Shown in pieces: positions 1 to 64,000 of a DNA stretch of 64,000 bases. Source of the stretch: Leptogranulimonas caecicola (lineage in GTDB: Bacteria > Actinomycetota > Coriobacteriia > Coriobacteriales > Atopobiaceae); the NCBI RefSeq assembly GCF_023168405.1, contig NZ_AP025285.1, positions 1,424,001 to 1,488,000 of the forward strand. Direction: 5' to 3'. The notes beneath the pieces are model-generated. The model did not search any database. It worked only from the letters and a program-made list of their open reading frames with translations, and was not told the DNA's origin. A program made the position numbers and the translations under genes. Each line of letters starts with the position of its first letter. Within the stretch, counting starts at the first letter, position 1.

Positions 1-2
1 CT

Positions 3-1214
3 GTGGCTGCCGCTGCCATTGGCTTGGCGGCTGCTGCTATCGCCACCGCCGCCTTGGCGGCAGCCGTGGTGATTCTGGGAGCGGGAGCGCTTCTGGCAGG
101 GATGGGCATGAGCGTGCTTGCTGCAGCTCTGCCTGTGGTGGCAGCCTCTGGAGTGTCTGGGGCCGCTGCCCTGGTGGCTCTGTCGGCGGGGCTTCTAGCC
201 CTGTCGGCAGGGGCATTGGCAGCAGGCGCCGGAATTCTTGTCATGACTGCGGGCCTTGTGGCCCTTACCGTAGGCCTTGCCGCCTGTGCGGTGGCCTCAG
301 CCGCCCTGGCTCTTGCCATGACGGCTATGGGGGCTGCAGTGATCTTGAGTTCTGTGGGCCTTCTGATGATGGCCCCGTCGGTGCTCATGATTGCCACAGC
401 CATGCCTTTGCTGGCAGCCTCTTCGCTGGCGGCAGCCCCGGCCATCGCCGCTCTAGGTGTGGCGGCTGCAGCGGCTGGAGCAGCCCTTCTTCTAGCCGCT
501 CCTGGCTTTGCGGCCTTTGCTGGGGCTGCAGGGCCTGCAGCAGACTCGGTGGTGAAGCTGGCCTCTGCTTCCAAGCAGATCGCTTCCTCCAGCTCGGCGG
601 GAGCCTCTGGCCTCAACCGCATGGGCTCTGCAGCAAAGGCTGTCTCTAGCGCCTTAGGGCTGGTATCCACGGCTGGCATGGCTATGGCCACCTCTATGGG
701 CTCCGCCACCTCCAACGTGAGTGCCAACTGCGAGCGTATGGGTTCCAGCTTTGCGGCCCTGGTGACAAAAGCTCAGCTGGCTGCCCTGCAAATCCAAGCA
801 GCCTTCTCTTCCATGAGGCTCCATATCCCGAGCCCCACCTTAGGGCCGCTACCCCACTTCTCCATGAGCGGCAGGTTCGACCCTGCCACAGGAGCGGTGC
901 CTGCCATCGATGTGTCCTGGTACGCTTCCGGCGCCGTCTTTGCCTCGCCCTCCATCGTGGGCGTAGGCGACGCCTCCACCCCTGAGATCGTCACTCCCGA
1001 GGCGCTCATGCGCTCGGTGGTAGACGACGCCCTTCAAGACAACTCCAGCGGCGATGTGACCGCCAGGATCATCTCCGCCTTTGTGGCCGCCCTAGAGCAG
1101 GCCCACATCACCGCCGATGCCTACATCGACGGCCAGTTGGCATCAGAGCAGCTGGCGCCCTACATGGACCGCCAGCTGGGACGGCGCCAGCGCCTGGTGG
1201 AAAGGGGGCTATAA
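3..1214 (+). CDS. Phage tail tape measure protein, C-terminal part
   Basis: The reading frame is open at the left window edge, so this is the 3' part of a longer gene; the GTG at base 3 need not be a true start. The first ~180 residues visible are extremely Ala/Leu/Gly-rich and hydrophobic, as in the membrane-active stretch of tape measure proteins that set tail length and assist DNA entry. A Ser/Ala-rich segment follows, then a hydrophilic end with the motif VGDASTPEIVTPE, which resembles the conserved C-terminal 'GEAGPEAV' region of siphophage tape measures. It directly abuts the distal tail gene, the expected order. The family call rests on composition, motif and neighbours. Confidence 0.8.
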   Translation: MAAAAIGLAAAAIATAALAAAVVILGAGALLAGMGMSVLAAALPVVAASGVSGAAALVALSAGLLALSAGALAAGAGILVMTAGLVALTVGLAACAVASAALALAMTAMGAAVILSSVGLLMMAPSVLMIATAMPLLAASSLAAAPAIAALGVAAAAAGAALLLAAPGFAAFAGAAGPAADSVVKLASASKQIASSSSAGASGLNRMGSAAKAVSSALGLVSTAGMAMATSMGSATSNVSANCERMGSSFAALVTKAQLAALQIQAAFSSMRLHIPSPTLGPLPHFSMSGRFDPATGAVPAIDVSWYASGAVFASPSIVGVGDASTPEIVTPEALMRSVVDDALQDNSSGDVTARIISAFVAALEQAHITADAYIDGQLASEQLAPYMDRQLGRRQRLVERGL

Positions 1215-2063
1215 ATGGCCTATCGCCAAGACCGCAGAAACTGCCACATCTTGATAGGCACCAAAGACACCCAAGAGCTCGGACTCAAGCTGCTCTGGGA
1301 GATCGAGTGCGATCCCCCAGAGCCCAAGCTTTCCTTAATCGAGGTGCCTGGAGGAGATGGCTATATCGACGCCACCTCTGTGGATGGGGATGTGCGCTAT
1401 GGCCCTCGCCAACTGAAGTTCCAAGTGCTTGCAAAGAGCCCCGAAGCCTATGAGGGGGCAGTGGCCTACCTCCATGGGCGCACTTATCCCTTCCAGCTCT
1501 CCTGGGACGTAGGCTACACCTACGAGGACGGCCGCTTTGTCATCTCCGGCTATGACTGGCACACAGGCACGTTCGACCTGGATGTCACCTGCCAACCCTG
1601 GAGATATGGCGGCAAGCGCACCTGGAGGGTCAACGGAGCCGGTGGCGTCACGCTCAACCTCCCTTCGGGGCGCAGGCCTACCTGTCCCGTGATCGAGGTT
1701 GATGCCCCTACTCTGGTGGGCTATGAGGGCAACTCCTGGACCATCTTCCCTGGAGCCAACAAGATCACCGACCTCTGGCTCAAAGACGGCAACAACGCCC
1801 TCTACATAAACACTCGCCCTAGCTACGACGTGTCGACTCTGTCTATCTGGGAGACAGCCCAGCTCTCTTCTATTGCCACCAAGCTTCTAAGCGACCTCTG
1901 CCAAGCCGACGGGCCTCTCCAAGAAACCTTGGTTTTGTCGAAAATCGAGCTTTACACACTTAACCGATTGGCTTCCATGCGACTTATTGAGCTGAGCCAT
2001 CCACCCGACCCAGACGCCCCTCAAGACACCGTCTACATCCAATTCGAAAGGTGGGACCTCTGA
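1215..2063 (+). CDS. Phage distal tail protein (Dit-like)
   Basis: 282 residues. The ATG follows the tape measure stop codon immediately, with a purine-rich GAAAGGGGG site just upstream. Siphophage distal tail proteins form the hub joining tail tube to baseplate. Support: position right after the tape measure and before the tail-associated protein, usual family length, and an N-terminal half rich in beta-type sequence with the Dit-like segment GGDGYIDATSVDG and a second half resembling a galectin-like beta domain. The stop codon overlaps the next gene's start (TGATG), so translation is probably coupled. Assignment is by position and pattern, not by a catalytic motif. Confidence 0.72.
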   Translation: MAYRQDRRNCHILIGTKDTQELGLKLLWEIECDPPEPKLSLIEVPGGDGYIDATSVDGDVRYGPRQLKFQVLAKSPEAYEGAVAYLHGRTYPFQLSWDVGYTYEDGRFVISGYDWHTGTFDLDVTCQPWRYGGKRTWRVNGAGGVTLNLPSGRRPTCPVIEVDAPTLVGYEGNSWTIFPGANKITDLWLKDGNNALYINTRPSYDVSTLSIWETAQLSSIATKLLSDLCQADGPLQETLVLSKIELYTLNRLASMRLIELSHPPDPDAPQDTVYIQFERWDL

Positions 2064-2563
2064 TGTCTACTACCACCGCCCTAGGACTCGAGAAGCCTGA
2101 CTTGAACGACACCGTAAGCAAGCTGGTGCAGATCGTAGGGTCCTATGCCGACTTCATCAACAAGCTCTACCCGGTGGGCTCCATCTGGATGTGCGCTCAG
2201 GCCACAGACCCCAACACCATCTTCACCGGCACCACCTGGATCAAGGTGGAGGGGCGCTTCCTGTTGGGCTCCAGCTCCCGATTTGGGGCCCAGACCACCG
2301 GCGGCGAGGAGAACCACAAGCTCAGCGTGGCCGAGATGCCCACCCACAGCCACGAGGTGCGTTGGGCCAACAACAACGACTGGGTAGGCGCCTGGAAGTC
2401 CAACGCAAGCTTCGGACAGCTCTGGGACGTGGCATCCACCTACTCCCAGGGCGACAGCTCTACCCGTAAGGATTGGGTCAAGGTCACCAACTCAGGCTCT
2501 GGCAGCGCCCACAACAACATGCCGCCCTACTTCGTGGTGAACATCTGGCGCCGCACTTCCTAA
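2063..2563 (+). CDS. Phage tail collar-like / baseplate protein
   Basis: 166 residues starting at the ATG inside the TGATG overlap with the preceding gene; an upstream in-frame GTG at 2051 would only add four residues. The centre shows the tail-collar pattern: VGSIWMCAQATDPNTIF, TTWIKVEGRFLLGS, GGEENHKLSVAEMPTHSH and the closing NNMPPYFVVNIWRR. This family sits at the tip of phage tail fibres or baseplates and contributes to host contact. It lies between the distal tail protein and the large tail-associated protein. The exact role cannot be told from sequence. Confidence 0.75.
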   Translation: MSTTTALGLEKPDLNDTVSKLVQIVGSYADFINKLYPVGSIWMCAQATDPNTIFTGTTWIKVEGRFLLGSSSRFGAQTTGGEENHKLSVAEMPTHSHEVRWANNNDWVGAWKSNASFGQLWDVASTYSQGDSSTRKDWVKVTNSGSGSAHNNMPPYFVVNIWRRTS

Positions 2564-2576
2564 AAGGGGGCATGGG

Positions 2577-5500
2577 ATGTATCGCATTCTCTACGATGAC
2601 GAGGTGGTCCACGACCCTCGGGACCACTTGGCGCGAGCCACCTCCTGGGAGTTGGATATGGAGTCCAATGCAAGCTCCACCCTGAAGTTCACCCTGGCGC
2701 CAGGCCATCCCTTGAAGGGAGACCTGGCGCTTTTGTCGGCAGACCACGAAGTGGTGGTCGAAGACGACGGAGAGGAGCTTTTTCGAGGGCGCCTCCTAGA
2801 CAACGGCGAAGATATGGAGCGATCTGGCAGCTATACCTGCGAGGGCCAGATGGCCTACTTCAACGACTCGGTGCTGCGCCCCTATGGCACCTATCCAGAC
2901 ACCCCCAAAGAGGGCGAGAAGCCCGCCTGGACCACCATCGCCCCTGCCAACCGCCATGACTATGCCGAATGGCTCATCGACCAACACAACCGACAGGTAG
3001 ACCCCTCAAAACGTTTTCGCGTGGTGGTAAACCAGCTGTCCTCCGACGACAGCTGCACCCGATCCTCCACCTCCTATCCCAAGATCGGGGCGGAGCTCAA
3101 GGAGAAGGTCTTGAGCGCCTGGGGCGTCTGGCTAGTGGTCTACTTCAAAGAGGGCGAGCGCCGAGTGGAGTTTCGCACCGAGTGCGACCGAAGCGGACAG
3201 CGCATCGAGTTTGGCAAGAACCTTCTGGACTTTGCCCGAGAGATCGACGGAGCCGATGTGGTCACCGCCATCATCGCCAAGGCAAACCCGCCCTCAAAAG
3301 AGGGCGAAGACAGGCAGGAGTCCTTTGGCCTTGAGGCCGCAGCCCCTGGCGAGCAGCCCAACGGCATGACCATCGCAGGAGACAGGATCTACTCCAACGA
3401 GCTAGTGACCCTCCATGGCTACATCGAGGAGCAAAGAAACTACGAGGTCGAGACGGTCCAAGCTCTCATCGACGCTGCCTCCAAGGATCTCATCGAGACT
3501 TCTCCTGCCATCGAGACCATCGACGTTGACGCCTTCGACCTTTCCCTTATCGGCGCCTCCGACGAGAGACTGGCGCTCAACACGTTGGTACGCGTGACCT
3601 CCAAACCCCACCATGTGGACCAATGGATGCAGGTAGTCCAGCGCCATATCGAGGCGGACCCCGCCAAAGCCTCCTATACCTTAGGCTCCACCCATCCCAC
3701 CCTGACCGATCACTCCCGCATCCTCACCCGGGCAATCCAAGCGGACCTTGATGCAGTGGTCCAGCGAGTGGAACCCATTGACGAGGCATCCAAGCAGGCG
3801 GCCTCTGACGCCGCTGCCGCCATGGAAGCGGCCGCCTCAGCGGTCACTGCCAGCTACCCGGAGTATTGGGCCTCAGACTCTCAGACCCCTCCCCCGGAAG
3901 ATGCCGAGTGGGTGCGCGTGCCTCCTGAGTGGATGGAAGGCCAAATCTACTGGACCCGCCAGGTGACCACCTACGGCGACGGCCACAGCGTCGTCGGAGA
4001 CCCGGTGCGCGTCACCGGAAATCAAGGGCCAGAAGGACCCACAGGCCCTGAAGGGCCTGAAGGACCGGCTGGCGAAGGCGGCCCTGGCAACCTGGTGGGA
4101 AGCTCTTCTACCGATGCCGAAACTCAGGTGAAAGTGGTAGATATTGCCACCGCAGACACCCTAGAGGAGCTTATGACTGGCCAGGAACTGACCCTCTTCA
4201 TGCTCAAGGGAAACCTGGCTCATTCTCCCTCCTTGGATGTTGCCGGTCTTGGACCCAAGCCTATTTCTGTGGCAGGCTCGAGTTCCCCCGACAGCTCCTC
4301 TGTCACCTGGCCACCTATGTCCAACTGCACCTTCACCTATGACGGAGAATCTTGGGTCCTCACCGCCAGCGACGCCTGGCTCAAAGACGTCCAAGATGCA
4401 CAGGACGCAGCCAATGCCGCCAACACCACTGCATCCAACGCCCAGCAAGCCGCTACTGATGCCGCCAAAGTGGCCACCAACTACCTGGATTACTCGCCAG
4501 AGGCAGGCCTTATCATGGCCAACCAGACAGGCAGTGCTGTAGGCAACAACGTGCAGATCAAGTCCGACTCCGTAAACATCCGCAGCGGCTCTATCACTAA
4601 CGCCAGCTTCACCGGCAACGGAATCGAGCTAGGCGTCAACTCGACCGACAGCATCATCAGCATGTGCGGCGGCATGTCCAAGATCTGGTCGAACCTCGAC
4701 CTCTCCTCCCCTGTGCTTCCTCATATGGCACGCACTATCTACAGTGCGGCTCAGCCCATGAGCACCTGCCAATCGGTGGTCGACCTAGTATGTCTCGACG
4801 AAGAAGGCCATACCTCAGGGGTGGGCATTGAGGCGGTGAGGAATCCCAACTCGCTCACAGGTACCCTCGATACCGTGTCCCTTATGCTTGGAGGCGATTC
4901 TGGCTGGCAATTTGGCAGCGACGGGTCCCTCTGGGTCCGCGCGAGCAGCGGCACTTCAAACATCAACACGAAGCTAACCCATGCCCAGGTGAAATGGTGG
5001 CTGGAAAACATCGGCAACCTTAATGACCTCTACAACCTCTGGCGCGTGGCCAAATGCCCTGCCTCCAACAGCCTCAACGACATCAAGGACTCGCGCCTGT
5101 TCTGGTGGCAACCCTCCACCACAGGCATCCCGGTGTCTGGTACCTGGGGCGTAGGCATATCGCTATCCAACGCCACGGGAGCATCAGGAGGCACCTGGTG
5201 CATGCAGCTCGGCATCACCACAGGATCAGACCATGACGTTTGGTTGCGAAAGTCCATTAACAACGGCGCCTGGACATCCTGGGGCAAAGCGGGCGAGCCT
5301 TCTGACTCTGGCTGGAAGACCTTCAGCTCAGGTGGCTGGACAGGAGGCTATCGCAAGGTGGGCAAGTTCGTGCATCTGTCTGTACAGTCTGCCAACACCA
5401 CCTCAAGTGGCTGGATCACTTGTCCGGTGACGCTTCCTGCAGGCTATCGCCCCTCGATGTTCAGCGGACGCGACAATGTCCAAGGCGCAGCCTACGGCAA

Positions 5501-5621
5501 CGACGTGGTGGGCAACAACATCTGCCGCTGGTATGTGAGCACCAGCGGGCAGATCATGGTCGCCCATTACGGGGGAGCGAATACCTGGGTGGATTTCAGC
5601 ACCGTCTACTACGCCGGATAA
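2577..5621 (+). CDS. Phage tail-associated (minor structural) protein with collagen-like stalk
   Basis: 1014 residues; the AAAAGGGGG site 5' of the start fits ATG 2577. The N-terminal ~380 residues match the 'phage minor structural protein' layout (beta-rich hub with motifs YRILYDDEVVHDPR and GRLLDNGEDMERSGSYTCEG), which forms the tail tip under the distal tail protein. Around residue 480 there is a short collagen-type run of Gly-Pro-Glu triplets. An Ala/Asn-rich coiled-coil stretch near residues 605-640 (DAANAANTTASNAQQAATDA) leads into a C-terminal receptor-binding-like region. The two halves suggest a fused baseplate hub and tail fibre. Receptor specificity cannot be inferred. Confidence 0.8.
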   Translation: MYRILYDDEVVHDPRDHLARATSWELDMESNASSTLKFTLAPGHPLKGDLALLSADHEVVVEDDGEELFRGRLLDNGEDMERSGSYTCEGQMAYFNDSVLRPYGTYPDTPKEGEKPAWTTIAPANRHDYAEWLIDQHNRQVDPSKRFRVVVNQLSSDDSCTRSSTSYPKIGAELKEKVLSAWGVWLVVYFKEGERRVEFRTECDRSGQRIEFGKNLLDFAREIDGADVVTAIIAKANPPSKEGEDRQESFGLEAAAPGEQPNGMTIAGDRIYSNELVTLHGYIEEQRNYEVETVQALIDAASKDLIETSPAIETIDVDAFDLSLIGASDERLALNTLVRVTSKPHHVDQWMQVVQRHIEADPAKASYTLGSTHPTLTDHSRILTRAIQADLDAVVQRVEPIDEASKQAASDAAAAMEAAASAVTASYPEYWASDSQTPPPEDAEWVRVPPEWMEGQIYWTRQVTTYGDGHSVVGDPVRVTGNQGPEGPTGPEGPEGPAGEGGPGNLVGSSSTDAETQVKVVDIATADTLEELMTGQELTLFMLKGNLAHSPSLDVAGLGPKPISVAGSSSPDSSSVTWPPMSNCTFTYDGESWVLTASDAWLKDVQDAQDAANAANTTASNAQQAATDAAKVATNYLDYSPEAGLIMANQTGSAVGNNVQIKSDSVNIRSGSITNASFTGNGIELGVNSTDSIISMCGGMSKIWSNLDLSSPVLPHMARTIYSAAQPMSTCQSVVDLVCLDEEGHTSGVGIEAVRNPNSLTGTLDTVSLMLGGDSGWQFGSDGSLWVRASSGTSNINTKLTHAQVKWWLENIGNLNDLYNLWRVAKCPASNSLNDIKDSRLFWWQPSTTGIPVSGTWGVGISLSNATGASGGTWCMQLGITTGSDHDVWLRKSINNGAWTSWGKAGEPSDSGWKTFSSGGWTGGYRKVGKFVHLSVQSANTTSSGWITCPVTLPAGYRPSMFSGRDNVQGAAYGNDVVGNNICRWYVSTSGQIMVAHYGGANTWVDFSTVYYAG

Positions 5622-5662
5622 GATACATGCCCAAATCGCAGGAACCGAAGAAAGGAAGCAAT

Positions 5663-6238
5663 ATGCTCTCAGGACATCTTGTCGCTGGCGGCATGGTCCT
5701 TATCGATGGCACTGGGTTGCCCATCGTGGAGACCGAGCCTCCAGCGCCCATGGATGGATACACAGCACGCTATTCATGGCAAAGCGGCCCTGGCGCCATC
5801 ACTCAGATCTGGGAAATGGCGCCCGAGACAGGCACAGTGACAGAGGCCATGGAGCGCCTCGCGAAGATGAACGCCATGAGCCTGCCCGATAACGAGGCCC
5901 TTGAGGTAGTTGCACTCTTTCCCAAGTGGCACTATGACACCGTCTACTCAGCAGGTACCAAGGTGCAATACGGAGGCAAGCTCTACAAGTGCCTCCAAGA
6001 CCACACCTCCCAGAAAGATTGGACGCCAAATGCCGCCCCATCTCTTTGGGCCGAAGTGCTCCCAGGGCAGGATGGCAAAGTTGGTCAATGGCTCCAGCCT
6101 GACTCCACCAATGGTTACCGTATGGGCGACGTAGTGACTCACAACGGCAAGCGTTGGAAGTCCACCGCCGATAACAACGTATGGGAGCCGGGATCCACAG
6201 GAGCGCCCTGGCAAGAACTTGCCGCAAATACCAATTAG
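5663..6238 (+). CDS. Phage protein with two CBM5/12-type carbohydrate-binding repeats
   Basis: 191 residues if started at ATG 5663, which has a strong GAAAGGAAG site; an in-frame ATG at 5627 lacks a good site. Two aromatic-rich repeats near residues 85-130 and 145-185 carry the chitin-binding-module pattern: YSAGTKVQYGGKLYKCLQDH ... LWAEV and YRMGDVVTHNGKRWKSTADN ... WQEL. Such modules bind polysaccharide; in phage tails they are attached to fibres or accessory adhesins. The N-terminal part (GQAV-like GTGLPIVETEPPAP) looks like a connector. A hairpin terminator follows directly. Probably a tail accessory protein that helps attach to surface glycan. Confidence 0.7.
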   Translation: MLSGHLVAGGMVLIDGTGLPIVETEPPAPMDGYTARYSWQSGPGAITQIWEMAPETGTVTEAMERLAKMNAMSLPDNEALEVVALFPKWHYDTVYSAGTKVQYGGKLYKCLQDHTSQKDWTPNAAPSLWAEVLPGQDGKVGQWLQPDSTNGYRMGDVVTHNGKRWKSTADNNVWEPGSTGAPWQELAANTN

Positions 6239-6240
6239 CC

Positions 6241-6263
6241 CAAAGGCCCCAGGGGCCTTTTTC
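6241..6263 (+). terminator. Intrinsic terminator between tail module and lysis module
   Basis: Stem AAAGGCCCC/GGGGCCTTT with almost no loop, followed by a T run, placed just after the carbohydrate-binding protein stop and before the holin ribosome-binding site. It may reduce rather than stop transcription into the lysis genes. Confidence 0.65.
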
Positions 6264-6278
6264 ATTAAGGAGGCTCCC

Positions 6279-6704
6279 ATGGAGCTTACGCTTTTCATCC
6301 TAGTCTGCATCGCCATGGCCATGGACATCGCCACCGGCTATGCCCTGGCTTGCAAGGAGCACAACGTCAGCTCATCCAAGATGCGCGAAGGCCTTTGGCA
6401 CAAGCTTGCCTGGATGGGCATTATCGGGGTTGCCTGGTTCGTCCAGCTGGCAGGAGAGGTGTTAAGCCAGATCGACCCTTCCCTTATGCAGCCAGCCACA
6501 GGCTTGGAAGTAATCGCCAGCATTGGCGTCACGGGTATCTGCGCCCTTTGCCTCTGGAACGAGCTGGTAAGCGTTGTCGAGAACCTTTGCGCCATCAACC
6601 CGGATATCAACGACAAGCTGGGGCGCGCTTTCAAGAACACCGAACGAGAGCAAGAAGCCAAAACCCTCATTGATCCCAATAAGGGAGGCGAGGCCCATGC
6701 CTAA
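6279..6704 (+). CDS. Phage holin
   Basis: 141 residues from ATG 6279, which has an AAGGAGG site seven bases upstream; a longer frame from 6219 runs through the terminator and is unlikely. Hydrophobic segments at about residues 2-22, 42-62 and 78-100 give two or three membrane spans, followed by a charged, hydrophilic C-terminal tail (NDKLGRAFKNTEREQEA), the layout of the toxin-secretion/phage-lysis holin family. Holins make the membrane lesions that let endolysin reach the wall. The last eight bases overlap the endolysin start, the usual lysis cassette. Confidence 0.82.
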   Translation: MELTLFILVCIAMAMDIATGYALACKEHNVSSSKMREGLWHKLAWMGIIGVAWFVQLAGEVLSQIDPSLMQPATGLEVIASIGVTGICALCLWNELVSVVENLCAINPDINDKLGRAFKNTEREQEAKTLIDPNKGGEAHA

Positions 6705-7605
6705 GGCATCCCTCAACGGCGGCCATTCTCCCTATGCTCCTGGCGCCTCAGGCTACTTCGATGAGGTCACGGAAGATCGCAAGGTGCGCGCCGCCACAGA
6801 CAAGTATCTGCGTCAAGCCGGTTGGTCTACCCATGATTCCTCTACCACAGAAACCAGTGCTCGCGCAGACATCAACACCATCGTCTCGAAGGCCAATGGT
6901 TCTGGGGCCGATTACTTCATCAGCTTTCACTTCAACTCCGGCGGTGGTAAAGGCGGAGTAGAGGTCTTTTACGCCGCCACTACAGGACGCTCTTGGCCAA
7001 AGGAAATGGGAGCGAAGATCACAGCTTCCCTCTCTAAGCTGCTTGGCATCCCCAACCGAGGAGTGAAGCCGGACACCCAATCTGCCGCCAAATCGTTAGG
7101 CGTGCTCCGTCACACCACCATGGCAGCCATCCTCATCGAAGTATGCTTCCTGGATGTCAAAAGCGACGCTGATGCCTACTGGCGCATAGGCCCTGATGCC
7201 ATCGGTCGCTGCATCGCTGAGTGCGTCTCAGGCAAATCTCTGGGATCTGTCCAAGTCCCTACGAAGGGCTGGTACAAGGACTCCCACGGCTGGTGGTGGG
7301 AGAACGGCGACGGCAGCTACAAGAATAGCCAGTGGTTCAACCCCTCTCGGGGCGAATGGTATTGGCTGGGAGCTGACGGCTATGCCGCAACCGGATGGAC
7401 GCTTATAGATGGCACCTGGTACTACTTCGCCAAAGCAGGAGAGCCTGGCTATCGAGAGTGTCAAATGGTCTCCGAAGCTTGGCGCAAAGACTCCAAAGGC
7501 GCCGACTACTGGCTCTCTGGAGACGGTTCCATGGCCACCAGCCGATGGGTAGACAAGGCTCGCTACTACGTAGGCCCCGATGGGGCCTGGGACTCATCCC
7601 GCTGA
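6697..7605 (+). CDS. Phage endolysin: N-acetylmuramoyl-L-alanine amidase with wall-binding repeats
   Basis: 302 residues from ATG 6697 (GGGAGGCGAGG site upstream), overlapping the holin. Residues 1-180 form an Amidase_3-type catalytic domain: LNGGHSPYAPGASGYFDE at the N terminus supplies the first zinc histidine, FISFHFNS the second, and ILIEVCFLD the catalytic glutamate. The C-terminal ~110 residues contain aromatic repeats typical of choline/cell-wall-binding modules (GWYKDSHGWWWENGDGSY, GTWYYFAKAG, ARYYVGPDGAW). It cleaves the peptide-sugar bond in peptidoglycan during lysis. It is the last recognisable prophage gene in the window. Confidence 0.9.
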   Translation: MPKASLNGGHSPYAPGASGYFDEVTEDRKVRAATDKYLRQAGWSTHDSSTTETSARADINTIVSKANGSGADYFISFHFNSGGGKGGVEVFYAATTGRSWPKEMGAKITASLSKLLGIPNRGVKPDTQSAAKSLGVLRHTTMAAILIEVCFLDVKSDADAYWRIGPDAIGRCIAECVSGKSLGSVQVPTKGWYKDSHGWWWENGDGSYKNSQWFNPSRGEWYWLGADGYAATGWTLIDGTWYYFAKAGEPGYRECQMVSEAWRKDSKGADYWLSGDGSMATSRWVDKARYYVGPDGAWDSSR

Positions 7606-7635
7606 CCTGGAGGTGATCCGGTCCGATCTGCAAGG

Positions 7636-7672
7636 CCTTATTTATAAGAATCGCCGATTTATATAAATAAGG
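7636..7672. repeat. AT-rich inverted repeat after the lysis genes
   Basis: Perfect 11-bp inverted repeat CCTTATTTATA ... TATAAATAAGG with a 15-base spacer. It is strikingly AT-rich against its surroundings. It could be a protein-binding site or part of a phage end; no function is assigned. Confidence 0.5.
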
Positions 7673-7709
7673 AGCCCGCATCTCCACCCTTATTGATACT
7701 CGATAAAGC

Positions 7710-7745
7710 AAAGCCCCAGTCCTCTTCGGAGGGCTGGGGCTTTTT
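7710..7745 (+). terminator. Intrinsic terminator of the prophage late operon
   Basis: Stem AAAGCCCCAG with CTGGGGCTTT, extended by CCT/AGG around a CTTCGG-type loop, followed by TTTTT. It lies about 105 bases after the endolysin stop codon. Confidence 0.88.
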
Positions 7746-7876
7746 GCCATTATGTAGTTGTACTTTTTAGCTCATCCACAAACCTTTGTGTCCAAATGTG
7801 TACAAGAAGCCCTTTTTGCATAATCAAACAAGAAAACAGGCCACCGCCAAACCAGACGATGACCTGCATGTTTTCC

Positions 7877-7962
7877 TGGTGCCCGAGGTGAGATTCGAAC
7901 TCACATGAGCGCGAGCTCAGAGGTTTTTGAGACCTCCGTGTCTGCCATTCCACCACTCGGGC
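7877..7962 (-). tRNA. tRNA-Leu (anticodon CAA)
   Basis: Read on the minus strand it begins GCCCGAGTGG and ends CTCGGGCACCA, so CCA is encoded. The acceptor stem pairs perfectly, the anticodon stem GAGGT/ACCTC encloses loop CTCAAAA (anticodon CAA), there is a long class II variable arm (GAGCTCGCGCTC) and a T arm GTGAG/TTCGAAT/CTCAC. Its 3' end faces the prophage remnant, a common arrangement for integration into tRNA genes, but no integrase or second attachment site is in view. Confidence 0.96.
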
Positions 7963-7977
7963 GAGTCGCGAGTACTT

Positions 7978-8005
7978 ATTCTAGCAAAAGCAGGCGCCTG
8001 CGCAA
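7978..8005 (-). promoter_or_regulatory. Promoter of tRNA-Leu
   Basis: On the minus strand TTGCGC (-35) and TAGAAT (-10) are separated by 16 bases, with the -10 box ending 15 bases before the tRNA 5' end. A GC-rich palindrome GCAGGCGCCTGC followed by TTTT lies inside the spacer and could also end transcription of the upstream MBL gene. Confidence 0.6.
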
Positions 8006-8021
8006 CGCTCAGTGGGCTTCC

Positions 8022-8729
8022 CTATTGTAAGAAGGGGTTGGAGGCCAACTCCTCCTCCATAGTGGAAGCGTCGCCATGGCCGGGCAAAATGACGGTGTCG
8101 GCAGGCAGAAGGCCTTTGAGTCGCTCGAGCGTGGCAGCCAAGGTGTCGGCGTCGCCGCCGGGGAAGTCGGTGCGGCCGGCCGTGCCTTTGAAGAGCGTGT
8201 CGCCAGTGAAGGCGATACCGTCCCCCAACAGGACAATGCCGCCCTCGGTATGACCGGGAGCATCCACTACCACCAGCGTGACCTCGCCCACCGTAATGGT
8301 GTCCCCCTCATGAAGCACGCGGGAAGGCTCAGGCGCATCGTCATCGTAGGCCACGCCCAGGTTGCCCACGCCTCCGGCTTTCATGGCACGCTCGGCATCG
8401 GCAGCGCCAATGGCAAAAGGCACGTTGCCGCCCAAAGCGCCGATAAGAGCCTTCACTCCGCCCACATGGTCGCCATGGCCGTGAGTGGCGACCACCAGAT
8501 CCACCGTGACGTCACTCAAGTGCTGGGCGATGGCCGCACCGGCAGCGCCGGGATCCACCACCAGCCCGTGGCCGTCGGAAATGAGTGCGTAGCAGTTGGT
8601 CTCGATGGGTCCCACGGTAAAGGCCCGGATCTCCACATGGGTGTCGGAAGGATCGGTGATTTCTGACTCTTGAGGTTGGTTGTTCTGGGCAGGGGTGTTG
8701 GCTGCAGTGGAGGCAGCAGTGTCTTCCAT
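8022..8729 (-). CDS. MBL-fold metallo-hydrolase (glyoxalase II-like)
   Basis: 235 residues. The metallo-beta-lactamase motif THGHGDHVGG supplies the HxHxDH metal ligands; further ligands lie in VDAPGHTEGG and ITLPGHG-like ILPGHGDAST near the C terminus, and FTGDTLF carries the bridging aspartate. The N-terminal ~30 residues are Gln/Asn/Ala-rich and probably disordered. The family comprises binuclear Zn or Fe hydrolases of thioesters such as S-lactoylglutathione; the substrate here is unknown. It begins two bases after the rel stop codon, so it is co-transcribed and probably translationally coupled with rel. Confidence 0.88.
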   Translation of the reverse strand: MEDTAASTAANTPAQNNQPQESEITDPSDTHVEIRAFTVGPIETNCYALISDGHGLVVDPGAAGAAIAQHLSDVTVDLVVATHGHGDHVGGVKALIGALGGNVPFAIGAADAERAMKAGGVGNLGVAYDDDAPEPSRVLHEGDTITVGEVTLVVVDAPGHTEGGIVLLGDGIAFTGDTLFKGTAGRTDFPGGDADTLAATLERLKGLLPADTVILPGHGDASTMEEELASNPFLQ

Positions 8730-8731
8730 GG

Positions 8732-11083
8732 CTAGACTCTCCGTTTCATTTGGTTGGCGCCCTCGCCAGGCATGATGCGGCGGGCGTCATAGACGCTGGG
8801 CACGCGGCTTACTGCGGCCAGGAGAGGGTCGAGCAAGCTGGCGTCTGAGATATGTACCAAGAAACGCAGGCGGGCAAAACCGTCGGAAGAGACCTGAGTG
8901 GCAGCTGAAAGGATGTTGCCGCCCGCGTCGCCAATGGCGATGGTGACGTCTTTGAGAAGGCCAATGCGATCGGTGGCTTCTACCACGATCTCCACCTGGA
9001 ACTGGGTGGCGCCTGAAGTGTCCCAAGCCACTTCGATGAGGCGCTCAGGATGTACCATGAGGCCCTTGACGTTGGGGCAGCTGGCGCGATGCACCGATAC
9101 GCCGCGGCCGCGGGTGATGAATCCCACGATCTCGTCGCCAGCCACAGGGTTGCAGCAATGGGCCAGATGCACCAGCAGGTCCGGATCGTCTTTCACCACT
9201 ACGCCGCAGCTGTTGCGCTGGCGTTTCGAGAGGTCGCGCTGGGCGCGCTGGGCTGCGTGTGTGGGGAGCATGGGGCGGTCTTCGGTGAAGACCTTTTGGC
9301 GTTCCCGAGCCTGCTGGGTGGCCTTCTCGGCAGCGGCGATTTGGGCCGGCGAGCCCTCTTCAAGAATCTGCTCCACCTTGTTGGCCACACTCTTGGGTGA
9401 GAGCTTGTTGGAACCGATGGCGGCGAAAAGCTCGTCTTGGCCAGGGAATTTAAGCTGTTCGCACACCTTGGCAATGGCGCGCACCGAACGGCGTGTGGAG
9501 ATGCCGTATCCCTTTTTGCGCAGCTCCACAGCCAACATGGAGCGTCCCAGCTCGGCGTCGGCGCTCTTGTTGGCGCTGGAGAAGTACTTGCGGATCTTGG
9601 CGCGGGCCGAGGGGGTGCGCACGATGTTCACCCAGTCGGCGGAGGGCTTGGAGTTCTTGTTGGTGAGGATCTCCACGCGATCGCCCATCTCGAGGTGATA
9701 GGTGAGCGGGACCACCGAGCCATTGACCCTGGCGCCCACGCAGTGGTTCCCCACCTCGGTGTGGACGGCATAGGCGAAGTCCAGCGGCGTGGAATCGCGC
9801 CGCAGACTCATGACTTCGCCCTTGGGGGTGAAGATGAAGATCTCCTCGTCAAAGAGGTCCACGCGCAAATCCTGCAGGTAGCGGCTGGGATCGTCGATCT
9901 CGCCCTCCACCGCCCAGTCGAGGGAGCGGCGGATGTGGGAGATGGTGGAGTCGATGGATTGGTCGTCTTGGGCCATGACGCCGTTGGAGTTGCCGGCGCT
10001 CTTGTAGAGCCAGTGGGCGGCGATGCCGTATTCGGCCTGCTCATGCATCTCTTTGGTGCGAATTTGAATCTCAATGGGCCGGGCTTCGGGCCCCACTACC
10101 GTGGTATGCAGCGAGCGATAGAGATTGGGCTTAGGGGTGGCGATATAGTCTTTGAAACGGCCGGGCAGCGGGTGCCACAGGCTGTGAACCGCGCCCAAGA
10201 CGCTGTAACAGTCCCCCACCGTCTCTGTGATGACGCGCAGGGCAATAAGGTCGTAGATGTCGGTGAAGTCTTTGCCCTTGCGCTGCATCTTTTGGTAGAT
10301 GGACCAAAGGTGCTTGGCGCGGCCGCTGATTTGATAGCCCGAGAGACCGGCAGCTTTAAGCTCGTCATCCAGCACCTTGATGGCCTCATTGGTGGAGGCT
10401 ACGCGCTGTTCGCGAGACTCCTGCACCATGCGGGCGATGCGCTGATACTCCTCAGGCTCCAAGTAGAAGAAGGAAAGGTCTTCGAGCTCCCATTTGATAG
10501 AGCTGATGCCCAGACGGTCTGCCAAGGGCGCATAGACATCCATGGTCTCGCGGGCTTTGAACTGGCGGCGATCAGGCTTTAAGGCCGCCAGCGTACGCAT
10601 GTTGTGCAGGCGGTCTGCCAGCTTGATGATCACCACGCGGATGTCTTTGGACATGGCCAGAAACATCTTGCGCAGATTCAAAGCCTGCTTCTCGTCCATG
10701 GAGTTGACATCGATGTTGGTGAGTTTGGTCACACCGTCCACCAGATCTGCCACAGTCTCGCCAAAAAGCTCGATGAGCTGCTCCTTGGTAGCCGGAGTGT
10801 CTTCCACCGTATCGTGGAGCAGCGCGGCCGAGACCACATCCGCATCCATGCGCAGGTCGTGAGCGAGGATAAGCGCCACCTCTACCGGATGATTGATGTA
10901 GGGCTCGCCGCTGCGGCGCTTTTGCTCTGAGTGGAAGTCTGCTGCAAAGAGATAGGCCTTCTCCACCTGGTCCATGGCCTCAGGAGTCATGTAGGACTCG
11001 CAGGTGTTGCGCAGTTGCGGGTAGTTGTCAGCCCCTACCTTAGGCATGGGTCGTGCCTGCGTGGCAGCGCTTATCTCGGTCAT
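8732..11083 (-). CDS. rel: Bifunctional (p)ppGpp synthetase/hydrolase (RelA/SpoT family)
   Basis: 783 residues, full length for a long RSH protein. Domains in order: HD hydrolase (residues ~45-190, with LLHDTVEDT), synthetase (~240-370, with YDLIALRVI, YIATPKPNLYRSLHTTV and IEIQIRT), TGS (~405-465, IFIFTPKGEVMSL) and a C-terminal ACT domain (~705-775). An intact HD motif argues for both degradation and synthesis of the alarmone, as expected in bacteria with a single long RSH. Start ATG 11083 has a GGGAGGGGAG site. It lies downstream of the recJ fusion in the same direction, with a 135-base gap, and is followed by the MBL gene. Confidence 0.96.
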   Translation of the reverse strand: MTEISAATQARPMPKVGADNYPQLRNTCESYMTPEAMDQVEKAYLFAADFHSEQKRRSGEPYINHPVEVALILAHDLRMDADVVSAALLHDTVEDTPATKEQLIELFGETVADLVDGVTKLTNIDVNSMDEKQALNLRKMFLAMSKDIRVVIIKLADRLHNMRTLAALKPDRRQFKARETMDVYAPLADRLGISSIKWELEDLSFFYLEPEEYQRIARMVQESREQRVASTNEAIKVLDDELKAAGLSGYQISGRAKHLWSIYQKMQRKGKDFTDIYDLIALRVITETVGDCYSVLGAVHSLWHPLPGRFKDYIATPKPNLYRSLHTTVVGPEARPIEIQIRTKEMHEQAEYGIAAHWLYKSAGNSNGVMAQDDQSIDSTISHIRRSLDWAVEGEIDDPSRYLQDLRVDLFDEEIFIFTPKGEVMSLRRDSTPLDFAYAVHTEVGNHCVGARVNGSVVPLTYHLEMGDRVEILTNKNSKPSADWVNIVRTPSARAKIRKYFSSANKSADAELGRSMLAVELRKKGYGISTRRSVRAIAKVCEQLKFPGQDELFAAIGSNKLSPKSVANKVEQILEEGSPAQIAAAEKATQQARERQKVFTEDRPMLPTHAAQRAQRDLSKRQRNSCGVVVKDDPDLLVHLAHCCNPVAGDEIVGFITRGRGVSVHRASCPNVKGLMVHPERLIEVAWDTSGATQFQVEIVVEATDRIGLLKDVTIAIGDAGGNILSAATQVSSDGFARLRFLVHISDASLLDPLLAAVSRVPSVYDARRIMPGEGANQMKRRV

Positions 11084-11218
11084 GGCTCCCCTCCCTGAAA
11101 TGAGTCTCCCTCAAGGGCCACCTTAAAGGAGACCGCAGAGGCAAGGCGCCGTGATGCGACGCCTGAAACGTTCACGCCCTTAAGAGTATCGCTAGTTACC
11201 GTAAGCTTTCAAACTCCC

Positions 11219-14200
11219 CTAAGGAAGGGGCACGTCTTCTGCGGGCGCGATGGGTCTGTCGACGGCGCATTCCAACTCAGAAGCCGTGGCTTCCAAAGCC
11301 CAAGAGGCGAACTCGCCAAACGCGTGCTGCTCCGCCACACCTTCGCTATAGCGTGCCGAGGAGAGCAGATCCATGCGGCCAGCGCTGTCCACCATGGTGA
11401 TCACACGATCTTCTCCAAAGCCATCTACCGAGCAAAACCCCAGCTCGCTAAAGACAGCCACTCCCTGCTCGAGTGCCCCTGGCGTCAAGGTGGCAGAGCT
11501 GTCGATAGAACGCGCGAGTCCCAGTATCTGGGAAGCGTCAAAGGCCAGCCTGTGGCTTGTGGAGTCTTCTAAAGTGCGCAGGGCGCGATAGAGGGCCACC
11601 AGCACCTGGCGCGAAGGGGCTGCAGCGCCAAGGACCGCCTGGTTGGTAGCGATGTCGGCAGGGCCATAAAGCAAGCACACCTCTGCGGGCTGGCCATCGC
11701 GGCCCGCACGGCCGCTCATCTGGTTGAACTCCACGCGCCCATAGGGCAACGAGCACAGCATGACGGAGCGCACATCGGGCAGGTTGACGCCCTCGCCAAA
11801 GGCCGAGGTGGCCACGATGCAGGAAAGCCTGCCAGCCCGGAACGCCTGCTCTACTTCCAGGCGCTGAGTGCGGGTCATGCCGCCATGGTAGAAGGCGATG
11901 CGATGGCCCAACTCGGGCACCCGGCGACGCAATTCTCGGGCAAGCCGCACGGCAGCGTCGCGGGTGTTGGTATAGGCGATGGCTTTCTGCTGGGCAGAAA
12001 GATGGGAGGCCGCGCAGACTATCACATCATCGGGATTGCGCTCATCTACCAGATGGAGATTGTCACGGGAAGCCAGATCGGTAAAGACGGCATCAATGGA
12101 GGCCAGACGGCAGATCTCCTGAGCCACCGCGCTGGTGGCCGTAGCGGTGCAGGCCAGCACCTGAGGGTCGCCCAGCTCCTGAAGGACGCGGGGAAGCTCC
12201 TGATAAGCCTCGCGATTGCCGCCCTTGGACTGGCCGGCGTGATGGGCCTCGTCGATGACCACGAAGCCCACCGGCGCTTGAGCCAGTTGAGCGCTGTGGA
12301 TCGCCAGAAACTCCGGCGTGGTAAGCAGAGTGTCCAGCTGCCCTGCAGCCCATTGGCCAAAGATCTCGTCGCGCTGCTCCTGAGGCGTCTCGCCACAGAG
12401 GACGCGCACCTTGAGGCCTAGGGCCCCAAAGCTCTCCTCTAGGTGAAAGGCTTGGTCATTTACCAAGGCACGCAGCGGATAGACAAAGATGCTGGATTTA
12501 TGCTCCTTGAGGGCCAGGCGCGCGGCATGGAGCTGGAAGATAAGGGACTTGCCGCGGCCGGTGGCCATGATGGCCAGACATCTTTTGCCCTGGGCCAAGG
12601 CATCGAGCACCTGGGCCTGGCAGGGCAAAAGCTCATGATCGCCAATGAAGGCACCCTTGAGCTTAGCCGTGAGCCCCTCCAGAGGAAGGGAGCCCAACGA
12701 GGGCTCGGGCGAAAGGGCCAAAGCAGCCTCAGGCAGACGGGCGGCGAAGGCTGCGGTCTGCTCGGCAGCAGCGTCTTGGGCAGCCGGAGAGGCAAAGAGC
12801 TCTTCTATGAGCTGCTGGTCGCCGGGGTCTTGGGGCTGCTCGTCCCGGAAGAGGATGTCCCGCACCATAAGCTTGACTTTTGATTTTCCTTGCCACTGCT
12901 CGACCGTAGCCTCGAAGACCAGGTCCACCACGCCTTCCCAAGCAAGCACCCGCGCCACGTTGGGGGCCCGGAACATGATGGCGGGCAGAGAAGTGATGCC
13001 GTCGGTGGCATAGAAGTGCACGTGGTCGCCCTGGGCGCCCACGGGGCTTGCCCCTCGCAAAGTAAGGCCGCAGGCAGCAAAAAGCGGCTCGCGGTTGCCC
13101 TGGCCAAAGGGGCGCAAGAGATCCAGTGAAGCCACGGCACCCAGGCTAAGCTCGCTTAGGCGCACGGTGCAGGCAACCTCGTCCACCTGCAAGAACTCCG
13201 CAGGGTCCACCTGATCGAGCCACGCGGTGAGGCGCTCTTTGAACTGGGGAAGCTTGTCTGCCTCCAAGGTGACGCCCACCGCCTTGGGATGACCACCAAA
13301 GCGCAGCAATAGATCGGAGCAGGACTCCACAGCGTGGAACAGGTCCACTTGGCCCACAGAGCGGCCAGAGCCAGAGGCAATGCCGTCTTTGATGGTGAAA
13401 AGCAGCGTGGGTACCTTGTAGCGGTTGGCCACGCGACTGGCGACCACACCCTTGACGCCTTCATGCCACCCCTCGTGGGCCAGCACCAAGCAAGGCCCCT
13501 CCTCATATACCTCCTCTGCCTGGGCGAAGGCCTCGGCAGCCATGTCGCTTTCGATGGAGCGGCGGGAGGCGTTAATGGATTCCAGCTCGGAGGCGAGGGC
13601 CTCTGCCTCCACAGGATCAGAGGTGAGCAGCAGGTTGAAGGCCACGTCCTCTTGGCCCATGCGGCCGGCGGCGTTCAAGCGCGGCACCAAGGAAAAAGGC
13701 AGGTTATCTGCATTGATGCGTGCGATATCCGTGCGTGCCGTGCGGGCCAGGGCCACCAAACCCGGACGCAGGCCTTGGCGCATCTGGGCGATGCCCTCGG
13801 TCACCAGCGCGCGGTTTTCACGAGTGAGCTCCATCATATCGCTCACTGTGCCCAGACTGGCCAAATCTAGGTAATTGCGCCAGAGCTCGGGCTGGCCCAC
13901 ACGCCGGCCCACGGCTTGCACCAGCTTGAGCGCCACGCCTACGCCGGCCAGATCGCGAGAGTAGTTATGGGGATCTAGCTTGGGATCTGCCACCGGCACT
14001 CCCTGGGGCACCTGAGCCCCAGGCTCATGGTGGTCTGTGACCGCCACGTCGATACCCAGCGAGCGCACATAGTCCACCTCTGCCGCAGAGGAGATGCCGT
14101 TGTCTACGGTGACCACCAACGAGGGGTCGCACTGCTGGATCACCCGGGCCATGCCCTGCTCAGAAAGACCGTAGCCTTCCCCAAATCTGTGGGGGATGAA

Positions 14201-14548
14201 GGCATGCACCCTGGCCCCAAACTCGCGCAGCGCCAAACACAGAAGCGAAGCCGAGCTCATGCCGTCCACATCGAAGTCGCCAAAGACTGCGATGGACTCG
14301 CCAGCGACTATGGCCTGCTCCACCCGCTGGGCCACCGCTTCGAGCCCGGGGATCTCTGACGGATCATGCCAGTCTCTGGCAAGAGAGGGCGAGAGATAGG
14401 TCTCCACTTGCTCAGGATCAGTGATGCCTCTGGCCGCCAGCACCCGAGCCACCAAGCCCTCGAGCCCATAGGCGTCCTTGAGGAAGCGGGCAGCCTCCGG
14501 GTTTTGTGCGCGCACCTGCCAGCGATCGCTGGCGTATAAACCGGGCAT
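11219..14548 (-). CDS. recJ: RecJ single-strand exonuclease fused to a RecQ-like helicase
   Basis: 1109 residues from ATG 14548, preceded by AGGGGAGGGG; an in-frame extension to 14629 has no comparable site. Residues ~1-570 are RecJ: motif FGDFDVDGMSSASLL near 88, VTDHHEPG near 169, LASLGTVSDMM, RLNAAGRMG, and a DHHA1 part with FGGHPKAVGV. Residues ~625-1109 form a superfamily 2 helicase: Walker A ATGRGKS near 660, DEAH near 763, TATAT, and motif VI MSGRAGRDGQPAE near 945. RecJ is normally ~550-600 residues and the helicase is a separate RecQ protein, so this is a covalent pairing of two RecF-pathway activities. The DEAH motif is followed by HAGQSKGG rather than RecQ's 'CISQWGHDFR', so RecQ-like is safer than RecQ. 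Confidence 0.93.
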   Translation of the reverse strand: MPGLYASDRWQVRAQNPEAARFLKDAYGLEGLVARVLAARGITDPEQVETYLSPSLARDWHDPSEIPGLEAVAQRVEQAIVAGESIAVFGDFDVDGMSSASLLCLALREFGARVHAFIPHRFGEGYGLSEQGMARVIQQCDPSLVVTVDNGISSAAEVDYVRSLGIDVAVTDHHEPGAQVPQGVPVADPKLDPHNYSRDLAGVGVALKLVQAVGRRVGQPELWRNYLDLASLGTVSDMMELTRENRALVTEGIAQMRQGLRPGLVALARTARTDIARINADNLPFSLVPRLNAAGRMGQEDVAFNLLLTSDPVEAEALASELESINASRRSIESDMAAEAFAQAEEVYEEGPCLVLAHEGWHEGVKGVVASRVANRYKVPTLLFTIKDGIASGSGRSVGQVDLFHAVESCSDLLLRFGGHPKAVGVTLEADKLPQFKERLTAWLDQVDPAEFLQVDEVACTVRLSELSLGAVASLDLLRPFGQGNREPLFAACGLTLRGASPVGAQGDHVHFYATDGITSLPAIMFRAPNVARVLAWEGVVDLVFEATVEQWQGKSKVKLMVRDILFRDEQPQDPGDQQLIEELFASPAAQDAAAEQTAAFAARLPEAALALSPEPSLGSLPLEGLTAKLKGAFIGDHELLPCQAQVLDALAQGKRCLAIMATGRGKSLIFQLHAARLALKEHKSSIFVYPLRALVNDQAFHLEESFGALGLKVRVLCGETPQEQRDEIFGQWAAGQLDTLLTTPEFLAIHSAQLAQAPVGFVVIDEAHHAGQSKGGNREAYQELPRVLQELGDPQVLACTATATSAVAQEICRLASIDAVFTDLASRDNLHLVDERNPDDVIVCAASHLSAQQKAIAYTNTRDAAVRLARELRRRVPELGHRIAFYHGGMTRTQRLEVEQAFRAGRLSCIVATSAFGEGVNLPDVRSVMLCSLPYGRVEFNQMSGRAGRDGQPAEVCLLYGPADIATNQAVLGAAAPSRQVLVALYRALRTLEDSTSHRLAFDASQILGLARSIDSSATLTPGALEQGVAVFSELGFCSVDGFGEDRVITMVDSAGRMDLLSSARYSEGVAEQHAFGEFASWALEATASELECAVDRPIAPAEDVPLP

Positions 14549-14601
14549 AGCCCCTCCCCTCTTCTTGCAAGACACCTCTGGCAGCCACCGGGGCTGCGAC
14601 C

Positions 14602-14645
14602 TTCTCGGCGTGCGGTGAGGGCGCCTCATGCCGCGCTGCCGAGAA
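14602..14645. repeat. Inverted pair of the TTCTCGGC word upstream of recJ
   Basis: TTCTCGGC at 14602-14609 and CTGCCGAGAA at 14636-14645 face each other in the gap between tgt and recJ, 54 bases or more upstream of the recJ start. They belong to the word that recurs throughout the window (see findings). Confidence 0.75.
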
Positions 14646-14741
14646 ACCCGTGGCCCCGATCCAGCAACCCTTAGGCTGCCGTGCTCTTGTTAGTATGGCA
14701 CTCCGACGCACCCGCCGAGGGTGCCGGCGCCTTTGCGAAAC

Positions 14742-15881
14742 CTAAAAGTCTCGGGCGTCGCCCAATCGGTCTAGGTAGGCTTCCTGAAACGCCTTGTAAG
14801 AGTGGTCGATGATGGCACACCGGGCTCGGCGCATGAGATCCAGCAGGTACCAGAGGTTGTGAATGGACAGCAAGATGCCGCCCAGCATCTCTTTTTGCTT
14901 AATGAGATGATGGATGTAGCTGCGGGAGAAGCCCTGGGTGCAGGCGGGGCACCCGCAATCTGTGCCAATGGGGCGGCTGTCTTTGGTAAAGCGGGCGTTC
15001 TTGAGGTTCATGCGGCCCTCGTCGCTGAAGGCAGTGCCCAGGCGGGCGGTGCGAGTGGGCAGCACGCAGTCGAACATATCGACGCCAATGCCCACACCTT
15101 CCACCAGCGTGCGGGGGTTTCCCACTCCCATAAGGTAGCGGGGCTTGGTTCGAGGCATGTACTCCATGCAGAGGGGCGCCAGGCTCTCGAACATGGTCTG
15201 GTGGCTCTCGCCCACCGAGTAGCCGCCTATGCCATAGCCTTTAAAGTCGCCGATGGTCTCCAGGCGATAGAGGCTCTCCCGGCGAAGGGATAGGTCCATG
15301 CCGCCCTGCACGATGCCAAAGAGCGTTTGATCGGGACGCGTATGGGCCGCGAAGCACCGCTCGGCCCAAGCGCTGGAGAGGTCCACCGCACGCTCGAGGT
15401 AGGCACGGTCGCAGGGATAGGGCGGGCACACATCCAGCTGCATGCAGATGTCTGAGCCCAGAAGCTGGGCGATGCGCATGTTTTCCTCGGGAGTCCAGGT
15501 GACGTAGGAGCCGTCGTAGTCCACCACCCTAAAGGTGACGCCGTCGTCGGAGAGCTTCACGTGCTCGTTGTGGGAGAAGACCTGGAACCCACCGGAATCG
15601 GTCAAGATGGGCCGGTCCCAGCGCTCCCAGACATGAAGGCCGCCCATCCCGTCGATAAGCTCTGGGCCAGGCCGCTGGCTCAAGTGATAGGTGTTGGCCA
15701 GGATGACCTTGGCGCCGATCTCTCTGAGCGTGTCTGGCAGGATGCCCTTTACCGTAGCCTTGGTGCCCACTGGCATGAAGATGGGGGTGGGAATGTCGCC
15801 ATGGGCAGTATGAAACACGCCCGCACGGGCCCCGGTTTGAGGGTCCTCCGCCTCGATATCAAAAGAAAACAGCTCGCTCAT
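14742..15881 (-). CDS. tgt: Queuine tRNA-ribosyltransferase
   Basis: 379 residues, usual length. It exchanges guanine 34 of GUN-anticodon tRNAs for preQ1 (bacteria). Seen in sequence: the catalytic/nucleophile region LTDSGGFQVFS and FDCVLPTRTARLG, substrate segment GIVQGGMD, and the zinc site CGCPACTQGF with a downstream His in IHNLWYLLDLM. ATG 15881 has a GGAGGCAGG site. With queA and queH nearby, it belongs to the queuosine pathway. The upstream region is shared with a divergent coiled-coil gene. Confidence 0.96.
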   Translation of the reverse strand: MSELFSFDIEAEDPQTGARAGVFHTAHGDIPTPIFMPVGTKATVKGILPDTLREIGAKVILANTYHLSQRPGPELIDGMGGLHVWERWDRPILTDSGGFQVFSHNEHVKLSDDGVTFRVVDYDGSYVTWTPEENMRIAQLLGSDICMQLDVCPPYPCDRAYLERAVDLSSAWAERCFAAHTRPDQTLFGIVQGGMDLSLRRESLYRLETIGDFKGYGIGGYSVGESHQTMFESLAPLCMEYMPRTKPRYLMGVGNPRTLVEGVGIGVDMFDCVLPTRTARLGTAFSDEGRMNLKNARFTKDSRPIGTDCGCPACTQGFSRSYIHHLIKQKEMLGGILLSIHNLWYLLDLMRRARCAIIDHSYKAFQEAYLDRLGDARDF

Positions 15882-15984
15882 CTGCCTGCCTCCATGATGG
15901 TTGAACGCAGCCTGGCCCAGAAGGGCTCACTCAGACCGCTGGGCGGGTACCATAAAAGAGACCCGCACACTCTTGGGAGGTATC

Positions 15985-17472
15985 ATGCCCACACCCAACG
16001 ACGATAACGCGCTCGACCCTCGCGACGGCCACGCACCTTTTGACACCTCGACATCCCATGGTGCCAAATCTGGCGACGCGACGGCCCCAGATGCGCCATC
16101 TTCACAAGATACTGCAGAGGAGTCTATCGGCGCACAACCCGCCTCTGACTCCCAGGCAGACCTTAGCTCCCCTCCCGAGAAGGGCGAGCCTTCCCACCTA
16201 GAGTCTCAACCCGGCGAGGAGGGTTTCTCGGCAGCAGATGAGGTCGGGAGCCCAGAGGAGGACGAGGAGTCCAGCGCAGCCTCGAAGCTCAAGGCGGTGG
16301 CGGGCTCGGCGGTGGACGGCGCGCGCAAGGCAGCCGGCGCCCTGGGGCAAGAGACGGCCAGCGGGCTTTCGGCCTTTAAGGCTGTCAACCAGGCCAAACG
16401 CGCCCATGCGCAAGCGAGGGGGCGCCTGGAGGAACTAAAGAGTTCTATCGAGTCGCGCACCCAGGAAGTGGAGCATCGCCAAGATGTGGAGGCTCGCTAC
16501 GACCAGATAATCAATGAGAACAGCGAGGTCATCGAGGAGTCGCTGGCCTCCATCGCCTCGCTGGAAGAGGAGCAGGAAGCAGCCCAAGAGCAAGAAGCCC
16601 AGCTGCAAGAGGCCCTCGATAAGCTCAAGGCAAAAAACGCCAAGGACCTGCGCCCCTATGAAAAGCTTGCACGCAATGCTAAGGCCTCTTCTGAGGATGC
16701 GGCCCGAGCCCTCTCCGGCGCCAAACGCGACCTCAAGGCTGCCCAGAACTCGTTGCGCGATCTTATCGGCAGGCGCGATAGCCGCGTGAGCGCGGCACAC
16801 AAAGCGGTGGACAACTCCCGCCAGCGCCTCAACCGCCTGCAGGGGGATCTGAGCGACCTTCAGCACGACGACGAGGCCACGCCGCAGCAGCTGGCCGATC
16901 TCAGGGCAGAGATCACCGCAGAGATGGCCAGGCTCTCCAAAGCGCAGGAAGACGCTCAGGTGGCCCCCAATGAAAGCAGCGCCTCCATCAGCGCCGCGGA
17001 GCGTCAAGTAGATGAGGCCCAGCGCAGGCTGGAGGGCGCTCAGGAGGCGGCTGACTCGGCCAAGCGCGAAGCTAAAAAGCAAGCCCACACCCTCGAAGGC
17101 ATGGAAGATGCGGCAAAGTCGGCCGAGCAGGCGGCAGAAGACGAGGTCATCGAGGTGCAAAAGCATCTCAAGACGCTCAAAGCCCAGTTGGCCCAGACCG
17201 CCAAGACCAAAGAGGAGGCCGAGCAAGCCATCGCAGAGGCCAACGACATCCACCATACGCCCGAGAAGACCCAAGAGCTCCTCGAGCAGCTGGCAGACGA
17301 CAATGCGGCCGCCGTGCTCCAGCAAGCCCAGGTAGACTCGCTGGCAGCCGACGAGCACGAGCTTCGTCAGCGCACCCGCACCAGCCGCATCGCCTTCATC
17401 CTGGTGGTGGCCGCTGCCCTTATCGTGCTTTTGGTGCTCTTCCTGGTGTTCTTTGGCGGCAAAGGAGCTTAA
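15985..17472 (+). CDS. Tail-anchored coiled-coil protein of unknown function
   Basis: 495 residues from ATG 15985 (GGGAGG site five bases upstream). No recognised family. Residues ~1-100 are acidic and Ser/Pro-rich, hence probably disordered; the word TTTCTCGGCAGC encodes FSAAD here. Residues ~125-455 are long heptad-like Glu/Lys/Ala/Gln-rich stretches broken by short non-helical segments, i.e. a coiled coil. A single hydrophobic segment near residues 468-488 (IAFILVVAAALIVLLVLFLV) ends the protein with only GGKGA after it, so it is likely anchored by its C terminus with the coil in the cytoplasm. It sits between tgt and queA but nothing links it to tRNA modification; a structural or envelope-scaffold role is possible. 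Confidence 0.85.
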   Translation: MPTPNDDNALDPRDGHAPFDTSTSHGAKSGDATAPDAPSSQDTAEESIGAQPASDSQADLSSPPEKGEPSHLESQPGEEGFSAADEVGSPEEDEESSAASKLKAVAGSAVDGARKAAGALGQETASGLSAFKAVNQAKRAHAQARGRLEELKSSIESRTQEVEHRQDVEARYDQIINENSEVIEESLASIASLEEEQEAAQEQEAQLQEALDKLKAKNAKDLRPYEKLARNAKASSEDAARALSGAKRDLKAAQNSLRDLIGRRDSRVSAAHKAVDNSRQRLNRLQGDLSDLQHDDEATPQQLADLRAEITAEMARLSKAQEDAQVAPNESSASISAAERQVDEAQRRLEGAQEAADSAKREAKKQAHTLEGMEDAAKSAEQAAEDEVIEVQKHLKTLKAQLAQTAKTKEEAEQAIAEANDIHHTPEKTQELLEQLADDNAAAVLQQAQVDSLAADEHELRQRTRTSRIAFILVVAAALIVLLVLFLVFFGGKGA

Positions 17473-17562
17473 CGAGCCGCTGCGATGCCCAAGGCGCCTC
17501 GAAGCGCCGGGTCGCATGACCTTCTACCTGCGGCCTGGCGACGCCTCCCTGTGACCAGGCGC

Positions 17563-17592
17563 TTCATTTCTTTGGATTATCACTCCTATAAT
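17563..17592 (+). promoter_or_regulatory. Putative promoter giving a nearly leaderless queA mRNA
   Basis: A perfect -10 box TATAAT (17587-17592) lies 14 bases before the queA GTG. A weak -35 candidate TTCATT is 18 bases upstream. Transcription should start within about seven bases of the GTG, which fits the absence of a Shine-Dalgarno sequence. Confidence 0.5.
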
Positions 17593-17605
17593 TGATTGGC
17601 CTGCT

Positions 17606-18766
17606 GTGAAAACCGACGATTTTGATTACGACCTTCCCGATACCCTCATCGCCCAGTCTCCCGCCGAGCCCCGCGACTCCTGCAGGCTTTTGGTGCTGGA
17701 TCGCGCCACAGGCGAGGTGACCCATCGCATCTTCACCGACATCTGCGACTATCTGGAGCCCGGCGATCTTCTGGTGGCCAACAAAACCCGTGTGCTGCCT
17801 GCGCGCTTGGTGGGCCGCAAGCCCACGGGCGCGGTCTGCGAGACGTTGCTGCTCACCCGCCGCGAAGACATCGATCCTCTGGGCCATGTGTGGGAGTGCC
17901 TGGTGAATCCCGGCCGGCGCCTGAAGCCCGGCGCCACCATCGAGTACCGCGCCGGCGGCCTCCATGCCCCCACAGATGCTCCCGTGATTTTGCGCGGCAC
18001 CGTCGAGAGCTTTGTGGATGATTCCAAGGGCGGCCGCTTGGTGCGCTTTGAGCCTTTGGGCGGCCGTACCCTGGATGGCGCCATGCACGAGGCAGGCCAT
18101 GTGCCCCTGCCTCCCTACATCACCGATTACCAGGGCGACCCCGAGAAATACCAGACCGTCTATGCCATGCATGAGGAGCACAGCGCCGCAGCCCCCACTG
18201 CTGGCTTGCACTTCACGCCCGCCCTTATCGGCCGTCTGGCCTCCATGGGCGTGGCCATGGCCTTTGTGGAGCTGGAAGTGGGCATCGACACCTTCCGCCT
18301 GGTGGAGGAAGACGATCCCACCCAGCACGTGATGCACACCGAGCGCTACCATGTCCCCCAGGAAGTGGTGGACCTGATCCATGCCACCAAAGCCTCCGGC
18401 CATCGCGTCATTGCCGTGGGCACCACCTCGGTGCGCTCGCTGGAGAGCGCCTTCGATCCCGAGGCCCCGGTAAGCGACCCGCCCATGGTGGCCCGCTACT
18501 TTGAGGAGGCTCCTGACTCCGCCGCCGTCACCGGCTCAGGCGACTTGGTGGCCAAAGAGAACGCCACCACCAACCTCTATCTCATGCCCGGCTCCACCTT
18601 CCATGTGGTGGATGCCATGATCACCAACTTCCACGTGCCCCGCTCCACCCTCATGATGCTGGTGAGCGCCTTTGCCAGCCGCGACCAGATCATGGGCGCC
18701 TATCATCAAGCCATCGACCTGGGCTACCGCATGCTCTCCTTTGGCGACGCCATGCTCATCCAATAG
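17606..18766 (+). CDS. queA: S-adenosylmethionine:tRNA ribosyltransferase-isomerase
   Basis: 386 residues, starting at GTG (MKTDDFDYDLPDTLIAQ is the canonical QueA N terminus). QueA transfers the ribosyl group of SAM onto preQ1 in tRNA to give epoxyqueuosine. Conserved blocks visible: LVANKTRVLPARL, GHVPLPPYI, AAPTAGLHFT, VELEVGIDTFRLV, VGTTSVRSLE and NLYLMPGSTFHVVDAMITNF. No ribosome-binding site precedes the GTG, while a TATAAT box lies 14 bases upstream, so translation is probably leaderless. It converges on queH, with a shared terminator between them. Confidence 0.96.
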   Translation: MKTDDFDYDLPDTLIAQSPAEPRDSCRLLVLDRATGEVTHRIFTDICDYLEPGDLLVANKTRVLPARLVGRKPTGAVCETLLLTRREDIDPLGHVWECLVNPGRRLKPGATIEYRAGGLHAPTDAPVILRGTVESFVDDSKGGRLVRFEPLGGRTLDGAMHEAGHVPLPPYITDYQGDPEKYQTVYAMHEEHSAAAPTAGLHFTPALIGRLASMGVAMAFVELEVGIDTFRLVEEDDPTQHVMHTERYHVPQEVVDLIHATKASGHRVIAVGTTSVRSLESAFDPEAPVSDPPMVARYFEEAPDSAAVTGSGDLVAKENATTNLYLMPGSTFHVVDAMITNFHVPRSTLMMLVSAFASRDQIMGAYHQAIDLGYRMLSFGDAMLIQ

Positions 18767-18784
18767 CCGCCTGGTCCACTGCAC

Positions 18785-18826
18785 GCCGCCCGCCTCGCCG
18801 CTGTCGAGGCGGGCGGTTACTTTTTT
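18785..18826 (+). terminator. Terminator between convergent queA and queH
   Basis: Twelve-base stem CCGCCCGCCTCG / CGAGGCGGGCGG around a seven-base loop, followed by TTAC and TTTTTT. It overlaps the last codon of queH on the other strand. Confidence 0.85.
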
Positions 18827-19518
18827 GGGGGCGGTTGCTTTTTTGCCCGGGCTGCCAGGCGCTCCAGCGTGGCCTCCACCTTGGAGAAGCGACAGCCGCA
18901 GTAATTCTGCCGATAGAGACCCAGCTCCTGCGCGCGCTCCTGTGCCCGCTGGAACCGAGGCCTAAAGTCTCGAACCACCGGCTCCAATCCGTGGGCATGA
19001 GCCACTGCCACCAGCGCCTCATCGCACACTTCATGAAGCTGATGGGGCGACACCGCCAAGGTGGTGGTGACATGGGCAAAGCCGGCTGCCTTAGCCGCCT
19101 TGCACGTCTCTGCCAGCCGAAGGCTATAACATGCCCTGCAACGCGCCTCCCGCTCGAACCCCTTGGGCGCCACCGCACGCTCCCAAGCGGCGCGATCCTG
19201 CTCGCATTCCACCACGTCTATGCCCTCTTGGGCTGCCCACCCCTTAAGCACTTGAAGCCTGTGATCGTGCTCGGCCACCGGCTGGATATTGGGATTGGCC
19301 CAAAAGAGCGTGGGGGCGAATCCCTCGCTTTTGAGCTGAACCACAGGCTCCAGCGCACAGGGTCCGCAGCACACATGCACCGCAATGGGCGTCACCTGGC
19401 CATTGCTGCCATCGCGCCCAAGGCCCCCGGCTTCTGAGGGCGTGGGTTTCTCGGCAGCAAGACTGGGAGCCTGCGGCTGTGCGACATCGACGGATGAGAG
19501 GGCAAAAGACGTGGTCAC
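18817..19518 (-). CDS. queH: Epoxyqueuosine reductase QueH
   Basis: 233 residues from a GTG at 19518 that overlaps the upstream gene's stop (GTGA). QueH reduces epoxyqueuosine to queuosine in tRNA and is unrelated to the cobalamin enzyme QueG. The family signature cysteines are present: VHVCCGPCALEP near residue 48, CRACYSLRL near 126 and QNYCGCRFS near 206, which bind Fe-S and the second metal. The first ~40 residues are a low-complexity lead-in containing LAAEKP, encoded by the recurrent TGCCGAGAA word. The frame stays open further upstream, but that part overlaps the membrane protein gene. Confidence 0.93.
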   Translation of the reverse strand: MTTSFALSSVDVAQPQAPSLAAEKPTPSEAGGLGRDGSNGQVTPIAVHVCCGPCALEPVVQLKSEGFAPTLFWANPNIQPVAEHDHRLQVLKGWAAQEGIDVVECEQDRAAWERAVAPKGFEREARCRACYSLRLAETCKAAKAAGFAHVTTTLAVSPHQLHEVCDEALVAVAHAHGLEPVVRDFRPRFQRAQERAQELGLYRQNYCGCRFSKVEATLERLAARAKKQPPPKK

Positions 19519-20153
19519 AGGGCATCGGCTCCGGACATGGTAGGCAAAGTGGGCCCGGATGTGGCAGGCTCGGAGGCCGGCTCCACAAGATCGATGCCAT
19601 AGGCAGTGTCGCGCACGTAAGGCGCAGGCGTCTTGAGCAGGTAGCGTGCCATGGCAAAATCGCCCGTGCACCCTGCAAGATGCAGATAGGCGCAGATAAA
19701 GGCAGCCAGCGGATAGCCTAGCCAAATGCCTACCGCCATAAGAATCGCAGTGACGCACACCGCAGGCATCAGAAGGACCGCCATATAGCGCTGCCGAGAA
19801 AAGACCGCCCCCTCGCAGGAGGTATAGAGCATGCCCAAAGAGAGGTAGCCAAAGCGCAAGGTGGCGTCGCCTGCGCCCAACAGCTTGAAGGCCAGCCCGT
19901 GGAAGAGCTCGTGGACAGGGAGCGCCGCGAGGCTGATGAGGCCGATGGCAAGCGCGATGGCCGCCCAAGCCCAGGAAAGCGGAGCATGAGCCCATCCATG
20001 GGCGAGCCAGAGAATGGTGAGGGCGAGCCAGAGAATGGTGAGGGCGAGCCCGGCGCCGAGGATGAAGCCGGAATTGGCGACCATGGCCTCAAGGGTTGCA
20101 GCGTCGTCTACCAGGCGAAAGGAGTCCACAGTGATCATTGATTCATCTTTCAT
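19515..20153 (-). CDS. DUF3267-type integral membrane putative zinc metalloprotease
   Basis: 212 residues with about four to five hydrophobic segments. The HExxH-type motif HELFHGLAFKLLG near residue 82 and the later GCTGDFAMARYLLK fit the DUF3267 family of membrane zincin-like proteins, whose substrates are mostly unknown. A 21-bp tandem duplication makes the repeat LALTILW-LALTILW in the first membrane segment. The stop overlaps the queH start, so the two genes are co-transcribed, though a functional link is not evident. Confidence 0.78.
   Translation of the reverse strand: MKDESMITVDSFRLVDDAATLEAMVANSGFILGAGLALTILWLALTILWLAHGWAHAPLSWAWAAIALAIGLISLAALPVHELFHGLAFKLLGAGDATLRFGYLSLGMLYTSCEGAVFSRQRYMAVLLMPAVCVTAILMAVGIWLGYPLAAFICAYLHLAGCTGDFAMARYLLKTPAPYVRDTAYGIDLVEPASEPATSGPTLPTMSGADAL
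20000..20041 (-). repeat. 21-bp in-frame tandem duplication in the DUF3267 gene
   Basis: Two identical 21-base units (GGGCGAGCCAGAGAATGGTG plus A on the plus strand) followed by a nine-base partial third. They lengthen the first membrane helix by seven residues. Confidence 0.9.
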
Positions 20154-20353
20154 AGGACTCCTTCCTGGGGTCGAGGGCTGTGGCCTCGCAGGCGATCCTG
20201 CAGTTGGGCAGGTGCGGCCAAATAGCTGCAGCTGGCCAGTTGCAGCACATTCCTGCGGCTCTCATTCTAGCCCGTCTGGAGCATTCCTTTGGGAGCCTAT
20301 AGCATCTCTAGAGGGCTTAAGGATCCAAGGCGGTCCAGGCGCGCCTTTGAGGG

Positions 20354-20429
20354 TTTCGCAGCCCCCGCTAACAAGTAGAATGGTGCAGTTAGAGAAAGCA
20401 GTCACTCCCCTCTTGCGCCTTCGCGCAAG
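20354..20429 (+). promoter_or_regulatory. Possible promoter and hairpin in the leader of the MetRS-like gene
   Basis: TAGAAT at 20376-20381 is a fair -10 box; the -35 region (TTTCGC, 16 bases upstream) is poor. A compact hairpin CTTGCGC-CTTC-GCGCAAG at 20413-20429 sits just before the ribosome-binding site and could influence translation. The rest of the 296-base gap 20154-20449 shows no gene. Confidence 0.35.
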
Positions 20430-20449
20430 GGATGTGCGAAAGGTGCTCT

Positions 20450-22519
20450 ATGACAGCTTCATTTGCTTCGCGGCCGCACTTTCCTCGCCGCGCCGTGGTC
20501 ACCGCTGGCATGCCCTATGGCAACAAGGGGCTGCACTTTGGCCATATCGGCGGCGTGTTTGTGCCGGCAGATTTTTATGCCCGCTTCCTGCGCGATCGCA
20601 TTGGCGCCCAAAACGTGGTCTTTGTGAGCGGCACCGACTGCTATGGCTCCCCCATCATGGAGGGCTACCGCAAATTGGCCGCCCAGGGCTATGAGGGCAC
20701 TATCACAGACTATGTGAGCTCCAACCATCAGGCCCAAAAGGACGCGCTGGCCGCCTATGAGGTATCGCTCAACTTCTATGGCGGATCGGGGCTGGATCCG
20801 GCAAAGCCCGTCCATGCGGCCATGACAGACGCCCTCATCACGCGCCTCTATGAGCGCGGCTATCTTACCAAGCGCGAGACGCTGCAGTTCTACGACACCG
20901 AGGCTCATCAGTTCTTGAATGGACGCCAGGTGCAGGGCCGCTGCCCGGTGCCCGGCTGCAAGTCTGAGAAGGCCTACGCAGACGAGTGCGACCTGGGCCA
21001 TCAGTTCGAGCCCGAGGACCTCATCAGCCCCATAAGCCAGGTCACCGGCACCGTGCCCGAGCTTCGCCCCGTGGCCAACTGGTACTTTGACCTGCCGGCC
21101 TTCGAGGAAGACCTCAAAAAGCTCGATGGGGAATGGTCCTGCGACCCCCAGGTGCGCGACGTGGTGGCCACTACCGTGCGCGAGTTCTTGGTGCCCCCTG
21201 CCATCTACATCAAAAACGAGCTGCGCGAACAGTTCGACGCCATCGCGCAGCAGTTGCCTGCCCACACCGTCAACGAGCCAAAGGGGAATGCCGCGTCCTT
21301 CTCGGTAGCCTTTGAGTCTTGGGACGCCCGTGATGAGGCCAGGGAGGTGTTGGACTCCCATTCCATCCGCTTCAGAGCCGGCAAGTGCCTGCTGCCCTTC
21401 CGCATCACCGGCAACATAGACTGGGGCGTGCCGGCGCCGGATTTGGACAATACCTGCGGCCTCACCGTATGGTGCTGGCCGGAGTCGCTCTGGGCGCCCA
21501 TCTCGTTCACCAAGACGCTGCTGCAAGAAGACCCCGCCACCGCGGCGGCCAACGCCTGCGACCCTTCCGTGTTGCCTGCCGCCTACAGCTCCTGCGATTG
21601 GCACGACTGGTGGTGCGAGGGCAACGACGCCCAGGTCTTCCAGTTCATTGGCCAGGACAACATCTACTTTTACTGCGTGGCCCAACCCGCCATCTGGGAG
21701 GCGCTGGACTGGAATCTCTTCCAGGACACGCCGGTGGCCAACTACCACATTCTGTTCATGAACAAGAAGGCCTCCAGCTCGGGCGCCATCAAGCCGCCCA
21801 TGGCTGCCGACCTGCTCTCCCACTACACCCCCGAGCAGCTGCGCTGCCACTGGCTCTCTTTGGGCCTGGGCGCCAAGGCCGTCTCTTTCGCGCCTAAGCC
21901 CTACGACACCTCCGTCTCGCACAAGGACAAGAAAACCGGCGAGGAAGTGCTGGTAAAAGATGATCCCCGCGTAGTGGACCCCGCTCTTAAAGAGAGCGCC
22001 TTCCTCACCAACATCTTTAACCGACTCGCCCGCTCCTGCTTCTACGGCGCCCAAAAGCACTTGGACGGCAAATTGCCGAGAAGCTCGGCCACCCCCGCCG
22101 CCGCCTCTGCCTGCGACGAGGCCACCCTGGCCTTCGAGCTGGCCATGTATGAGCTGGACTTCCCTCGCGCCATGGCTGTCGCCGAGGACTTTGGCCGCGA
22201 AGCCAACAAGCTGTGGGATGCAGCCTCCAAAGCCGCCAAGGACGACGAGGCCGCCTACGAGCAGGCACTGGCCGACGCCTTCTGCGCCCTTCGCACCCTC
22301 ACCCTGCTCATGCACCCCGCAGCCCCGGCTGGCTGCCAGATGATCTGCGAGCACCTGAACATCGACCCGGCCCTCTTCTTCAGCTGGGACCATGCATTCG
22401 AAAGCATCCCTCAATTGCTGGAAGGCGCCGGCATCGACCCGGCTTCCCACCAGCTGGTGGAGCTTCCCCCTCGCACCGACTTCTTCTCCAAGCACGAGAG
22501 CCAATTCAAGAAGAAGTAG
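20450..22519 (+). CDS. Class I aminoacyl-tRNA synthetase of the methionyl type
   Basis: 689 residues from ATG 20450 (AAAGGTG site); an ATG six codons upstream is possible. The MetRS layout is clear: GMPYGNKGLHFGHIGGVFVP with HIGH as HFGH, FVSGTDCYGSPI, a zinc knuckle CPVPGCKSEKAYADEC...GHQF, and a helical anticodon-binding-type domain at ~510-640. The KMSKS loop is NKKASSSGA instead of KMSKS, so the second lysine that stabilises the transition state is missing. It may be a diverged but active MetRS or a MetRS-like enzyme with another job. Whether a standard metG exists elsewhere cannot be seen. Confidence 0.8.
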   Translation: MTASFASRPHFPRRAVVTAGMPYGNKGLHFGHIGGVFVPADFYARFLRDRIGAQNVVFVSGTDCYGSPIMEGYRKLAAQGYEGTITDYVSSNHQAQKDALAAYEVSLNFYGGSGLDPAKPVHAAMTDALITRLYERGYLTKRETLQFYDTEAHQFLNGRQVQGRCPVPGCKSEKAYADECDLGHQFEPEDLISPISQVTGTVPELRPVANWYFDLPAFEEDLKKLDGEWSCDPQVRDVVATTVREFLVPPAIYIKNELREQFDAIAQQLPAHTVNEPKGNAASFSVAFESWDARDEAREVLDSHSIRFRAGKCLLPFRITGNIDWGVPAPDLDNTCGLTVWCWPESLWAPISFTKTLLQEDPATAAANACDPSVLPAAYSSCDWHDWWCEGNDAQVFQFIGQDNIYFYCVAQPAIWEALDWNLFQDTPVANYHILFMNKKASSSGAIKPPMAADLLSHYTPEQLRCHWLSLGLGAKAVSFAPKPYDTSVSHKDKKTGEEVLVKDDPRVVDPALKESAFLTNIFNRLARSCFYGAQKHLDGKLPRSSATPAAASACDEATLAFELAMYELDFPRAMAVAEDFGREANKLWDAASKAAKDDEAAYEQALADAFCALRTLTLLMHPAAPAGCQMICEHLNIDPALFFSWDHAFESIPQLLEGAGIDPASHQLVELPPRTDFFSKHESQFKKK

Positions 22520-22673
22520 GGCACTCGCTTTGCGCCCCCTGCACCGAAGGCCTCGGGAAGCCCCGGGGGCCGCAGCCTTGCGCCAAGGGCGCCAGTGGCC
22601 CTCGGAGTTGCAACCCTTGAGGTGCGGGTTTCTCGGCAGCAAGGGCACCGCGAGCCACTCACTGCTTTAGACG

Positions 22674-22716
22674 AGCGCCATCTACCCCACATCATCCGAG
22701 GTAGATGGCGCTTTCT
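22674..22716 (+). terminator. Terminator of the MetRS-like gene
   Basis: Perfect 13-base stem AGCGCCATCTACC / GGTAGATGGCGCT around a 13-base loop, followed by TTCTT. It lies ~155 bases after the stop codon. Confidence 0.8.
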
Positions 22717-22720
22717 TGTG

Positions 22721-22800
22721 GAGCGCCTTGGGCGCATTGCAGGGGGCGCACGTGCCGCCAGCCGTGCCGCCGCCCAGGAGGAGCGCCTTGGGCGCATTGC
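22721..22800 (+). repeat. 20-bp direct repeat, 60-bp period
   Basis: GAGCGCCTTGGGCGCATTGC occurs at 22721-22740 and again, identical, at 22781-22800. The unit itself contains a partial GCGCC/GGCGC inverted repeat. Function unknown. Confidence 0.9.
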
Positions 22801-22976
22801 AGCAGGCGGCAGGATCATGCGGTGTGTGACGGCGAGGTGGGCGGGAATGACGGGGGCTGCTGGCGCCAATATGTGGCCCTTATACTCGGCGTCTATACAT
22901 CGACCGCCGCGTTGTCCCAGCTCACAGCGACGCTCTATTCACTACTATTCTAATCTATCAAGTATGGTAGTTCACA

Positions 22977-23140
22977 TTGGCACGAAAGGGTCTAATCCGG
23001 CAGGAAAACTGTCATAACGGGCCCTAATCCGGCAGTCTTCCGTGGAAGTCAAATGTACAAGCGAGTAAAACCCCTGGCAGTAGCACCAATCGATATCTAG
23101 AGCTGATTTCATACTGCCGGATAATGCACTTTCGTGCCAA
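22977..23140. repeat. 164-bp element with nested inverted repeats
   Basis: Bounded by the perfect 11-bp inverted repeat TTGGCACGAAA / TTTCGTGCCAA. Inside the left end is CTAATCCGGCAG, repeated directly at 23024-23035, with a partial inverted partner CTGCCGGAT at 23114-23122. Two more TTTCGTGCCA copies follow at 23225 and 23241. The structure is MITE- or REP-like; no target duplication is visible. Confidence 0.7.
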
Positions 23141-23327
23141 AGGCGGCAAGCAGGCCTCTTCGTTCTCCATCATCTGAAGGCCGCCAACGGGGCGAACCCC
23201 CATGCATGCCATCTCCTAATGGCGTTTCGTGCCAGCAGCATTTCGTGCCAAAAGCGGCGCCAAGCCTGCCGCTAAGTGGCGCCAGGCCCGTCGCTACTTC
23301 CATGATTTAGGCAGGCGCCCTTCCCGC

Positions 23328-23789
23328 TCACTTGCATGAACCCTTCCAGCGATCCAGGTGCGGCAGCAACGTGGCCATGAGCGACACCGCCTCCTCGCGG
23401 GAGATGCCCAATGCCTGAGCCTCGAGATCGGCCGTGCTCTCGATGAATTCGTCCATGGTCACCTCGCCTGAAGTGAACTCGCCGTCTGAGTAGCAATACT
23501 TGCAATAATGGTCATTGGGGCTTCCGTCGGCCTCAGTGCCGTGGATAGCCGGATCGGGAATAGGCATAGAGCAGCACTGGCAGTAGTATTCCTTGGGCAT
23601 CTCGAAGAAACGCTCCAGAGGCACCGAGAACACCGTGCAAATGAGCTTGACCATATCGATGCCGGGAGCCGTCTCGCCCGTCTCCCACCTTGATACCGCT
23701 TGGCGGGTCACATAGAGCTGCCGAGCCATCTCCTCTTGGGTGATGCCGGTTTCCTTGCGAATAGAGACTATGACGTCTTTCATGGCCAT
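23328..23789 (-). CDS. HTH regulator with C-terminal zinc-ribbon domain
   Basis: 153 residues from ATG 23789 with a GGGAGGAACCC site; upstream in-frame sequence is not supported. Residues ~5-60 are a Cro/CI-type helix-turn-helix (IRKETGITQEEMARQLYVTRQAVSRWETG-type pattern, split around TRQAVSRWETGETAPG). Residues ~72-110 carry a putative zinc ribbon, YCQCCSMPI ... DHYCKYCYSDG, as in the PF12674 family. The combination is common in small regulators of gut bacteria with unknown ligand. It follows the fucose operon in the same direction but behind that operon's terminator, so it is probably independent. Confidence 0.85.
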   Translation of the reverse strand: MAMKDVIVSIRKETGITQEEMARQLYVTRQAVSRWETGETAPGIDMVKLICTVFSVPLERFFEMPKEYYCQCCSMPIPDPAIHGTEADGSPNDHYCKYCYSDGEFTSGEVTMDEFIESTADLEAQALGISREEAVSLMATLLPHLDRWKGSCK

Positions 23790-23913
23790 GGGTTCCTCCC
23801 GGGATGTATGAGCGTTATCCCCATCATGACGGGACGCCCGGCAGGCTGACAAGAAACAGACCGTTGCGACATGGGCCACCCCCTGCCTAATGACGGCATA
23901 GCTGGCCGTGCGC

Positions 23914-23950
23914 AAAAAAGACGCGCTGGATTGGATGCCAGCGCGTCTTT
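23914..23950 (-). terminator. Terminator of the fucose operon
   Basis: On the minus strand the 13-base stem AAAGACGCGCTGG / CCAGCGCGTCTTT ends in TTTTTT. It lies ~55 bases beyond the fucO stop. Confidence 0.9.
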
Positions 23951-24003
23951 GTATAGACCTTCGGTCAAAGAGAGGCACAGCTATGCACGAGCGGTGCAAT
24001 AGG

Positions 24004-25164
24004 CTAGGCCATGATCTGACGGAACATGCCCATCACGTCATCGTAGGAAGCGTCACGAGGATTGCCGGGGAAACAAGCATCGGCCATAGCATCGTTTACA
24101 AGCGTATCGAGCTCGTCATCTACGATGGCATCGCAGACGGTGGGGATGTCCACATCCACGGAAAGCTGCTTGACTGCGGCGATGGCGGCGTCGGCCGCCT
24201 CGTCAGCGGTCATGCCGGTAGTGTCAACGCCCATGGCAACCGCGACGTCGGCGAGGCGATCGGTCACCGCAGGCTTGTTGAACTCCATGGCGATGGGAAG
24301 CAGCATGGCGCAGGCTACGCCGTGAGGCGTGTCGTAATGGGCAGAAAGGGTATGGGCCATGGAGTGGTCGACGCCCAGTCCCACATTGGAGAAGCCCATG
24401 CCGGCGATGTACTGGGCAAGCGCCATCCCCTCGCGGCCAGAACCGGGCTTGCCGCTCTTGGCCTCGGCTACGGCGTCACGAAGGTGCTTGGCAATGAGCT
24501 CGATGGCCTTGAGATGGAACATGTCGGACATCTCCCAGGCGCCCTTGGTGGTATAGCCCTCGATGGCGTGGGTGAGAGCGTCCATGCCCGTGGCGGCGGT
24601 GAGACCGGCAGGCATAGTGGCCATCATCTCAGGATCCACCACGGCGACCTCAGGGGCGTCGTTGGTGTCGACGCACACGAACTTGCGCATCTTCTCGGGG
24701 TCGGTAATCACATAATTGATTGTCACCTCGGCTGCGGTGCCGGCGGTGGTGGGCACAGCAATGGTGAAGACAGCATGATTCTTGGTGGGAGCGACCCCTT
24801 CGAGCGAGCGAACGTCGGCGAACTCGGGATTGGTGATGATGACGCCGATGGCCTTGGCGGTGTCCATGGCAGAGCCGCCGCCCACCGCCACGATAGCGTC
24901 GGCGCCGGAAGCCTTAAACGCCTCCACGCCGTCTTGCACGTTCTTGATGGTGGGATTGGGCTTGATATCGGAGTAGACCACGTAGGGAATACCGGCCTCA
25001 TCCAGCAAGTCGGTGACCTTGGTGACCACACCAAACTTCACCAGATCGGGATCGGTGCACACAAAAACCTTCTCAAAGCCGCGGCGGCTAAGCTCGCCGG
25101 GAATCTCGGCGATGGCGCCAGTGCCATGATAGGAAATCGTGTTCAAGACGATTCGATTGGCCAT
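24004..25164 (-). CDS. fucO: Lactaldehyde reductase (1,2-propanediol oxidoreductase)
   Basis: 386 residues, the family length. It belongs to iron-containing alcohol dehydrogenases and is close to E. coli FucO throughout: GGGSAMDTAKAIG nucleotide site, PEFADVRSLEG, PTTAGTAAEVTINYVITD, FVCVD, and metal-ligand segments GMDALTHAIEGY, VDHSMAHTLSAHYDTPHG. It reduces L-lactaldehyde to 1,2-propanediol with NADH. As last gene of the operon it would dispose of the aldolase product and recycle the NADH made by the fucose dehydrogenase. In the usual phosphorylative pathway FucO has the same substrate but comes with kinase and FucA, neither of which is here. Confidence 0.93.
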   Translation of the reverse strand: MANRIVLNTISYHGTGAIAEIPGELSRRGFEKVFVCTDPDLVKFGVVTKVTDLLDEAGIPYVVYSDIKPNPTIKNVQDGVEAFKASGADAIVAVGGGSAMDTAKAIGVIITNPEFADVRSLEGVAPTKNHAVFTIAVPTTAGTAAEVTINYVITDPEKMRKFVCVDTNDAPEVAVVDPEMMATMPAGLTAATGMDALTHAIEGYTTKGAWEMSDMFHLKAIELIAKHLRDAVAEAKSGKPGSGREGMALAQYIAGMGFSNVGLGVDHSMAHTLSAHYDTPHGVACAMLLPIAMEFNKPAVTDRLADVAVAMGVDTTGMTADEAADAAIAAVKQLSVDVDIPTVCDAIVDDELDTLVNDAMADACFPGNPRDASYDDVMGMFRQIMA

Positions 25165-25236
25165 GACAAATCCTTTCTCAAAAAGGCCGCCCCTCTGACG
25201 GCCTTCAGCTCTATTGCAGTATGGATGAAGACAAGC

Positions 25237-26121
25237 TTAATTCTCGTCTAGAAGGGCTTTAACCTTGGCGAGTTGCTGGTCCGAAAGTTGAACTGCGGGG
25301 TCAAAGATCTTGGTGGAGATGGGAAGCCCCTGCGCCTTCACCGCGCCCTTGATGGCCGAGACAAAGAGGTCTGCGCAGTCGTAGACGCTCATGAGATGAG
25401 AGATCTTCTCGGCACAAGCGAACGCGGTATCCAGGTCATGGACCTTGTAGGCACGATCCATAGTGCCAAAGATCTCGGGCACCACGTTGGTGAGGCCGCA
25501 AAGCACACCGTTGCCGCCCGCGATGCGATTGGGGATGTAGTACTCGTCAAAGCCGGAGAGCACGGAGAACTGGGGGTTCACGGCGCGCACGGCGTTGATC
25601 ATCTGGCGAGTGTGGGAGATGGTGTCCACGGTGTCCTTGATGCCCCGGATGTTGGGGTAGCGCGCAGCCAGGGTGGCAACCAGCTCGGGGGCGAGGTCGG
25701 TGCCGGTGCGGGCCGGGAAGTTATAGAGGATCACAGGGACATCTACGGCCTGGGCGATGCCGCCAAAGTAGTTTTGGGCACAGTCGGGGCTGGGGCCAAA
25801 GTAGTAGGGAGAGACGGCGAGCACCGCGTCGACGCCAGCCTTCTCAGAGTATTGAGCCAGTTCGAGCACGTTGGCATAGGTGGTGTCGCCGATACCCGCG
25901 AAGACCTTCATGCGGCCGCCCACGTGCTTGACGGCAAAGTCGATAGCACGCTTCTTGTCTTCTAAGGACACCGAGTAAAACTCGCCAATGGAGCCAAAGA
26001 GCAGCACGCCGGTGATGCCTGCCTCGGCCAGGTGGTCCAGGTGACGGCCCCAAAGCTCGAGATCGAGCTCACCCTCGTCATTGGTGATAGTAATTGATGG
26101 ACAGAACACGCCGTCAAACAT
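25237..26121 (-). CDS. DapA-family aldolase, predicted 2-keto-3-deoxy-L-fuconate aldolase
   Basis: 294 residues. Family motifs of the DHDPS/N-acetylneuraminate lyase superfamily: GSIGEFYSVSLEDKK (dicarboxylate-binding loop variant), catalytic Tyr in ILYNFPARTG and Schiff-base Lys in RGIKDTVDTI. Members cleave 2-keto-3-deoxy acids to pyruvate plus an aldehyde. The surrounding fucose genes make 2-keto-3-deoxy-L-fuconate the likely substrate, giving pyruvate and L-lactaldehyde. Bifidobacteria and Campylobacter jejuni use a DapA-type enzyme at this step. ATG 26121 with AAAGGA site. Confidence 0.85.
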   Translation of the reverse strand: MFDGVFCPSITITNDEGELDLELWGRHLDHLAEAGITGVLLFGSIGEFYSVSLEDKKRAIDFAVKHVGGRMKVFAGIGDTTYANVLELAQYSEKAGVDAVLAVSPYYFGPSPDCAQNYFGGIAQAVDVPVILYNFPARTGTDLAPELVATLAARYPNIRGIKDTVDTISHTRQMINAVRAVNPQFSVLSGFDEYYIPNRIAGGNGVLCGLTNVVPEIFGTMDRAYKVHDLDTAFACAEKISHLMSVYDCADLFVSAIKGAVKAQGLPISTKIFDPAVQLSDQQLAKVKALLDEN

Positions 26122-26200
26122 GGACGGTCCTTTCGATTCGCGAGAATGCCAGGCAGCCCCTTTGAGCCACCTGACACTTTCTGATTGCTAGAGTGAGGCG

Positions 26201-26656
26201 TTAGGCCAGGGCTTCCCCTTCATAAACCACGCCTTTTTGCAGGATGACATTGGCATACTGCGCTCGCTCGCCGGTGGCAACCACCACGTAGGCCTTGGAG
26301 GCCTTCTCGTAGAAGGGGAAGCGGTCCACCATGCCGATGGTTGCGGCCCCGCGGTCATCCACCCGGGCCACCAGCTGGGCGTAGGTATCCCAGATGGGGG
26401 TCTCTACGGTGTCGCCGGGAACCTTAGCCATGAGGGTGACAGGGTTGTCCACGTACTGGTCCAGCGGCATGAGCGCGAGGATTGCACGGAGCAGCTCGGC
26501 TCCGCCATGGCCGTCACAACGGATGACCAGGGAGTTCTTGCCCACGGACTCCGCGGGGAAGTTAGCGTCGGCGATGACCAGGGTGTCGCCGTGGCCCATC
26601 TCGTCCATGGCGCAGAGAAGCTGGGGAGGAATGAGAGGTGAAATGCCTTTGAGCAC
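26201..26656 (-). CDS. fucU: L-fucose mutarotase (RbsD/FucU family)
   Basis: 151 residues from a GTG start with GGAAAGGAACC upstream. The N terminus MLKGISPLIPPQLLCAMDEMG and following HGDTLVIADANFPA closely match FucU, including the conserved His and Asp; the C-terminal YANVILQKGVV is also typical. It interconverts alpha and beta L-fucose, supplying the anomer used by the dehydrogenase. It sits 23 bases from the lactonase gene in the operon. Confidence 0.93.
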   Translation of the reverse strand: MLKGISPLIPPQLLCAMDEMGHGDTLVIADANFPAESVGKNSLVIRCDGHGGAELLRAILALMPLDQYVDNPVTLMAKVPGDTVETPIWDTYAQLVARVDDRGAATIGMVDRFPFYEKASKAYVVVATGERAQYANVILQKGVVYEGEALA

Positions 26657-26679
26657 AACGGTTCCTTTCCAAAGATGCG

Positions 26680-27480
26680 CTAGAGCTGAATGCCGTAACA
26701 GTCGCAGGCGTTCTCGCAGAAGAGGCGCTCGTCGTCGCCAAAGACTTCGCGGACGCTTGCCAAGTGCTCGGCCAGGCTGGAATACATGCCAACCACAGGC
26801 CAGTTGGAGGCATAGAGCAGACGAGCAGGATCGAAGGTCTCCTTCACAAAGGTGAGGACCGAGGTGGCAAAGTCCTTATCGGCAGTGGGGAAACCAGATA
26901 CCTTGAGATAGAGGTTGGGCAGCTGAGCCAGAGAGGCCATGGTCGCGCGGTAGTCCTCGGTGAAGCTCTCAGGAGTCACGTTGCCCAGGTGGTTCAAGAC
27001 CGCGGTGGCTTCAGGGACTTGGGAGAATGCCTCAAGCGCGATGGGCAGGTCCTCCACCCGGTTGCAGGACTCGAAGGGCTTGCCTGCGCCGGCCAGCACA
27101 CGAAGGCCGGCGATGAAGTTGGGGGCCAGGGCACGATCTTTGGGCTGAGAGCCGATATGCAGCGGTTCGCGAACACCGGTGGCAAAGACCGGCAGCCGCA
27201 TCCAGGGCTCCACGCGAGCGCGCATCATGGTGGCCAGGATCTTGGGATCCTGACTCATGCGCTCCCAGGTAAGACGATCCTCCAGCAAAGGATCTACACC
27301 GTCGACCTCCACATAGACGCCGCCGAGAAAATCTACCCCGCCAATAGCGGCATAGGCCACCTCGAGTTCCTCAAGGGTGTAGGTGTGGGTGATGGAGCCG
27401 TCGGTTCCTTCAAGCCAGGGAAGCTCCTGGGCGTCGAGATCCCATACGTGAAAGTGCGCGTCAATGAGTTGAAGAGCCAT
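26680..27480 (-). CDS. Amidohydrolase, predicted L-fucono-lactonase
   Basis: 266 residues of the COG3618 amidohydrolase family (TIM barrel). It shows the metal HxH in IDAHFHVWDL at the N terminus, a mid-barrel AVLNHLGN and the terminal aspartate-loop region YASNWPVVG, where many relatives have 'SDWP'. The substitution N for D at that loop is worth noting. Family members hydrolyse sugar lactones; in C. jejuni the homologous position in the fuc locus is an amidohydrolase. Only two bases separate it from the fucP stop codon, so translation is coupled. Confidence 0.82.
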   Translation of the reverse strand: MALQLIDAHFHVWDLDAQELPWLEGTDGSITHTYTLEELEVAYAAIGGVDFLGGVYVEVDGVDPLLEDRLTWERMSQDPKILATMMRARVEPWMRLPVFATGVREPLHIGSQPKDRALAPNFIAGLRVLAGAGKPFESCNRVEDLPIALEAFSQVPEATAVLNHLGNVTPESFTEDYRATMASLAQLPNLYLKVSGFPTADKDFATSVLTFVKETFDPARLLYASNWPVVGMYSSLAEHLASVREVFGDDERLFCENACDCYGIQL

Positions 27481-27482
27481 GG

Positions 27483-28763
27483 TTACTTTGCCTCCAAACC
27501 AATCTTCGAGCCCTTAAGGCCGTACCAGGCCACATAGGCCAAGGAGGGCACGGCGATGATCATGGCGAAGCAGGTGCTGCCGGTGGCGTCGATGAGGACG
27601 CCCGCCAGAGGCGGAATGAGCGCGCCGCCCACGATGGACATGATGAGCAGGGAGGACGCAGTCTTGGTAGCAGCGCCGTGCAGACCGGACAGAGTGAGCG
27701 AGAAGACGGTGGGATAGCCGATGGACATGAACAGGAACGCCAAGATGAGCGCGATCACCGAGACAGGGCCAAGTCCCAGGAAGGTGACGAAGAATAGGAT
27801 GGCAGCGGCACCCATGTAGATGCCCAGCATCTTGCCAGCATCGAACTTGGCCAAAAGGGGCACCGAGGCAAAGCGGCCCAGAGTGAACAGCAGCGAGAGG
27901 ATGGAGAGCATGGCGGCTGCAGCGCCTGCCTCAAGGCCGGCCCACTGGGAGAGGGCTACGCCCGAGAAGAGCGACATACCAATAGTCTGGATGCCCACGT
28001 AGAGAAACTCGGCGACAACGCCCAGCGCCACGTGAGGACGCTTGAGGATGGCGCTCAAAGAGGCGTCCTTTTCATGAAGCTCGTCGCCAGACTCCATACC
28101 GGCCACGTCGCCGGGAGGAGTGGGGAGCTTCACCAGGATGAAGATGGCCAGAAGCGCCAAAAGCACGACGCCGATGACGATGTAGACCGTGCGCATGGAG
28201 GTCAAGAACTCCATCTTGGCCGCATCGAAGCCAGGCTGGCCCGCCGAGACGGTGGCGCCCAGGATTTGAGCCAGGATGAGGGGGCCCACCATAGTGCCCA
28301 CGCCGTTGAAGCCCTGGGCCAGATTGAGGCGCATGGCCTCGTGGCGCTCATCGCCCAGCTTAGTGATGTAGGGATTGCAGTTGGCCTCGAGGCTGGAGGC
28401 GCCAGCGGCGATCACAAACATGGAGACCAAAAAGATAGCGTAGCTGGCAGTGCTGGTGGCAGGCACCGTGATGAAGGAGCCAATGGCAAAGAGGGCGATG
28501 CCCAAGATCACGCCGCCTTTGTAGCCAAAGCGCTTGGCCACCATGGTGGCAGGGATCGCCATGACGAAGTAGGCGCCATAGTAAGCCACTTGAAGCAGAG
28601 AGGCCTCGGTAGCCGAGAGCTCCAGGTAGTTTTCCATGGGGCTGTTGAGGCCGTTGACCAAGTTCATAGCCAGGCCCCAAATGAAGAACAGGGAGGTCAC
28701 CAGAGCGATGGCGATGGTAGCCTTGGCGCCCTTGGTTTGAGCTTTGCCCGCAGATGAGGTCAT
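27483..28763 (-). CDS. fucP: L-fucose:H+ symporter
   Basis: 426 residues, about 12 hydrophobic segments. It belongs to the FHS group of the major facilitator superfamily: SLFFIWGLAMNLVNGLNSP at the first helix (FucP has 'FFLWGVANNLND'-type sequence), LEANCNPYIT, NLAQGFNGVGTMVGP. FucP imports L-fucose with a proton. Its place in the middle of a fucose catabolic operon supports the substrate. ATG 28763 with GGAGG. Confidence 0.9.
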   Translation of the reverse strand: MTSSAGKAQTKGAKATIAIALVTSLFFIWGLAMNLVNGLNSPMENYLELSATEASLLQVAYYGAYFVMAIPATMVAKRFGYKGGVILGIALFAIGSFITVPATSTASYAIFLVSMFVIAAGASSLEANCNPYITKLGDERHEAMRLNLAQGFNGVGTMVGPLILAQILGATVSAGQPGFDAAKMEFLTSMRTVYIVIGVVLLALLAIFILVKLPTPPGDVAGMESGDELHEKDASLSAILKRPHVALGVVAEFLYVGIQTIGMSLFSGVALSQWAGLEAGAAAAMLSILSLLFTLGRFASVPLLAKFDAGKMLGIYMGAAAILFFVTFLGLGPVSVIALILAFLFMSIGYPTVFSLTLSGLHGAATKTASSLLIMSIVGGALIPPLAGVLIDATGSTCFAMIIAVPSLAYVAWYGLKGSKIGLEAK

Positions 28764-28781
28764 GATAGGGATACCTCCGGA

Positions 28782-29573
28782 TTAGCTCAGGGCACGATCG
28801 AGATGCACATAGCCACCGTCCACGAAGACCCACTGGCCGGTGGTGTGAGAGGAGCGGTCGGAGAGCAGGAAGGCGCAGGCGTCGGCGATCTCCTTGGTGG
28901 AGGTCATACGGTGCTCCAGGGGGATCTTGTCGGTGATCACCTTGAGACGAGCCTCCTGTGCCGCCTCGTCGCCAAAGGTCTTGATCCAGTTGGCGTAGAG
29001 CGGAGTCCAGGCCTCGGCTACCACAATGGCGTTGACGCGCACGTCGTCTGCGGCAAAGGCGGCGGCCCATTCGCGAGTGAGTCCCAGGATGGCGCCCTTA
29101 GCGGCAGCATAGGCGCTGGTCTTGCCCTGGCCGGTGAGGGCGGTCTTGGAGGAGATGTTCACGATGGAGCCCTTGGACGCCTTGAGGTAGGGGCAGGTCT
29201 CGTGTACCAGCTCGTAGTAATGGGTGAGGTTGCCGTGGATGGACTCCTCGAACTCGCGCCAAGAGGTAGTCTCCACATCCTTGTTGTCGTTCTTGCCGGC
29301 GTTGTTCACCACGCCGTCGATGTGGCCGTACTTGGCGTAGACCTCATCGACGATGGGCTTAATCTCGTCAGTGTTGTTGAGGTCGATGAAGAAGATCTCG
29401 TAGGTAGAGGTGACCTCCTCGAGCTCCTTGCGAAACTCGTCCTCAGCGCCGTCCTGGCGGTTGAGGATCACGGGGATGGCGCCTTCGCGGGCGAGCTCGA
29501 ACACGATGCCCTTGCCAATGCCCTTGAACCCGCCGGTAACAAAAACGACTTTGCCTTCGAGGTGGAGATCCAT
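28782..29573 (-). CDS. Short-chain dehydrogenase, predicted L-fucose dehydrogenase
   Basis: 263 residues from ATG 29573 (AAGGGAATCACC upstream). Classical SDR: cofactor motif TGGFKGIGKG, NNAG, catalytic Ser in VNISSKTALTG, and YxxxK in SAYAAAKG. In the non-phosphorylative pathway this enzyme oxidises L-fucose to L-fuconolactone, reducing NAD(P)+. The assignment follows from the operon; SDR sequence alone would not define the sugar. In C. jejuni the equivalent gene (Cj0485, FucX) occupies a similar position next to the permease. Confidence 0.85.
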   Translation of the reverse strand: MDLHLEGKVVFVTGGFKGIGKGIVFELAREGAIPVILNRQDGAEDEFRKELEEVTSTYEIFFIDLNNTDEIKPIVDEVYAKYGHIDGVVNNAGKNDNKDVETTSWREFEESIHGNLTHYYELVHETCPYLKASKGSIVNISSKTALTGQGKTSAYAAAKGAILGLTREWAAAFAADDVRVNAIVVAEAWTPLYANWIKTFGDEAAQEARLKVITDKIPLEHRMTSTKEIADACAFLLSDRSSHTTGQWVFVDGGYVHLDRALS

Positions 29574-29592
29574 GGTGATTCCCTTCTTTCTT

Positions 29593-29621
29593 ACCCTTGT
29601 GGCCGCTCTTGCCACAAGGGT
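29593..29621 (-). other. Strong hairpin inside the fucose operon
   Basis: An 11-base perfect stem ACCCTTGTGGC / GCCACAAGGGT with a seven-base loop lies in the gap between the dehydratase and dehydrogenase genes. There is no T run on the transcribed strand, so it is more likely an mRNA-processing or stability element that tunes relative expression. Confidence 0.6.
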
Positions 29622-29666
29622 CGATTTGGAATGACACTTGATACTGGGCAGGCGCCCAGGAAACGC

Positions 29667-30836
29667 CTACATGTAGTTGCAGAGGTGAGGTAGCGCCGTC
29701 TCGGTGTAGCCGATGGCCTCGGCACAGGTGAGACGACCGTTGCATACCTCGATGAGCTCGTCGATCATGGCATCGCGCAGCTCAACCATGGTTTGGGGGC
29801 CATAGATGGTGGCACTTGCATCAAAGTCGATGTTGTCGGCCATAGTGCGGGCTGTCACGCGGTTGGCCGTAAGGCGATAGACCGGAGCCATGGCGTTGCC
29901 TGTGGGCGTGCCCTGGCCGGTGGAGAAGACCACCAGCTGGCAGCCGCCAGCCACAAGACCAGATACCGAGGTGGGGTCGTTGCCGGGAGTGTCCATGATG
30001 ACGAGGCCTTCGTGAGCCTTGAGCTGGCCGGCATAGGGATACACCGCATTGATGGGGCTGTGACCGCCCTTGTGGATGCAGCCCAAAGACTTCTCCTCCA
30101 AGGTGGTAAGGCCGCCAGCGATATTTCCTGGGCTGGGGTTTCCCTGGCGCATCTCGGCGCCAAAAAGGTGCACGTAATCCTCGTAGTCCTTCACAATACG
30201 CAGGATCTCCTGGCCCACCTCAGGGGTGGCGGCACGCCTGGCCAAGATCTGCTCGGCACCAAAGAACTCGGAGGTCTCGCAGAGCACCGAGGTGCCCCCT
30301 TGGGCAACGAGCCAGTCGGACACCTCGCCAATGAGGGGGTTTGAGCCCAGGCCGCTGGTGGTGTCGGAACCGCCGCAGTTGGTGCCCAGGATAAGCTCGG
30401 AGATGTCGCAGGGCACGCGCTGCTCTGCAGCGGCGGTCTCAGCCAGGCGGCGGGCGATGCGGATGCCTTCGTCCACGGCGTTGATAGAGCCGCCTACCTG
30501 CTGGATCACCAGGGTCTCAACGGGCTTGTCAGTGCGCTGGCGGATGGCATCCACCACCAGGTCGTTCTGACAGCCCTCGCAGCCCAAAGACACCGCTAGC
30601 ACCGAGGCGATGTTTGGGTTGGCTGCGAAGCCGGCCATGGCGTCCATGGTCATCTGCTGGTCGGCCGGCACCTGGGAGCAGCCATTCTGGTTGTGGAAGG
30701 ACACGCAGCCCTCCACGGCATTGGCGATGCGCTCGGTGGTGTCGGATGCGCAGATGCTGGTGGGCAGCACCAATACATGGTTGCGGATGCCCACTCGGCC
30801 GTCGGCGCGGCGATAGCCGTTGAACGTCTTAGTCAT
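29667..30836 (-). CDS. UxaA-family dehydratase large subunit, predicted L-fuconate dehydratase
   Basis: 389 residues from ATG 30836, overlapping the upstream small-subunit gene by eight bases. It corresponds to the C-terminal part of altronate/galactarate dehydratases: FNGYRRADGRVGIRNHV, SLGCEGCQN, LGTNCGGSDTTSGL, GCIHKGGHSPI and MDTPGNDPTSVSGLVAGGC, with conserved cysteines for iron. Such two-part enzymes dehydrate sugar acids. Context makes L-fuconate to 2-keto-3-deoxy-L-fuconate the likely reaction; the C. jejuni locus has the same split UxaA pair (Cj0482/Cj0483). Confidence 0.87.
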   Translation of the reverse strand: MTKTFNGYRRADGRVGIRNHVLVLPTSICASDTTERIANAVEGCVSFHNQNGCSQVPADQQMTMDAMAGFAANPNIASVLAVSLGCEGCQNDLVVDAIRQRTDKPVETLVIQQVGGSINAVDEGIRIARRLAETAAAEQRVPCDISELILGTNCGGSDTTSGLGSNPLIGEVSDWLVAQGGTSVLCETSEFFGAEQILARRAATPEVGQEILRIVKDYEDYVHLFGAEMRQGNPSPGNIAGGLTTLEEKSLGCIHKGGHSPINAVYPYAGQLKAHEGLVIMDTPGNDPTSVSGLVAGGCQLVVFSTGQGTPTGNAMAPVYRLTANRVTARTMADNIDFDASATIYGPQTMVELRDAMIDELIEVCNGRLTCAEAIGYTETALPHLCNYM

Positions 30837-31134
30837 GGTCGACCTCCTCAGCGGCGCGCAGGCCGTCAGTGGACATGCAGTTATGGGTATGGACATGTGC
30901 GCCTGAGACGATGTCTTGGGTGGTCAGGCCGATGTACTCGCCGTACTTCACCACGGCTTCGCCCTTGGCGATGGGGCGACGGGCCACCTTGTGGTACAGG
31001 GGAACGTCATCTGCAGCCACAAGCTCGAAGGACTCGCCTTTACGGTTGACGTAGGCCACAGGAGAACCTGCGGAAATGGGTTCGATGGCAACCACTACGT
31101 TGTCGGCGTCATCGATAAGCACCGCATTGCGCAT
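30829..31134 (-). CDS. UxaA-family dehydratase small subunit (SAF domain)
   Basis: 101 residues. SAF-type domain as found at the N terminus of single-chain altronate dehydratase: DNVVVAIEPISAGSPV, VPLYHKVARRPIAKGE, VVKYGEYIGLTTQDI and GAHVHTHNC. First gene of the fucose operon, with an excellent AGGAGG site before ATG 31134. It partners the large subunit encoded directly downstream. Confidence 0.9.
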   Translation of the reverse strand: MRNAVLIDDADNVVVAIEPISAGSPVAYVNRKGESFELVAADDVPLYHKVARRPIAKGEAVVKYGEYIGLTTQDIVSGAHVHTHNCMSTDGLRAAEEVDHD

Positions 31135-31173
31135 GGAGACCTCCTCGCAGGCAACTGTTTAGTCGCTCTGTGC

Positions 31174-31193
31174 AAGTTCGTATATACGAACTT
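31174..31193. promoter_or_regulatory. Perfect 20-bp palindrome, candidate fucose-operon operator
   Basis: AAGTTCGTATATACGAACTT is a perfect palindrome in the divergent region between the operon and the IclR gene, about 40 bases before the first dehydratase codon. A TATACT -10 candidate for the IclR gene is ~20 bases further right. IclR dimers bind palindromes of this kind, so it is the prime candidate site. Confidence 0.75.
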
Positions 31194-31356
31194 AGTTTGT
31201 TATTACGATTGCTATACTAGGGTGCAAGTTTTCAAATGGGCGCGTCGACTCCCCAGGAACACCATGAACGGATGCTTTTCGACCGCGAACGGTTATTTTA
31301 GGGGCTTAACCACTCAATCTGAAAACTATTTGAATGCTCATAGTAAGCGAGGTAAC

Positions 31357-32115
31357 ATGGCACCATCCCACGCTCCTGCCCACAGGACCACCCAACGCAT
31401 CCTCGAAATCCTCACCTTGATAGCTGCCGAGAAAGACGGCCTTTCCTTGACCGATCTCTGCCGTGCCATGGATGCCCCCAAAGGCAGTCTCTACCCCATC
31501 CTAAAAACCATGTCTGACCAGCGGTTCCTTTCCCAGGATCCCACAAGCGGCCGCTATCATATGGGTGCCATGACCGCCCTTTGCGGCCGAGCCTTCGAGC
31601 AAAACGATGGCACCTTCAAGTTGTTAAACGAGTGTGCCCGCCAGGTGGTGGATGCCTGCGGAGAGACCTGTCAAGTGGGTTTTCGCGATGGCTCCTACGT
31701 ACGTTATCTGCTGCGTGTGGACTCTCCCCAGCCCGTAAGGCTCGCCAGCGTCCCGGGTGTCACCCTCCCCTTGCACACCACCGCCATTGGCAAAGCCCTT
31801 CTCTCCGCCCTCCCTAACCAGGAGGTGGATCAGCTGGTAAAGATCCCTTGGGAGCGCCTCACCTCCCACACCTTGGCCACGCCGGAGCTGCTCCACCTGG
31901 AGCTCGACCAAGTGCGTGCCGGCGACTTCGCCTATGACCGCGGCGAGACTTCCGAAGGCGTCACCTGCATCGCGCTGCCTGTGCACAAAGGCGACCAGAT
32001 CCCCTGGGGCATTGGCGTGACTACCCCGGCCTTTAGGTTGGATCAGCACAAGGAAGCCCTCATCAAAGAGGTGCTCGCCGCCTCCCGCGCCACGCTGGAG
32101 TCGCTGCTGGCCTAA
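31357..32115 (+). CDS. IclR-family regulator of the fucose operon
   Basis: 252 residues from ATG 31357 (GCGAGG site); the long upstream frame has no suitable start. Winged helix at residues ~8-70 (HRTTQRILEILTLIA, LSLTDLCRAMDAPKGSLYP) and an IclR effector domain at ~85-250 (RLASVPGVTLPLHTTAIGKALL, GVTCIALPVH). Divergent from the fucose genes with a palindrome between them, so it most likely controls them. C. jejuni's fuc locus also has an IclR gene (Cj0480c). Its ligand, perhaps fucose or a keto-deoxy acid, is not determinable here. Confidence 0.92.
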   Translation: MAPSHAPAHRTTQRILEILTLIAAEKDGLSLTDLCRAMDAPKGSLYPILKTMSDQRFLSQDPTSGRYHMGAMTALCGRAFEQNDGTFKLLNECARQVVDACGETCQVGFRDGSYVRYLLRVDSPQPVRLASVPGVTLPLHTTAIGKALLSALPNQEVDQLVKIPWERLTSHTLATPELLHLELDQVRAGDFAYDRGETSEGVTCIALPVHKGDQIPWGIGVTTPAFRLDQHKEALIKEVLAASRATLESLLA

Positions 32116-32144
32116 AGGCCCTTGCCTCAAAGCACTGTTCTCAG

Positions 32145-32190
32145 ACGACCCTGCCGAGAAGCCCCCCCCCTTCTTGGTAGGGTCGTTTTT
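32145..32190 (+). terminator. Terminator of the IclR gene carrying a paired TGCCGAGAA word
   Basis: Stem ACGACCCT / AGGGTCGT plus an inner GAGAAG/CTTCTT, ending in TTTTT. The loop contains nine consecutive C. CTGCCGAGAA lies in the left arm (32151-32160) and its reverse complement TTCTCGGCAG lies right at the T run (32189-32198). Confidence 0.8.
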
Positions 32191-32298
32191 CTCGGCAGCC
32201 AAAGACCTTCTGCTCGCTTCAAGGCACCCATGGAACTCGATGCTTTCAAGTTGCTTCCATAGCTATGACATAACTTTGGGGCCTAATGATTCGGTACC

Positions 32299-32327
32299 TT
32301 GCAATCTTTGGGAGAGGGGAATAGGAT
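32299..32327 (+). promoter_or_regulatory. Putative promoter of the MarR-ABC operon
   Basis: TTGCAA and TAGGAT separated by 17 bases, 40 bases upstream of the MarR start. No clear MarR operator palindrome overlaps it. Confidence 0.5.
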
Positions 32328-32366
32328 GCTAAAGCCGGACTGGCAAGTATTTGAGGGAGGGTGTCC

Positions 32367-32816
32367 ATGGGCGACCTATCGTCGCGAAATGAGCTGGTAG
32401 CAGCCATCTTGGGTGACATCAAATCGCTAGGGCACACGCTCTATTTTCACCACAGGGGAGTCTCGGGGCAACCGCAGATCCTCTGCGAGCTCTATGACCA
32501 TGGGGGCCAGTTGACCCAGCGCGATCTGGGCGAGCGCTTTCAAATCACGCCCGGTTCCCTCTCTGAGGTGCTCACGCGCATGGAGCACGGGGAGCTTATC
32601 TGCCGCACCCGTGATCCGGAAGACAGCCGCAAGCTCATCGTGAAGCTCACGGAGCGCGGGGCTCACGCAGCAGCAGAAGAGATCAAGAAGCGCGATGCCT
32701 TTGGTGCCTGGTGCCTATCGTGTTTAAGCGATCAGGAGCAGCGAGAGCTTCGCGACCTGTTGGATAGGGTGCGCGCCCATTGGAACGATGTCGAAGCAAA
32801 GGAGAGCGATGATTAA
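32367..32816 (+). CDS. MarR-family regulator
   Basis: 149 residues from ATG 32367, spaced six bases from GAGGGAGG; the GTG at 32361 touches that site. Winged helix: QPQILCELYDHGGQLTQRDL, ITPGSLSEVLTRMEHGELI and the wing RTRDPEDSRKLIVKLTERG, the classic MarR DxRxxxLxLT pattern. MarR proteins usually repress neighbouring efflux genes. Its end overlaps the first ABC gene by eight bases, so it almost certainly regulates that exporter. Confidence 0.92.
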   Translation: MGDLSSRNELVAAILGDIKSLGHTLYFHHRGVSGQPQILCELYDHGGQLTQRDLGERFQITPGSLSEVLTRMEHGELICRTRDPEDSRKLIVKLTERGAHAAAEEIKKRDAFGAWCLSCLSDQEQRELRDLLDRVRAHWNDVEAKESDD

Positions 32817-34590
32817 ACGACTCATGCAAAGCGTCCGCCAGTACAAGCGGCCTGCTATCGCCACTCCAATCTTGGTGACCGGCGAAGTGATCATCGAGGT
32901 GCTCATCCCCTTTGTCACCGCTCAGCTCATCGACGCCATCAACAACGGCGCTCAGATGCCTGAGATCTTGAAGGCGGGCGCCCTGTTATTGGCGTTGGCC
33001 CTCATCTCTTTGGCCTTTGGCACCCTGGCAGGCATCACCTGCTCCCGTGCAGCGGCGGGCTTTGCCAAAAACCTGCGCCAGGACATGTTCTACAACATTC
33101 AGACCTTCTCCTTCGCCACCATCGACAAGTTCTCCACCCCGTCTTTGGTGACCCGCATGACCACCGACGTCACCAACGTCCAGATGTCGTTCATGATGAT
33201 CATCCGCACCGCCATCCGCGCCCCTATGATCATCATCTTCGCCATGGTCATGGCCTTCTCCATGGCCGGGTCCCTCGCCTGGATCTACGTCTATGTCACC
33301 ATTCCTTTGGCCTTCGGCCTCTTCTTCGTGATCCGAAAAGTACTTCCTATCTTTCGCCGGGTCTTTCGCAAGTACGATGCCCTCAATGAGTCGGTAGAAG
33401 AAAACGTCTCCGGCATTCGTGTGGTAAAGAGCTTTGTGCGCGAGAAGTTCGAGATGAAGAAGTTCGACGTGGCAGCCACCGACGTGCAGATGGACTTCAC
33501 CCGCGCCGAGAAGCTCTTGGCCTTAAACGGCCCCATGATGAACCTCTCTGTGTCGGTCATCTTCCTGTGCGTCATCTACTTTGCCAGTCAGGCCATCATC
33601 ACCAGCCGCGGCACCCTGGTAAACATCGGCCAGTTCTCCTCGCTCTTCACCTACGGCTTCATGATCCTCATGAGCCTCATGATGTTCTCCATGATCTTTG
33701 CCATGATCGCCATGTCGCTGGAGAGCGCCAGGCGTATCTGCGAGGTGCTCGAGGCCACCACGACCATTCACAATCCCGAGAACCCCGTGACCTCAGTGGC
33801 GGACGGCTCCATCGAGTTTGACGACGTGTCCTTCTCCTACAACGGTTCCACCGAGCGCGTGGCCCTCCACGACATCAACCTCTCCATCAAGAGCGGCGAG
33901 ACCATAGGCATCATCGGCGGCACTGGCTCTGCCAAGTCCACGCTGGTGCAGCTCATCCCCCGCCTCTACGACGTCACAGCCGGCACCGTCAAGGTAGGCG
34001 GAGTAGACGTGCGCAACTACGACCTGGACACGCTGCGCCACGCCGTATCCATGGTGCTTCAAAAGAACGTGCTTTTTAGCGGCACCATCGCCGACAACCT
34101 GCGTTGGGGCAATCCAGAGGCCACCATGGACCAGATCATCGAAGCCTGCCGCTTGGCCCAAGCCAACGAGTTTGTGGAGCGCTTCCCCGATGGCTACGAC
34201 ACCTATATAGAGCAGGGAGGCACCAACGTCTCCGGCGGCCAAAAACAGCGCCTCTGCATCGCCCGCGCCCTCTTGGCACGGCCCAAGGTACTCATCCTTG
34301 ACGACTCCACCAGCGCCGTGGACACCAAGACCGACGCCCTGATTCGCCAGGGTTTCGAGTCCTACATCCCCGAGACCACCAAGATCATCATCGCCCAGCG
34401 CACCAGCTCGGTGAAGGATGCAGACCGCATCGTGCTCATGGACAGAGGCACCATCCAAGACATAGGCACCCATGAGGAGCTTTTGCGCCGCTCCCCTATC
34501 TACCGCGAGGTGTACCTGTCCCAAAACAAGCAGTCTCATGACGAGAAGCTCGACGACATCGATCGCAAGGAGGCCGCCAATGCCCGCTAA
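32809..34590 (+). CDS. ABC exporter half-transporter A (degenerate ATP site)
   Basis: 593 residues from ATG 32809 (AAAGGAGAG). Six-helix exporter membrane domain (~1-310), then nucleotide-binding domain: Walker A GGTGSAKSTL near 370, signature NVSGGQKQRL near 475, Walker B VLILDDSTSAVD near 497. The catalytic Glu after Walker B is replaced by Asp and Walker A has Ala for the usual Gly/Ser, the pattern of heterodimeric exporters in which one ATP site is non-catalytic. Paired with the next gene by an 11-base overlap. Likely a multidrug or peptide/lipid exporter. Confidence 0.93.
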   Translation: MIKRLMQSVRQYKRPAIATPILVTGEVIIEVLIPFVTAQLIDAINNGAQMPEILKAGALLLALALISLAFGTLAGITCSRAAAGFAKNLRQDMFYNIQTFSFATIDKFSTPSLVTRMTTDVTNVQMSFMMIIRTAIRAPMIIIFAMVMAFSMAGSLAWIYVYVTIPLAFGLFFVIRKVLPIFRRVFRKYDALNESVEENVSGIRVVKSFVREKFEMKKFDVAATDVQMDFTRAEKLLALNGPMMNLSVSVIFLCVIYFASQAIITSRGTLVNIGQFSSLFTYGFMILMSLMMFSMIFAMIAMSLESARRICEVLEATTTIHNPENPVTSVADGSIEFDDVSFSYNGSTERVALHDINLSIKSGETIGIIGGTGSAKSTLVQLIPRLYDVTAGTVKVGGVDVRNYDLDTLRHAVSMVLQKNVLFSGTIADNLRWGNPEATMDQIIEACRLAQANEFVERFPDGYDTYIEQGGTNVSGGQKQRLCIARALLARPKVLILDDSTSAVDTKTDALIRQGFESYIPETTKIIIAQRTSSVKDADRIVLMDRGTIQDIGTHEELLRRSPIYREVYLSQNKQSHDEKLDDIDRKEAANAR

Positions 34591-36493
34591 ACCCCAGGCT
34601 GCTGCCAAGCGCTCGCCCATCAAGCCCCAGGTCATAGGAAGGGTGTTCAAGTCGCTCTTCCGCTTCTACCCGGTGCTCATGCCCATCGTGTTTCTCTGCC
34701 TCATCATCAACGCCCTCACCAACGCCGTGCCTGCCATCTTCATGCAGCAGGCCTTGACCATCGTGGCTGCCCATTGGCAGACAGGCGACTGGGCGGCTGC
34801 GGCAGGCCCCCTCACCCAGCTCACCTTCACGCTGGCCTGCTGCTACGCTGCAGGCCTCACCGCCAACTTCACCTGGAACCGCCTCATGGCCATCATCTGC
34901 CAAGGCACCCTCAAGAAGCTGCGCGAAGAGATGTTCGACCACATGGAGACGCTGCCCATCCGCTACTTCGACACCCATGTGCACGGCGACATCATGTCTT
35001 ACTACACCAACGACATCGACGCGCTGCGCCAGATGATCTCCCAATCGCTGCCCCAAGTGACCATGACCTGCCTGGTGCTCTTATCGGTATTCTTCATCAT
35101 GCTGTGGTACTCGGTCTGGATGACCATCGTGGTGGTGCTGGGTGTGGCGGTCATGGCGCTGTGCTCCAAGGCGCTGGCCGGAAGGTCCGCCAGGTTCTTC
35201 TTGGCCCAGCAGCGAGCCATCGCCTCGGTCGAGGGCCATGTGGAAGAGATCATGAACGGCGAGCGCGTGGTGCAGGTCTTCTGCCACCAAAAAGAGTGCG
35301 AGGCGGACTTCGACCGCTACAACGAGCGCCTCTATGAGGCCAGCCGCAAAGCCAACACCTTCGCCAACATCTTGGGCCCCATCCTCATGAACATGGGCAA
35401 TGTGATCTACGTCATCGTTGCCGTGGTGGCAGGCCTGCTGCTTGCCTTGGACGTGCCCAGCCTCTCCATCTCGGGCGCCGCGTTCACCATCGCCATCGCC
35501 GTGCCCTTCCTGAACATGACCAAGCAGTTCGCCGGCCAGATCGGCCAGATCTCCCAGCAGGTGAACCCCATCGTCATGGGCATGGCCGGCGCAGAGCGCG
35601 TCTTCCAGCTCATTGACGAGCCCTCCGAGACCGACTCTGGGTATGTGCGCTTGGTAAACGCCAAGATGGAAGGCGGCCAGCTCACCGAGGCTCCCGAGCG
35701 CACCGGCCTTTGGGCCTGGAAGCATCCCCATCATGACGGCACCACCACCTACACCCTGCTGGCAGGCGACGTGCGCTTCTTCGACGTGGACTTTGGCTAC
35801 ACCCCCAACCACACCGTGCTCCACGACGTATCCCTCTTTGCCAAGCCTGGCCAAAAGGTGGCCTTTGTGGGCGCTACGGGCGCAGGCAAGACCACCATCA
35901 CCAACCTCATCAACCGTTTCTACGACATCGCAGACGGCAAGATCCGCTATGACGGCATCAACATCAACAAGATCCGCAAGAACGACCTTCGCCGATCGCT
36001 GGGCATCGTGCTCCAAGACGTCAACTTGTTCACTGGCACCGTGCTGGAAAATATCCGCTACGGGCGCCTCAACGCCACCGACGAGGAGTGCTTCGACGCC
36101 GCCAAGCTTGCCGGGGCCCATGACTTCATCGAGCGTTTGCCAGAGGGCTACAACACCCTCCTTACCGACAATGGCGCGCAACTGTCACAAGGTCAGCGTC
36201 AGCTGGTCTCCATCGCCCGCGCTGCCGTGGCCGATCCTCCGGTTATGATCCTGGACGAAGCCACCAGCTCCATCGACACCCGCACCGAGGCCATCGTCCA
36301 ACGCGGCATGGACGCCCTCATGAAGGGCCGCACCACCTTTGTGATCGCCCACCGCCTCTCCACGGTGCGCAACGCCGACGTCATCATCGTGCTCGACCAT
36401 GGCCGCATCATCGAACGCGGCAACCACGAGGAGCTCATCGCCAAGAAGGGCACTTACTACCAGCTCTATACTGGCGCCTTCGAGCTAGAGTAA
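34580..36493 (+). CDS. ABC exporter half-transporter B (catalytic partner)
   Basis: 637 residues from ATG 34580, with AAGGAGG upstream inside the preceding gene. Hydrophilic N terminus, exporter membrane domain (~15-320), an extended linker of ~45 residues rich in Gly/His/Thr, and a nucleotide-binding domain with Walker A GATGAGKTT near 430, signature LSQGQRQLVS near 535 and a standard Walker B MILDEATSSID. This has the intact catalytic Glu that half A lacks. The extended segment before the nucleotide domain is seen in this heterodimer subfamily. Confidence 0.93.
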   Translation: MPAKPQAAAKRSPIKPQVIGRVFKSLFRFYPVLMPIVFLCLIINALTNAVPAIFMQQALTIVAAHWQTGDWAAAAGPLTQLTFTLACCYAAGLTANFTWNRLMAIICQGTLKKLREEMFDHMETLPIRYFDTHVHGDIMSYYTNDIDALRQMISQSLPQVTMTCLVLLSVFFIMLWYSVWMTIVVVLGVAVMALCSKALAGRSARFFLAQQRAIASVEGHVEEIMNGERVVQVFCHQKECEADFDRYNERLYEASRKANTFANILGPILMNMGNVIYVIVAVVAGLLLALDVPSLSISGAAFTIAIAVPFLNMTKQFAGQIGQISQQVNPIVMGMAGAERVFQLIDEPSETDSGYVRLVNAKMEGGQLTEAPERTGLWAWKHPHHDGTTTYTLLAGDVRFFDVDFGYTPNHTVLHDVSLFAKPGQKVAFVGATGAGKTTITNLINRFYDIADGKIRYDGININKIRKNDLRRSLGIVLQDVNLFTGTVLENIRYGRLNATDEECFDAAKLAGAHDFIERLPEGYNTLLTDNGAQLSQGQRQLVSIARAAVADPPVMILDEATSSIDTRTEAIVQRGMDALMKGRTTFVIAHRLSTVRNADVIIVLDHGRIIERGNHEELIAKKGTYYQLYTGAFELE

Positions 36494-36494
36494 G

Positions 36495-37018
36495 CTGATA
36501 GGCGCCTACGTCTATGAGCTTACTCTGGGCACCCGCCAGCAGCTCCAGCCGGCCCAGGCGCGCTGCGACCACAGGTGCGGGCTTCTCGGCATCGAGAAAG
36601 CGCCGCCCACCACCATCCAACAAGATAGGCTGGGTATCGACTCCGCAAGCCCCATCTGGCGTATCACACGCCTCCACTATCTCGATGGATGCCCCAGGAT
36701 CGTTGAGCGCTCTTGTATGGCCTGCGCCCGTGTCCCCTCCCTTGACGTCGACCAAGCCGCGGGCTCTTTGGCCCAGGTGCTCCACCAGTCGGGCTCTGGC
36801 CCCCTGCACGCCCGTGAAGTGCTGGGTGCGGTAGCTCTTACCTCAGCCGACGCCGCGCTCTTGGATGCCAAGCCTGGCCAGCCCGCCTTTCGCCTAGAAC
36901 GGGAGGTCTTTGACGAGCAGGACGCTGCTGGGAATATGGCCTTCGCGCCATGTGCAGACACGACCTGCGCTTTGACATCCTCACTGCCGAGAAGGACGAC
37001 GATCCGTTTTGCTACTAA
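36495..37018 (+). pseudogene. Decayed GntR-family regulator: UTRA effector-domain remnant with frameshift
   Basis: The frame from 36495 reads as a UTRA domain without a start codon or DNA-binding part: SPIWRITRLHYLDGCPRIVE, SLAQVLHQSG, REVLGAVALTSADAALLD, AKPGQPAFRLEREVFDEQD. Just after this, near 36924-36932, the match changes frame and continues as EYGLRAMCRHDLRFDILTAE up to a TAA at 37016-37018, which fits the normal UTRA ending. A frameshift and loss of the N-terminal winged helix make it non-functional. It directly follows the ABC gene, so a deletion may have removed the helix region. Confidence 0.7.
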
Positions 37019-37180
37019 TTCCTTAGGTGCAGACAAAGGCTGCCTGAAGCCCAGGATGCCAGTCTTGAGCTTCGATTTTGCTGCAAGCCCAACGAGAACA
37101 AACTCCCCTCTTACCTACCTTGACGACTCCCTCTAGAGTCAAAGCATGAAGACCGGACTCATACGCTGCAGGAGGCTCTC

Positions 37181-38026
37181 ATGCTGGCAGACTTTCATGT
37201 GCATTCAAACTTTTCCGACGACTCCGTCTACGCCCCGGCCTGTGTGGCCCGCGACGCCTACGAGCAAGGCATTGAAGCCCTGTGCTTCACCGACCATGTG
37301 GATTACGGCGTCAAGCCCGATGCCGGTGAGACTCCTTGGCGCTACGACCCCGACAACGGCAAAGGCGTCACCAACGTGGACTACGCCCGCTACTTTCCTG
37401 CTTTGGATGCCCTGCGCGAGCAGTGGGCCGGCAAGCTCTCCATTGTCAAAGGCCTCGAGTTTGGCGTCCAGCGCCACACCGTTGCCGCCTTTGAGCAGGC
37501 GCTCGATCAATGGGGCGATCGGCTTGACTTTGTGCTGCTCTCCATCCACCAAGTGGGTGATCATGAGTTTTGGAACGGCGACTACCAGCAAGGGCGCGAG
37601 CAGGCGCAAATCCATGGAGCCTACTACGGCGAGATGCTTGCCGTCATAGACGCGTTCTCTGGTTGGGACAGCCTTGCCCACATGGACCTCATTTGCCGCT
37701 ACGACCCTTACGGCCCCTATCCCTTCGATGCCACGCGCGACCAAGTAGCAGCCATCCTCGAGCAGCTCATCGCCCAGGACAAGGCTCTGGAAGTAAACAC
37801 CTCTTCCTGGCGCTATCGGCTGGACGACTTGCAACCCTCGACGCCCCTGCTCAAACTCTATCGCGACCTAGGAGGCACCCTTCTCACCCTTGGCAGCGAC
37901 TCTCACAAGCCAGAGCATCTTGGCGCCCATTTGAGCGACGCTCAACAGGCCTTGCGAGACCTGGGCTTTGAGTCCTTTGTCACCTACGAGCACCATGTGC
38001 CCACCGAGCATGGGCTTGCAGAGTAG
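37181..38026 (+). CDS. PHP-domain phosphatase (histidinol-phosphatase HisJ-like)
   Basis: 281 residues, ATG 37181 with AGGAGG. PHP metal-binding motifs: LADFHVHSNFSDD at the N terminus, CFTDHVDYG, GLEFGVQ, LLSIHQVGDHEF, LAHMDLICRYDP and GSDSHKPEHLG. The size and motifs suit HisJ-type histidinol-phosphate phosphatase; other PHP phosphoesterases look alike and no his genes are nearby, so the substrate is uncertain. Confidence 0.82.
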   Translation: MLADFHVHSNFSDDSVYAPACVARDAYEQGIEALCFTDHVDYGVKPDAGETPWRYDPDNGKGVTNVDYARYFPALDALREQWAGKLSIVKGLEFGVQRHTVAAFEQALDQWGDRLDFVLLSIHQVGDHEFWNGDYQQGREQAQIHGAYYGEMLAVIDAFSGWDSLAHMDLICRYDPYGPYPFDATRDQVAAILEQLIAQDKALEVNTSSWRYRLDDLQPSTPLLKLYRDLGGTLLTLGSDSHKPEHLGAHLSDAQQALRDLGFESFVTYEHHVPTEHGLAE

Positions 38027-38345
38027 CTGATCCTGCGTTTTTCGCCTATACAAAATACAGCCTTTGAAGGTTACTGGCCACCGCCACAGTACGAAAAGGC
38101 CGAATCAGCCTAAAATGTCTCGCTAAGGTTGGGAGTCAACCTGTCTACGAAAACAATAAAATGGCTTTGGAGGAATATCCTCGAGCCATTTCCCAGAAGC
38201 ATAGGGAAAATGCGATGATCTTGAGAGGAGCAGATACACTGCTCTTCTGCTCTTGGCGACAAGTTGTTTGCAACTTACCTCTGGCACTTTAGCAATAACG
38301 CTTTGGTGATATCTATTTTATTTCTCTTTCTTCGGAGTCGCTTTC
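38027..38345. other. AT-rich leader before the glycosyltransferase island
   Basis: 319 bases without a gene. Base composition drops noticeably in AT-rich direction from ~38.1 kb onward. It holds the hairpin listed separately and probably the promoter of the glycosyltransferase genes, but no clear -35/-10 pair stands out. Confidence 0.6.
38159..38193 (+). terminator. Hairpin, probable terminator of the PHP gene
   Basis: AAATGGCT ... AGCCATTT with an inner GAGGA/TCCTC pairing; only a short T stretch follows, so termination may be partial. Confidence 0.5.
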
Positions 38346-39662
38346 ATGAGCATCACTGTGATTATCCCTACCTACAACCATGCCAACACCATAGAAAAGA
38401 CTGTAGACAGCGTCCTTTCTCAAGCGCCAAAAGGATCTTCTCTTTATGATCAAGTAGCCATAGTTGTTTGTGACGACGCCAGCATTGACGATACCGTGGC
38501 TGTGGTAGAACGCCTTTCGCAAAATGACAAGCGCATCTCGCTTGTCGTGAGCCCTCATAATCAAGGAACGCTTCTCAATCGCAAACAAGGTGTTTTATCA
38601 GCCACAACTCCCTGGGTCATGCTCATGGATGCCGATGATGAACTGGCTGCTGGAGCCCTAGAAAAGCTACTTCAAGAAGCTAAGACCGATCCAGCCCAAA
38701 TCCTTCATTTTGGAGTAGAGATAGTTGCAGAAAATAACAAGGCCTACGAAGCGGCTGCAGGCATGGAGCATTTTCTTACTCCACCGGTACGATCACTTCA
38801 GGATGACACTATCCTTCAAATCCAGTTTTCAGAATCCAATGGGTTTGACTGGCATGTACATCACAAACTTTACGACCGAGAACTACTTCAAAATGCTTAT
38901 ACTGCCGCTGCCGATACCTTTTTAATCTTGTCAGATGATATCTATCTTTGTTTCATTATTGACTCATTGGCTCATAGCTATCGTGCTATTCCTCAAGCTC
39001 CATGGTATCGGTATCATCTGGGTGCGGGAGACACTTTTGGCAATGCCATGGACTTCAAACACCTTTCAACTCTTGCTCAAGCAGAAGCGGATGCCTACAA
39101 GCTTATGGATGATTATGCCAACAGTCCTCAAGCACCTATGCGCAAAGATTGGGCCGACCGGCTTCGCGACGCTAAGGAACGCATCATCTTTCATACCATG
39201 AACGAATGGTATGACAATCTCCCTGATAAGGATAGACCAGCAGGCATAGACCTCATTATCTCTGCCTGGCAGCCTGTAGGTGGACTACCTGCTATGGCTG
39301 CAGAACTATGGCGTTTTATCCGTGACGAGGCCTACGGTCTTTGGATAACCGAAGACCGTGCGACGCCCCAAGCCCAAACGCAAAAGCAGCACATCGATTC
39401 TCTGCTGGAAATCGTTACAAAAGTAGAAGCCCATTCATCTTTCGATGCCACAAATCACTATCGTTATGACACTATGAAAGCTGTTGCCCAAGGTCATCTT
39501 AGGGATTTAAGAATGTGGCCAGAGTATCTTTCAGAAAACCAGGCATCTCAAGTTTGCCCTCAGAGCAATTCTCGTATAACGTCCACCAATGAGAAAAATA
39601 GTGACTCTTGGCTTCATAGGATACGGCTAGCTGTAGACAAAATTATTAGCCCTAGTCGCTGA
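38346..39662 (+). CDS. Family 2 glycosyltransferase
   Basis: 438 residues. GT-A fold of GT2: SITVIIPTYNHANTIEKTVDS, nucleotide-binding VVCDDASIDDT, and DXD-like VMLMDADDEL near residue 95. The remaining ~300 residues are helical and resemble the middle portion of the next gene (AYGLWITED here, AYGLWTEGK there), so the two proteins are related. Weak GGAG site before the ATG. More AT-rich than flanking genes. Probably makes a cell-surface polysaccharide or glycosylates a surface protein. Confidence 0.88.
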   Translation: MSITVIIPTYNHANTIEKTVDSVLSQAPKGSSLYDQVAIVVCDDASIDDTVAVVERLSQNDKRISLVVSPHNQGTLLNRKQGVLSATTPWVMLMDADDELAAGALEKLLQEAKTDPAQILHFGVEIVAENNKAYEAAAGMEHFLTPPVRSLQDDTILQIQFSESNGFDWHVHHKLYDRELLQNAYTAAADTFLILSDDIYLCFIIDSLAHSYRAIPQAPWYRYHLGAGDTFGNAMDFKHLSTLAQAEADAYKLMDDYANSPQAPMRKDWADRLRDAKERIIFHTMNEWYDNLPDKDRPAGIDLIISAWQPVGGLPAMAAELWRFIRDEAYGLWITEDRATPQAQTQKQHIDSLLEIVTKVEAHSSFDATNHYRYDTMKAVAQGHLRDLRMWPEYLSENQASQVCPQSNSRITSTNEKNSDSWLHRIRLAVDKIISPSR

Positions 39663-39774
39663 CTAACTTTTCTACTGCAGCCTGTTAAATTTGTCGGCGT
39701 TGTCCCATTGCGAGGAATATTGACCACAATGGATGATGAACGGTCTCGTTGCGTCTCTCTTACAAGGAGCACTT

Positions 39775-42700
39775 ATGCCTCGTTTTTCCCTCGTAATTCC
39801 GGCTTATAACGTAGGCTCTTACCTGGGCGACTGCCTCCAAAGCCTCAAAGACCAGACCTTCTCTGACTTTGAAGCGATCATCGTAGACGATGCCAGCACT
39901 GACACCACCAATAGCATCGCCGCCTCATTTGCCCAGGATGACTCTCGCTTTAGTGTGATTCGTCATGAGCACAACCAAGGCCGCCACCTCACGCGCAAAA
40001 CCGGCATTACCGCAGCTACCGGTGATTACATCATCCCTTTGGATGGCGATGACAGCCTTGAGCTTGACACCCTTGAGAAGCTTGACCAGGCCCTCAAAGA
40101 CGAGCCTGTGGATTCTATTCACTATGGCCTCAATGCCATTGCCGCAGGTGCCACAAGTGCCGCTGCCGCACAAGCATTCGAAGCCTTCAACAACTTTGGT
40201 GAGGAAACCCTGTCACAAGAGGATCTTGTTCGCACCGTCTTTTGCATCGACGGTGGATTTCACCGTGATTGGCGCATCACCAACCATGCCTATCGCAGGG
40301 ACATGTGCCAAAAAGCCTTCGACGCGATGACTGACCAGCGTCTTGAGCGTGCCGAGGATGCCTACGAATACCTCGTACTTTGCAGCTTCCTCAACGCGGA
40401 AGCCACCCGCAATGACATCTTGGGATACAACTACTATCTGGGCCGTGGAATCATCAATTACGAGTTCCTGACTCCTGCCAAGTACTTGAAGGAAGTCGAA
40501 TACTCCCGCCAGTGCTGGGAGGCAGCTTTGGCTTGGGCAGATGTAGAGTCAAACCCCCTTATAGCAGAAGCCGCCCAAGGTCTTAAGTACAAAGTAATTG
40601 AAATTGTGAGCAATGATTGGGCTGCCCGCATCGATGATGCACACAAAGTTAGCACAGCCTATAGTGCCGCCCAGATTATGGGCACCAACGAGATGGCTAC
40701 CAACCTCATGCGCCTTGCTCGAGATCGGGCCTATGGACTATGGACTGAGGGCAAATCCTTCCAGGACGATCCTACGCCTGTCACCTGGGCTAACCTCGGC
40801 CGAGAAATCCATGGCGTGAAAAAAGATGACGAACTTTGGTTTAATCGTTACTTGGACGCCACTACCGCCTATTTCAACCATGCAAACGACATCAACCAAA
40901 GGGCTCACGAAGAGGCTCAACGACACTATGTCGACACTGCAGCAGCTCAGCCTAACCGCATCCTGGTGTCGGCCCACCGCAAGTTTGCCCACTTTGATGC
41001 TGACAGTCTTCAGATGATTCAAGTGGGCGCGGCTCTTGCATCTACCCTTTTCCAGAACATGCTTCATGACGACGAAGGCGACAACGACTCGAAACTCAAT
41101 CGCATGCTTTGCGAAATGACTGCCCAGTATTGGGCTTGGAAGCATGTAAATGCTTCCTACATTGGTTTTTGCCATTATCGGCGTTACTTCAACTTCTCTG
41201 ACAAGCGCTATAAAGAAAACCCCTACGGCGAAATCATGGATGGCCGCATCGATGAGGTCGCTCAAGCAAAATATGGCCTAGACGATGCCACGATTGCCAA
41301 AGCCATCGAGGGTTATGACATTATCTCAGCGCCCATCCAAGACATCCGCAAAATGCCTGGAGCAGCCACTACCCCACTCGAGCAATACGCTGATGCTCCC
41401 AAGCTTCATGTGGAGGATCTTATCCTTTGTGGTGAGGTTGCCAAAACGCTCTATCCCGATTACGCAGAGGATGTCGACAGCTACCTCAACGGCCACTTCT
41501 CTTGCTTCTGCAATATGTACATCATGCGTGGTCAGCTATTCAAAGACTATGCAGCCTGGGTGTTTCCCATCCTTGATGAGACCATGAAGCATCTGGATAT
41601 GGATCGTTACTCTGTAGAGGGAGTACGCACTCCAGGCCATCTGGCAGAGCGTCTGTTCAATATTTACCTTGCTCACCTGAAGCGCACTCAAAGCTCTCTT
41701 GCCATTAAAGAGCTTCAGGTAGTGCATTTTGAAGATCCTGCTCCTCGTGCCACAGAGAAGCCCTTACCTTCCTCGATCACCAAACCCATTGTGCCGGTAG
41801 CATTTGCTGCTGATGACAATTACGTGCCTATGCTCACCACCACTATCACATCTATGCTGGAGAACGCGAGCAAAGACAGGCACTACGACATTGTGGTGCT
41901 CACCAACAATATCTCTGGTGACAACCGCACCCTCATCTCTTCGTTAGTAGATAGCTATGGCGATGCCTCGGTGCGCTTTGTGGATGCCACTCCGTTCATT
42001 GCCAAATTCGAACTCACTACCAACAACCCCCATATTTCCAATGAGACCTACTATCGCTTCCTCATCCAGGAGCTTTTGCCTTTCTACAACAAGGTGCTCT
42101 ACCTTGATTCCGACCTCATTGTGACTGGAGATGTAGCTGAGCTCTTTGATACCGATGTCAACGACTACCTGCTGGCAGCCACTCGCGACATCGACTTCTT
42201 GGGCAACATCAACATGCCCGACGGCAAGCGCATGGCCTATGCCAAGAAGGTGTTAGGACTCAAAGATCCCTACGATTATTTTCAGGCCGGCGTACTGCTA
42301 CTCAACACCAACGCAATGCGCCAAAAGCTCACCATGGAGCAGTGGCTCCAAAAAGCCACCAACGATGAGTACATCTACAACGACCAGGACGTGCTTAATG
42401 CAGAATGCCAAGGTCAAGTACTCTATTTAGACCAGCGCTGGAATGTCATGATCGATTGCGACTACCGCATCGAGCGCGTCTTCTCCTTCGCTCCCGCCAA
42501 GATCTTCAATGACTTTATGCGCGCCCGCCAAGAAGCCCGCATCACCCACTATGCAGGCTTCCAAAAGCCCTGGAACATGGTGCGTTGTGACCGAGCACCG
42601 CTTTATTGGCACTATGCTCGACTTACACCGTTCTATGAAGAGCTGGCAGCCCTTCTGGCCAAGAACCTTCCCCCCGCAAAGATGCACATGCCAGTGGTAG

Positions 42701-42828
42701 ATCGCCCTCCCAAAGTAATGGCCGAGGATAACCCCATTCGCAAGGTGATCGACCCTCTTATGCCTTATGGCACTCGTCGACGTGAAGTGTTCAAGGCTAT
42801 GGGTCGCGCCCTGCGGGGTCTCAAATAA
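39775..42828 (+). CDS. Three-domain glycosyltransferase: GT2 + DUF4422 + GT8
   Basis: 1017 residues from ATG 39775 (AAGGAGC site). Domain 1 (~1-330): GT2, with FSLVIPAYNVGSYLGDCLQ, IVDDASTDTT and PLDGDDSLE. Domain 2 (~393-650): DUF4422, with ILVSAHRKF, YIGFCHYRRYFNF and HFSCFCNMYIMR. Domain 3 (~670-1000): GT8, with VPVAFAADDNYVPM, the DXD-type YLDSDLIVTGD near 776, DYFQAGVLLLN and ITHYAGFQKPW. All three appear intact, so one chain may add successive sugars. It follows the GT2 gene after 112 bases. Product unknown; likely capsule, wall polysaccharide or glycoprotein glycan. Confidence 0.9.
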   Translation: MPRFSLVIPAYNVGSYLGDCLQSLKDQTFSDFEAIIVDDASTDTTNSIAASFAQDDSRFSVIRHEHNQGRHLTRKTGITAATGDYIIPLDGDDSLELDTLEKLDQALKDEPVDSIHYGLNAIAAGATSAAAAQAFEAFNNFGEETLSQEDLVRTVFCIDGGFHRDWRITNHAYRRDMCQKAFDAMTDQRLERAEDAYEYLVLCSFLNAEATRNDILGYNYYLGRGIINYEFLTPAKYLKEVEYSRQCWEAALAWADVESNPLIAEAAQGLKYKVIEIVSNDWAARIDDAHKVSTAYSAAQIMGTNEMATNLMRLARDRAYGLWTEGKSFQDDPTPVTWANLGREIHGVKKDDELWFNRYLDATTAYFNHANDINQRAHEEAQRHYVDTAAAQPNRILVSAHRKFAHFDADSLQMIQVGAALASTLFQNMLHDDEGDNDSKLNRMLCEMTAQYWAWKHVNASYIGFCHYRRYFNFSDKRYKENPYGEIMDGRIDEVAQAKYGLDDATIAKAIEGYDIISAPIQDIRKMPGAATTPLEQYADAPKLHVEDLILCGEVAKTLYPDYAEDVDSYLNGHFSCFCNMYIMRGQLFKDYAAWVFPILDETMKHLDMDRYSVEGVRTPGHLAERLFNIYLAHLKRTQSSLAIKELQVVHFEDPAPRATEKPLPSSITKPIVPVAFAADDNYVPMLTTTITSMLENASKDRHYDIVVLTNNISGDNRTLISSLVDSYGDASVRFVDATPFIAKFELTTNNPHISNETYYRFLIQELLPFYNKVLYLDSDLIVTGDVAELFDTDVNDYLLAATRDIDFLGNINMPDGKRMAYAKKVLGLKDPYDYFQAGVLLLNTNAMRQKLTMEQWLQKATNDEYIYNDQDVLNAECQGQVLYLDQRWNVMIDCDYRIERVFSFAPAKIFNDFMRARQEARITHYAGFQKPWNMVRCDRAPLYWHYARLTPFYEELAALLAKNLPPAKMHMPVVDRPPKVMAEDNPIRKVIDPLMPYGTRRREVFKAMGRALRGLK

Positions 42829-42874
42829 TCATTTCTTTATGGCTTGATAAGCCTGCCGGAAGAGTGTACACGCA

Positions 42875-42914
42875 CAAAGGGGTTGTTGCTGGCTTCCCGG
42901 CAACAACCCCTTTG
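42875..42914. terminator. Terminator between convergent glycosyltransferase and DUF6541 genes
   Basis: Fifteen-base stem CAAAGGGGTTGTTGC / GCAACAACCCCTTTG around a ten-base loop. The A and T ends make it potentially bidirectional. Confidence 0.8.
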
Positions 42915-42957
42915 CCAAATGTATGAGAGAGCAATACCCAAAAAAGCAAACTAGCTG

Positions 42958-45180
42958 CTATGAGAGCGGTTCGATCTCATAGAACTGCATTTCGCCGTTG
43001 GAAATCAATAACTTGAAACCAGGTGTCTCAGGAGTAATGGAGTCTATGCCCACCCAATCTTTGGCTTGGTAGGTGTGAAAGTGCCCCGTCTCATGGCTGC
43101 CCTCGAGTTTGAGCACGTATTTTGCCCCAGTAGACTCAACGGCATATTGAACATCAGGATTAGTGGCATATTCAGCTAGCTTCAGGCGTAGTGTGCGACT
43201 AAAGGATGTCTCTGTGTCGTCCCCCCGTTGTCTATCTTCTTCAGAGGGCACCTGGTTGCGCCGATAGTACACATTCAAATCATCCTTGGCATACAAGAAA
43301 GCGCTCATATCATCGGGACTATTAATCACCAGATTATTGCCTGCAATTTGCTTTGCCTCTTGAGCAAAATCCCGTTTCGCCTCATTGAGCAACGTCTCGC
43401 TTGAGGGATCGCTCAGCCACTCGATCTGCTCCTCAATGTAGCCATAAGAAGTTTCCATCCGCTCGTCAGGAGAGGATTGATAGGTTGGCATAGCCACAAT
43501 AACAAACACAACGGCACCACATCCAATAGCAACGAGGCCTTTTTGAGCTACTCGGTTTGAAGGCGTGGTTTTCTCGGCACCTTTAGATATCGAGGTCTCA
43601 TCACCTACTCTGATAGACAAGGCAGGAGCCTCTTGGGTAAGTGTGCAAAGACCTTTTATCATCCATGAGCAAATCGCCCAAAACCCTAATACCACCGTTG
43701 GGACCATGGCGACAAGACAGAGGGAAGCCAAACGAGCCGGATCCGTATACCAAAAGCCGCCAAAAAGGTGTTTTAAGGACCCCTCAGCAGCAGTAGAGAG
43801 CACGTAGGCTGTTGCAAAGTAGCCAGTAGCAACCAGCGGCCACCACTGAGTGGAATATGCAAGCATCACAAGCAAGCCTATGGCCAAAAAGACCGTGAAC
43901 GTCCACTGAGGCTGCGCAGCAGTATCAAAAGTGAAAGAAAGAATTTGACCAATAGCGTCTTCTGGCATCTGGGTGGCTTGCCAGTTGAACTGCACGACAT
44001 TTCGAAGCGGAGGAAATTTATAAAGAAGAACCCAGATAACTCCAACCACAACAAAAAATGCCAGATACTTTAGGATATTCCTATTCTTTCCAGGCTTTAG
44101 CCATTTGGCATAGAGGGCTTCGATAAGGAAGGAAACTCCAAAAACCCCAACGGCAAAGACTCCATTGGGCTGCGAGAGCCCCACGGCTCCCAGAGAAAGA
44201 AGGGCAATGATCCCAGGCACTACAAATGAACCGACAGTAAATAACCTCCCTGTTGTCTCGCCACACACCCATGGAACCACAAGCCATCCTAAAAGTGCCA
44301 CAGCGTAGGGAACAAGTGCCTGAGACAGTAATTGCGCCACTTGAAATCCCTGCATGATGGACAGCCACCAGGGATATACCGCAATCATTGGAGCTACAAC
44401 GGAACCAGCCAGCAGCTTTTTCTTGTCGTGATTAAACACAAATGCGAGCATGGCATAGAGACCAAGAGGAAATACGAAAGCGCCGATCACAAACAAAGAC
44501 GCATTGACAACCAAAGCCACGGAAATCTTATCTCCAATGAGCCCCAGAGCAGTCATGGCGTGCCAAGCAGAGGGATAAAAACCACTGTAAACCATAGGAG
44601 CGCGGACATCAGAAAGGCCGCGATAAAGAGAGCTGCCAAACGAGGAATAGTTGGCTGAATCAGAAAAGTTCTTAATCAGGTTCACATGGAAGAGGCCATC
44701 GAAAGCTGGAATCATCATGTTTACATCTAAAAGGTTGCACAAAAACACGCAACACATCAGCAGGCACCCGATAGCTACGTAAAGAGCTGGAATCCCCCAA
44801 TCTACAGGCAGCCTCCCTGCGTGACAACAATCTCTGGAGACCCCACGGACAAGCCTATAGTAGCTAAAAGGGCGTGCCGAAATAATTTGCCCATTATGGG
44901 CATCTTGGGATTTGGTTTCTAATGAAGCCCATGTATGCCGGCCGAACTGTCTACGACCCAATGCCATCAGAAGGCATAGTCCAGAAGGCACAATCACTAT
45001 AGATAGCAACCCTGCGGGAATACCAATCGCCCCATAAACCATGCTCAATAAAGAAACTAAAGCAACTGAGGCAACTGGCGAAAACACCATCGAGAACCAG
45101 AAGGAAAGCGTGAGAGCATAGAGCAACGTCGCTCCTGGCAGCACGTATATAATCAGTGTTATGAGGATAGCTAACAGCAA
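42958..45180 (-). CDS. DUF6541-like polytopic membrane protein
   Basis: 740 residues beginning at TTG, with AAGAAGGGC upstream. About 12-14 hydrophobic segments fill residues 1-~520, followed by a soluble C-terminal domain of ~190 residues. Features typical of this actinobacterial family include IPAFDGLFHVNLIKNF, VYSGFYPSAWHAM, SQPNGVFAVG and GGFWYTDPARLAS. The topology resembles GT-C-type glycosyltransferases and polysaccharide enzymes, but no catalytic motif is certain. It converges on the glycosyltransferase pair and may act in the same surface-glycan pathway. The word TTCTCGGCA falls in the loop KGAEKTTPS. Confidence 0.72.
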   Translation of the reverse strand: MLLAILITLIIYVLPGATLLYALTLSFWFSMVFSPVASVALVSLLSMVYGAIGIPAGLLSIVIVPSGLCLLMALGRRQFGRHTWASLETKSQDAHNGQIISARPFSYYRLVRGVSRDCCHAGRLPVDWGIPALYVAIGCLLMCCVFLCNLLDVNMMIPAFDGLFHVNLIKNFSDSANYSSFGSSLYRGLSDVRAPMVYSGFYPSAWHAMTALGLIGDKISVALVVNASLFVIGAFVFPLGLYAMLAFVFNHDKKKLLAGSVVAPMIAVYPWWLSIMQGFQVAQLLSQALVPYAVALLGWLVVPWVCGETTGRLFTVGSFVVPGIIALLSLGAVGLSQPNGVFAVGVFGVSFLIEALYAKWLKPGKNRNILKYLAFFVVVGVIWVLLYKFPPLRNVVQFNWQATQMPEDAIGQILSFTFDTAAQPQWTFTVFLAIGLLVMLAYSTQWWPLVATGYFATAYVLSTAAEGSLKHLFGGFWYTDPARLASLCLVAMVPTVVLGFWAICSWMIKGLCTLTQEAPALSIRVGDETSISKGAEKTTPSNRVAQKGLVAIGCGAVVFVIVAMPTYQSSPDERMETSYGYIEEQIEWLSDPSSETLLNEAKRDFAQEAKQIAGNNLVINSPDDMSAFLYAKDDLNVYYRRNQVPSEEDRQRGDDTETSFSRTLRLKLAEYATNPDVQYAVESTGAKYVLKLEGSHETGHFHTYQAKDWVGIDSITPETPGFKLLISNGEMQFYEIEPLS

Positions 45181-45268
45181 GATATGCCCTTCTTAAGGTT
45201 GAGGCCAATCAGCGTAAGAATTTATTCGCAAGCTTCCGATTGTCATGCGCGTTTAACGCATATCGCAG

Positions 45269-46984
45269 CTACTTGCGCCGCTTTTTGTCGTGTTTGAGGA
45301 TATCGCGCACCATGTAGATCGAGAGGCCAATGGCCAAAAGGTAGCCCAAAAAGCCCAAAAGCGGCACACCCATGATGATGAATGAAGCGCCTGCAAAATA
45401 CACGATGGACGATCCAATGAGCAGGCCTGCGATAATAATGCCCATAGTAAGGCGGTCTGCGATGTGGGACAGGTCCTCAATGGGATCCTGGGAGCCCGAG
45501 AAGTCCAGGTTCATTTTGAGCTCGCCCCGGGTAAGCATGTCGGTCACAAGGCCGGCCTGAGACAGCGCCTCCAGCGTGCCATGGAGCGCCTTGCGGCTTT
45601 GCAAGGCCAGCTCTTTGAGCTCCTCTGCTGCCATCTGCTGGACATCTTGGGTATCTTTGAGGTGGTGCTCAATGATCTCGATCATCGAGACGCCTGGCAA
45701 GAACTCGTCGATGACACCTTCGAGGGTCACCAACCCTCGAGCAATCATGGTCATGGCACCCGGAAGCTCGATGGCATAGCGGCGCGCCAGTCCAATAAGG
45801 TCGCTTAGGAACGCCCCTAGATCCAAATCGCTCAAATCCATGGTGCCGTAGGTGTCCAAGATATTGTCCAGCTCGGCCAATAGGGCTGCATGGTCGATAT
45901 CCAAGCTGTGGTTTTCTGAGAGCTCGATCAGACCCCGCTCCAAGCTCGCAGAATCATGGGAAGCCACTGCCAGCAGCATGGAACGCAAAATGGAGCGGTA
46001 ATAGCTTGAGAGATGACCTGCCATGCCCCAGTCGATGAACACGATTTTCTTATGGGCCACCATTACATTGCCGGGATGGGGATCCGCATGGAAAAAGCCG
46101 TCATCCAGTACCTGCTTGGCGTAGTTGTCCACCAGCTTGGTGCCGATCTCTGTGAGGTCGTAGCCTGCAGAGACAATGGCACGGGGGTCGGAGATGGAGA
46201 TGCCATCGATATAGTCCATCACCAGCACATGCTGGGTACACAGCTCTGGATAGGGCTTGGGAGCAGTCACGTAGCGAATCTCCGCATTGTTGGACCGATA
46301 CTCCTGAAGGTTCTTAGCCTCCACCAAAAAGTCGGTCTCCTCGTTAAAGGAGTCCCAAAGCTCGCTCACCACGCTTTTGAGATCCACAAACTGATCGCCG
46401 CCCATAAAAGGCGACAGATGGCGCACCACCGTGCGCATGATTTCGATGTCCTGCCCCATGACTTCGCGCACGCGCGGACGCTGCACCTTGAGTGCCACAT
46501 CCTGACCGGTGGTCAGGCGCGCCCTGTGCACCTGGGCTATCGAGGCGGAGCCCAAGGGTTTCTCGTCAATGACTTCAAAAAGCTCTGCGACCGGCTTTTT
46601 GTACTCGTGCTCCAGCACCTCGAGCACCGTGGTGTAAGTCATGGGCTCCACGTCGGTGCGGAGCTTCTCAAGCTCCTTGCAAAAGGGCTCGGGCAAAATC
46701 TCCGAGCGCATAGAGAGGATCTGGCCCGCCTTCACAAAGGTGGGACCCAGATCCTCCAGCATAGACACGAATTTTTGGGGTGTAAGCCCCTTTACCACGT
46801 CGTACTTGCGCAAAATGCCAAAGATCTCCCGCAAGCGCTTGCGGCGGGCGCCTCTCGAAAGGTCGCCGGTGCTCACGGTCCTTTCGCCAAAAATGCCGAG
46901 AAGGACCTCCTGGGACCCGGTGGAATCTAGGTCTTGGGCCACCACACCTTCAGGCAACGAGATTTTGCGGGAGTCTTCAGCCAT
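45269..46984 (-). CDS. ABC1/UbiB-family atypical kinase
   Basis: 571 residues. UbiB signatures: TFVKAGQILSMR (KxGQ), PLGSASIAQVHRA (Ala-rich loop), VALKVQRP (Lys), FFHADPHPGNVMV and FIDWGMAGHL. Two hydrophobic segments at ~515-560 end in a basic tail KHDKKRRK, a membrane anchor. In proteobacteria UbiB supports quinone synthesis; in other lineages the role is a lipid- or quinone-related ATPase. The 27-base gap to the phasin-like gene upstream marks one operon, a pairing seen in many Gram-positive genomes. Confidence 0.9.
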   Translation of the reverse strand: MAEDSRKISLPEGVVAQDLDSTGSQEVLLGIFGERTVSTGDLSRGARRKRLREIFGILRKYDVVKGLTPQKFVSMLEDLGPTFVKAGQILSMRSEILPEPFCKELEKLRTDVEPMTYTTVLEVLEHEYKKPVAELFEVIDEKPLGSASIAQVHRARLTTGQDVALKVQRPRVREVMGQDIEIMRTVVRHLSPFMGGDQFVDLKSVVSELWDSFNEETDFLVEAKNLQEYRSNNAEIRYVTAPKPYPELCTQHVLVMDYIDGISISDPRAIVSAGYDLTEIGTKLVDNYAKQVLDDGFFHADPHPGNVMVAHKKIVFIDWGMAGHLSSYYRSILRSMLLAVASHDSASLERGLIELSENHSLDIDHAALLAELDNILDTYGTMDLSDLDLGAFLSDLIGLARRYAIELPGAMTMIARGLVTLEGVIDEFLPGVSMIEIIEHHLKDTQDVQQMAAEELKELALQSRKALHGTLEALSQAGLVTDMLTRGELKMNLDFSGSQDPIEDLSHIADRLTMGIIIAGLLIGSSIVYFAGASFIIMGVPLLGFLGYLLAIGLSIYMVRDILKHDKKRRK

Positions 46985-47011
46985 TGATCATTGATCCTTG
47001 TAGGGGTTCTC

Positions 47012-47458
47012 TTACTTCTCGTCCGGGGTCTCGACCACGTCTGCCTCAACGGCGTCGACCTCTTCTGCCGTAGGGGTGCCCTGGGCAGGATCTACGCCAC
47101 CCTCAGACTCCATGGCGTCAACGCCGGCAGCAGTGGGCGCAGGTTCCTCGGCCTCAGAAGCGTTGACCTCGTCCAATGCCTCCTGCATGGCATCCATGAA
47201 CTTCTGGCGCTGCTCAGGGGACATGGTCTTGAGGGTGCTCTTCACGGTAGCCTGGACGGTCTCGGAGACGGCATCGGAAGCCTTCTGAGAAAGCTCCTCG
47301 TTTACCACCTTGCCCTGCTGAACGGTAAGCTCGCCCTTCTTTACCAGGTCGTCTACCACCTGGCCAGCCTTCTCGCCTACGATGGCGGCAGCCCCTACGC
47401 CTGCCAGAAACGCGTTGTGCACGAGGTCGCCAAGGCCGTTCTTTTGATTGTCTGCCAT
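47012..47458 (-). CDS. Phasin-like small protein next to ubiB
   Basis: 148 residues, AGGAG before ATG 47458. Residues 1-~90 are amphipathic helix (GDLVHNAFLAGVGAAAIVGE, AGQVVDDLVKKGELTVQQGK), resembling phasin-superfamily proteins; the C-terminal third is acidic, Pro/Ala/Val-rich and disordered. Such genes often precede UbiB-family genes in Gram-positive bacteria. A role at membranes or lipid surfaces is plausible; true polyhydroxyalkanoate binding is unsupported here. Confidence 0.7.
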   Translation of the reverse strand: MADNQKNGLGDLVHNAFLAGVGAAAIVGEKAGQVVDDLVKKGELTVQQGKVVNEELSQKASDAVSETVQATVKSTLKTMSPEQRQKFMDAMQEALDEVNASEAEEPAPTAAGVDAMESEGGVDPAQGTPTAEEVDAVEADVVETPDEK

Positions 47459-47530
47459 CTTGAACTCCTAACTGTGAAGTTTGCGCCACAGCGCAAGGCC
47501 CTATCCACATATTCAAGTTTACGTACCCAA

Positions 47531-48214
47531 CTAAGGGCCCAACAACACTTCTTCAAGTTCTGACGGAGTATCCACCAGAAGGTCAGCCCCTGCATCTCTC
47601 AACTCGCTCGCATCGCCGGCGCCCCAGGTGACTCCAATGGAAGTGACTCCATTGGCCTGGGCGCCACGAACGTCGTCTGCCCTGTCGCCGATCATCACCG
47701 CCTCGCGGGGCCTCACGTCGAACGCCTGAAGAGCACCCGCAACAATCTGCACCTTGTCGATGCTTTGTCCCGGCTGATTGGCCACCACCTGGGAGAAGTA
47801 GCCGTCAAGCCCTTGGGCGCGCGCCATGGAGCAGGCCAGCTGCTCTTGCTTGCAGGTGGCAAGGCCCATAGGCTTGCCAGCGGCTGCCAGATGCTCCAGC
47901 AGCTCAGGGATTCCTGGATAAGGCATGCAGGCCTCAGGCCCTAGCTGTTTATAGGTTTCCCGGTAGAGATGGGTGATCTTCTCGGCTTCTTGGGCGTCGA
48001 CACCGTACACCTGCGAGAAGGCAGCAGGGAAGGGAGGGCCAATGAGACGGTTCACGTCGCCAATGCGCTCATCGGACCACCCCAGAGAGCGTAAGGTATT
48101 GACGGCGGTGAATCGGATGCCGTCGGGCGTGTTGGCGATAGTCCCGTCGAAATCGAAGAGGATCACCTCTGCATTGGCGGCAAGGTCGGCAGCGCGGCTG
48201 GTTCCTACGATCAT
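47531..48214 (-). CDS. HAD-superfamily phosphatase (phosphoglycolate phosphatase-like)
   Basis: 227 residues, ATG 48214 with AAAGGAGGAG. HAD motifs: VILFDFDGTIANTPDG (I), GLATCKQEQL (II), DKVQIVAGAL (III lysine) and MIGDRADDVRGAQANG (IV). A helical cap lies between motifs I and II. Close to Gph/YsbA-type phosphatases; the exact substrate is undetermined. Divergent from serC. Confidence 0.86.
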   Translation of the reverse strand: MIVGTSRAADLAANAEVILFDFDGTIANTPDGIRFTAVNTLRSLGWSDERIGDVNRLIGPPFPAAFSQVYGVDAQEAEKITHLYRETYKQLGPEACMPYPGIPELLEHLAAAGKPMGLATCKQEQLACSMARAQGLDGYFSQVVANQPGQSIDKVQIVAGALQAFDVRPREAVMIGDRADDVRGAQANGVTSIGVTWGAGDASELRDAGADLLVDTPSELEEVLLGP

Positions 48215-48342
48215 GACTCCTCCTTTAAGGTCCCTTGTAGCTTACCCGACGCACGCGACGCCCACCCTCAAGCCGGGGTGCAGAATGCCGTTACCTCCTC
48301 GACATAGGGCCCGTCTATGCTAGTGAGCTAACGCGACGGCCC

Positions 48343-48370
48343 CATGCTTCGCTCTCAAGAGACGAGCATG
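48343..48370 (+). other. Hairpin in the serC leader
   Basis: CATGCTTCGCTCTC / GAGACGAGCATG forms a near-perfect stem 24 bases upstream of the serC start. No known riboswitch is recognised; it may modulate serC expression. Confidence 0.4.
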
Positions 48371-48393
48371 CCTTGGCACAGGAAGGATTCGCT

Positions 48394-49494
48394 ATGGCTC
48401 GCGTCTACAACTTCTCTGCCGGCCCCGCAGCAATGCCGGTCTCCGTGCTCCAGGAAGCCCAGCGGGAGTTTCTGGATTATGCGAGCTCAGGCATGTCGGT
48501 GCTGGAGATGAGCCACAGGTCGGCTGCCTACCAGGAGGTCATCGACGCTGCCGAGAATAACTTGCGCTCCCTGGTTGGCATTCCCGATTCCTACGGAGTG
48601 CTCTTCTTGCAGGGAGGCGCCACGCTCCAGTTCGCCGCCATCCCCATGAACCTCATGGCTGCAGGGCGCGCGGGCTACATTGTGTCGGGGCATTTTGCAG
48701 AGAGCGCCTGGCTTGAAGCCGAGAAGTACGGCGTCGCAGAATGCTTGGCCTCCAGCGCAGAGACCCATTTCGACCGCATTCCTGCCCTGGGCACCATCGA
48801 GGCCAAGAGCGCGGGGCTTGACTACACCTACATCTGCCAGAACAACACCATTTTTGGCACCATGTACCATGAGCTGCCTCGCACGGGCACAACGCCGCTA
48901 GTGGCCGACGTCTCCAGCTGCTTCCTCTCACTGCCGCTGAATTGCGAGCGCTACGGCCTGTTTTACGCCGGCGCCCAAAAGAATGCGGGGCCTGCCGGCG
49001 TCACCGTGATCTGTGTGCGCCGCGACTTGGTGGAGTTTGGCCCGGCAAGTCCCTACTGCCCCACCTACCTTGACTTTTCCAAGCAGCTGGCCAAAGGCTC
49101 CATGCTTAATACCCCCAACACCTTTGGCATCTACCTGTGCTCCAAGGTCTTTGAATGGGTGCAAGCCCAAGGTGGCCTTGAGGCCATGGGCCAGTACAAT
49201 CAGGCCAAGGCAGACACGTTGTATGGCGCCCTTGACGATTCTGACTTCTACCGTGGCACCGCCCAGCGCGACTCCCGCTCCATCGCCAACGTATGCTTCC
49301 GCACTCCCACGCCTGAGCTCGACGCCGCCTTCTGCCAGGAAGCGGCCGGCCAGGGCTTGATGGGGCTCAAGGGTCATCGTTTGGTGGGAGGCATCCGCGC
49401 CTCCATCTACAACGCCGTCACTCCGGAGGCGGTGGATGCCTTAGCAGGCTTCATGAAATCGTTCGAGCTGGCCCACGGCTCACGATCTTTCTAG
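48394..49494 (+). CDS. serC: Phosphoserine aminotransferase
   Basis: 366 residues from ATG 48394 (GGAAGGA site). Class V aminotransferase: RVYNFSAGPAAMPVSVLQ, FLQGGATLQF, the PLP lysine in YAGAQKNAGPAGVT, and NTPNTFGIYLCSKVF. It converts 3-phosphohydroxypyruvate to phosphoserine with glutamate. serA follows after 116 bases. Confidence 0.96.
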   Translation: MARVYNFSAGPAAMPVSVLQEAQREFLDYASSGMSVLEMSHRSAAYQEVIDAAENNLRSLVGIPDSYGVLFLQGGATLQFAAIPMNLMAAGRAGYIVSGHFAESAWLEAEKYGVAECLASSAETHFDRIPALGTIEAKSAGLDYTYICQNNTIFGTMYHELPRTGTTPLVADVSSCFLSLPLNCERYGLFYAGAQKNAGPAGVTVICVRRDLVEFGPASPYCPTYLDFSKQLAKGSMLNTPNTFGIYLCSKVFEWVQAQGGLEAMGQYNQAKADTLYGALDDSDFYRGTAQRDSRSIANVCFRTPTPELDAAFCQEAAGQGLMGLKGHRLVGGIRASIYNAVTPEAVDALAGFMKSFELAHGSRSF

Positions 49495-49610
49495 GGCCGC
49501 CTTGTTGAGAGGGCGCGTTCGTCTCGGCATCCCCAAGACGCCGCTTCCGCCACCGGGCCGCCCATCCCATCGCTTGCCCGCCTCACGCACACCCACCTCT
49601 AAGGAGTCCC

Positions 49611-50774
49611 ATGCGCACCATCAAGATCATCGATGACATTGTAAAAGACGGCCTCACCACCATTGGCGAGGGCTACGAGATCACCAGCGACGTCGAGGGG
49701 GCAGACGCCATCCTCATGCGCTCCACCGACATCCACGGCATGGAGATGCCCGCCTCCATCCGCTGCATCGCCCGCGCGGGAGCCGGCGTCAACAACATCC
49801 CTCATGCCGAGTTGGCAGAGCGGGGCATTGTGGTGTTCAACACCCCAGGAGCCAACTCCAACGCCGTGAAAGAGCTGGTTATAGGCTTGCTTATGATGGG
49901 CTCCCGCGACGTGCTGGGCGGCATGCAATGGTGCCGTGCCCACGAGGACGACCCCAACGCCTACGCCGAGGCCGAGGCCCACAAGAAAGCCTTTGTGGGG
50001 CGCGAGGTCAAAGGCAGAAAGATCGGCGTAGTGGGCCTGGGCGCCGTAGGCTCCAAGGTGGCCAACGCCTGTGTGGACTTAGGCATGAAGGTCTACGGCT
50101 ACGATCCCTACCTCTCGGTAGACCACGCCTGGCAGCTCTATCGCGACGTCACCCCCATCAACGACCTAGACGAGCTCTGCCGCGAGTGCGACTACCTCAC
50201 CGTGCACGTGCCCCGCAAAGAGGACACCGTGGGCATGATAGGCGCCGAGCAGCTGGCTCTCTTGAACCCCGGCGCGGTGGTGCTCAACTATGCCCGCGAG
50301 GACATCATCGACGAGGACGCCATGGAGGCTGCATTGGCATCCGGCCAGGTGAAGCAATTCTTCACCGACTTCGCCACCCCCAAGTCGCTCCACATGCCCC
50401 GCACGCTGGTGACCCCGCACTCCGGCGCCGGCACCGTGGAGGCCGAGGCCTCCTGCGCCCGCATGGCCGTGGACGAGATGTGCGACTATCTGGCCAACGG
50501 CAACATCACCAACTCGGTGAACTTCCCTGAGTGCCATATGGGCACCTGCCGCGGCGCCAGCCGCATCGCCTGCCTCCACGCCAACGTGCCCAACATGATT
50601 GGCCAGATCACCGCCATCCTGGCTGACGCCTCGGCCAATGTGCAGCGCATGACCAACGAGAACTCCGGCCGCGCCGCCTACACCATGTTTGACACCGACG
50701 AGCACCTGGAGCCCCAGATCATCGAGCGTCTACGCTCCATCCCCAACATGTGGCGCGTGCGCGTCATCCAGTAG
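49611..50774 (+). CDS. serA: D-3-phosphoglycerate dehydrogenase
   Basis: 387 residues with AAGGAG before the ATG. Rossmann motif KIGVVGLGAVGSKVA, substrate-site ARAGAGVNNIP and NTPGANSNAVKEL, and the catalytic region NYAREDII ... TPHSGAGT. A C-terminal ACT domain (~310-387, NMIGQITAILADASANVQRM) offers likely serine feedback. It belongs to the short clostridial-type SerA subgroup in which 'TDFATP' stands where others have 'DVFEPEP'. First step of serine synthesis. Confidence 0.95.
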   Translation: MRTIKIIDDIVKDGLTTIGEGYEITSDVEGADAILMRSTDIHGMEMPASIRCIARAGAGVNNIPHAELAERGIVVFNTPGANSNAVKELVIGLLMMGSRDVLGGMQWCRAHEDDPNAYAEAEAHKKAFVGREVKGRKIGVVGLGAVGSKVANACVDLGMKVYGYDPYLSVDHAWQLYRDVTPINDLDELCRECDYLTVHVPRKEDTVGMIGAEQLALLNPGAVVLNYAREDIIDEDAMEAALASGQVKQFFTDFATPKSLHMPRTLVTPHSGAGTVEAEASCARMAVDEMCDYLANGNITNSVNFPECHMGTCRGASRIACLHANVPNMIGQITAILADASANVQRMTNENSGRAAYTMFDTDEHLEPQIIERLRSIPNMWRVRVIQ

Positions 50775-50789
50775 CCCAAACTCGCAGGT

Positions 50790-50825
50790 AGCGGCGGCGT
50801 GTCCTTCTCGGCGCGCCGCTTTTCT
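50790..50825 (+). terminator. Hairpin between serA and the DUF1015 gene
   Basis: AGCGGCG / CGCCGCT stem followed by TTTCTT, with TTCTCGGC in the loop. It may attenuate transcription into the DUF1015 gene. Confidence 0.6.
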
Positions 50826-50857
50826 TCTCTCACGTCCCTTGCTCACCGGGAGGTCCC

Positions 50858-52102
50858 ATGGACATCCGACCCTTTGCCGCCATCCATCCCCGCCCAGACC
50901 TCATGGCCCAGGTAGCCGCCTTGCCCTACGACGTGGTGACCCCCCAGGAGGCCCGCGACGCCGTGGCCGCCCACCCCAAGAGCTTCTTGGCCATCGACCT
51001 GCCTGCAGAAACCGGGTTCCCAGCCGATAAGGACCCCTACGCACCTGAGGTCTACCAGCGGGCGCAGGAGCTTTTCTCGGCAGCCATGGAATCTGGCGAC
51101 TACGTCCAAGATGCCGAGCCCCACTACTACATCTACCAGCTGGAAGATGGCGAGCGCTCCCAGCGGGGCCTGGTGTGCGTGGTAGGTGTCGCCGACTACC
51201 TGGAAGATCGGGTGAAGCGCCACGAGAACACCCGGGTGGTCAAGGAGAACGACCGCATTGCCCACATCGAGGCCGTGGGCGCCCAAACAGGCCCGGTCTT
51301 TTTGGCCTATGACGACGAGCGCGAGGACGGCTCGCTGGAAGAGCTGTTGGATGCGGCCAGCGCAGGCGAGCCCTGGGCAGACTTCGTGGACGACGAGGGG
51401 GTGCGCAACCGCCTTTGGCGCGTGGACGATCCCTGGATGCTGGGACAGCTTTCTACGGCTGCCGGAGCGCTGGAGTGCGCCTATATCGCCGACGGGCATC
51501 ATCGCGGGGCCTCGGCAGTGAAGGTGGCCCAGCGCCACGCCGGCGACCCCGACGCCGCCGACGATGCCGATGCCTTCATAGCTGTGCTGTTCCCCGCCTC
51601 CGAGCTCTCCATCCTGGCGTACAACCGCGTGGTAGCCGACCGCGCCGGGCTCACCCCCGCCCAGCTGCTCGCTGCCGTCGAGGACGCCGGGTACACCCTA
51701 GAGCCGCGGGCTGAGGCGGCAAGTCCTTCTCGGCAGGGAAATTTCACCCTTTATACCGACGGCCACTGGTACGAGCTCTTCCCCACCCCTGAGCTTGTGG
51801 CGCGCCGCGGTGCGCTGGGGGCGGCGGATTCGTTGGATGTGGCTCGATTGCAGGCCGAGATTCTGGCGCCCATCCTGTCTATTGGCGACCCCCGAGAAGA
51901 CCCGCGCATCGAGTTTGTGGGAGGCATTCGGGGCTTGGGCGCACTGGAGGACGCCGCTGCCGAGAAGGGCGTGGCCATTGCCTGTTGGCCCACTTCAGTA
52001 GAGCAGCTCATGGCCGTCGCCGACGCCGGAGAGCTGATGCCTCCCAAGTCCACCTGGTTCGAGCCCAAGCTGCGAAGCGGACTGGTGTTCCACAAGATCT
52101 AA
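50858..52102 (+). CDS. DUF1015-family protein
   Basis: 414 residues, GGGAGG before the ATG. Family hallmarks: IRPFAAIHPRPDL, LPYDVVTPQEARD, HYYIYQLEDG, VKRHENTRVVKENDRIAH, AYIADGHHRGASAV. DUF1015 proteins frequently neighbour serA/serC in clostridia and relatives, which suggests a serine-related role, but the biochemical function is not established. Three copies of the TTCTCGGCAG word fall in this gene. Confidence 0.85.
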   Translation: MDIRPFAAIHPRPDLMAQVAALPYDVVTPQEARDAVAAHPKSFLAIDLPAETGFPADKDPYAPEVYQRAQELFSAAMESGDYVQDAEPHYYIYQLEDGERSQRGLVCVVGVADYLEDRVKRHENTRVVKENDRIAHIEAVGAQTGPVFLAYDDEREDGSLEELLDAASAGEPWADFVDDEGVRNRLWRVDDPWMLGQLSTAAGALECAYIADGHHRGASAVKVAQRHAGDPDAADDADAFIAVLFPASELSILAYNRVVADRAGLTPAQLLAAVEDAGYTLEPRAEAASPSRQGNFTLYTDGHWYELFPTPELVARRGALGAADSLDVARLQAEILAPILSIGDPREDPRIEFVGGIRGLGALEDAAAEKGVAIACWPTSVEQLMAVADAGELMPPKSTWFEPKLRSGLVFHKI

Positions 52103-52194
52103 CTCATGCGAAGGGGACCGCTGCGCCTGCGGCCCTTGCTGCTTTTGCCGCCCTTGCCTGTTCCCGGCATCAATCGTGAGACTAGGCGAAGGGA

Positions 52195-52328
52195 TTCTCG
52201 TTATTAGAGCCGTTTTTGCATGGTTTTGCCTAAGGGGCAGCAGGATATTGGCGCCTTCTCGTTATTAGTGCGTCTAGTTGCACTGGGGTTTTACAAGACC
52301 CCAGTGCAGAAATCGCGATAATAACGAG
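52195..52328 (+). repeat. Spaced-box repeat element, copy 1
   Basis: Layout: TTCTCGTTATTAGAGCC at 52195, TTGCATGGTT at 52216, second TTCTCGTTATTA at 52256, hairpin TGCACTGGGGT-n8-ACCCCAGTGCA at 52279-52308, inverted TAATAACGAG at 52319-52328. Copy 2 at 58823-58957 has the same boxes at nearly identical spacing with unrelated filler. Confidence 0.85.
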
Positions 52329-52390
52329 CCGGCTGCCAAAGCAGCATGCCGGCTGTCAAAGCGACCAGTCAATGTCACATGGCAGCCTTA

Positions 52391-52440
52391 TTTCTCAACG
52401 CCCACTACTCCCACATTTCTCAACGCCCACTACTCCCACA
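52391..52440 (+). repeat. 25-bp perfect tandem repeat
   Basis: Two identical 25-base units (starting TTTCTCAACGCCCACTACTC) with a few bases of a third. Length is suitable for strain-level variation. Confidence 0.92.
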
Positions 52441-52498
52441 TTCTCTGCGTTCTCTCAAACACTGTGGAACAAAGGAAAACCCAGCATGTGCTCTGCAT

Positions 52499-52536
52499 AA
52501 AAGCCCTCTTGGCCCGCCAGGGTCAAGAGGGCTTTT
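52499..52536. terminator. Bidirectional terminator between convergent genes
   Basis: Perfect 13-base stem AAAAGCCCTCTTG / CAAGAGGGCTTTT with 12-base loop; works in both directions, ending the surface-protein transcript on the minus strand. Confidence 0.88.
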
Positions 52537-52599
52537 AACGGTGCGAACGGTGCGAGCTTAGCGTCATTTCAAGCTCGACACCGCTCCCGTCTAGGGCAA

Positions 52600-55500
52600 C
52601 TAGGCGCGACGCCTACGCAGGTAAACCAGGGTAGTGGTGGCACCCGCAGCTAAAAGCACCAGCGCACCCCAGAAGACAGGTTCGTCGCCCATGCGGCCCA
52701 AGCGGCCGAAGCGCCCGTTCACCGGGTACACGATAGTGGCAGTGGCAGTAGCCTTGGCCTCGATCTCGGTGGCGGCAGCACCTTCACCGGGAGCAAGGGA
52801 GCCAGCTTCGCCCGAGCCCACCGCCGAGACGCTGTTGACGATCTTGCCAGGCATGGAGGGCTCGCGGATGGCAGCCTCGTAGGTCAAGGTCACCTGCTGA
52901 CCACCGGCAAGATCGCCCACCGGCACACGCAGGGTGTTGGTCGCGCGGTCAAACTCCACGTCGCTCATAGCCAGCGGCTCCGTAGTGCCGTCGGGAAGCA
53001 TGAGCTTGAGCGAAGAGGTATCCAGCTCGAGCCCATCACTCATGACGTCTACCAGTAGCGTGTCGAAGCTCATAGACATGTCCAGGGTATTTACTAGCTT
53101 GACGGTATAGCCCACCTTGTCACCCAGATACCACTCATCGGTATGAGTGAGGTTCTCGGCAGTCTTTTCGAGCGAGAGCTGAGGATCTGCCCACACCACC
53201 GGATGCGTGGAGTCCTGCTCGCCGGGGAACGCCTCTTGAGACTCAGTGCCACCGCGAGGAACAGGATCGGTCCAGGGGTCGCCGGGCTTCACCGTGTCAT
53301 TGGGTCCTACCAGCAAGTTTGTGCCCACCGCCACATTGGGGATCATGAGCCCGTGAGCTGCCTGGGTGACAGTGGCCTCAAAGGTGAGCTTTGCGACCTC
53401 GCCCTTCATGAGGGTGCCGCAGGTAACGCTCAAGGTGCGGGTCTCAGGGTCGTAGGCTTCAGGGGCTACCGAGAAGGGCTCGCCCTCCTTGATTTGGAGC
53501 TTGAGGGTGGAAAGGTCGATCTCGAGACCTTCGGGAAGGGTGTCGGTGATAAGGCCGTTCTCGATGGCGGAGTCATCCTTGGTGGTCTTGAGCTCGATGG
53601 CATAAGCCAGGCGGTCGCCCACGCGGGTAATGGGGGCACCGAGGGCCGTGAGGTTCTGTGCGTCCTTGATGATGGAGATGTCTGGCGACGCCCAGTGGAC
53701 GGCACCGTCGTCAGGCAGCACTACGTCGGTGGTGAGACCGCCGGTGGGGCCTGCAGGGACGTCAGGAAGATCGGGGTCATCGGGGTGGCTGGGATCTTCA
53801 GGCGTGCGAGTGCCGTCGGTGGTGCCCAACACGCTGGCGCTGTTTTGCACCGGGGTGCCCAAAGGCTGGTCCTGGAGAGCGTCGGTGGTAAGCGAAGCGT
53901 CGAACACCAAGGTTTTAGCGGTGCCAGGCGCCACGTCGCCCAAGCTGTAAGTCACACGACGAGTAGCAGCGTCATAGGCGCTGTCGGGTACCGCCAATGC
54001 AGTGCCGCCCTCCAAGTTGGCAAGATCGCGCACGATGAGCTTCATGGTTCCTGCCTGGGGCACCACACCCACCGGCAGAGGATCAGAAACCGTCACGTTT
54101 TGCCAGTTGGTGAGGCGGTTGTTTTGTGCGGTGATGTAGTAGCGCACCGTGTCGCCGATGCGGTTCACGCCGCGAGGATGGGTGAGGTTGCGCAGCACCT
54201 TGGTGATAAAGGTGTCACCCTCCTTGGAAGGATCGATGGTGGGGTCGTGCGTGGGGGTGACGTTGGGCGTATCCGGGTCTATCGGCTCGCTCTCAGGATC
54301 GACGGGCTTGTCGGGCGAATCTGGGTCGCTGGGGTTATCGGGATCGTCCGGGCCGCCAGGGTTGTCAGGATCGCTGGGATCGTCTGGGTTGTCAGGATTA
54401 TCCGGGTTTTCCGGGTCTGCGGGGCCGCTGGGCGTGTTGGAAGGCGCACCCTTGTGGGCAGAGGCTCCAAAGACGGGATAGACCGTGGTATAGCCCTGAG
54501 AGAGCACGTCGTTGGTGGTCAGGAGCACCGGGGCTTCCGGCGTAGTGGTCCACCCCAGGAAGGAGCGGTTGTGTTTCTCGGCAAGGGAAGTCGCCCAGGC
54601 GGCAGCCTCGTTCTCATTGAGCGATTCCAACGTGGAGAGCACCTTGGAGCCCGGCTGGGTGCCATTGTAGACAAAGGCCGCGATCCCATCGGGAAGCTCC
54701 TTGACCTTGAGGCCGGAGCCGGCGCGGGTCTTCTCGACCACTACTTTGACGGAGGCGTCGGCCTGGAGGTCGTTCAAGCTCACAGAGCCGGCGGTAAGGA
54801 GGTCGGGACGAGCCTGACCGTTCACAAAGACACCGGTGACGGTGAAGCCCTCCGGAACGTCCCAGGATACAGGGTAGTTTGAGCCCTTGGCCAGTGCGTT
54901 GGCGCTGGCGGTGATGGAGCCGGGGCCCTCGCTCACGATCTGAGTCTCAACGCGGCACGTGTCTTCTTGGTGGTCCTCGGGCTTGGTAGTGATGACATCG
55001 GCCTTCACGAATGTGGCATGGATGGTGTGATTGCGATCCACCTTATAGAAGGGATAGGAGCCCGTATCGTCGATAACCGCGTCAGGCTTGGGAGCCACAG
55101 GGTCCTCGCTGACAGCGGGATCGCCAGGGCCGTCGGCCAGAAGGGAGCTCAGGCACTCGGGCGAGGCCATCTTGAGCATGGAACGCAGCAGGTTCTGGCT
55201 CTGTGAGACGTCGGTCTCCTTGGTGGACAGGCGATCGGCCAGGGAGCGCTCGGGATAGAAGGAACGAACCGTGTCGATGGTCACGCCTTGGAGCATCCAG
55301 CCTTCGGCAGGTTCCCACTCCACGGGGTAATCGCTGCCGCGCTTGACGATGGCCGAGGGCGTGATGGTCCCCTGGCCTGTCACCCGGGTGTCGATGGAAA
55401 TCTGCTCCTCCTCGGAAAGGGTGACGTTTCCCGCTTGATCCTTGGGCGTGAGCTTGACCTCCACCGTACAGTCCTTGGAGCCGGCAGGCAGCTCGATAGC

Positions 55501-58236
55501 CACCGAACCGTCATCTTGCACCGTGATGCTTGTGGGGTTCACCTTGGCGCCGTCGGCGTCGGTGACGGTGATGTTTTCTTGTTTGATGTCATAGGATGAG
55601 GCGTACTCAGGGTCGATGGCTGCGGTGACCGTGGTGCCCTCGCCATCAGCGACGCGCACCGTGGGGCTCACCGTACCAGGACCTCCTGTGAGGCGTGTGG
55701 CCACCTGGTGATCTCCCTCCGAGCTGGAAGTGCCCGTTGGCTTGAGCTTCACCTCGACCTCGTGGTCGCGGTCCACCTGGGAGAAGGTGACCGAGGTTGC
55801 CCCTGCCGCTACCAGATCCGGGCGCTCCACGCCATCGATGTAGATCATCTCCAGCTCACGGGTGGAATCGAGCTTCCACTCCACCTTATAGTTGGATGCC
55901 CCGCTGTCGTCGGTGGCCACAATGGTGGACTTGGTGATGGTGGAGCTGCCTGCATCGCCGGTAAGCTTGGTGGCCACCTGAGCGTAGTCCACAGGATCCA
56001 CCGGTGCCGACAAGTACTCCACCACCACATGATGGCTTGCCTCCAGCGCCCCAAGGTTCAGGGTGCCTCCGGCATATCGTGCTGGGTCCAGCAGCTCGTC
56101 GTCCAGCCAGACAGCACCGATTGAGCCGCCCTCGGCTGCCTTGAGGTTCACCGAGAGCTTGGTGCCCGTGTCATAGGTATGGGCCTGGCTGTCGATAGGC
56201 GCAGGGTCTTGGCCCTCCACCTGGATGCTGGTGGTGCCGTTGCCCTTTTGGCTCACCAAGAGATCCCAAGTCTTCACCCACTTGGCGTAGACGTGGAAGG
56301 GCTCTTTGGTGTCTGCGCCAGAAGGCGGGTAGGTTCCCTCAGGCACAATCTTCTCTCCGGTACCTGCGTTGTTAAGGTACCAGCCGTCAAAGCGGTAACC
56401 CTCGCGCACGGGGTCGTCGGGGTAACTGGCAATGATGTGGTTGTTGGTAAAGAGGGACTGGGCCTCGTCATCAGCGGTCGCCGGCTCGGAGGTCCCGTCC
56501 TCGTTGCGATGGAAGTGGGCTCGACGTTCCAACACCTGGATGGGCACCACCATGTCGCCACTCACGTTACCTGCCCAATCAACGGCATAGACATGGGCGT
56601 AGTACTGAGTATCCAGATTCAGGTTCTGAGCCGAGGTATAGGTCACCGTGTCGGTGCTATTGGAAGCAGAAATGATCTGAGAGGCGTTCACCTGGGACTT
56701 GGTGATAGCCTCAGGATCCTTGTTTGTGTCCACTGCCCGCACATAGTAACCACGCAGACCAGAGAGGGCTGTCTGCACCAGGGAGGCGGTTTTATCGGCA
56801 GGGGCGTCATCGAGGGTCTCAGGATCGCTCCACACCTCCACATACTCGGGGGCGTTTTGCAAGGTTGCCTGGGGAATGCCCTGGATCTTGTAGGCAAACT
56901 GGGTGCCCGCATCCACCGAGCCGCGCAAATTGAGCGTGGCCGAGTAGTGCCACCCATCGGGAGTGAGATTCACTCGGCGCAGGGAGGCGTTGGCGGCAGA
57001 GGGAGCGTCCTCATCGGCAAAGGAGAGGTCGGAGCCAGAGGTGTAGCGCGAGCCCTGGGCGATGTAGAGCAGTGTGTTGGCGAAGACCTTGCACTCGTCT
57101 TCTGTAGCCGATCCGTTGGAATGGCCGGTTTGGATCATGGCGTTTGAGCCATTGGTGACCAGATAGTAGTTGTCGGTGCCATTGCCCTGCGTGAAACGGA
57201 TCCCCTGCACATTGCCTGCGCCATCGCTCATCTGCATCCACACGCGAGCATTGGAGCCGGCCAGCACCCTTTGCCCCAACACATGGGTGGTGGGAATGGA
57301 AAGCGTTTTGCCGTTGAGGTCCCAGGGACGCGAGGTCAAAAAGCCCGTGTCGATGACCTTGCAGTTGTTGAGCATGTAGGTGGTGCCGCCCTGCCCGGGG
57401 AAGATATCCAGGAAATCCTCGCGGGCGAAGCGGTTGAAGTAGGGGTGGTGCAGTTGCTTGGAAGCGTTGTCGGCATAGGGATCGGAGGTAGATGAGGATG
57501 AGCCGGTGATGGTGTCGTGGCCAAACATGAGGCCGCCGCCATGCTTGGCAAAAGCCACAGTGGCATCGCGGGAGGCAGCATTGAGGTCGCCGCCGGCGTT
57601 GGCATCGTAAGTGCCAAACATGATGACGTCGTACTTGTACTGCTGAATGTCGTTTCCTTGGGCATCCTTCACGGTTTCCATGAGATAGCCGTTGGGGTTG
57701 GCGTTGTAGTCGGCCAAGGTGATGGCCGTGATGTCCATAAGGTCGCGGCCCACCGTCACGCGCTGGCCAGTGGTGGGATCTGTGGTAGGAGTGTTCATCC
57801 AGTTTTTGAGATAAGCCGTAGAGGCGCCGTTGGGCGCCACATTGAGCACGCGGATCTTGTTGGAATCGCTGTAGGCGCTTCTGGATTCCCAGGCGCTCCA
57901 GGCATTGGAGCTGGTAGCCTTCTTCGACTGCCAGATGATGTATTTGTAGGGGCGGCCAGGGTCTGCGATGCCCTCGCCCGGGCGCAGCGGATTCTCAAAG
58001 GGGAAGGTCCACTTGAGGTCTTGGACCAGCTGCTTGTCCGAGGCTACGGTCACCTTGCCCGAAACCTTGATGTGGCCTTCTTTAAACTGAAGATCATCGC
58101 TGTCCGCTTGCGCAGAGACGCTTCTGGCGCCATTCTCCGCCAACGCCGGCTGCGGCGCCACAGGCACCAGAGTGAGCGCCATCACAAAGGAGAGCAGCCA
58201 GGCAAAGATCTTCGTCGCCAGTCCCTTGCGTTTCAT
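52600..58236 (-). CDS. Giant secreted surface protein, multi-domain adhesin-like
   Basis: 1878 residues, GGAGG before ATG 58236. Signal peptide ~1-33 (MKRKGLATKIFAWLLSFVMA ... ALAENG). Then a region resembling DUF5057 (~95-420), beta-rich segment, an InlB-type B repeat (~570-655, YRFDGWYLNN, VYAKWVKTW), several repeats of ~90-100 residues with 'G-x-G-T-I-x-P/S' pattern, a Pro-Asp-Asn linker (~1265-1322), three DUF11-like beta repeats (~1340, ~1517, ~1682), and a C-terminal hydrophobic anchor (~1850-1873) with RRRR tail. No LPxTG: LGRMGDEP precedes the anchor, so a variant sorting signal or simple membrane anchor. Likely a host-surface binding protein. Confidence 0.88.
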   Translation of the reverse strand: MKRKGLATKIFAWLLSFVMALTLVPVAPQPALAENGARSVSAQADSDDLQFKEGHIKVSGKVTVASDKQLVQDLKWTFPFENPLRPGEGIADPGRPYKYIIWQSKKATSSNAWSAWESRSAYSDSNKIRVLNVAPNGASTAYLKNWMNTPTTDPTTGQRVTVGRDLMDITAITLADYNANPNGYLMETVKDAQGNDIQQYKYDVIMFGTYDANAGGDLNAASRDATVAFAKHGGGLMFGHDTITGSSSSTSDPYADNASKQLHHPYFNRFAREDFLDIFPGQGGTTYMLNNCKVIDTGFLTSRPWDLNGKTLSIPTTHVLGQRVLAGSNARVWMQMSDGAGNVQGIRFTQGNGTDNYYLVTNGSNAMIQTGHSNGSATEDECKVFANTLLYIAQGSRYTSGSDLSFADEDAPSAANASLRRVNLTPDGWHYSATLNLRGSVDAGTQFAYKIQGIPQATLQNAPEYVEVWSDPETLDDAPADKTASLVQTALSGLRGYYVRAVDTNKDPEAITKSQVNASQIISASNSTDTVTYTSAQNLNLDTQYYAHVYAVDWAGNVSGDMVVPIQVLERRAHFHRNEDGTSEPATADDEAQSLFTNNHIIASYPDDPVREGYRFDGWYLNNAGTGEKIVPEGTYPPSGADTKEPFHVYAKWVKTWDLLVSQKGNGTTSIQVEGQDPAPIDSQAHTYDTGTKLSVNLKAAEGGSIGAVWLDDELLDPARYAGGTLNLGALEASHHVVVEYLSAPVDPVDYAQVATKLTGDAGSSTITKSTIVATDDSGASNYKVEWKLDSTRELEMIYIDGVERPDLVAAGATSVTFSQVDRDHEVEVKLKPTGTSSSEGDHQVATRLTGGPGTVSPTVRVADGEGTTVTAAIDPEYASSYDIKQENITVTDADGAKVNPTSITVQDDGSVAIELPAGSKDCTVEVKLTPKDQAGNVTLSEEEQISIDTRVTGQGTITPSAIVKRGSDYPVEWEPAEGWMLQGVTIDTVRSFYPERSLADRLSTKETDVSQSQNLLRSMLKMASPECLSSLLADGPGDPAVSEDPVAPKPDAVIDDTGSYPFYKVDRNHTIHATFVKADVITTKPEDHQEDTCRVETQIVSEGPGSITASANALAKGSNYPVSWDVPEGFTVTGVFVNGQARPDLLTAGSVSLNDLQADASVKVVVEKTRAGSGLKVKELPDGIAAFVYNGTQPGSKVLSTLESLNENEAAAWATSLAEKHNRSFLGWTTTPEAPVLLTTNDVLSQGYTTVYPVFGASAHKGAPSNTPSGPADPENPDNPDNPDDPSDPDNPGGPDDPDNPSDPDSPDKPVDPESEPIDPDTPNVTPTHDPTIDPSKEGDTFITKVLRNLTHPRGVNRIGDTVRYYITAQNNRLTNWQNVTVSDPLPVGVVPQAGTMKLIVRDLANLEGGTALAVPDSAYDAATRRVTYSLGDVAPGTAKTLVFDASLTTDALQDQPLGTPVQNSASVLGTTDGTRTPEDPSHPDDPDLPDVPAGPTGGLTTDVVLPDDGAVHWASPDISIIKDAQNLTALGAPITRVGDRLAYAIELKTTKDDSAIENGLITDTLPEGLEIDLSTLKLQIKEGEPFSVAPEAYDPETRTLSVTCGTLMKGEVAKLTFEATVTQAAHGLMIPNVAVGTNLLVGPNDTVKPGDPWTDPVPRGGTESQEAFPGEQDSTHPVVWADPQLSLEKTAENLTHTDEWYLGDKVGYTVKLVNTLDMSMSFDTLLVDVMSDGLELDTSSLKLMLPDGTTEPLAMSDVEFDRATNTLRVPVGDLAGGQQVTLTYEAAIREPSMPGKIVNSVSAVGSGEAGSLAPGEGAAATEIEAKATATATIVYPVNGRFGRLGRMGDEPVFWGALVLLAAGATTTLVYLRRRRA

Positions 58237-58822
58237 TTCTACCTCCGTAGATGTATATAGCCCGTTTATAGCTGCGTTTCAGCATACTTATACCTTAATA
58301 TATGGCTATCGATATCTTTGGGGCAATAATTAAACTTCGCACTATTGCGCAACATTTTCTTTTTGTGACGGTTGAGCCTAGCGGCTTTGCTGGTCTAAAG
58401 CATGATTATTCCATGTTTACCTTGTGATGCATCAAGATTTTTTGGGGACATCTTGGCTTTCGACTGGTCCTATTACACCTGCTTTTCAAGTAGCGCCCTT
58501 GGACATTAGGACACTGTTTGCCAGTCTTCATTCATAGAATTATGAAATTGTATTTCATCATATTTTGAATTTTATGACGTATTATTGTGACACCTGTTAC
58601 GTATATTTTTCCTAAATTGTACAGTTATTTAGTATATAGGGCCAATGGTGGCCTTTTTGGTACCTGCACCGCTTTTTGAAAAGCTTCCTCACGTGCTGGC
58701 CGCAGGTCTTTCTGCGGAGTCACTTGCTCACAAAGCGAGTCACTTGCTCACAGCGCTTATGAGCATGCTGGATCCTCAGCCACCACCTCACTGTGGCCGC
58801 TCGCAGCCTAGTCCGCCCATGA
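58237..58822. other. Long AT-rich upstream region of the surface-protein gene
   Basis: About 400 bases (58250-58650) are far more AT-rich than the rest of the window and contain no gene. Included are the palindrome ATGAAAT-TGT-ATTTCAT (58542-58558) and several TATA-like boxes on the minus strand. This looks like an extended promoter/regulatory region or acquired DNA. Confidence 0.6.
58717..58752 (+). repeat. 16-bp tandem repeat, 20-bp period
   Basis: GAGTCACTTGCTCACA occurs at 58717-58732 and 58737-58752. Confidence 0.9.
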
Positions 58823-58957
58823 TTCTCGTTATTAGAGCCTCTCTTGCATGGTTCTAGCCCGAAAAACAACGCGTAACATGAGTTTCTCGTTATTACCACC
58901 CTCGACTGCACTGGGGTTTTATAAAACCCCAGTGCACCTAACTCCACTAATAACGAG
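58823..58957 (+). repeat. Spaced-box repeat element, copy 2
   Basis: Same layout as copy 1: TTCTCGTTATTAGAGCC at 58823, TTGCATGGTT at 58844, TTCTCGTTATTA at 58884, hairpin TGCACTGGGGTTTT-ata-AAACCCCAGTGCA at 58907-58936, TAATAACGAG at 58948-58957. It is in the same orientation as copy 1, on the other side of the surface-protein gene. Confidence 0.85.
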
Positions 58958-59052
58958 TCCCTATGCCCTGCTCGCGCGGAAAGCGCGCGAGCAAGACGGA
59001 CGAACACACATGCACAAGCGCCTCCGCCAACCCCCATGGGAATCGCCAAGCC

Positions 59053-59955
59053 TTACAACCCCTTGAGCTCTGCAATGGCGTGCCGCGTCTCTTCCAGCAA
59101 CGCCGCATGGGCAGCCGCATCGCCTGGAGTGCCAGGGCACTCTGGCAAGTCGCTCTCCAGCAGCAGCTGCGCTGCGGGAATCTGGCGAGCGTACTCCCTG
59201 CCTCGACGGCTCTTGAGCATGAAAGGCCCCACCGAGAAAAAGCACCCTGCCTCCCGGGCCCTCGCCAGCTCTTTGGAAGTGCCGCTAAACCAGTGGAAGA
59301 TGCAGGTGCAGTCGGCCAGGCGGCCGCTGGCCTCCAGCACATCGAGCACCGCAGATGCCGAGTGCACGCTGTGGATCGACATCACCGAGCCCGGCTGCAC
59401 CGCCTCGCACACCCGGGCAAAAGCCGCCCGCTGCCGCTCCGCGCTCTCCCGGTGCGCCTTGCCAAAGTCCAGCCCCACCTCGCCAATAAAGCGCGTCTCT
59501 TGCGCCAGCTGGCAAAAGGCATCCAGCTTGCGCAGCAAGACCAGCTTCTCCCCCATATACCAGGGATGCAGCCCCAGGGCCGGATGCACCCGCTCGACGC
59601 CGGCCACCAGCGGCGTCAGCATCTCATAGCCGCAAGGCTCCACCGTGCAGCCCAAGCAGCCCGCACCGCGCGCACTCAACCCCCGGGCGAATGCCCCAGG
59701 ATCGCCATACCAATCCAGATGCAGGTGCATGTCCACAAGAGGCGCGGCGTTATGCAAAGAAGCATCTTGGCTGCCTTGCCGAGAAACCCCCGCCTCGGCA
59801 GCTGCTCCATATTGCTGAGACGCGCCCTTCTCGGCAGCAGGGGCGCAAAAGGGGCGCGCGGCCAGCGCAAAGACGCGGGCCGGCGAGGCAGGCACAGAGG
59901 GCGATGCGGGCGAGGCATAGCTGGGTTTTGTGAGACGGGCGGCTCGCATATTCAT
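59053..59955 (-). CDS. TatD-family metal-dependent hydrolase
   Basis: 300 residues from ATG 59955, whose ATGA overlaps the tcdA stop. Catalytic barrel from residue ~70: VDMHLHLDWYG (HxH), HPALGLHPWY, RFIGEVGLDFGKAH (Glu), SIHSVHSASAV, CIFHWFSGT and LLLESDLPE (Asp). TatD proteins are 3'-5' exonucleases or deoxyribonucleases. The first ~70 residues are an Ala/Pro/Ser-rich extension lacking in usual TatD proteins; two copies of the TTCTCGGCAG word in opposite orientation lie in it, so it may be disordered. Confidence 0.85.
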   Translation of the reverse strand: MNMRAARLTKPSYASPASPSVPASPARVFALAARPFCAPAAEKGASQQYGAAAEAGVSRQGSQDASLHNAAPLVDMHLHLDWYGDPGAFARGLSARGAGCLGCTVEPCGYEMLTPLVAGVERVHPALGLHPWYMGEKLVLLRKLDAFCQLAQETRFIGEVGLDFGKAHRESAERQRAAFARVCEAVQPGSVMSIHSVHSASAVLDVLEASGRLADCTCIFHWFSGTSKELARAREAGCFFSVGPFMLKSRRGREYARQIPAAQLLLESDLPECPGTPGDAAAHAALLEETRHAIAELKGL

Positions 59956-60818
59956 GAGTCGATCCCGGTGAGCTGGCGGATGATGGCACCCGCCATGGTC
60001 ATCCCCATGATCGGCGGCACGAATGAGCTGGTGCCCAGGTTGGTACGCTCTTTGCGGGTGGCGCCGGGAGCCATGGGCACTGGGACGGGCTGTTCGGGGG
60101 TGTAGACCATCTGCAGGCGCCGAATGCCCCGTTTGCGACACTCTTTGCGCAGGATGCGGCAGATGGGGTCATTCACGGTGCGGGTGATGTCTGCCACCTG
60201 GACCAACTCGGGGCAGACCTTGTTGGCGCCCCCGGCCGAGCTTATGAGAGCGAAGCCTCGGTCTTGGGCGGCCTGGGCCAAGGCCAACTTGGTGGCGATG
60301 GAGTCGATGCAGTCGGCCACGTAGTCGACGGGTCCTATCTCGTCCAAAAGGGCCGGGACGTCTTCTGAGAGCACAAATCGGTCATAGAGTTGCAGCTGGA
60401 GGGCAGGGTCTATGCGCCGCACCAGCTGAGCTGCAGCCGCCACCTTGCGCTGGCCCACCGTGTCGCGAAAGGCGATGGCCTGGCGGTTGATATTGGAGAG
60501 CGCCACTTGGTCGCCGTCTACCAGCACCAGAGCGCCCACGCCGCCGCGGGCCAGAGCCTCCATGCACCAAGAACCCACACCGCCTAGGCCAAAGACCGCC
60601 ACTCGACTTGCAGCCAGGCGCCCGAGGGCCTCAGGGCCAAAAAGGCGGTAGAGACGTTGCTTGGGGTCATCCTCGCCGGGCAGGCCGGGCGCTGTCGCGG
60701 CATCGGCGCTGCCGGTTGCGTACAACCGGTCATCCGACCCAAAAGCGTCAGCCGGCACAGGCGCACGCTTCTCGGCAGCCTGAGGCTGGGAGTCAAGATG
60801 CGTGTAGGGATGGGTCAT
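59952..60818 (-). CDS. tcdA: tRNA threonylcarbamoyladenosine dehydratase (ThiF/TcdA family)
   Basis: 288 residues from ATG 60818, overlapping the upstream gene's TGA. E1-like fold: VAVFGLGGVGSWCMEALARGG, VDGDQVALSNINRQ, DCIDSIATK, and C-terminal conserved TNLGTSSFVPPIMGM. TcdA cyclises t6A37 in tRNA to ct6A using ATP. A low-complexity ~45-residue N-terminal lead contains AAEKR from the recurrent word. Confidence 0.9.
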   Translation of the reverse strand: MTHPYTHLDSQPQAAEKRAPVPADAFGSDDRLYATGSADAATAPGLPGEDDPKQRLYRLFGPEALGRLAASRVAVFGLGGVGSWCMEALARGGVGALVLVDGDQVALSNINRQAIAFRDTVGQRKVAAAAQLVRRIDPALQLQLYDRFVLSEDVPALLDEIGPVDYVADCIDSIATKLALAQAAQDRGFALISSAGGANKVCPELVQVADITRTVNDPICRILRKECRKRGIRRLQMVYTPEQPVPVPMAPGATRKERTNLGTSSFVPPIMGMTMAGAIIRQLTGIDS

Positions 60819-62170
60819 GAGCTGCACCTCCAGCGCTCGTCGGTCAAGACGCGGGCAGCCAAAAGGCCAATGGGCAAAAAGACTACGATGATGGCGGCGC
60901 GGATAAGCCAGTCGATGGCGTCGGTGGCTTGGGCCACGCCCATGTAGTAGACCGCGCGATACATGTAGAGCCCGGGAACCATGATGACGATGGAAGGCAC
61001 GGTGATGGCGGTGCGAGGAATGGCATGCCGCTTGTTGCAGACGGCTGCCAAAAGCCCGGCCACAAAGGCGCCGATAAATGCCGCCGCCTCGGGCGGCCAT
61101 GCGCCAAAGCTGGTGAGCGAGAGGCGCGTCGTGTTGGCCAGCGCGCCTATGCAGGCTGCAGTGAAGCACATTTGGGGGGTGGAATTGAACATGACCGAGA
61201 AGCCATAGACTCCCAAAAAGGAAAAGACCAGCCGCAGGAGCGTAAGGGCGAGAGGGCCTAAGCCCTGAGGCTGGAAGTCGGCTGGGGAAAGCTGTACCGC
61301 CATGGCCACCAAAAGCCCCATGGCCGTTCCGGTGAGGATGATGGAGAGCGCGTAGGCCAGCCGCTCGATGCCGCTTCGCATCTCGAACTGGAAGAGGTCG
61401 AAGCCCGAGGTGATGAGGGGGAATCCTGGAATCACGAAGAGTAGTGCGCCAATATAGCCTTCCTCATGGGAGAAGGCGTCAGGAAGCCCCAGGCTCAACG
61501 CCAAAAGCCAGAGGAAATAGATGATGCAGGAGACCGCCACTGCAGCCGCCACGCAGACAAACTGGTTGACATGGCGCTCACCCAAGCGCTTGCGCACGTA
61601 CTGGCCAAAGCCGGCGCCCAGAGCCGCGCCGCCCATCTGAATAAGGTCGCCGCCCAGCAAGAAGACGAAGGAGCCGCAGGCGATGCCTGAGGCAAGGCCG
61701 CTCTGCCAGGTAGTGCGCGCCGGGGGCCTGGACTCGATGACGTCCAACAGGTCATGGAAGGCGCCGATGGCAAGCTCGGGGCCCAAGGCCTCCACCTCAT
61801 GGATATAGTGCTCAAGATAGAGCACGCGCTCGGTGTTGACGCCAGCCTGCGCATTGGCCACCACCTCGGTGATGGACTGATCCCCCTGTATGCAGGTAGC
61901 CTCGATGTTTACCAGGGAGATATCCGCATGGACAGTGACCCCCAGCACATGGGCCACCCGGTTCATGAAGTCGCGCACCCGCCAGGCCGAGTCCCCCGAA
62001 GAGAGGGTCAGCTGACCGGTGCGCAATATCACAGAGACCTTGTCATCCAACGTCGCCTCAGGGGCAAGGGCGTCGGGATTGGTGAGGTATTCATGCCAGG
62101 CCACGCCCATGTGGTGAGGACGCTTGGCATCCAAATAAGAGGTAAGCGGGGCGGCAGCGGTGCGCTTCAA
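60815..62170 (-). CDS. Threonine/serine exporter family protein (ThrE-like)
   Basis: 451 residues from TTG 62170 with AAGGAGAG seven bases upstream. N-terminal cytoplasmic ThrE (DUF1212) domain with GDSAWRVRDFMNRVA, followed by about ten hydrophobic segments; the second half resembles DUF3815. The single-chain form combines both parts, as in actinobacterial ThrE. Motifs: LPDAFSHEEGYIGALLFVIPG, STPQMCFTAACIGALANT, VMVPGLYMY-like IVIMVPGLYMYRAVYYM. Probably exports threonine or serine. Confidence 0.88.
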   Translation of the reverse strand: MKRTAAAPLTSYLDAKRPHHMGVAWHEYLTNPDALAPEATLDDKVSVILRTGQLTLSSGDSAWRVRDFMNRVAHVLGVTVHADISLVNIEATCIQGDQSITEVVANAQAGVNTERVLYLEHYIHEVEALGPELAIGAFHDLLDVIESRPPARTTWQSGLASGIACGSFVFLLGGDLIQMGGAALGAGFGQYVRKRLGERHVNQFVCVAAAVAVSCIIYFLWLLALSLGLPDAFSHEEGYIGALLFVIPGFPLITSGFDLFQFEMRSGIERLAYALSIILTGTAMGLLVAMAVQLSPADFQPQGLGPLALTLLRLVFSFLGVYGFSVMFNSTPQMCFTAACIGALANTTRLSLTSFGAWPPEAAAFIGAFVAGLLAAVCNKRHAIPRTAITVPSIVIMVPGLYMYRAVYYMGVAQATDAIDWLIRAAIIVVFLPIGLLAARVLTDERWRCSS

Positions 62171-62226
62171 CAGAGCTCTCCTTGCCTTAGGGTGACAGAC
62201 AGCTCCTTAAGAGTAGCCCTCGAAGC

Positions 62227-63999
62227 CTAGAAGCGGGTGTCCCAGGCGCACATAAGACGCATTCCGTTAAGAACCACCAAAAGCGCCACGCCGGTGTCGG
62301 CAAAGATGGCAGCCCCCATGCCCGCCAAGCCCATCACTGCGAGCACCAGCACCGTCGCCTTCACCGCGATAGCAAAGAAGATGTTCTCGCGCACCACCGC
62401 CATGGTGCGCCTAGACAGCCTAAAGAACGCAGGTAGCTGGGAGAGATCCCCTGCCATAAGGGCCACATCTGCCACCTCCAGCGCCGTGTCAGAGGCAGCG
62501 GCGCCCATGGTGATGCCCAGGTTGGCGCTGGCCAGCGCCGGGGCGTCGTTGATACCGTCACCCACCATGGCCACCACGTGGTCCTGAGCCTGCAGCCCCT
62601 TGATGGCCTGAACCTTGTCGGCGGGCAGCAGCTCGGCGGCCACCTGAACCTCGCCCAGACCCTTAGCCACCACCTGGGCCACTTGAGCGCTGTCGCCGGT
62701 GAGCATCACCTGGGTGCGAATGCCATCATGGGCCAGCGCCTGAAGCGCAGCCGGAGTGGTGGAGCGCACCGAGTCTGCCAGGCCAATGACGCCCAGAAGC
62801 TCCTGGGGAGACCTCACTACCAGCGCCGTAGCGCCCTGAGCAGCTGCAGCCTTGACGGCAGCCTGCGCCTCGTCGCTCAGCGCCCCCTGCTCGGCGGCGA
62901 AAGCCGGTTTGCCAACGGAGAGTTCCAAGCCCTCTACCTGCCCCGTCATGCCGTTGCCGGCCTTCTCGGCCACCTGGGCGGCCACCAGCGTGGGCGCACC
63001 CTCGTCTTTGGCGGCCTTCACCACAGCTTGAGCCAAGGGATGGGTGGAGTTGGCCTCCAGCGCCGCTGCCAAGGCCAGCAGACGCTGGCGCGACACCCTC
63101 TCGCTCAGCACCGCCACCGACACCAGTGCAGGCTCGCCCTGAGTCAGCGTGCCGGTCTTGTCAAAGGCGATGGCGTCCACCTTGGATCCAATGTCAAAGT
63201 AGGCGCCGCCCTTGACCAGCACACCCAAATGGGCAGCGCGGCTGATGGCCGACACAAAAGACACCGGCGTAGAGATCACCAGCGCGCAGGGGCAGGCGAT
63301 CACCAGCAGGGTAAGGGCGCGCCAGATCCAGGCAGACCAGTCGGGCATAGGCATGCCGAGAAGAGCAGCCACCACGCTAAGGCACACAGGGACCCCTAGG
63401 CCCACCGCGCAGGCGATGGCCACCACTGCCGGGGTGTAGACGGCAGCAAAGCGATCTACGAAGGCCTCATAGGGGGCCTTCTCGGCCTGGGCGCCCTGGA
63501 CCTGGGAGATGATGCGGGCCAGCGTGCCGCAGTCGGCGTCGGAGGTGACGCGCACATCCACCGCAGCGATGGTGTTGAGGGTGCCTCCAAAGACCTCTGC
63601 CCCCTCGCCTTTGTCCTGAGGCACAGACTCGCCGGTCACCGGCGCTTCATCAAAGCTGGAAGCGCCCGCAATGACGGTGCCGTCCAGGGGAACGCGCTCG
63701 CCGGGAAGCACTCGGACGACCTCGCCCTCCTCGACCTGATCAAGCTCCACATCCTTGGTGGTGCCGTCGGGACGCACCACATGGGCGATATCGGGCGCCA
63801 GCTGCGCCAGCGACTCCACCGAGCCACGGGTCTTGCGCATGGACCAGCCTTCGAGCCACTCGCCGATCTGGTCCAAGAAGATGACCACGGCGCCGTCTCT
63901 AAAGACATCCAGGTCTAGGTTGCCGTAAGCCCACTGGACAAAGCCCATGACGAGGGCCCCGGCCACTGCGATGCCCATGAGCAGGTTCATATCTGCGGT
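62227..63999 (-). CDS. Heavy-metal P1B-type ATPase (Zn/Cd/Pb type), 5' end outside window
   Basis: The frame continues beyond the right edge, so the N terminus is missing; M at 63990 lies inside the first membrane bundle. Visible: actuator motif VTGESVPQDKG, CPC metal site IACPCALVISTPVS, phosphorylation site AFDKTGTLTQG, HP motif NSTHPLAQAV, MLTGDSAQVAQ and VGDGINDAPALA. The CPC-containing sequence without an N-terminal Cys/His domain visible fits ZntA/CadA-like exporters of Zn, Cd or Pb. Final helices carry MGAAIFADTGVALLVVLN. Confidence 0.92.
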   Translation of the reverse strand, partial: TADMNLLMGIAVAGALVMGFVQWAYGNLDLDVFRDGAVVIFLDQIGEWLEGWSMRKTRGSVESLAQLAPDIAHVVRPDGTTKDVELDQVEEGEVVRVLPGERVPLDGTVIAGASSFDEAPVTGESVPQDKGEGAEVFGGTLNTIAAVDVRVTSDADCGTLARIISQVQGAQAEKAPYEAFVDRFAAVYTPAVVAIACAVGLGVPVCLSVVAALLGMPMPDWSAWIWRALTLLVIACPCALVISTPVSFVSAISRAAHLGVLVKGGAYFDIGSKVDAIAFDKTGTLTQGEPALVSVAVLSERVSRQRLLALAAALEANSTHPLAQAVVKAAKDEGAPTLVAAQVAEKAGNGMTGQVEGLELSVGKPAFAAEQGALSDEAQAAVKAAAAQGATALVVRSPQELLGVIGLADSVRSTTPAALQALAHDGIRTQVMLTGDSAQVAQVVAKGLGEVQVAAELLPADKVQAIKGLQAQDHVVAMVGDGINDAPALASANLGITMGAAASDTALEVADVALMAGDLSQLPAFFRLSRRTMAVVRENIFFAIAVKATVLVLAVMGLAGMGAAIFADTGVALLVVLNGMRLMCAWDTRF

Positions 64000-64000
64000 G

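Follow-up and report, generated by a model that had tools for sequence, protein, structure and literature searches.

The 64,000-nucleotide stretch analysed here (the window) corresponds to C1:1424001-1488000 of a single-contig genome of 2,001,235 bp belonging to the family Atopobiaceae (G000). It contains a gene of a giant surface protein (adhesin), which is located between two similar 136-bp elements, E1 and E2, each composed of five boxes at fixed spacing (Table 1). The box offsets given in a first-pass annotation of this DNA (+0, +21, +61, +84 and +124/125) are correct for both elements, as revealed by direct reading of the sequence. Boxes 2 and 3 together with the hairpin constitute one quasi-palindrome of ~73 bp, and box 1, together with TGCATGG, is an extra, distal half-site 61 bp off.

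Table 1. Coordinates of E1, E2 and the gene between them in the window.
Feature	Position	Strand	Basis or remark
E1: distal box, box 2, hairpin and inverted box 3	52195..52330	+	sequence; orthologue is the doubled element in L051 (G001)
E1 distal half-site, TTCTCGTTATTAGAGCC-N4-TTGCATGGTT	52195..52225	+	sequence; common to most full elements of G000 and G001
E1 TTCTCGTTATTAGAGCC box	52195-52211		
E1 TTGCATGGTT box	52216-52225		
E1 box 2 (TTCTCGTTATTA)	52256..52267	+	
E1 hairpin palindrome TGCACTGGGGTTTTACAAGACCCCAGTGCA	52279..52308	.	covariation over 24 distinct copies
E1 box 3, inverted TAATAACGAG	52319..52328	-	
Giant surface-protein gene, 1878 aa; DUF11, Cna-B pilin and Ig-like domains	52600..58236	-	between E1 and E2
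E2, layout as E1	58823..58959	+	orthologue in L055
E2 distal half-site (58823-58839, 58844-58853)	58823..58853	+	sequence
E2 box 2	58884..58895	+	
E2 hairpin palindrome TGCACTGGGGTTTTATAAAACCCCAGTGCA, perfect	58907..58936	.	
E2 box 3, inverted	58948..58957	-	

The boxes of E1 and E2 are identical at 77 of 79 bases, while the filler (10/55) and the 200-bp flanks (42/200) show identity at the chance level, so the spaced-box similarity described in the first-pass annotation is real. The hairpin gave no matches in 100 shuffles, and single-strand DNA folding of the whole element yielded z-scores of -6.0 for E1 and -5.3 for E2.

The search for further copies, which had been suggested as a check, found them elsewhere in the genome. 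The sequence TCGTTATWAG occurs 20 times in G000 and its reversed control does not occur at all. About eight full elements are present, mostly intergenic, at ~115, 143, 326, 613, 1476 (E1), 1482 (E2), 1634 and 1760 kb. In all of them box 2 is placed at -21/-22 and box 3 at +38/+39 from the hairpin, and the distal box is found at ~83 on one side or at 99/100 on the other, being rearranged in the 613-kb copy. Eleven strict hairpins were counted in G000, and all eleven have orthologues in the sister species Olsenella sp. KGMB02461 (G001), with flanks that are ~88-96% identical. Two hairpins were at one point considered specific to G001, but G000 has them in a diverged form, and these candidates were rejected. 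The presence of about eight loci with equal offsets, all with sister-species orthologues, and of hairpin arm changes compensated in pairs supports the earlier proposal that selection acts on the boxes and their geometry and that the pair is not a recent duplication. Other hairpins lacking the E boxes (L064, L066, L052, L053) are situated in different box contexts. In the box-less variant of L064, L066, L054 and L053, the hairpin is preceded by ATGCGATGTAG. L052 carries at ~4250-4650 the hairpin core in a third context, with repeated CTGCCAA/TTGGCAG boxes, and the conservation of this context between G000 and G001 is strong.

At 326 kb, G000 has an element with one arm as in the G001 orthologue and the second as in the 143-kb copy, and the sequence common to the two G000 copies (E143k and E326k) begins exactly at the distal box. 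Such a boundary, like the inverted outer boxes, is what would be expected if CTCGTTATTAG...CTAATAACGAG were the terminal inverted repeats of a miniature transposon that depends on an ordinary transposase, and G000 does contain a true MITE family with other boxes. However, all strict hairpin loci of G000 are orthologous in G001, comparison of the two genomes found no empty site for a solo E, no target duplication was seen, and the filler is unalignable while the internal boxes and geometry are retained. The elements are therefore quite improbable as MITEs or transposon ends.

The pairing of the hairpin was analysed over 25 copies, 24 of them distinct. In the 15-bp stem, 95% of the cells are paired, and 25 cells are doubly changed, compared with 7.1 +/- 2.9 in shuffles (0/500) and with at most 14 in slid versions of the stem. 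An example of compensation is GCATTGGGG..CCCCAATGC in G001 versus GCCCTGGGG..CCCGAGGGC in G000. The hairpin arms covary, and therefore pairing is constrained, in DNA or in RNA. Covariation together with the strong predicted folding would suit a structured RNA or a bidirectional terminator, but this reading seems very improbable. The Rfam search of the window found one tRNA and no match at E1 or E2, the stem is not followed by a U-tract, box 1 takes no part in the pairing of the core, and the outer boxes vary without compensation, CTTATAA often being opposite TTATTAG.

The E box pattern is genus-restricted. Among 299 Coriobacteriales genomes, the box 2 ... box 3 pattern is repeated only in G000 and G001; two other genomes (G075 and G047) have one match each, with the hairpin missing. 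In 84,980 species genomes, the hairpin core is absent elsewhere, except for one match in a Thalassobius MAG, which is probably due to chance, and it has no match in IMG/VR. Neither the hairpin nor the nuclease described below has a match in phage or plasmid DNA or in IMG/VR. Searches with PADLOC and NCBIfam found no match, and the matches to PHROGs were weak and non-informative. As for the known repeat families raised in the first-pass annotation, the Rfam and phage/plasmid searches provide no explanation of the elements.

It is possible that the adhesin gene is a passenger of the elements. The special tie between the elements and this gene that had been proposed was not confirmed, since the other copies adjoin unrelated genes. 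The presence of the adhesin does not vary between the two species: the region between E1 and E2, aligned as two overlapping pieces, exists in both G000 and G001. Among eight random sites in 2 Mb, the probability of some pair within 6.6 kb is ~0.18, so the bracketing alone is weak evidence for passenger status and may be a matter of chance. An adhesin-specific role was rejected in view of this probability and of the different neighbours at the other copies.

The two species differ at E1 itself. Window positions 48869-52331 align with positions 1-3473 of the G001 locus L051, and window positions 52196-57352 with 4843-10001 of the same locus; therefore, the whole E1 is duplicated in G001 around 1369 bp of unique DNA. 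The two copies, in direct orientation and 1505 bp apart, have a 73-bp identical core in common; the left one retains the left flank and filler of E1, and the right one retains its right flank. The insert has a GC content of 47% versus 64% in the flanks and contains one ORF of 342 aa, which encodes a putative nuclease. This is the only E-family site where the presence of the nuclease gene differs between the genomes. G000 has no nuclease gene flanked by E boxes, and its nearest paralogues are 54-56% identical. In a side observation, the box-less hairpin of L066/L054 follows, at ~100 bp downstream, a nuclease paralogue that is 56-57% identical to the G001 cassette gene. The element had been suspected of being the end of a mobile cassette enclosing the adhesin; the doubling of E1 around a 1.37-kb nuclease unit supports the cassette in part, and the link to the adhesin was not supported. 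Homologous recombination alone could explain the difference at E1.

The arrangement in G001, with a gene and one imperfect palindromic site between direct copies, resembles integron cassettes with attC sites, and a lipoprotein gene located between boxes in L163 could be viewed in the same way. Nevertheless, an integron-like attachment site bounding the adhesin and other cassettes is highly improbable. The E boxes read GTTATWAG ... CTWATAAC, inside-out relative to the RYYYAAC ... GTTRRRY polarity of attC. No IntI-like gene is found nearby, all four tyrosine recombinases of G000 are at least ~68 kb from any E (the nearest PF00589 matches at ~68-71 kb or more), and the two species do not differ in the adhesin region.

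DUF559 is a family without an assigned function in Pfam. The 342-aa product of the G001 insert gave weak Pfam matches, and one member of its family passes the DUF559 cut-off. Of 25 Coriobacteriales genomes sampled, 19 have members of the family, with up to 14 copies in each. Among 19 members, D247, E258 and D275 are invariant and H265 is near-invariant, which is the D...EYDS...H...D motif also conserved in DUF559 (PF04480) and REase_MTES_1575 (PF18741). A marginal profile match (E = 2.5e-4), with the E and D residues aligned, was obtained to 3r3p, the catalytic domain of I-Bth0305I; a structure prediction from the single sequence had a pLDDT of 36. By these comparisons, the repeat-linked gene appears to encode a DUF559-like nuclease that is a distant relative of the homing endonuclease I-Bth0305I, an EDxHD enzyme. 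The dN/dS values of three nuclease orthologue pairs between G000 and G001 are 0.09-0.21, so these genes are maintained. According to a review, EDxHD enzymes of this kind act as dimers on target sites that are nearly 60 bp long (PMC3943268).

Nuclease genes outside this genus were compared with TetR genes as a control. A repeat of at least 13 bp common to both flanks was found at 11/25 nuclease loci and at 1/24 TetR loci (Fisher p = 0.0012); the other 14 nuclease loci have no such 13-bp repeat. The flanking arrays are gene-specific and often symmetric, and they are located both downstream and upstream of the gene. They include two forward boxes plus two in reverse (L098, L121, L127), a single inverted pair of boxes on each side with 168 or 90 bp between them (L110, L125), and tandem GACTTGTGCGGC boxes with ~31-bp spacing on both sides (L120). 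The tandem arrays of L120 resemble iterons. Long inverted repeats with identical blocks of 109, 102 and 46 bp surround the nuclease gene of L107 (697-1018 and 2391-2712), and this gene looks like a recently moved copy. An independent replicate is provided by G004, a genome of a different genus: the boxes that flank its nuclease have 13 exact occurrences (control 0), and five solo loci contain inverted box pairs 93-94 bp apart, with diverged filler and an inner pair TTCTCG...CGAGAA. Pairs of this type are absent from nine congeneric species. A central motif like CAAAACCSCAGST, similar to half of the E hairpin and noticed after the fact, is present in 6/33 nuclease flanks and in 0/30 TetR flanks, with 0.44 in shuffles.

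The same arrays might be regulatory. The boxes flanking a gene would then be autoregulatory operators of the DUF559-like protein or another regulator, and the solo elements its small regulon. A dimeric DNA-binding protein fits the fixed spacing, the intergenic placement and the inverted boxes, and the positions of the elements are kept between the two species. Still, this explanation is unlikely: arrays also occur downstream of the nuclease gene, the covariation of the hairpin arms is unexpected for plain operators, the nuclease residues are invariant, and E1 itself is doubled around the gene in G001.

Boxes of the nuclease paralogues of G000 are distributed in different ways. CCTACTAAGTAC boxes stand on either side of the paralogue at 63 kb; there are 39 such boxes in the genome (control 3), at ~12 dispersed loci. 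The vehicle of these boxes is a MITE-like element that has terminal repeats of its own; boxes can thus be dispersed by a transposase that has no relation to the nuclease. The CTTCAGTGAGC boxes of one other paralogue are nearly local. The MITE-like elements are ~680-920 bp long, occupy ~12 loci and have imperfect ~29-bp terminal repeats (GGACAAAAAGCRTGCTGTG), as in L193:17722-18403 and L195:6042-6961 (344 kb and 1530 kb of G000). Their empty sites in G001 are clean, and they carry, besides boxes of the nuclease type, a truncated reading frame for a zinc ribbon, which terminates in a box. The lipoprotein gene mentioned above is small and lies between CCTACTAAGTAC box arrays (L163:1629-3462; G000:C1 ~150.1-152.0 kb). 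G001 has at this site one array and a degraded remnant of the gene; the region was thus rejected as a presence/absence case with a clean empty site.

Taken from sequence comparison, it is likely that the E sites belong with the DUF559-like nuclease family. The fuller explanation, that E1 and E2 are dispersed sites serving as cognate targets of this EDxHD/PD-(D/E)XK-type family, is the one we favour as fairly probable. Such a nuclease-and-site system would probably be mobile and without an earlier description. Among the possible mechanisms, cleavage-driven recombination between copies of the site is the likeliest, and it is proposed tentatively. A nuclease dimer would bind the inverted boxes and cut or nick in or near the central palindrome, where the hairpin might arise by cruciform extrusion or by folding of a single strand, and repair would be templated by another copy of the site. 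This might result in a copy of the gene being placed at a solo site to give site-gene-site, in conversion of half-elements between sites, or in deletion of the gene with one solo site left. E1 of the window would then be a solo site, prior to the arrival of the gene or after its loss, and E2 another solo site. Recognition would select the boxes, spacing and pairing, and the filler would drift. Cleavage with repair from another copy would explain the direct complete copies around the gene, the solo copies, the arm exchange and the homogenised cores; homologous recombination between repeats would yield part of the same pattern.

Gene-specific repeat families associated with a nuclease are known chiefly from the REP/RAYT systems, where the enzyme is a single-strand transposase. 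REPIN-RAYT systems combine REP sequences with a REP-associated tyrosine transposase (PMC3116915, PMC2817692); only the length and hairpin capacity of the REPIN spacer are conserved, with compensatory changes (PMC3116915), the REP copy number is usually >100 (PMC2817692), and the REP palindrome has a GTAG or CGTC tag at one end (PMC3733652). The E family is like them in having dispersed extragenic sites with inverted conserved boxes at fixed spacing, a diverged, hairpin-forming spacer with compensatory changes, nuclease-type genes each flanked by their own repeat type, and nuclease genes orthologous in sister species. Yet, on this evidence, it falls outside REPIN-RAYT because the repeat-flanked gene is DUF559/EDxHD-like and not an HUH Y1 transposase, the copy number is low (~5-12; ~8 E elements and 11 strict hairpins), and the conserved GTAG/CGTC tag is absent at the foot of the hairpins. 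The E box grammar is also longer and more complex.

With I-Bth0305I (PDB 3r3p; PMC3943268), the putative system would have in common a related C-terminal nuclease domain and a large enzyme of several domains whose target is dimeric and very long. The nuclease gene here, however, is not in an intron or intein; complete copies of its putative site lie on either side of it, and solo sites persist in the chromosome. The difference from DUF559 and REase_MTES_1575 is the putative pairing of the nuclease family with cognate repeat sites. No paper linking a DUF559 protein with such sites was found in the open literature, subscription literature being outside the search. We would suggest, with due hesitation, that the Coriobacteriales may harbour an undescribed class of selfish or domesticated elements: single-gene DUF559/EDxHD nucleases, with many paralogues per genome and private multi-box hairpin sites used as flanks and as landing or target sites, where passenger genes, surface proteins included, are possible.

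If this is true, a restriction-like or homing-like nuclease system would represent an independent origin of the REP/RAYT arrangement, and a function would be offered for one group of DUF559 proteins. Numerous natural pairs of nuclease and target, whose recognition codes are visible, would also be provided, and a route for the gain and loss of surface-protein genes in gut Actinomycetota would be suggested.

The placement of the copies on the chromosome deserves mention. None of the eleven strict hairpins of G000 lies within 0.62-1.47 Mb; as dnaA is at 0.7 kb, they are away from the presumed terminus, and a diverged hairpin copy at 1.32 Mb is the exception. Seven of the eight full elements seem to be co-oriented relative to replication.

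Follow-up and report, generated by a model that had tools for sequence, protein, structure and literature searches.

The window analysed here, a stretch of 64,000 nucleotides from the genome of Leptogranulimonas caecicola, carries on its minus strand an open reading frame (52600-58236) that starts with ATG and codes for a protein of 1,878 residues. The features of this gene and its surroundings are given below in window coordinates, together with the one relevant enzyme encoded elsewhere on the contig.

52600..58236, minus strand: surface-protein gene, 1,878 residues (open reading frame; 95% identical copy in Olsenella sp. KGMB02461, 38% identical homolog in Bittarella massiliensis)
58138..58236, minus strand: signal-peptide-like N terminus, about residues 1-33 (sequence judged by eye)
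56956..58236, minus strand: N-terminal region, residues 1-427, 48% identical with the Bittarella homolog and of no known family (homolog alignment, Pfam and PDB searches)
56278..56412, minus strand: InlB-type (List_Bact_rpt) repeat, residues 609-653 (TIGR02543, 23 bits, cut-off 20.95)
54247..54453, minus strand: Pro-Asp linker, about residues 1262-1330 (translated sequence)
52825..54162, minus strand: three DUF11 / isopeptide-forming fimbrial-type domains, residues about 1359-1804 (Pfam and NCBIfam matches)
52684..52701, minus strand: putative variant sorting motif LGRMGD, residues 1846-1851 (sequence, aligned with sibling signals)
52603..52683, minus strand: hydrophobic segment and RRRRA tail, residues 1852-1878 (sequence; last 39 codons without replacement differences against the sister species)
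58237..58700, no strand assigned: AT-rich upstream region (200-base GC intervals)
Contig position 45768-46571, outside the window: class-B-like sortase (PF04203)

A sequence-only reading of the window had described a giant surface protein with a signal peptide, InlB-like and DUF11-like repeats, a Pro-Asp linker and a hydrophobic C terminus with a basic tail preceded by LGRMGDEP, and this anatomy is borne out in all its parts. The N terminus, MKRKGLATKIFAWLLSFVMALTLVPVAPQPALA, has the look of a signal peptide, and downstream of it the InlB-type repeat is recovered by TIGR02543, while the Pfam Flg_new model reaches 24.7 bits, just short of its cut-off of 27. Three stretches of the protein match DUF11 (47 bits, cut-off 24.6) as well as the isopeptide-forming fimbrial domain TIGR04226 (67 bits, cut-off 30), and GramPos_pilinBB also matches; as TIGR04226 outscores DUF11 on the same domains, we regard the DUF11 part as pilin-like. 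The protein ends in NGRFGRLGRMGDEPVFWGALVLLAAGATTTLVYLRRRRA, in which LGRMGDE occupies residues 1846-1852 and the GD is followed by 27 residues comprising the hydrophobic segment and the terminal RRRRA. The AT-richness claimed for the upstream region likewise holds, with a GC content of 0.355-0.42 in 200-base intervals across 58200-58699 against 0.55-0.605 in those across 57500-58299. Over 52000-59100, promoter-like matches (2, shuffle mean 2.0) and terminator-like matches (6, shuffle mean 6.0) showed no excess.

Fibrillar adhesins combine a stalk with an adhesive N-terminal domain. The focal protein resembles them in its stalk of repeat and isopeptide-type domains, its linker and its wall or membrane anchor, but differs in that its N-terminal region matches nothing in Pfam or the PDB, and an adhesive role for this region is only putative. 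A Pfam search assigned it to no family, and a PDB profile search with an alignment of residues 1-427 from three sequences gave zero matches at E<=1; an AlphaFold model built from the same three sequences had a mean pLDDT of 33 and was discarded. Its identity to the Bittarella homolog (48%, against 38% for the whole protein) marks it as a candidate new surface domain.

Of the named relatives Olsenella sp. KGMB02461 stands nearest, with a copy of the protein that is 95% identical over its whole length. Two of 140 genomes of the family have the protein in full length, the focal genome and the sister genome G028, and further matches, in G018 and to paralogs, are confined to the DUF11 part. A homolog from Bittarella massiliensis, which we take to belong to another phylum, aligns with focal residues 1-1859 (locus L034:4229-9979); its full-length presence there, set against near-absence from the Olsenella family, may point to horizontal transfer.

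Sorting signals of the genome and its single sortase

Pattern and profile searches of the genome, followed by reading of the translated C termini, yielded 15 signals including the focal one, and the other 14 belong to sibling surface proteins of the same anatomy. These searches required or favoured GD, and signals of other form may have been overlooked. The signals are MPATGD (two), LPATGD, IPATGD, LPKTGD (two), MPKTGD, IPKTGD, IPRTGD (two), IAKTGD, IVPTGD (two), APKMGD and the focal LGRMGD. At position 4 thirteen have Thr and two Met; position 2 is Pro in eleven, Val in two, Ala in one and Gly in the focal signal, and G and D are invariant in the 12 that were aligned. The comparison of C termini that the sequence-only reading had called for, with a shared MGDE-like motif in mind, thus recovered a common GD-containing signal and one further MGD protein, but 13 of the 15 signals carry TGD.

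At the DNA level, the pattern AYN-GGN-GAY gave 48 matches (143 in the control), and reading of 17 stretches showed C-terminal signals in 11 and none in the other six (L062, L063, L066-L069). A broader GGN-GAY pattern, with 288 matches against 783 in its reversed control and its displayed matches confined to part of the plus strand, supplied leads only. The own-genome profile returned 21 matches at E<=10, 15 of them accepted after reading, 12 of which are in the profile by construction; those at 1906333, 428899, 1578995, 302204, 1076793 and 1659064 were dropped. One of these (L091, C1, about 428890-428990, outside the window) is an orphan stop-to-stop frame of 48 residues whose tail, PKLGDDDG...HHRQ, resembles a signal. 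It may be what is left of a lost surface-protein gene, and the locus holds no sortase to match.

At E<=1 the LPXTG model TIGR01167 finds 10 of the 12 aligned signals, whereas TIGR03063 (srtB_target), a domain of class B sortase substrates, finds four, those displayed falling below its cut-off. The focal signal is matched by neither model at E<=1, and LPXTG families are absent from the NCBIfam matches of the whole protein at E<=10. It shares with the LPXTG signal (TIGR01167 / PF00746) its C-terminal site and the order of motif, hydrophobic segment and basic tail, but LGRMG departs from the L-P-x-T-G pentapeptide in having Met where Thr is expected and Gly where Pro is, and no other confirmed signal combines both changes.

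A search with PF04203 over the genome, a single contig of 2,001,235 bases, found one sortase, in which His142, Cys239 and Arg245 or 247 can be read as the active-site residues. Its best family is class B (TIGR03064), at 127.9 bits and thus below the equivalog cut-off of 153.75, and among solved chains those of SrtB come nearest. The available part of one report (PMC4155245) describes the single sortase of Clostridioides difficile, SrtB, as cleaving (S/P)PXTG between Thr and Gly, and gives SDSPKTGDN as one kinetic substrate. As far as that part goes, this is the closest described system: it has in common with the present genome a single class-B-type sortase and, in SDSPKTGDN, GD after Thr, and it differs in the first position, which is S/P there and mostly L/M/I here. 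The same part of the report makes no mention of Met at the cleavage residue.

Exchange of threonine and methionine at position 4

Sortase substrates are usually found by way of the LPxTG motif, and the Thr at its fourth position is treated as nearly fixed. The second Met signal of the genome bears directly on this assumption: the protein ending in APKMGDASIA has an ortholog in G028 with VPKTGDVSIV at that place, and the two agree in 94% of 2,411 aligned residues. Under TIGR01167 (cut-off 15.9) APKMGD scores 14.0 and fails, and the Thr ortholog scores 20.2 and passes.

The same exchange is seen in other genera. In genus g15, proteins with PYMGD (G024, G025, G026) are some 37-38% identical to proteins with PYTGD (G023, G027) over about 500 residues. 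Across eight genomes of two genera other than the focal one (G001-G003, G023-G027), 86 rows of PxxGD matches were parsed, and 72 passed a hydrophobicity filter while 14 failed; among these 72 listed sites the residue before GD is Thr in 56, Met in 11, and N, E, S, A and P in one each. As several signals are common to G025 and G026, the 11 Met sites collapse by eye to about six distinct groups. Sites from G000 (9 of 30 matches) and G028 (12 of 36) were picked by eye and stand outside the 72-site ratio. On reading, nine of 14 Met sites from other genomes proved to be C-terminal signals and five (L152, L159, L160, L164, L165) did not, among them GRMGDF of G024, a seeming match to the focal GRMGDE.

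On the strength of the APKMGD/VPKTGD pair, the PYMGD and PYTGD proteins of g15 and the 11 of 72 sites, we take Met to be a true natural alternative to Thr in the signal, and signals with Met at the cleavage residue very likely form a variant class. The sequence-only reading had held that standard signals elsewhere in the genome, coupled with a C terminus behaving as a membrane anchor, would speak against a variant motif. The first half of this applies, with TGD in 13 of 15 signals, but it does not refute the variant; since one position accommodates either Met or Thr, the TGD signals rather help that reading. LPXTG motifs are recorded for the Coriobacteriales in the available part of one paper (PMC5817068). 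A literature search for LPXMG, LPKMG or LPXMGD signals found no report, which is weak evidence of absence as subscription journals were largely uncovered, and among the papers listed for Olsenella sortases there is apparently none on Olsenella sorting signals.

The company kept by Met signals varies between genomes. G024, like the focal genome, has one PF04203 match and carries a Met signal. G048 and G050 have several sortases, and their Met signals lie in pilus-like loci (L161, L162) in which proteins with LPLTGQ and LPNAGQ stand beside one with PKMGD or PDMGD. A sortase of a different kind, with a strong score, is also present there, and its position and score lead us to read it as a class C pilus sortase. 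The Met signal is found on one subunit only. Going by pili in general, the subunit that stands apart would be the base subunit, passed to the housekeeping sortase, and we infer this role for the Met-signal protein of both loci.

These loci, together with the three TIGR04226 domains and the GramPos_pilinBB match, raise the prospect that the focal protein is itself built into a pilus, with a pilin sortase linking the subunits and the fimbrial domains forming the fibre. We deem this most improbable, as the genome has no second sortase and its only one is class-B-like rather than class C.

A candidate variant signal on the focal protein

To gauge the focal signal against unrelated sequences, a profile was built from 31 Thr signals of other genera, with no own-genus or Met signals included, and run over 3,270 C termini, these being stop-terminated frames, mostly non-genes, from the loci of the focal and sister genomes and from the window. 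The focal C terminus reached 8.3 bits, above all decoys (C termini lacking a recognised signal), but by just 0.4 bit over the best of them, which scored 7.9. It is nevertheless the lowest scorer among the signals of its own genome, where APKMGD reaches 13.4 bits and the Thr signals range from 11.6 to 37.3. Its 55.4 bits under the own-genome profile (A1) come from a profile that itself contains it, and the 39-residue tail as a protein query against the genome finds only itself.

The end of the gene appears to be well kept. Over its last 39 codons the two species differ by nine silent changes and not a single replacement, against a pS of 0.192 and a pN of 0.023 for the whole gene. This pattern fits constraint, though the stretch is short and the counts are small: even at the pN of 0.051 seen for residues 1661-1835, only about four replacements would be expected there. 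The Bittarella homolog ends in GVYTGDD and a hydrophobic segment, keeping Thr but missing Pro two residues earlier. The other four Bittarella signals that were read are TPITGD, SPYTGD and SPTTGE, with Pro at that place, and LPTETGD.

We propose that the focal C terminus is probably a sorting signal of the sortase B type whose cleavage residue is Met, by which the class-B-like sortase would anchor the protein to the wall. It would follow the pattern general to the genome, in which [LMIV]PxTGD precedes a hydrophobic segment and a basic tail, except that Met replaces Thr and Gly replaces Pro. The xMGDE variant offered as one option by the sequence-only reading gains support from the GD-containing siblings, the second MGD signal, the TGD ortholog and MGD in other genera, but the focal copy is the weakest of the set and lacks Pro. 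The recurrence of the Thr-to-Met change in related bacteria suggests that the focal tag is probably real and missed by standard annotation.

With Pro missing and no weaker signal in the genome, the main rival view stays live: that this is a degenerate former sorting signal, no longer recognised by sortase, whose hydrophobic segment and RRRR tail do no more than fix the C terminus in the membrane. The absence of Pro as well as Thr, a score that is the lowest in the genome and barely over the decoys and the failure of the LPXTG model would all agree with such a loss of function; with Pro missing in the Bittarella homolog too, the protein family could be drifting from sortase dependence. Yet GD, spacing and tail are retained, the last codons are free of replacements, Met alone is tolerated elsewhere, and three Thr signals of the same genome (IAKTGD and both IVPTGD) also do without Pro. 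We hold a plain membrane anchor to be rather unlikely, and wall anchoring of the focal protein itself to have the better part of the probability.

A second dedicated transpeptidase beyond PF04203, be it a sortase that has diverged or part of an exosortase- or rhombosortase-like system, might instead read the signal. The focal tail has weak, sub-cut-off matches to the MYXO-CTERM, Heimdall-CTERM and Loki-CTERM models, and in the sister genome an LPRLGD protein lies next to a second class-B-like sortase. However, the CTERM matches do not extend beyond the hydrophobic segment and basic tail, and similar models are matched by Thr siblings; moreover, PF04203 detects one sortase in the genome, and the exchange of APKMGD with Thr in its ortholog argues for one enzyme serving both. 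We consider such an enzyme very unlikely.

Returning to the sortase-B-type signal, we posit that the focal protein, once exported, would be retained by its hydrophobic segment and Arg tail in the membrane, where the single class-B-like sortase would attack the Met-Gly bond with formation of a thioester, and the product ending at Met1849 would be transferred to a peptidoglycan precursor. The fimbrial-type stalk and Pro-Asp linker would then keep the N-terminal region off the wall. A broader proposition, which we regard as evenly balanced, is that the family's class-B-like housekeeping sortase has a relaxed pocket before the cleaved bond and recognises a [T/M]GD core for which Pro is helpful and not essential, with Met signals as a stable substrate class missed by LPXTG models and a Leu version in LPRLGD of G028.

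If Met is naturally accepted, surface-protein inventories of Olsenella-family bacteria are incomplete, and an enzyme with a broader choice of residue at the cleaved bond could be useful for protein ligation. The sister-species pair, with Met against Thr in proteins 94% identical, amounts to a natural experiment by which the question is directly testable.

The LPRLGD of G028, with Leu at position 4, lies in a frame of 237 residues that has a pilin isopeptide-linkage-like domain just under cut-off and is directly preceded by the second class-B-like sortase of that genome (L170, G028:C12:6900-8700); the two look like a dedicated enzyme-substrate pair.
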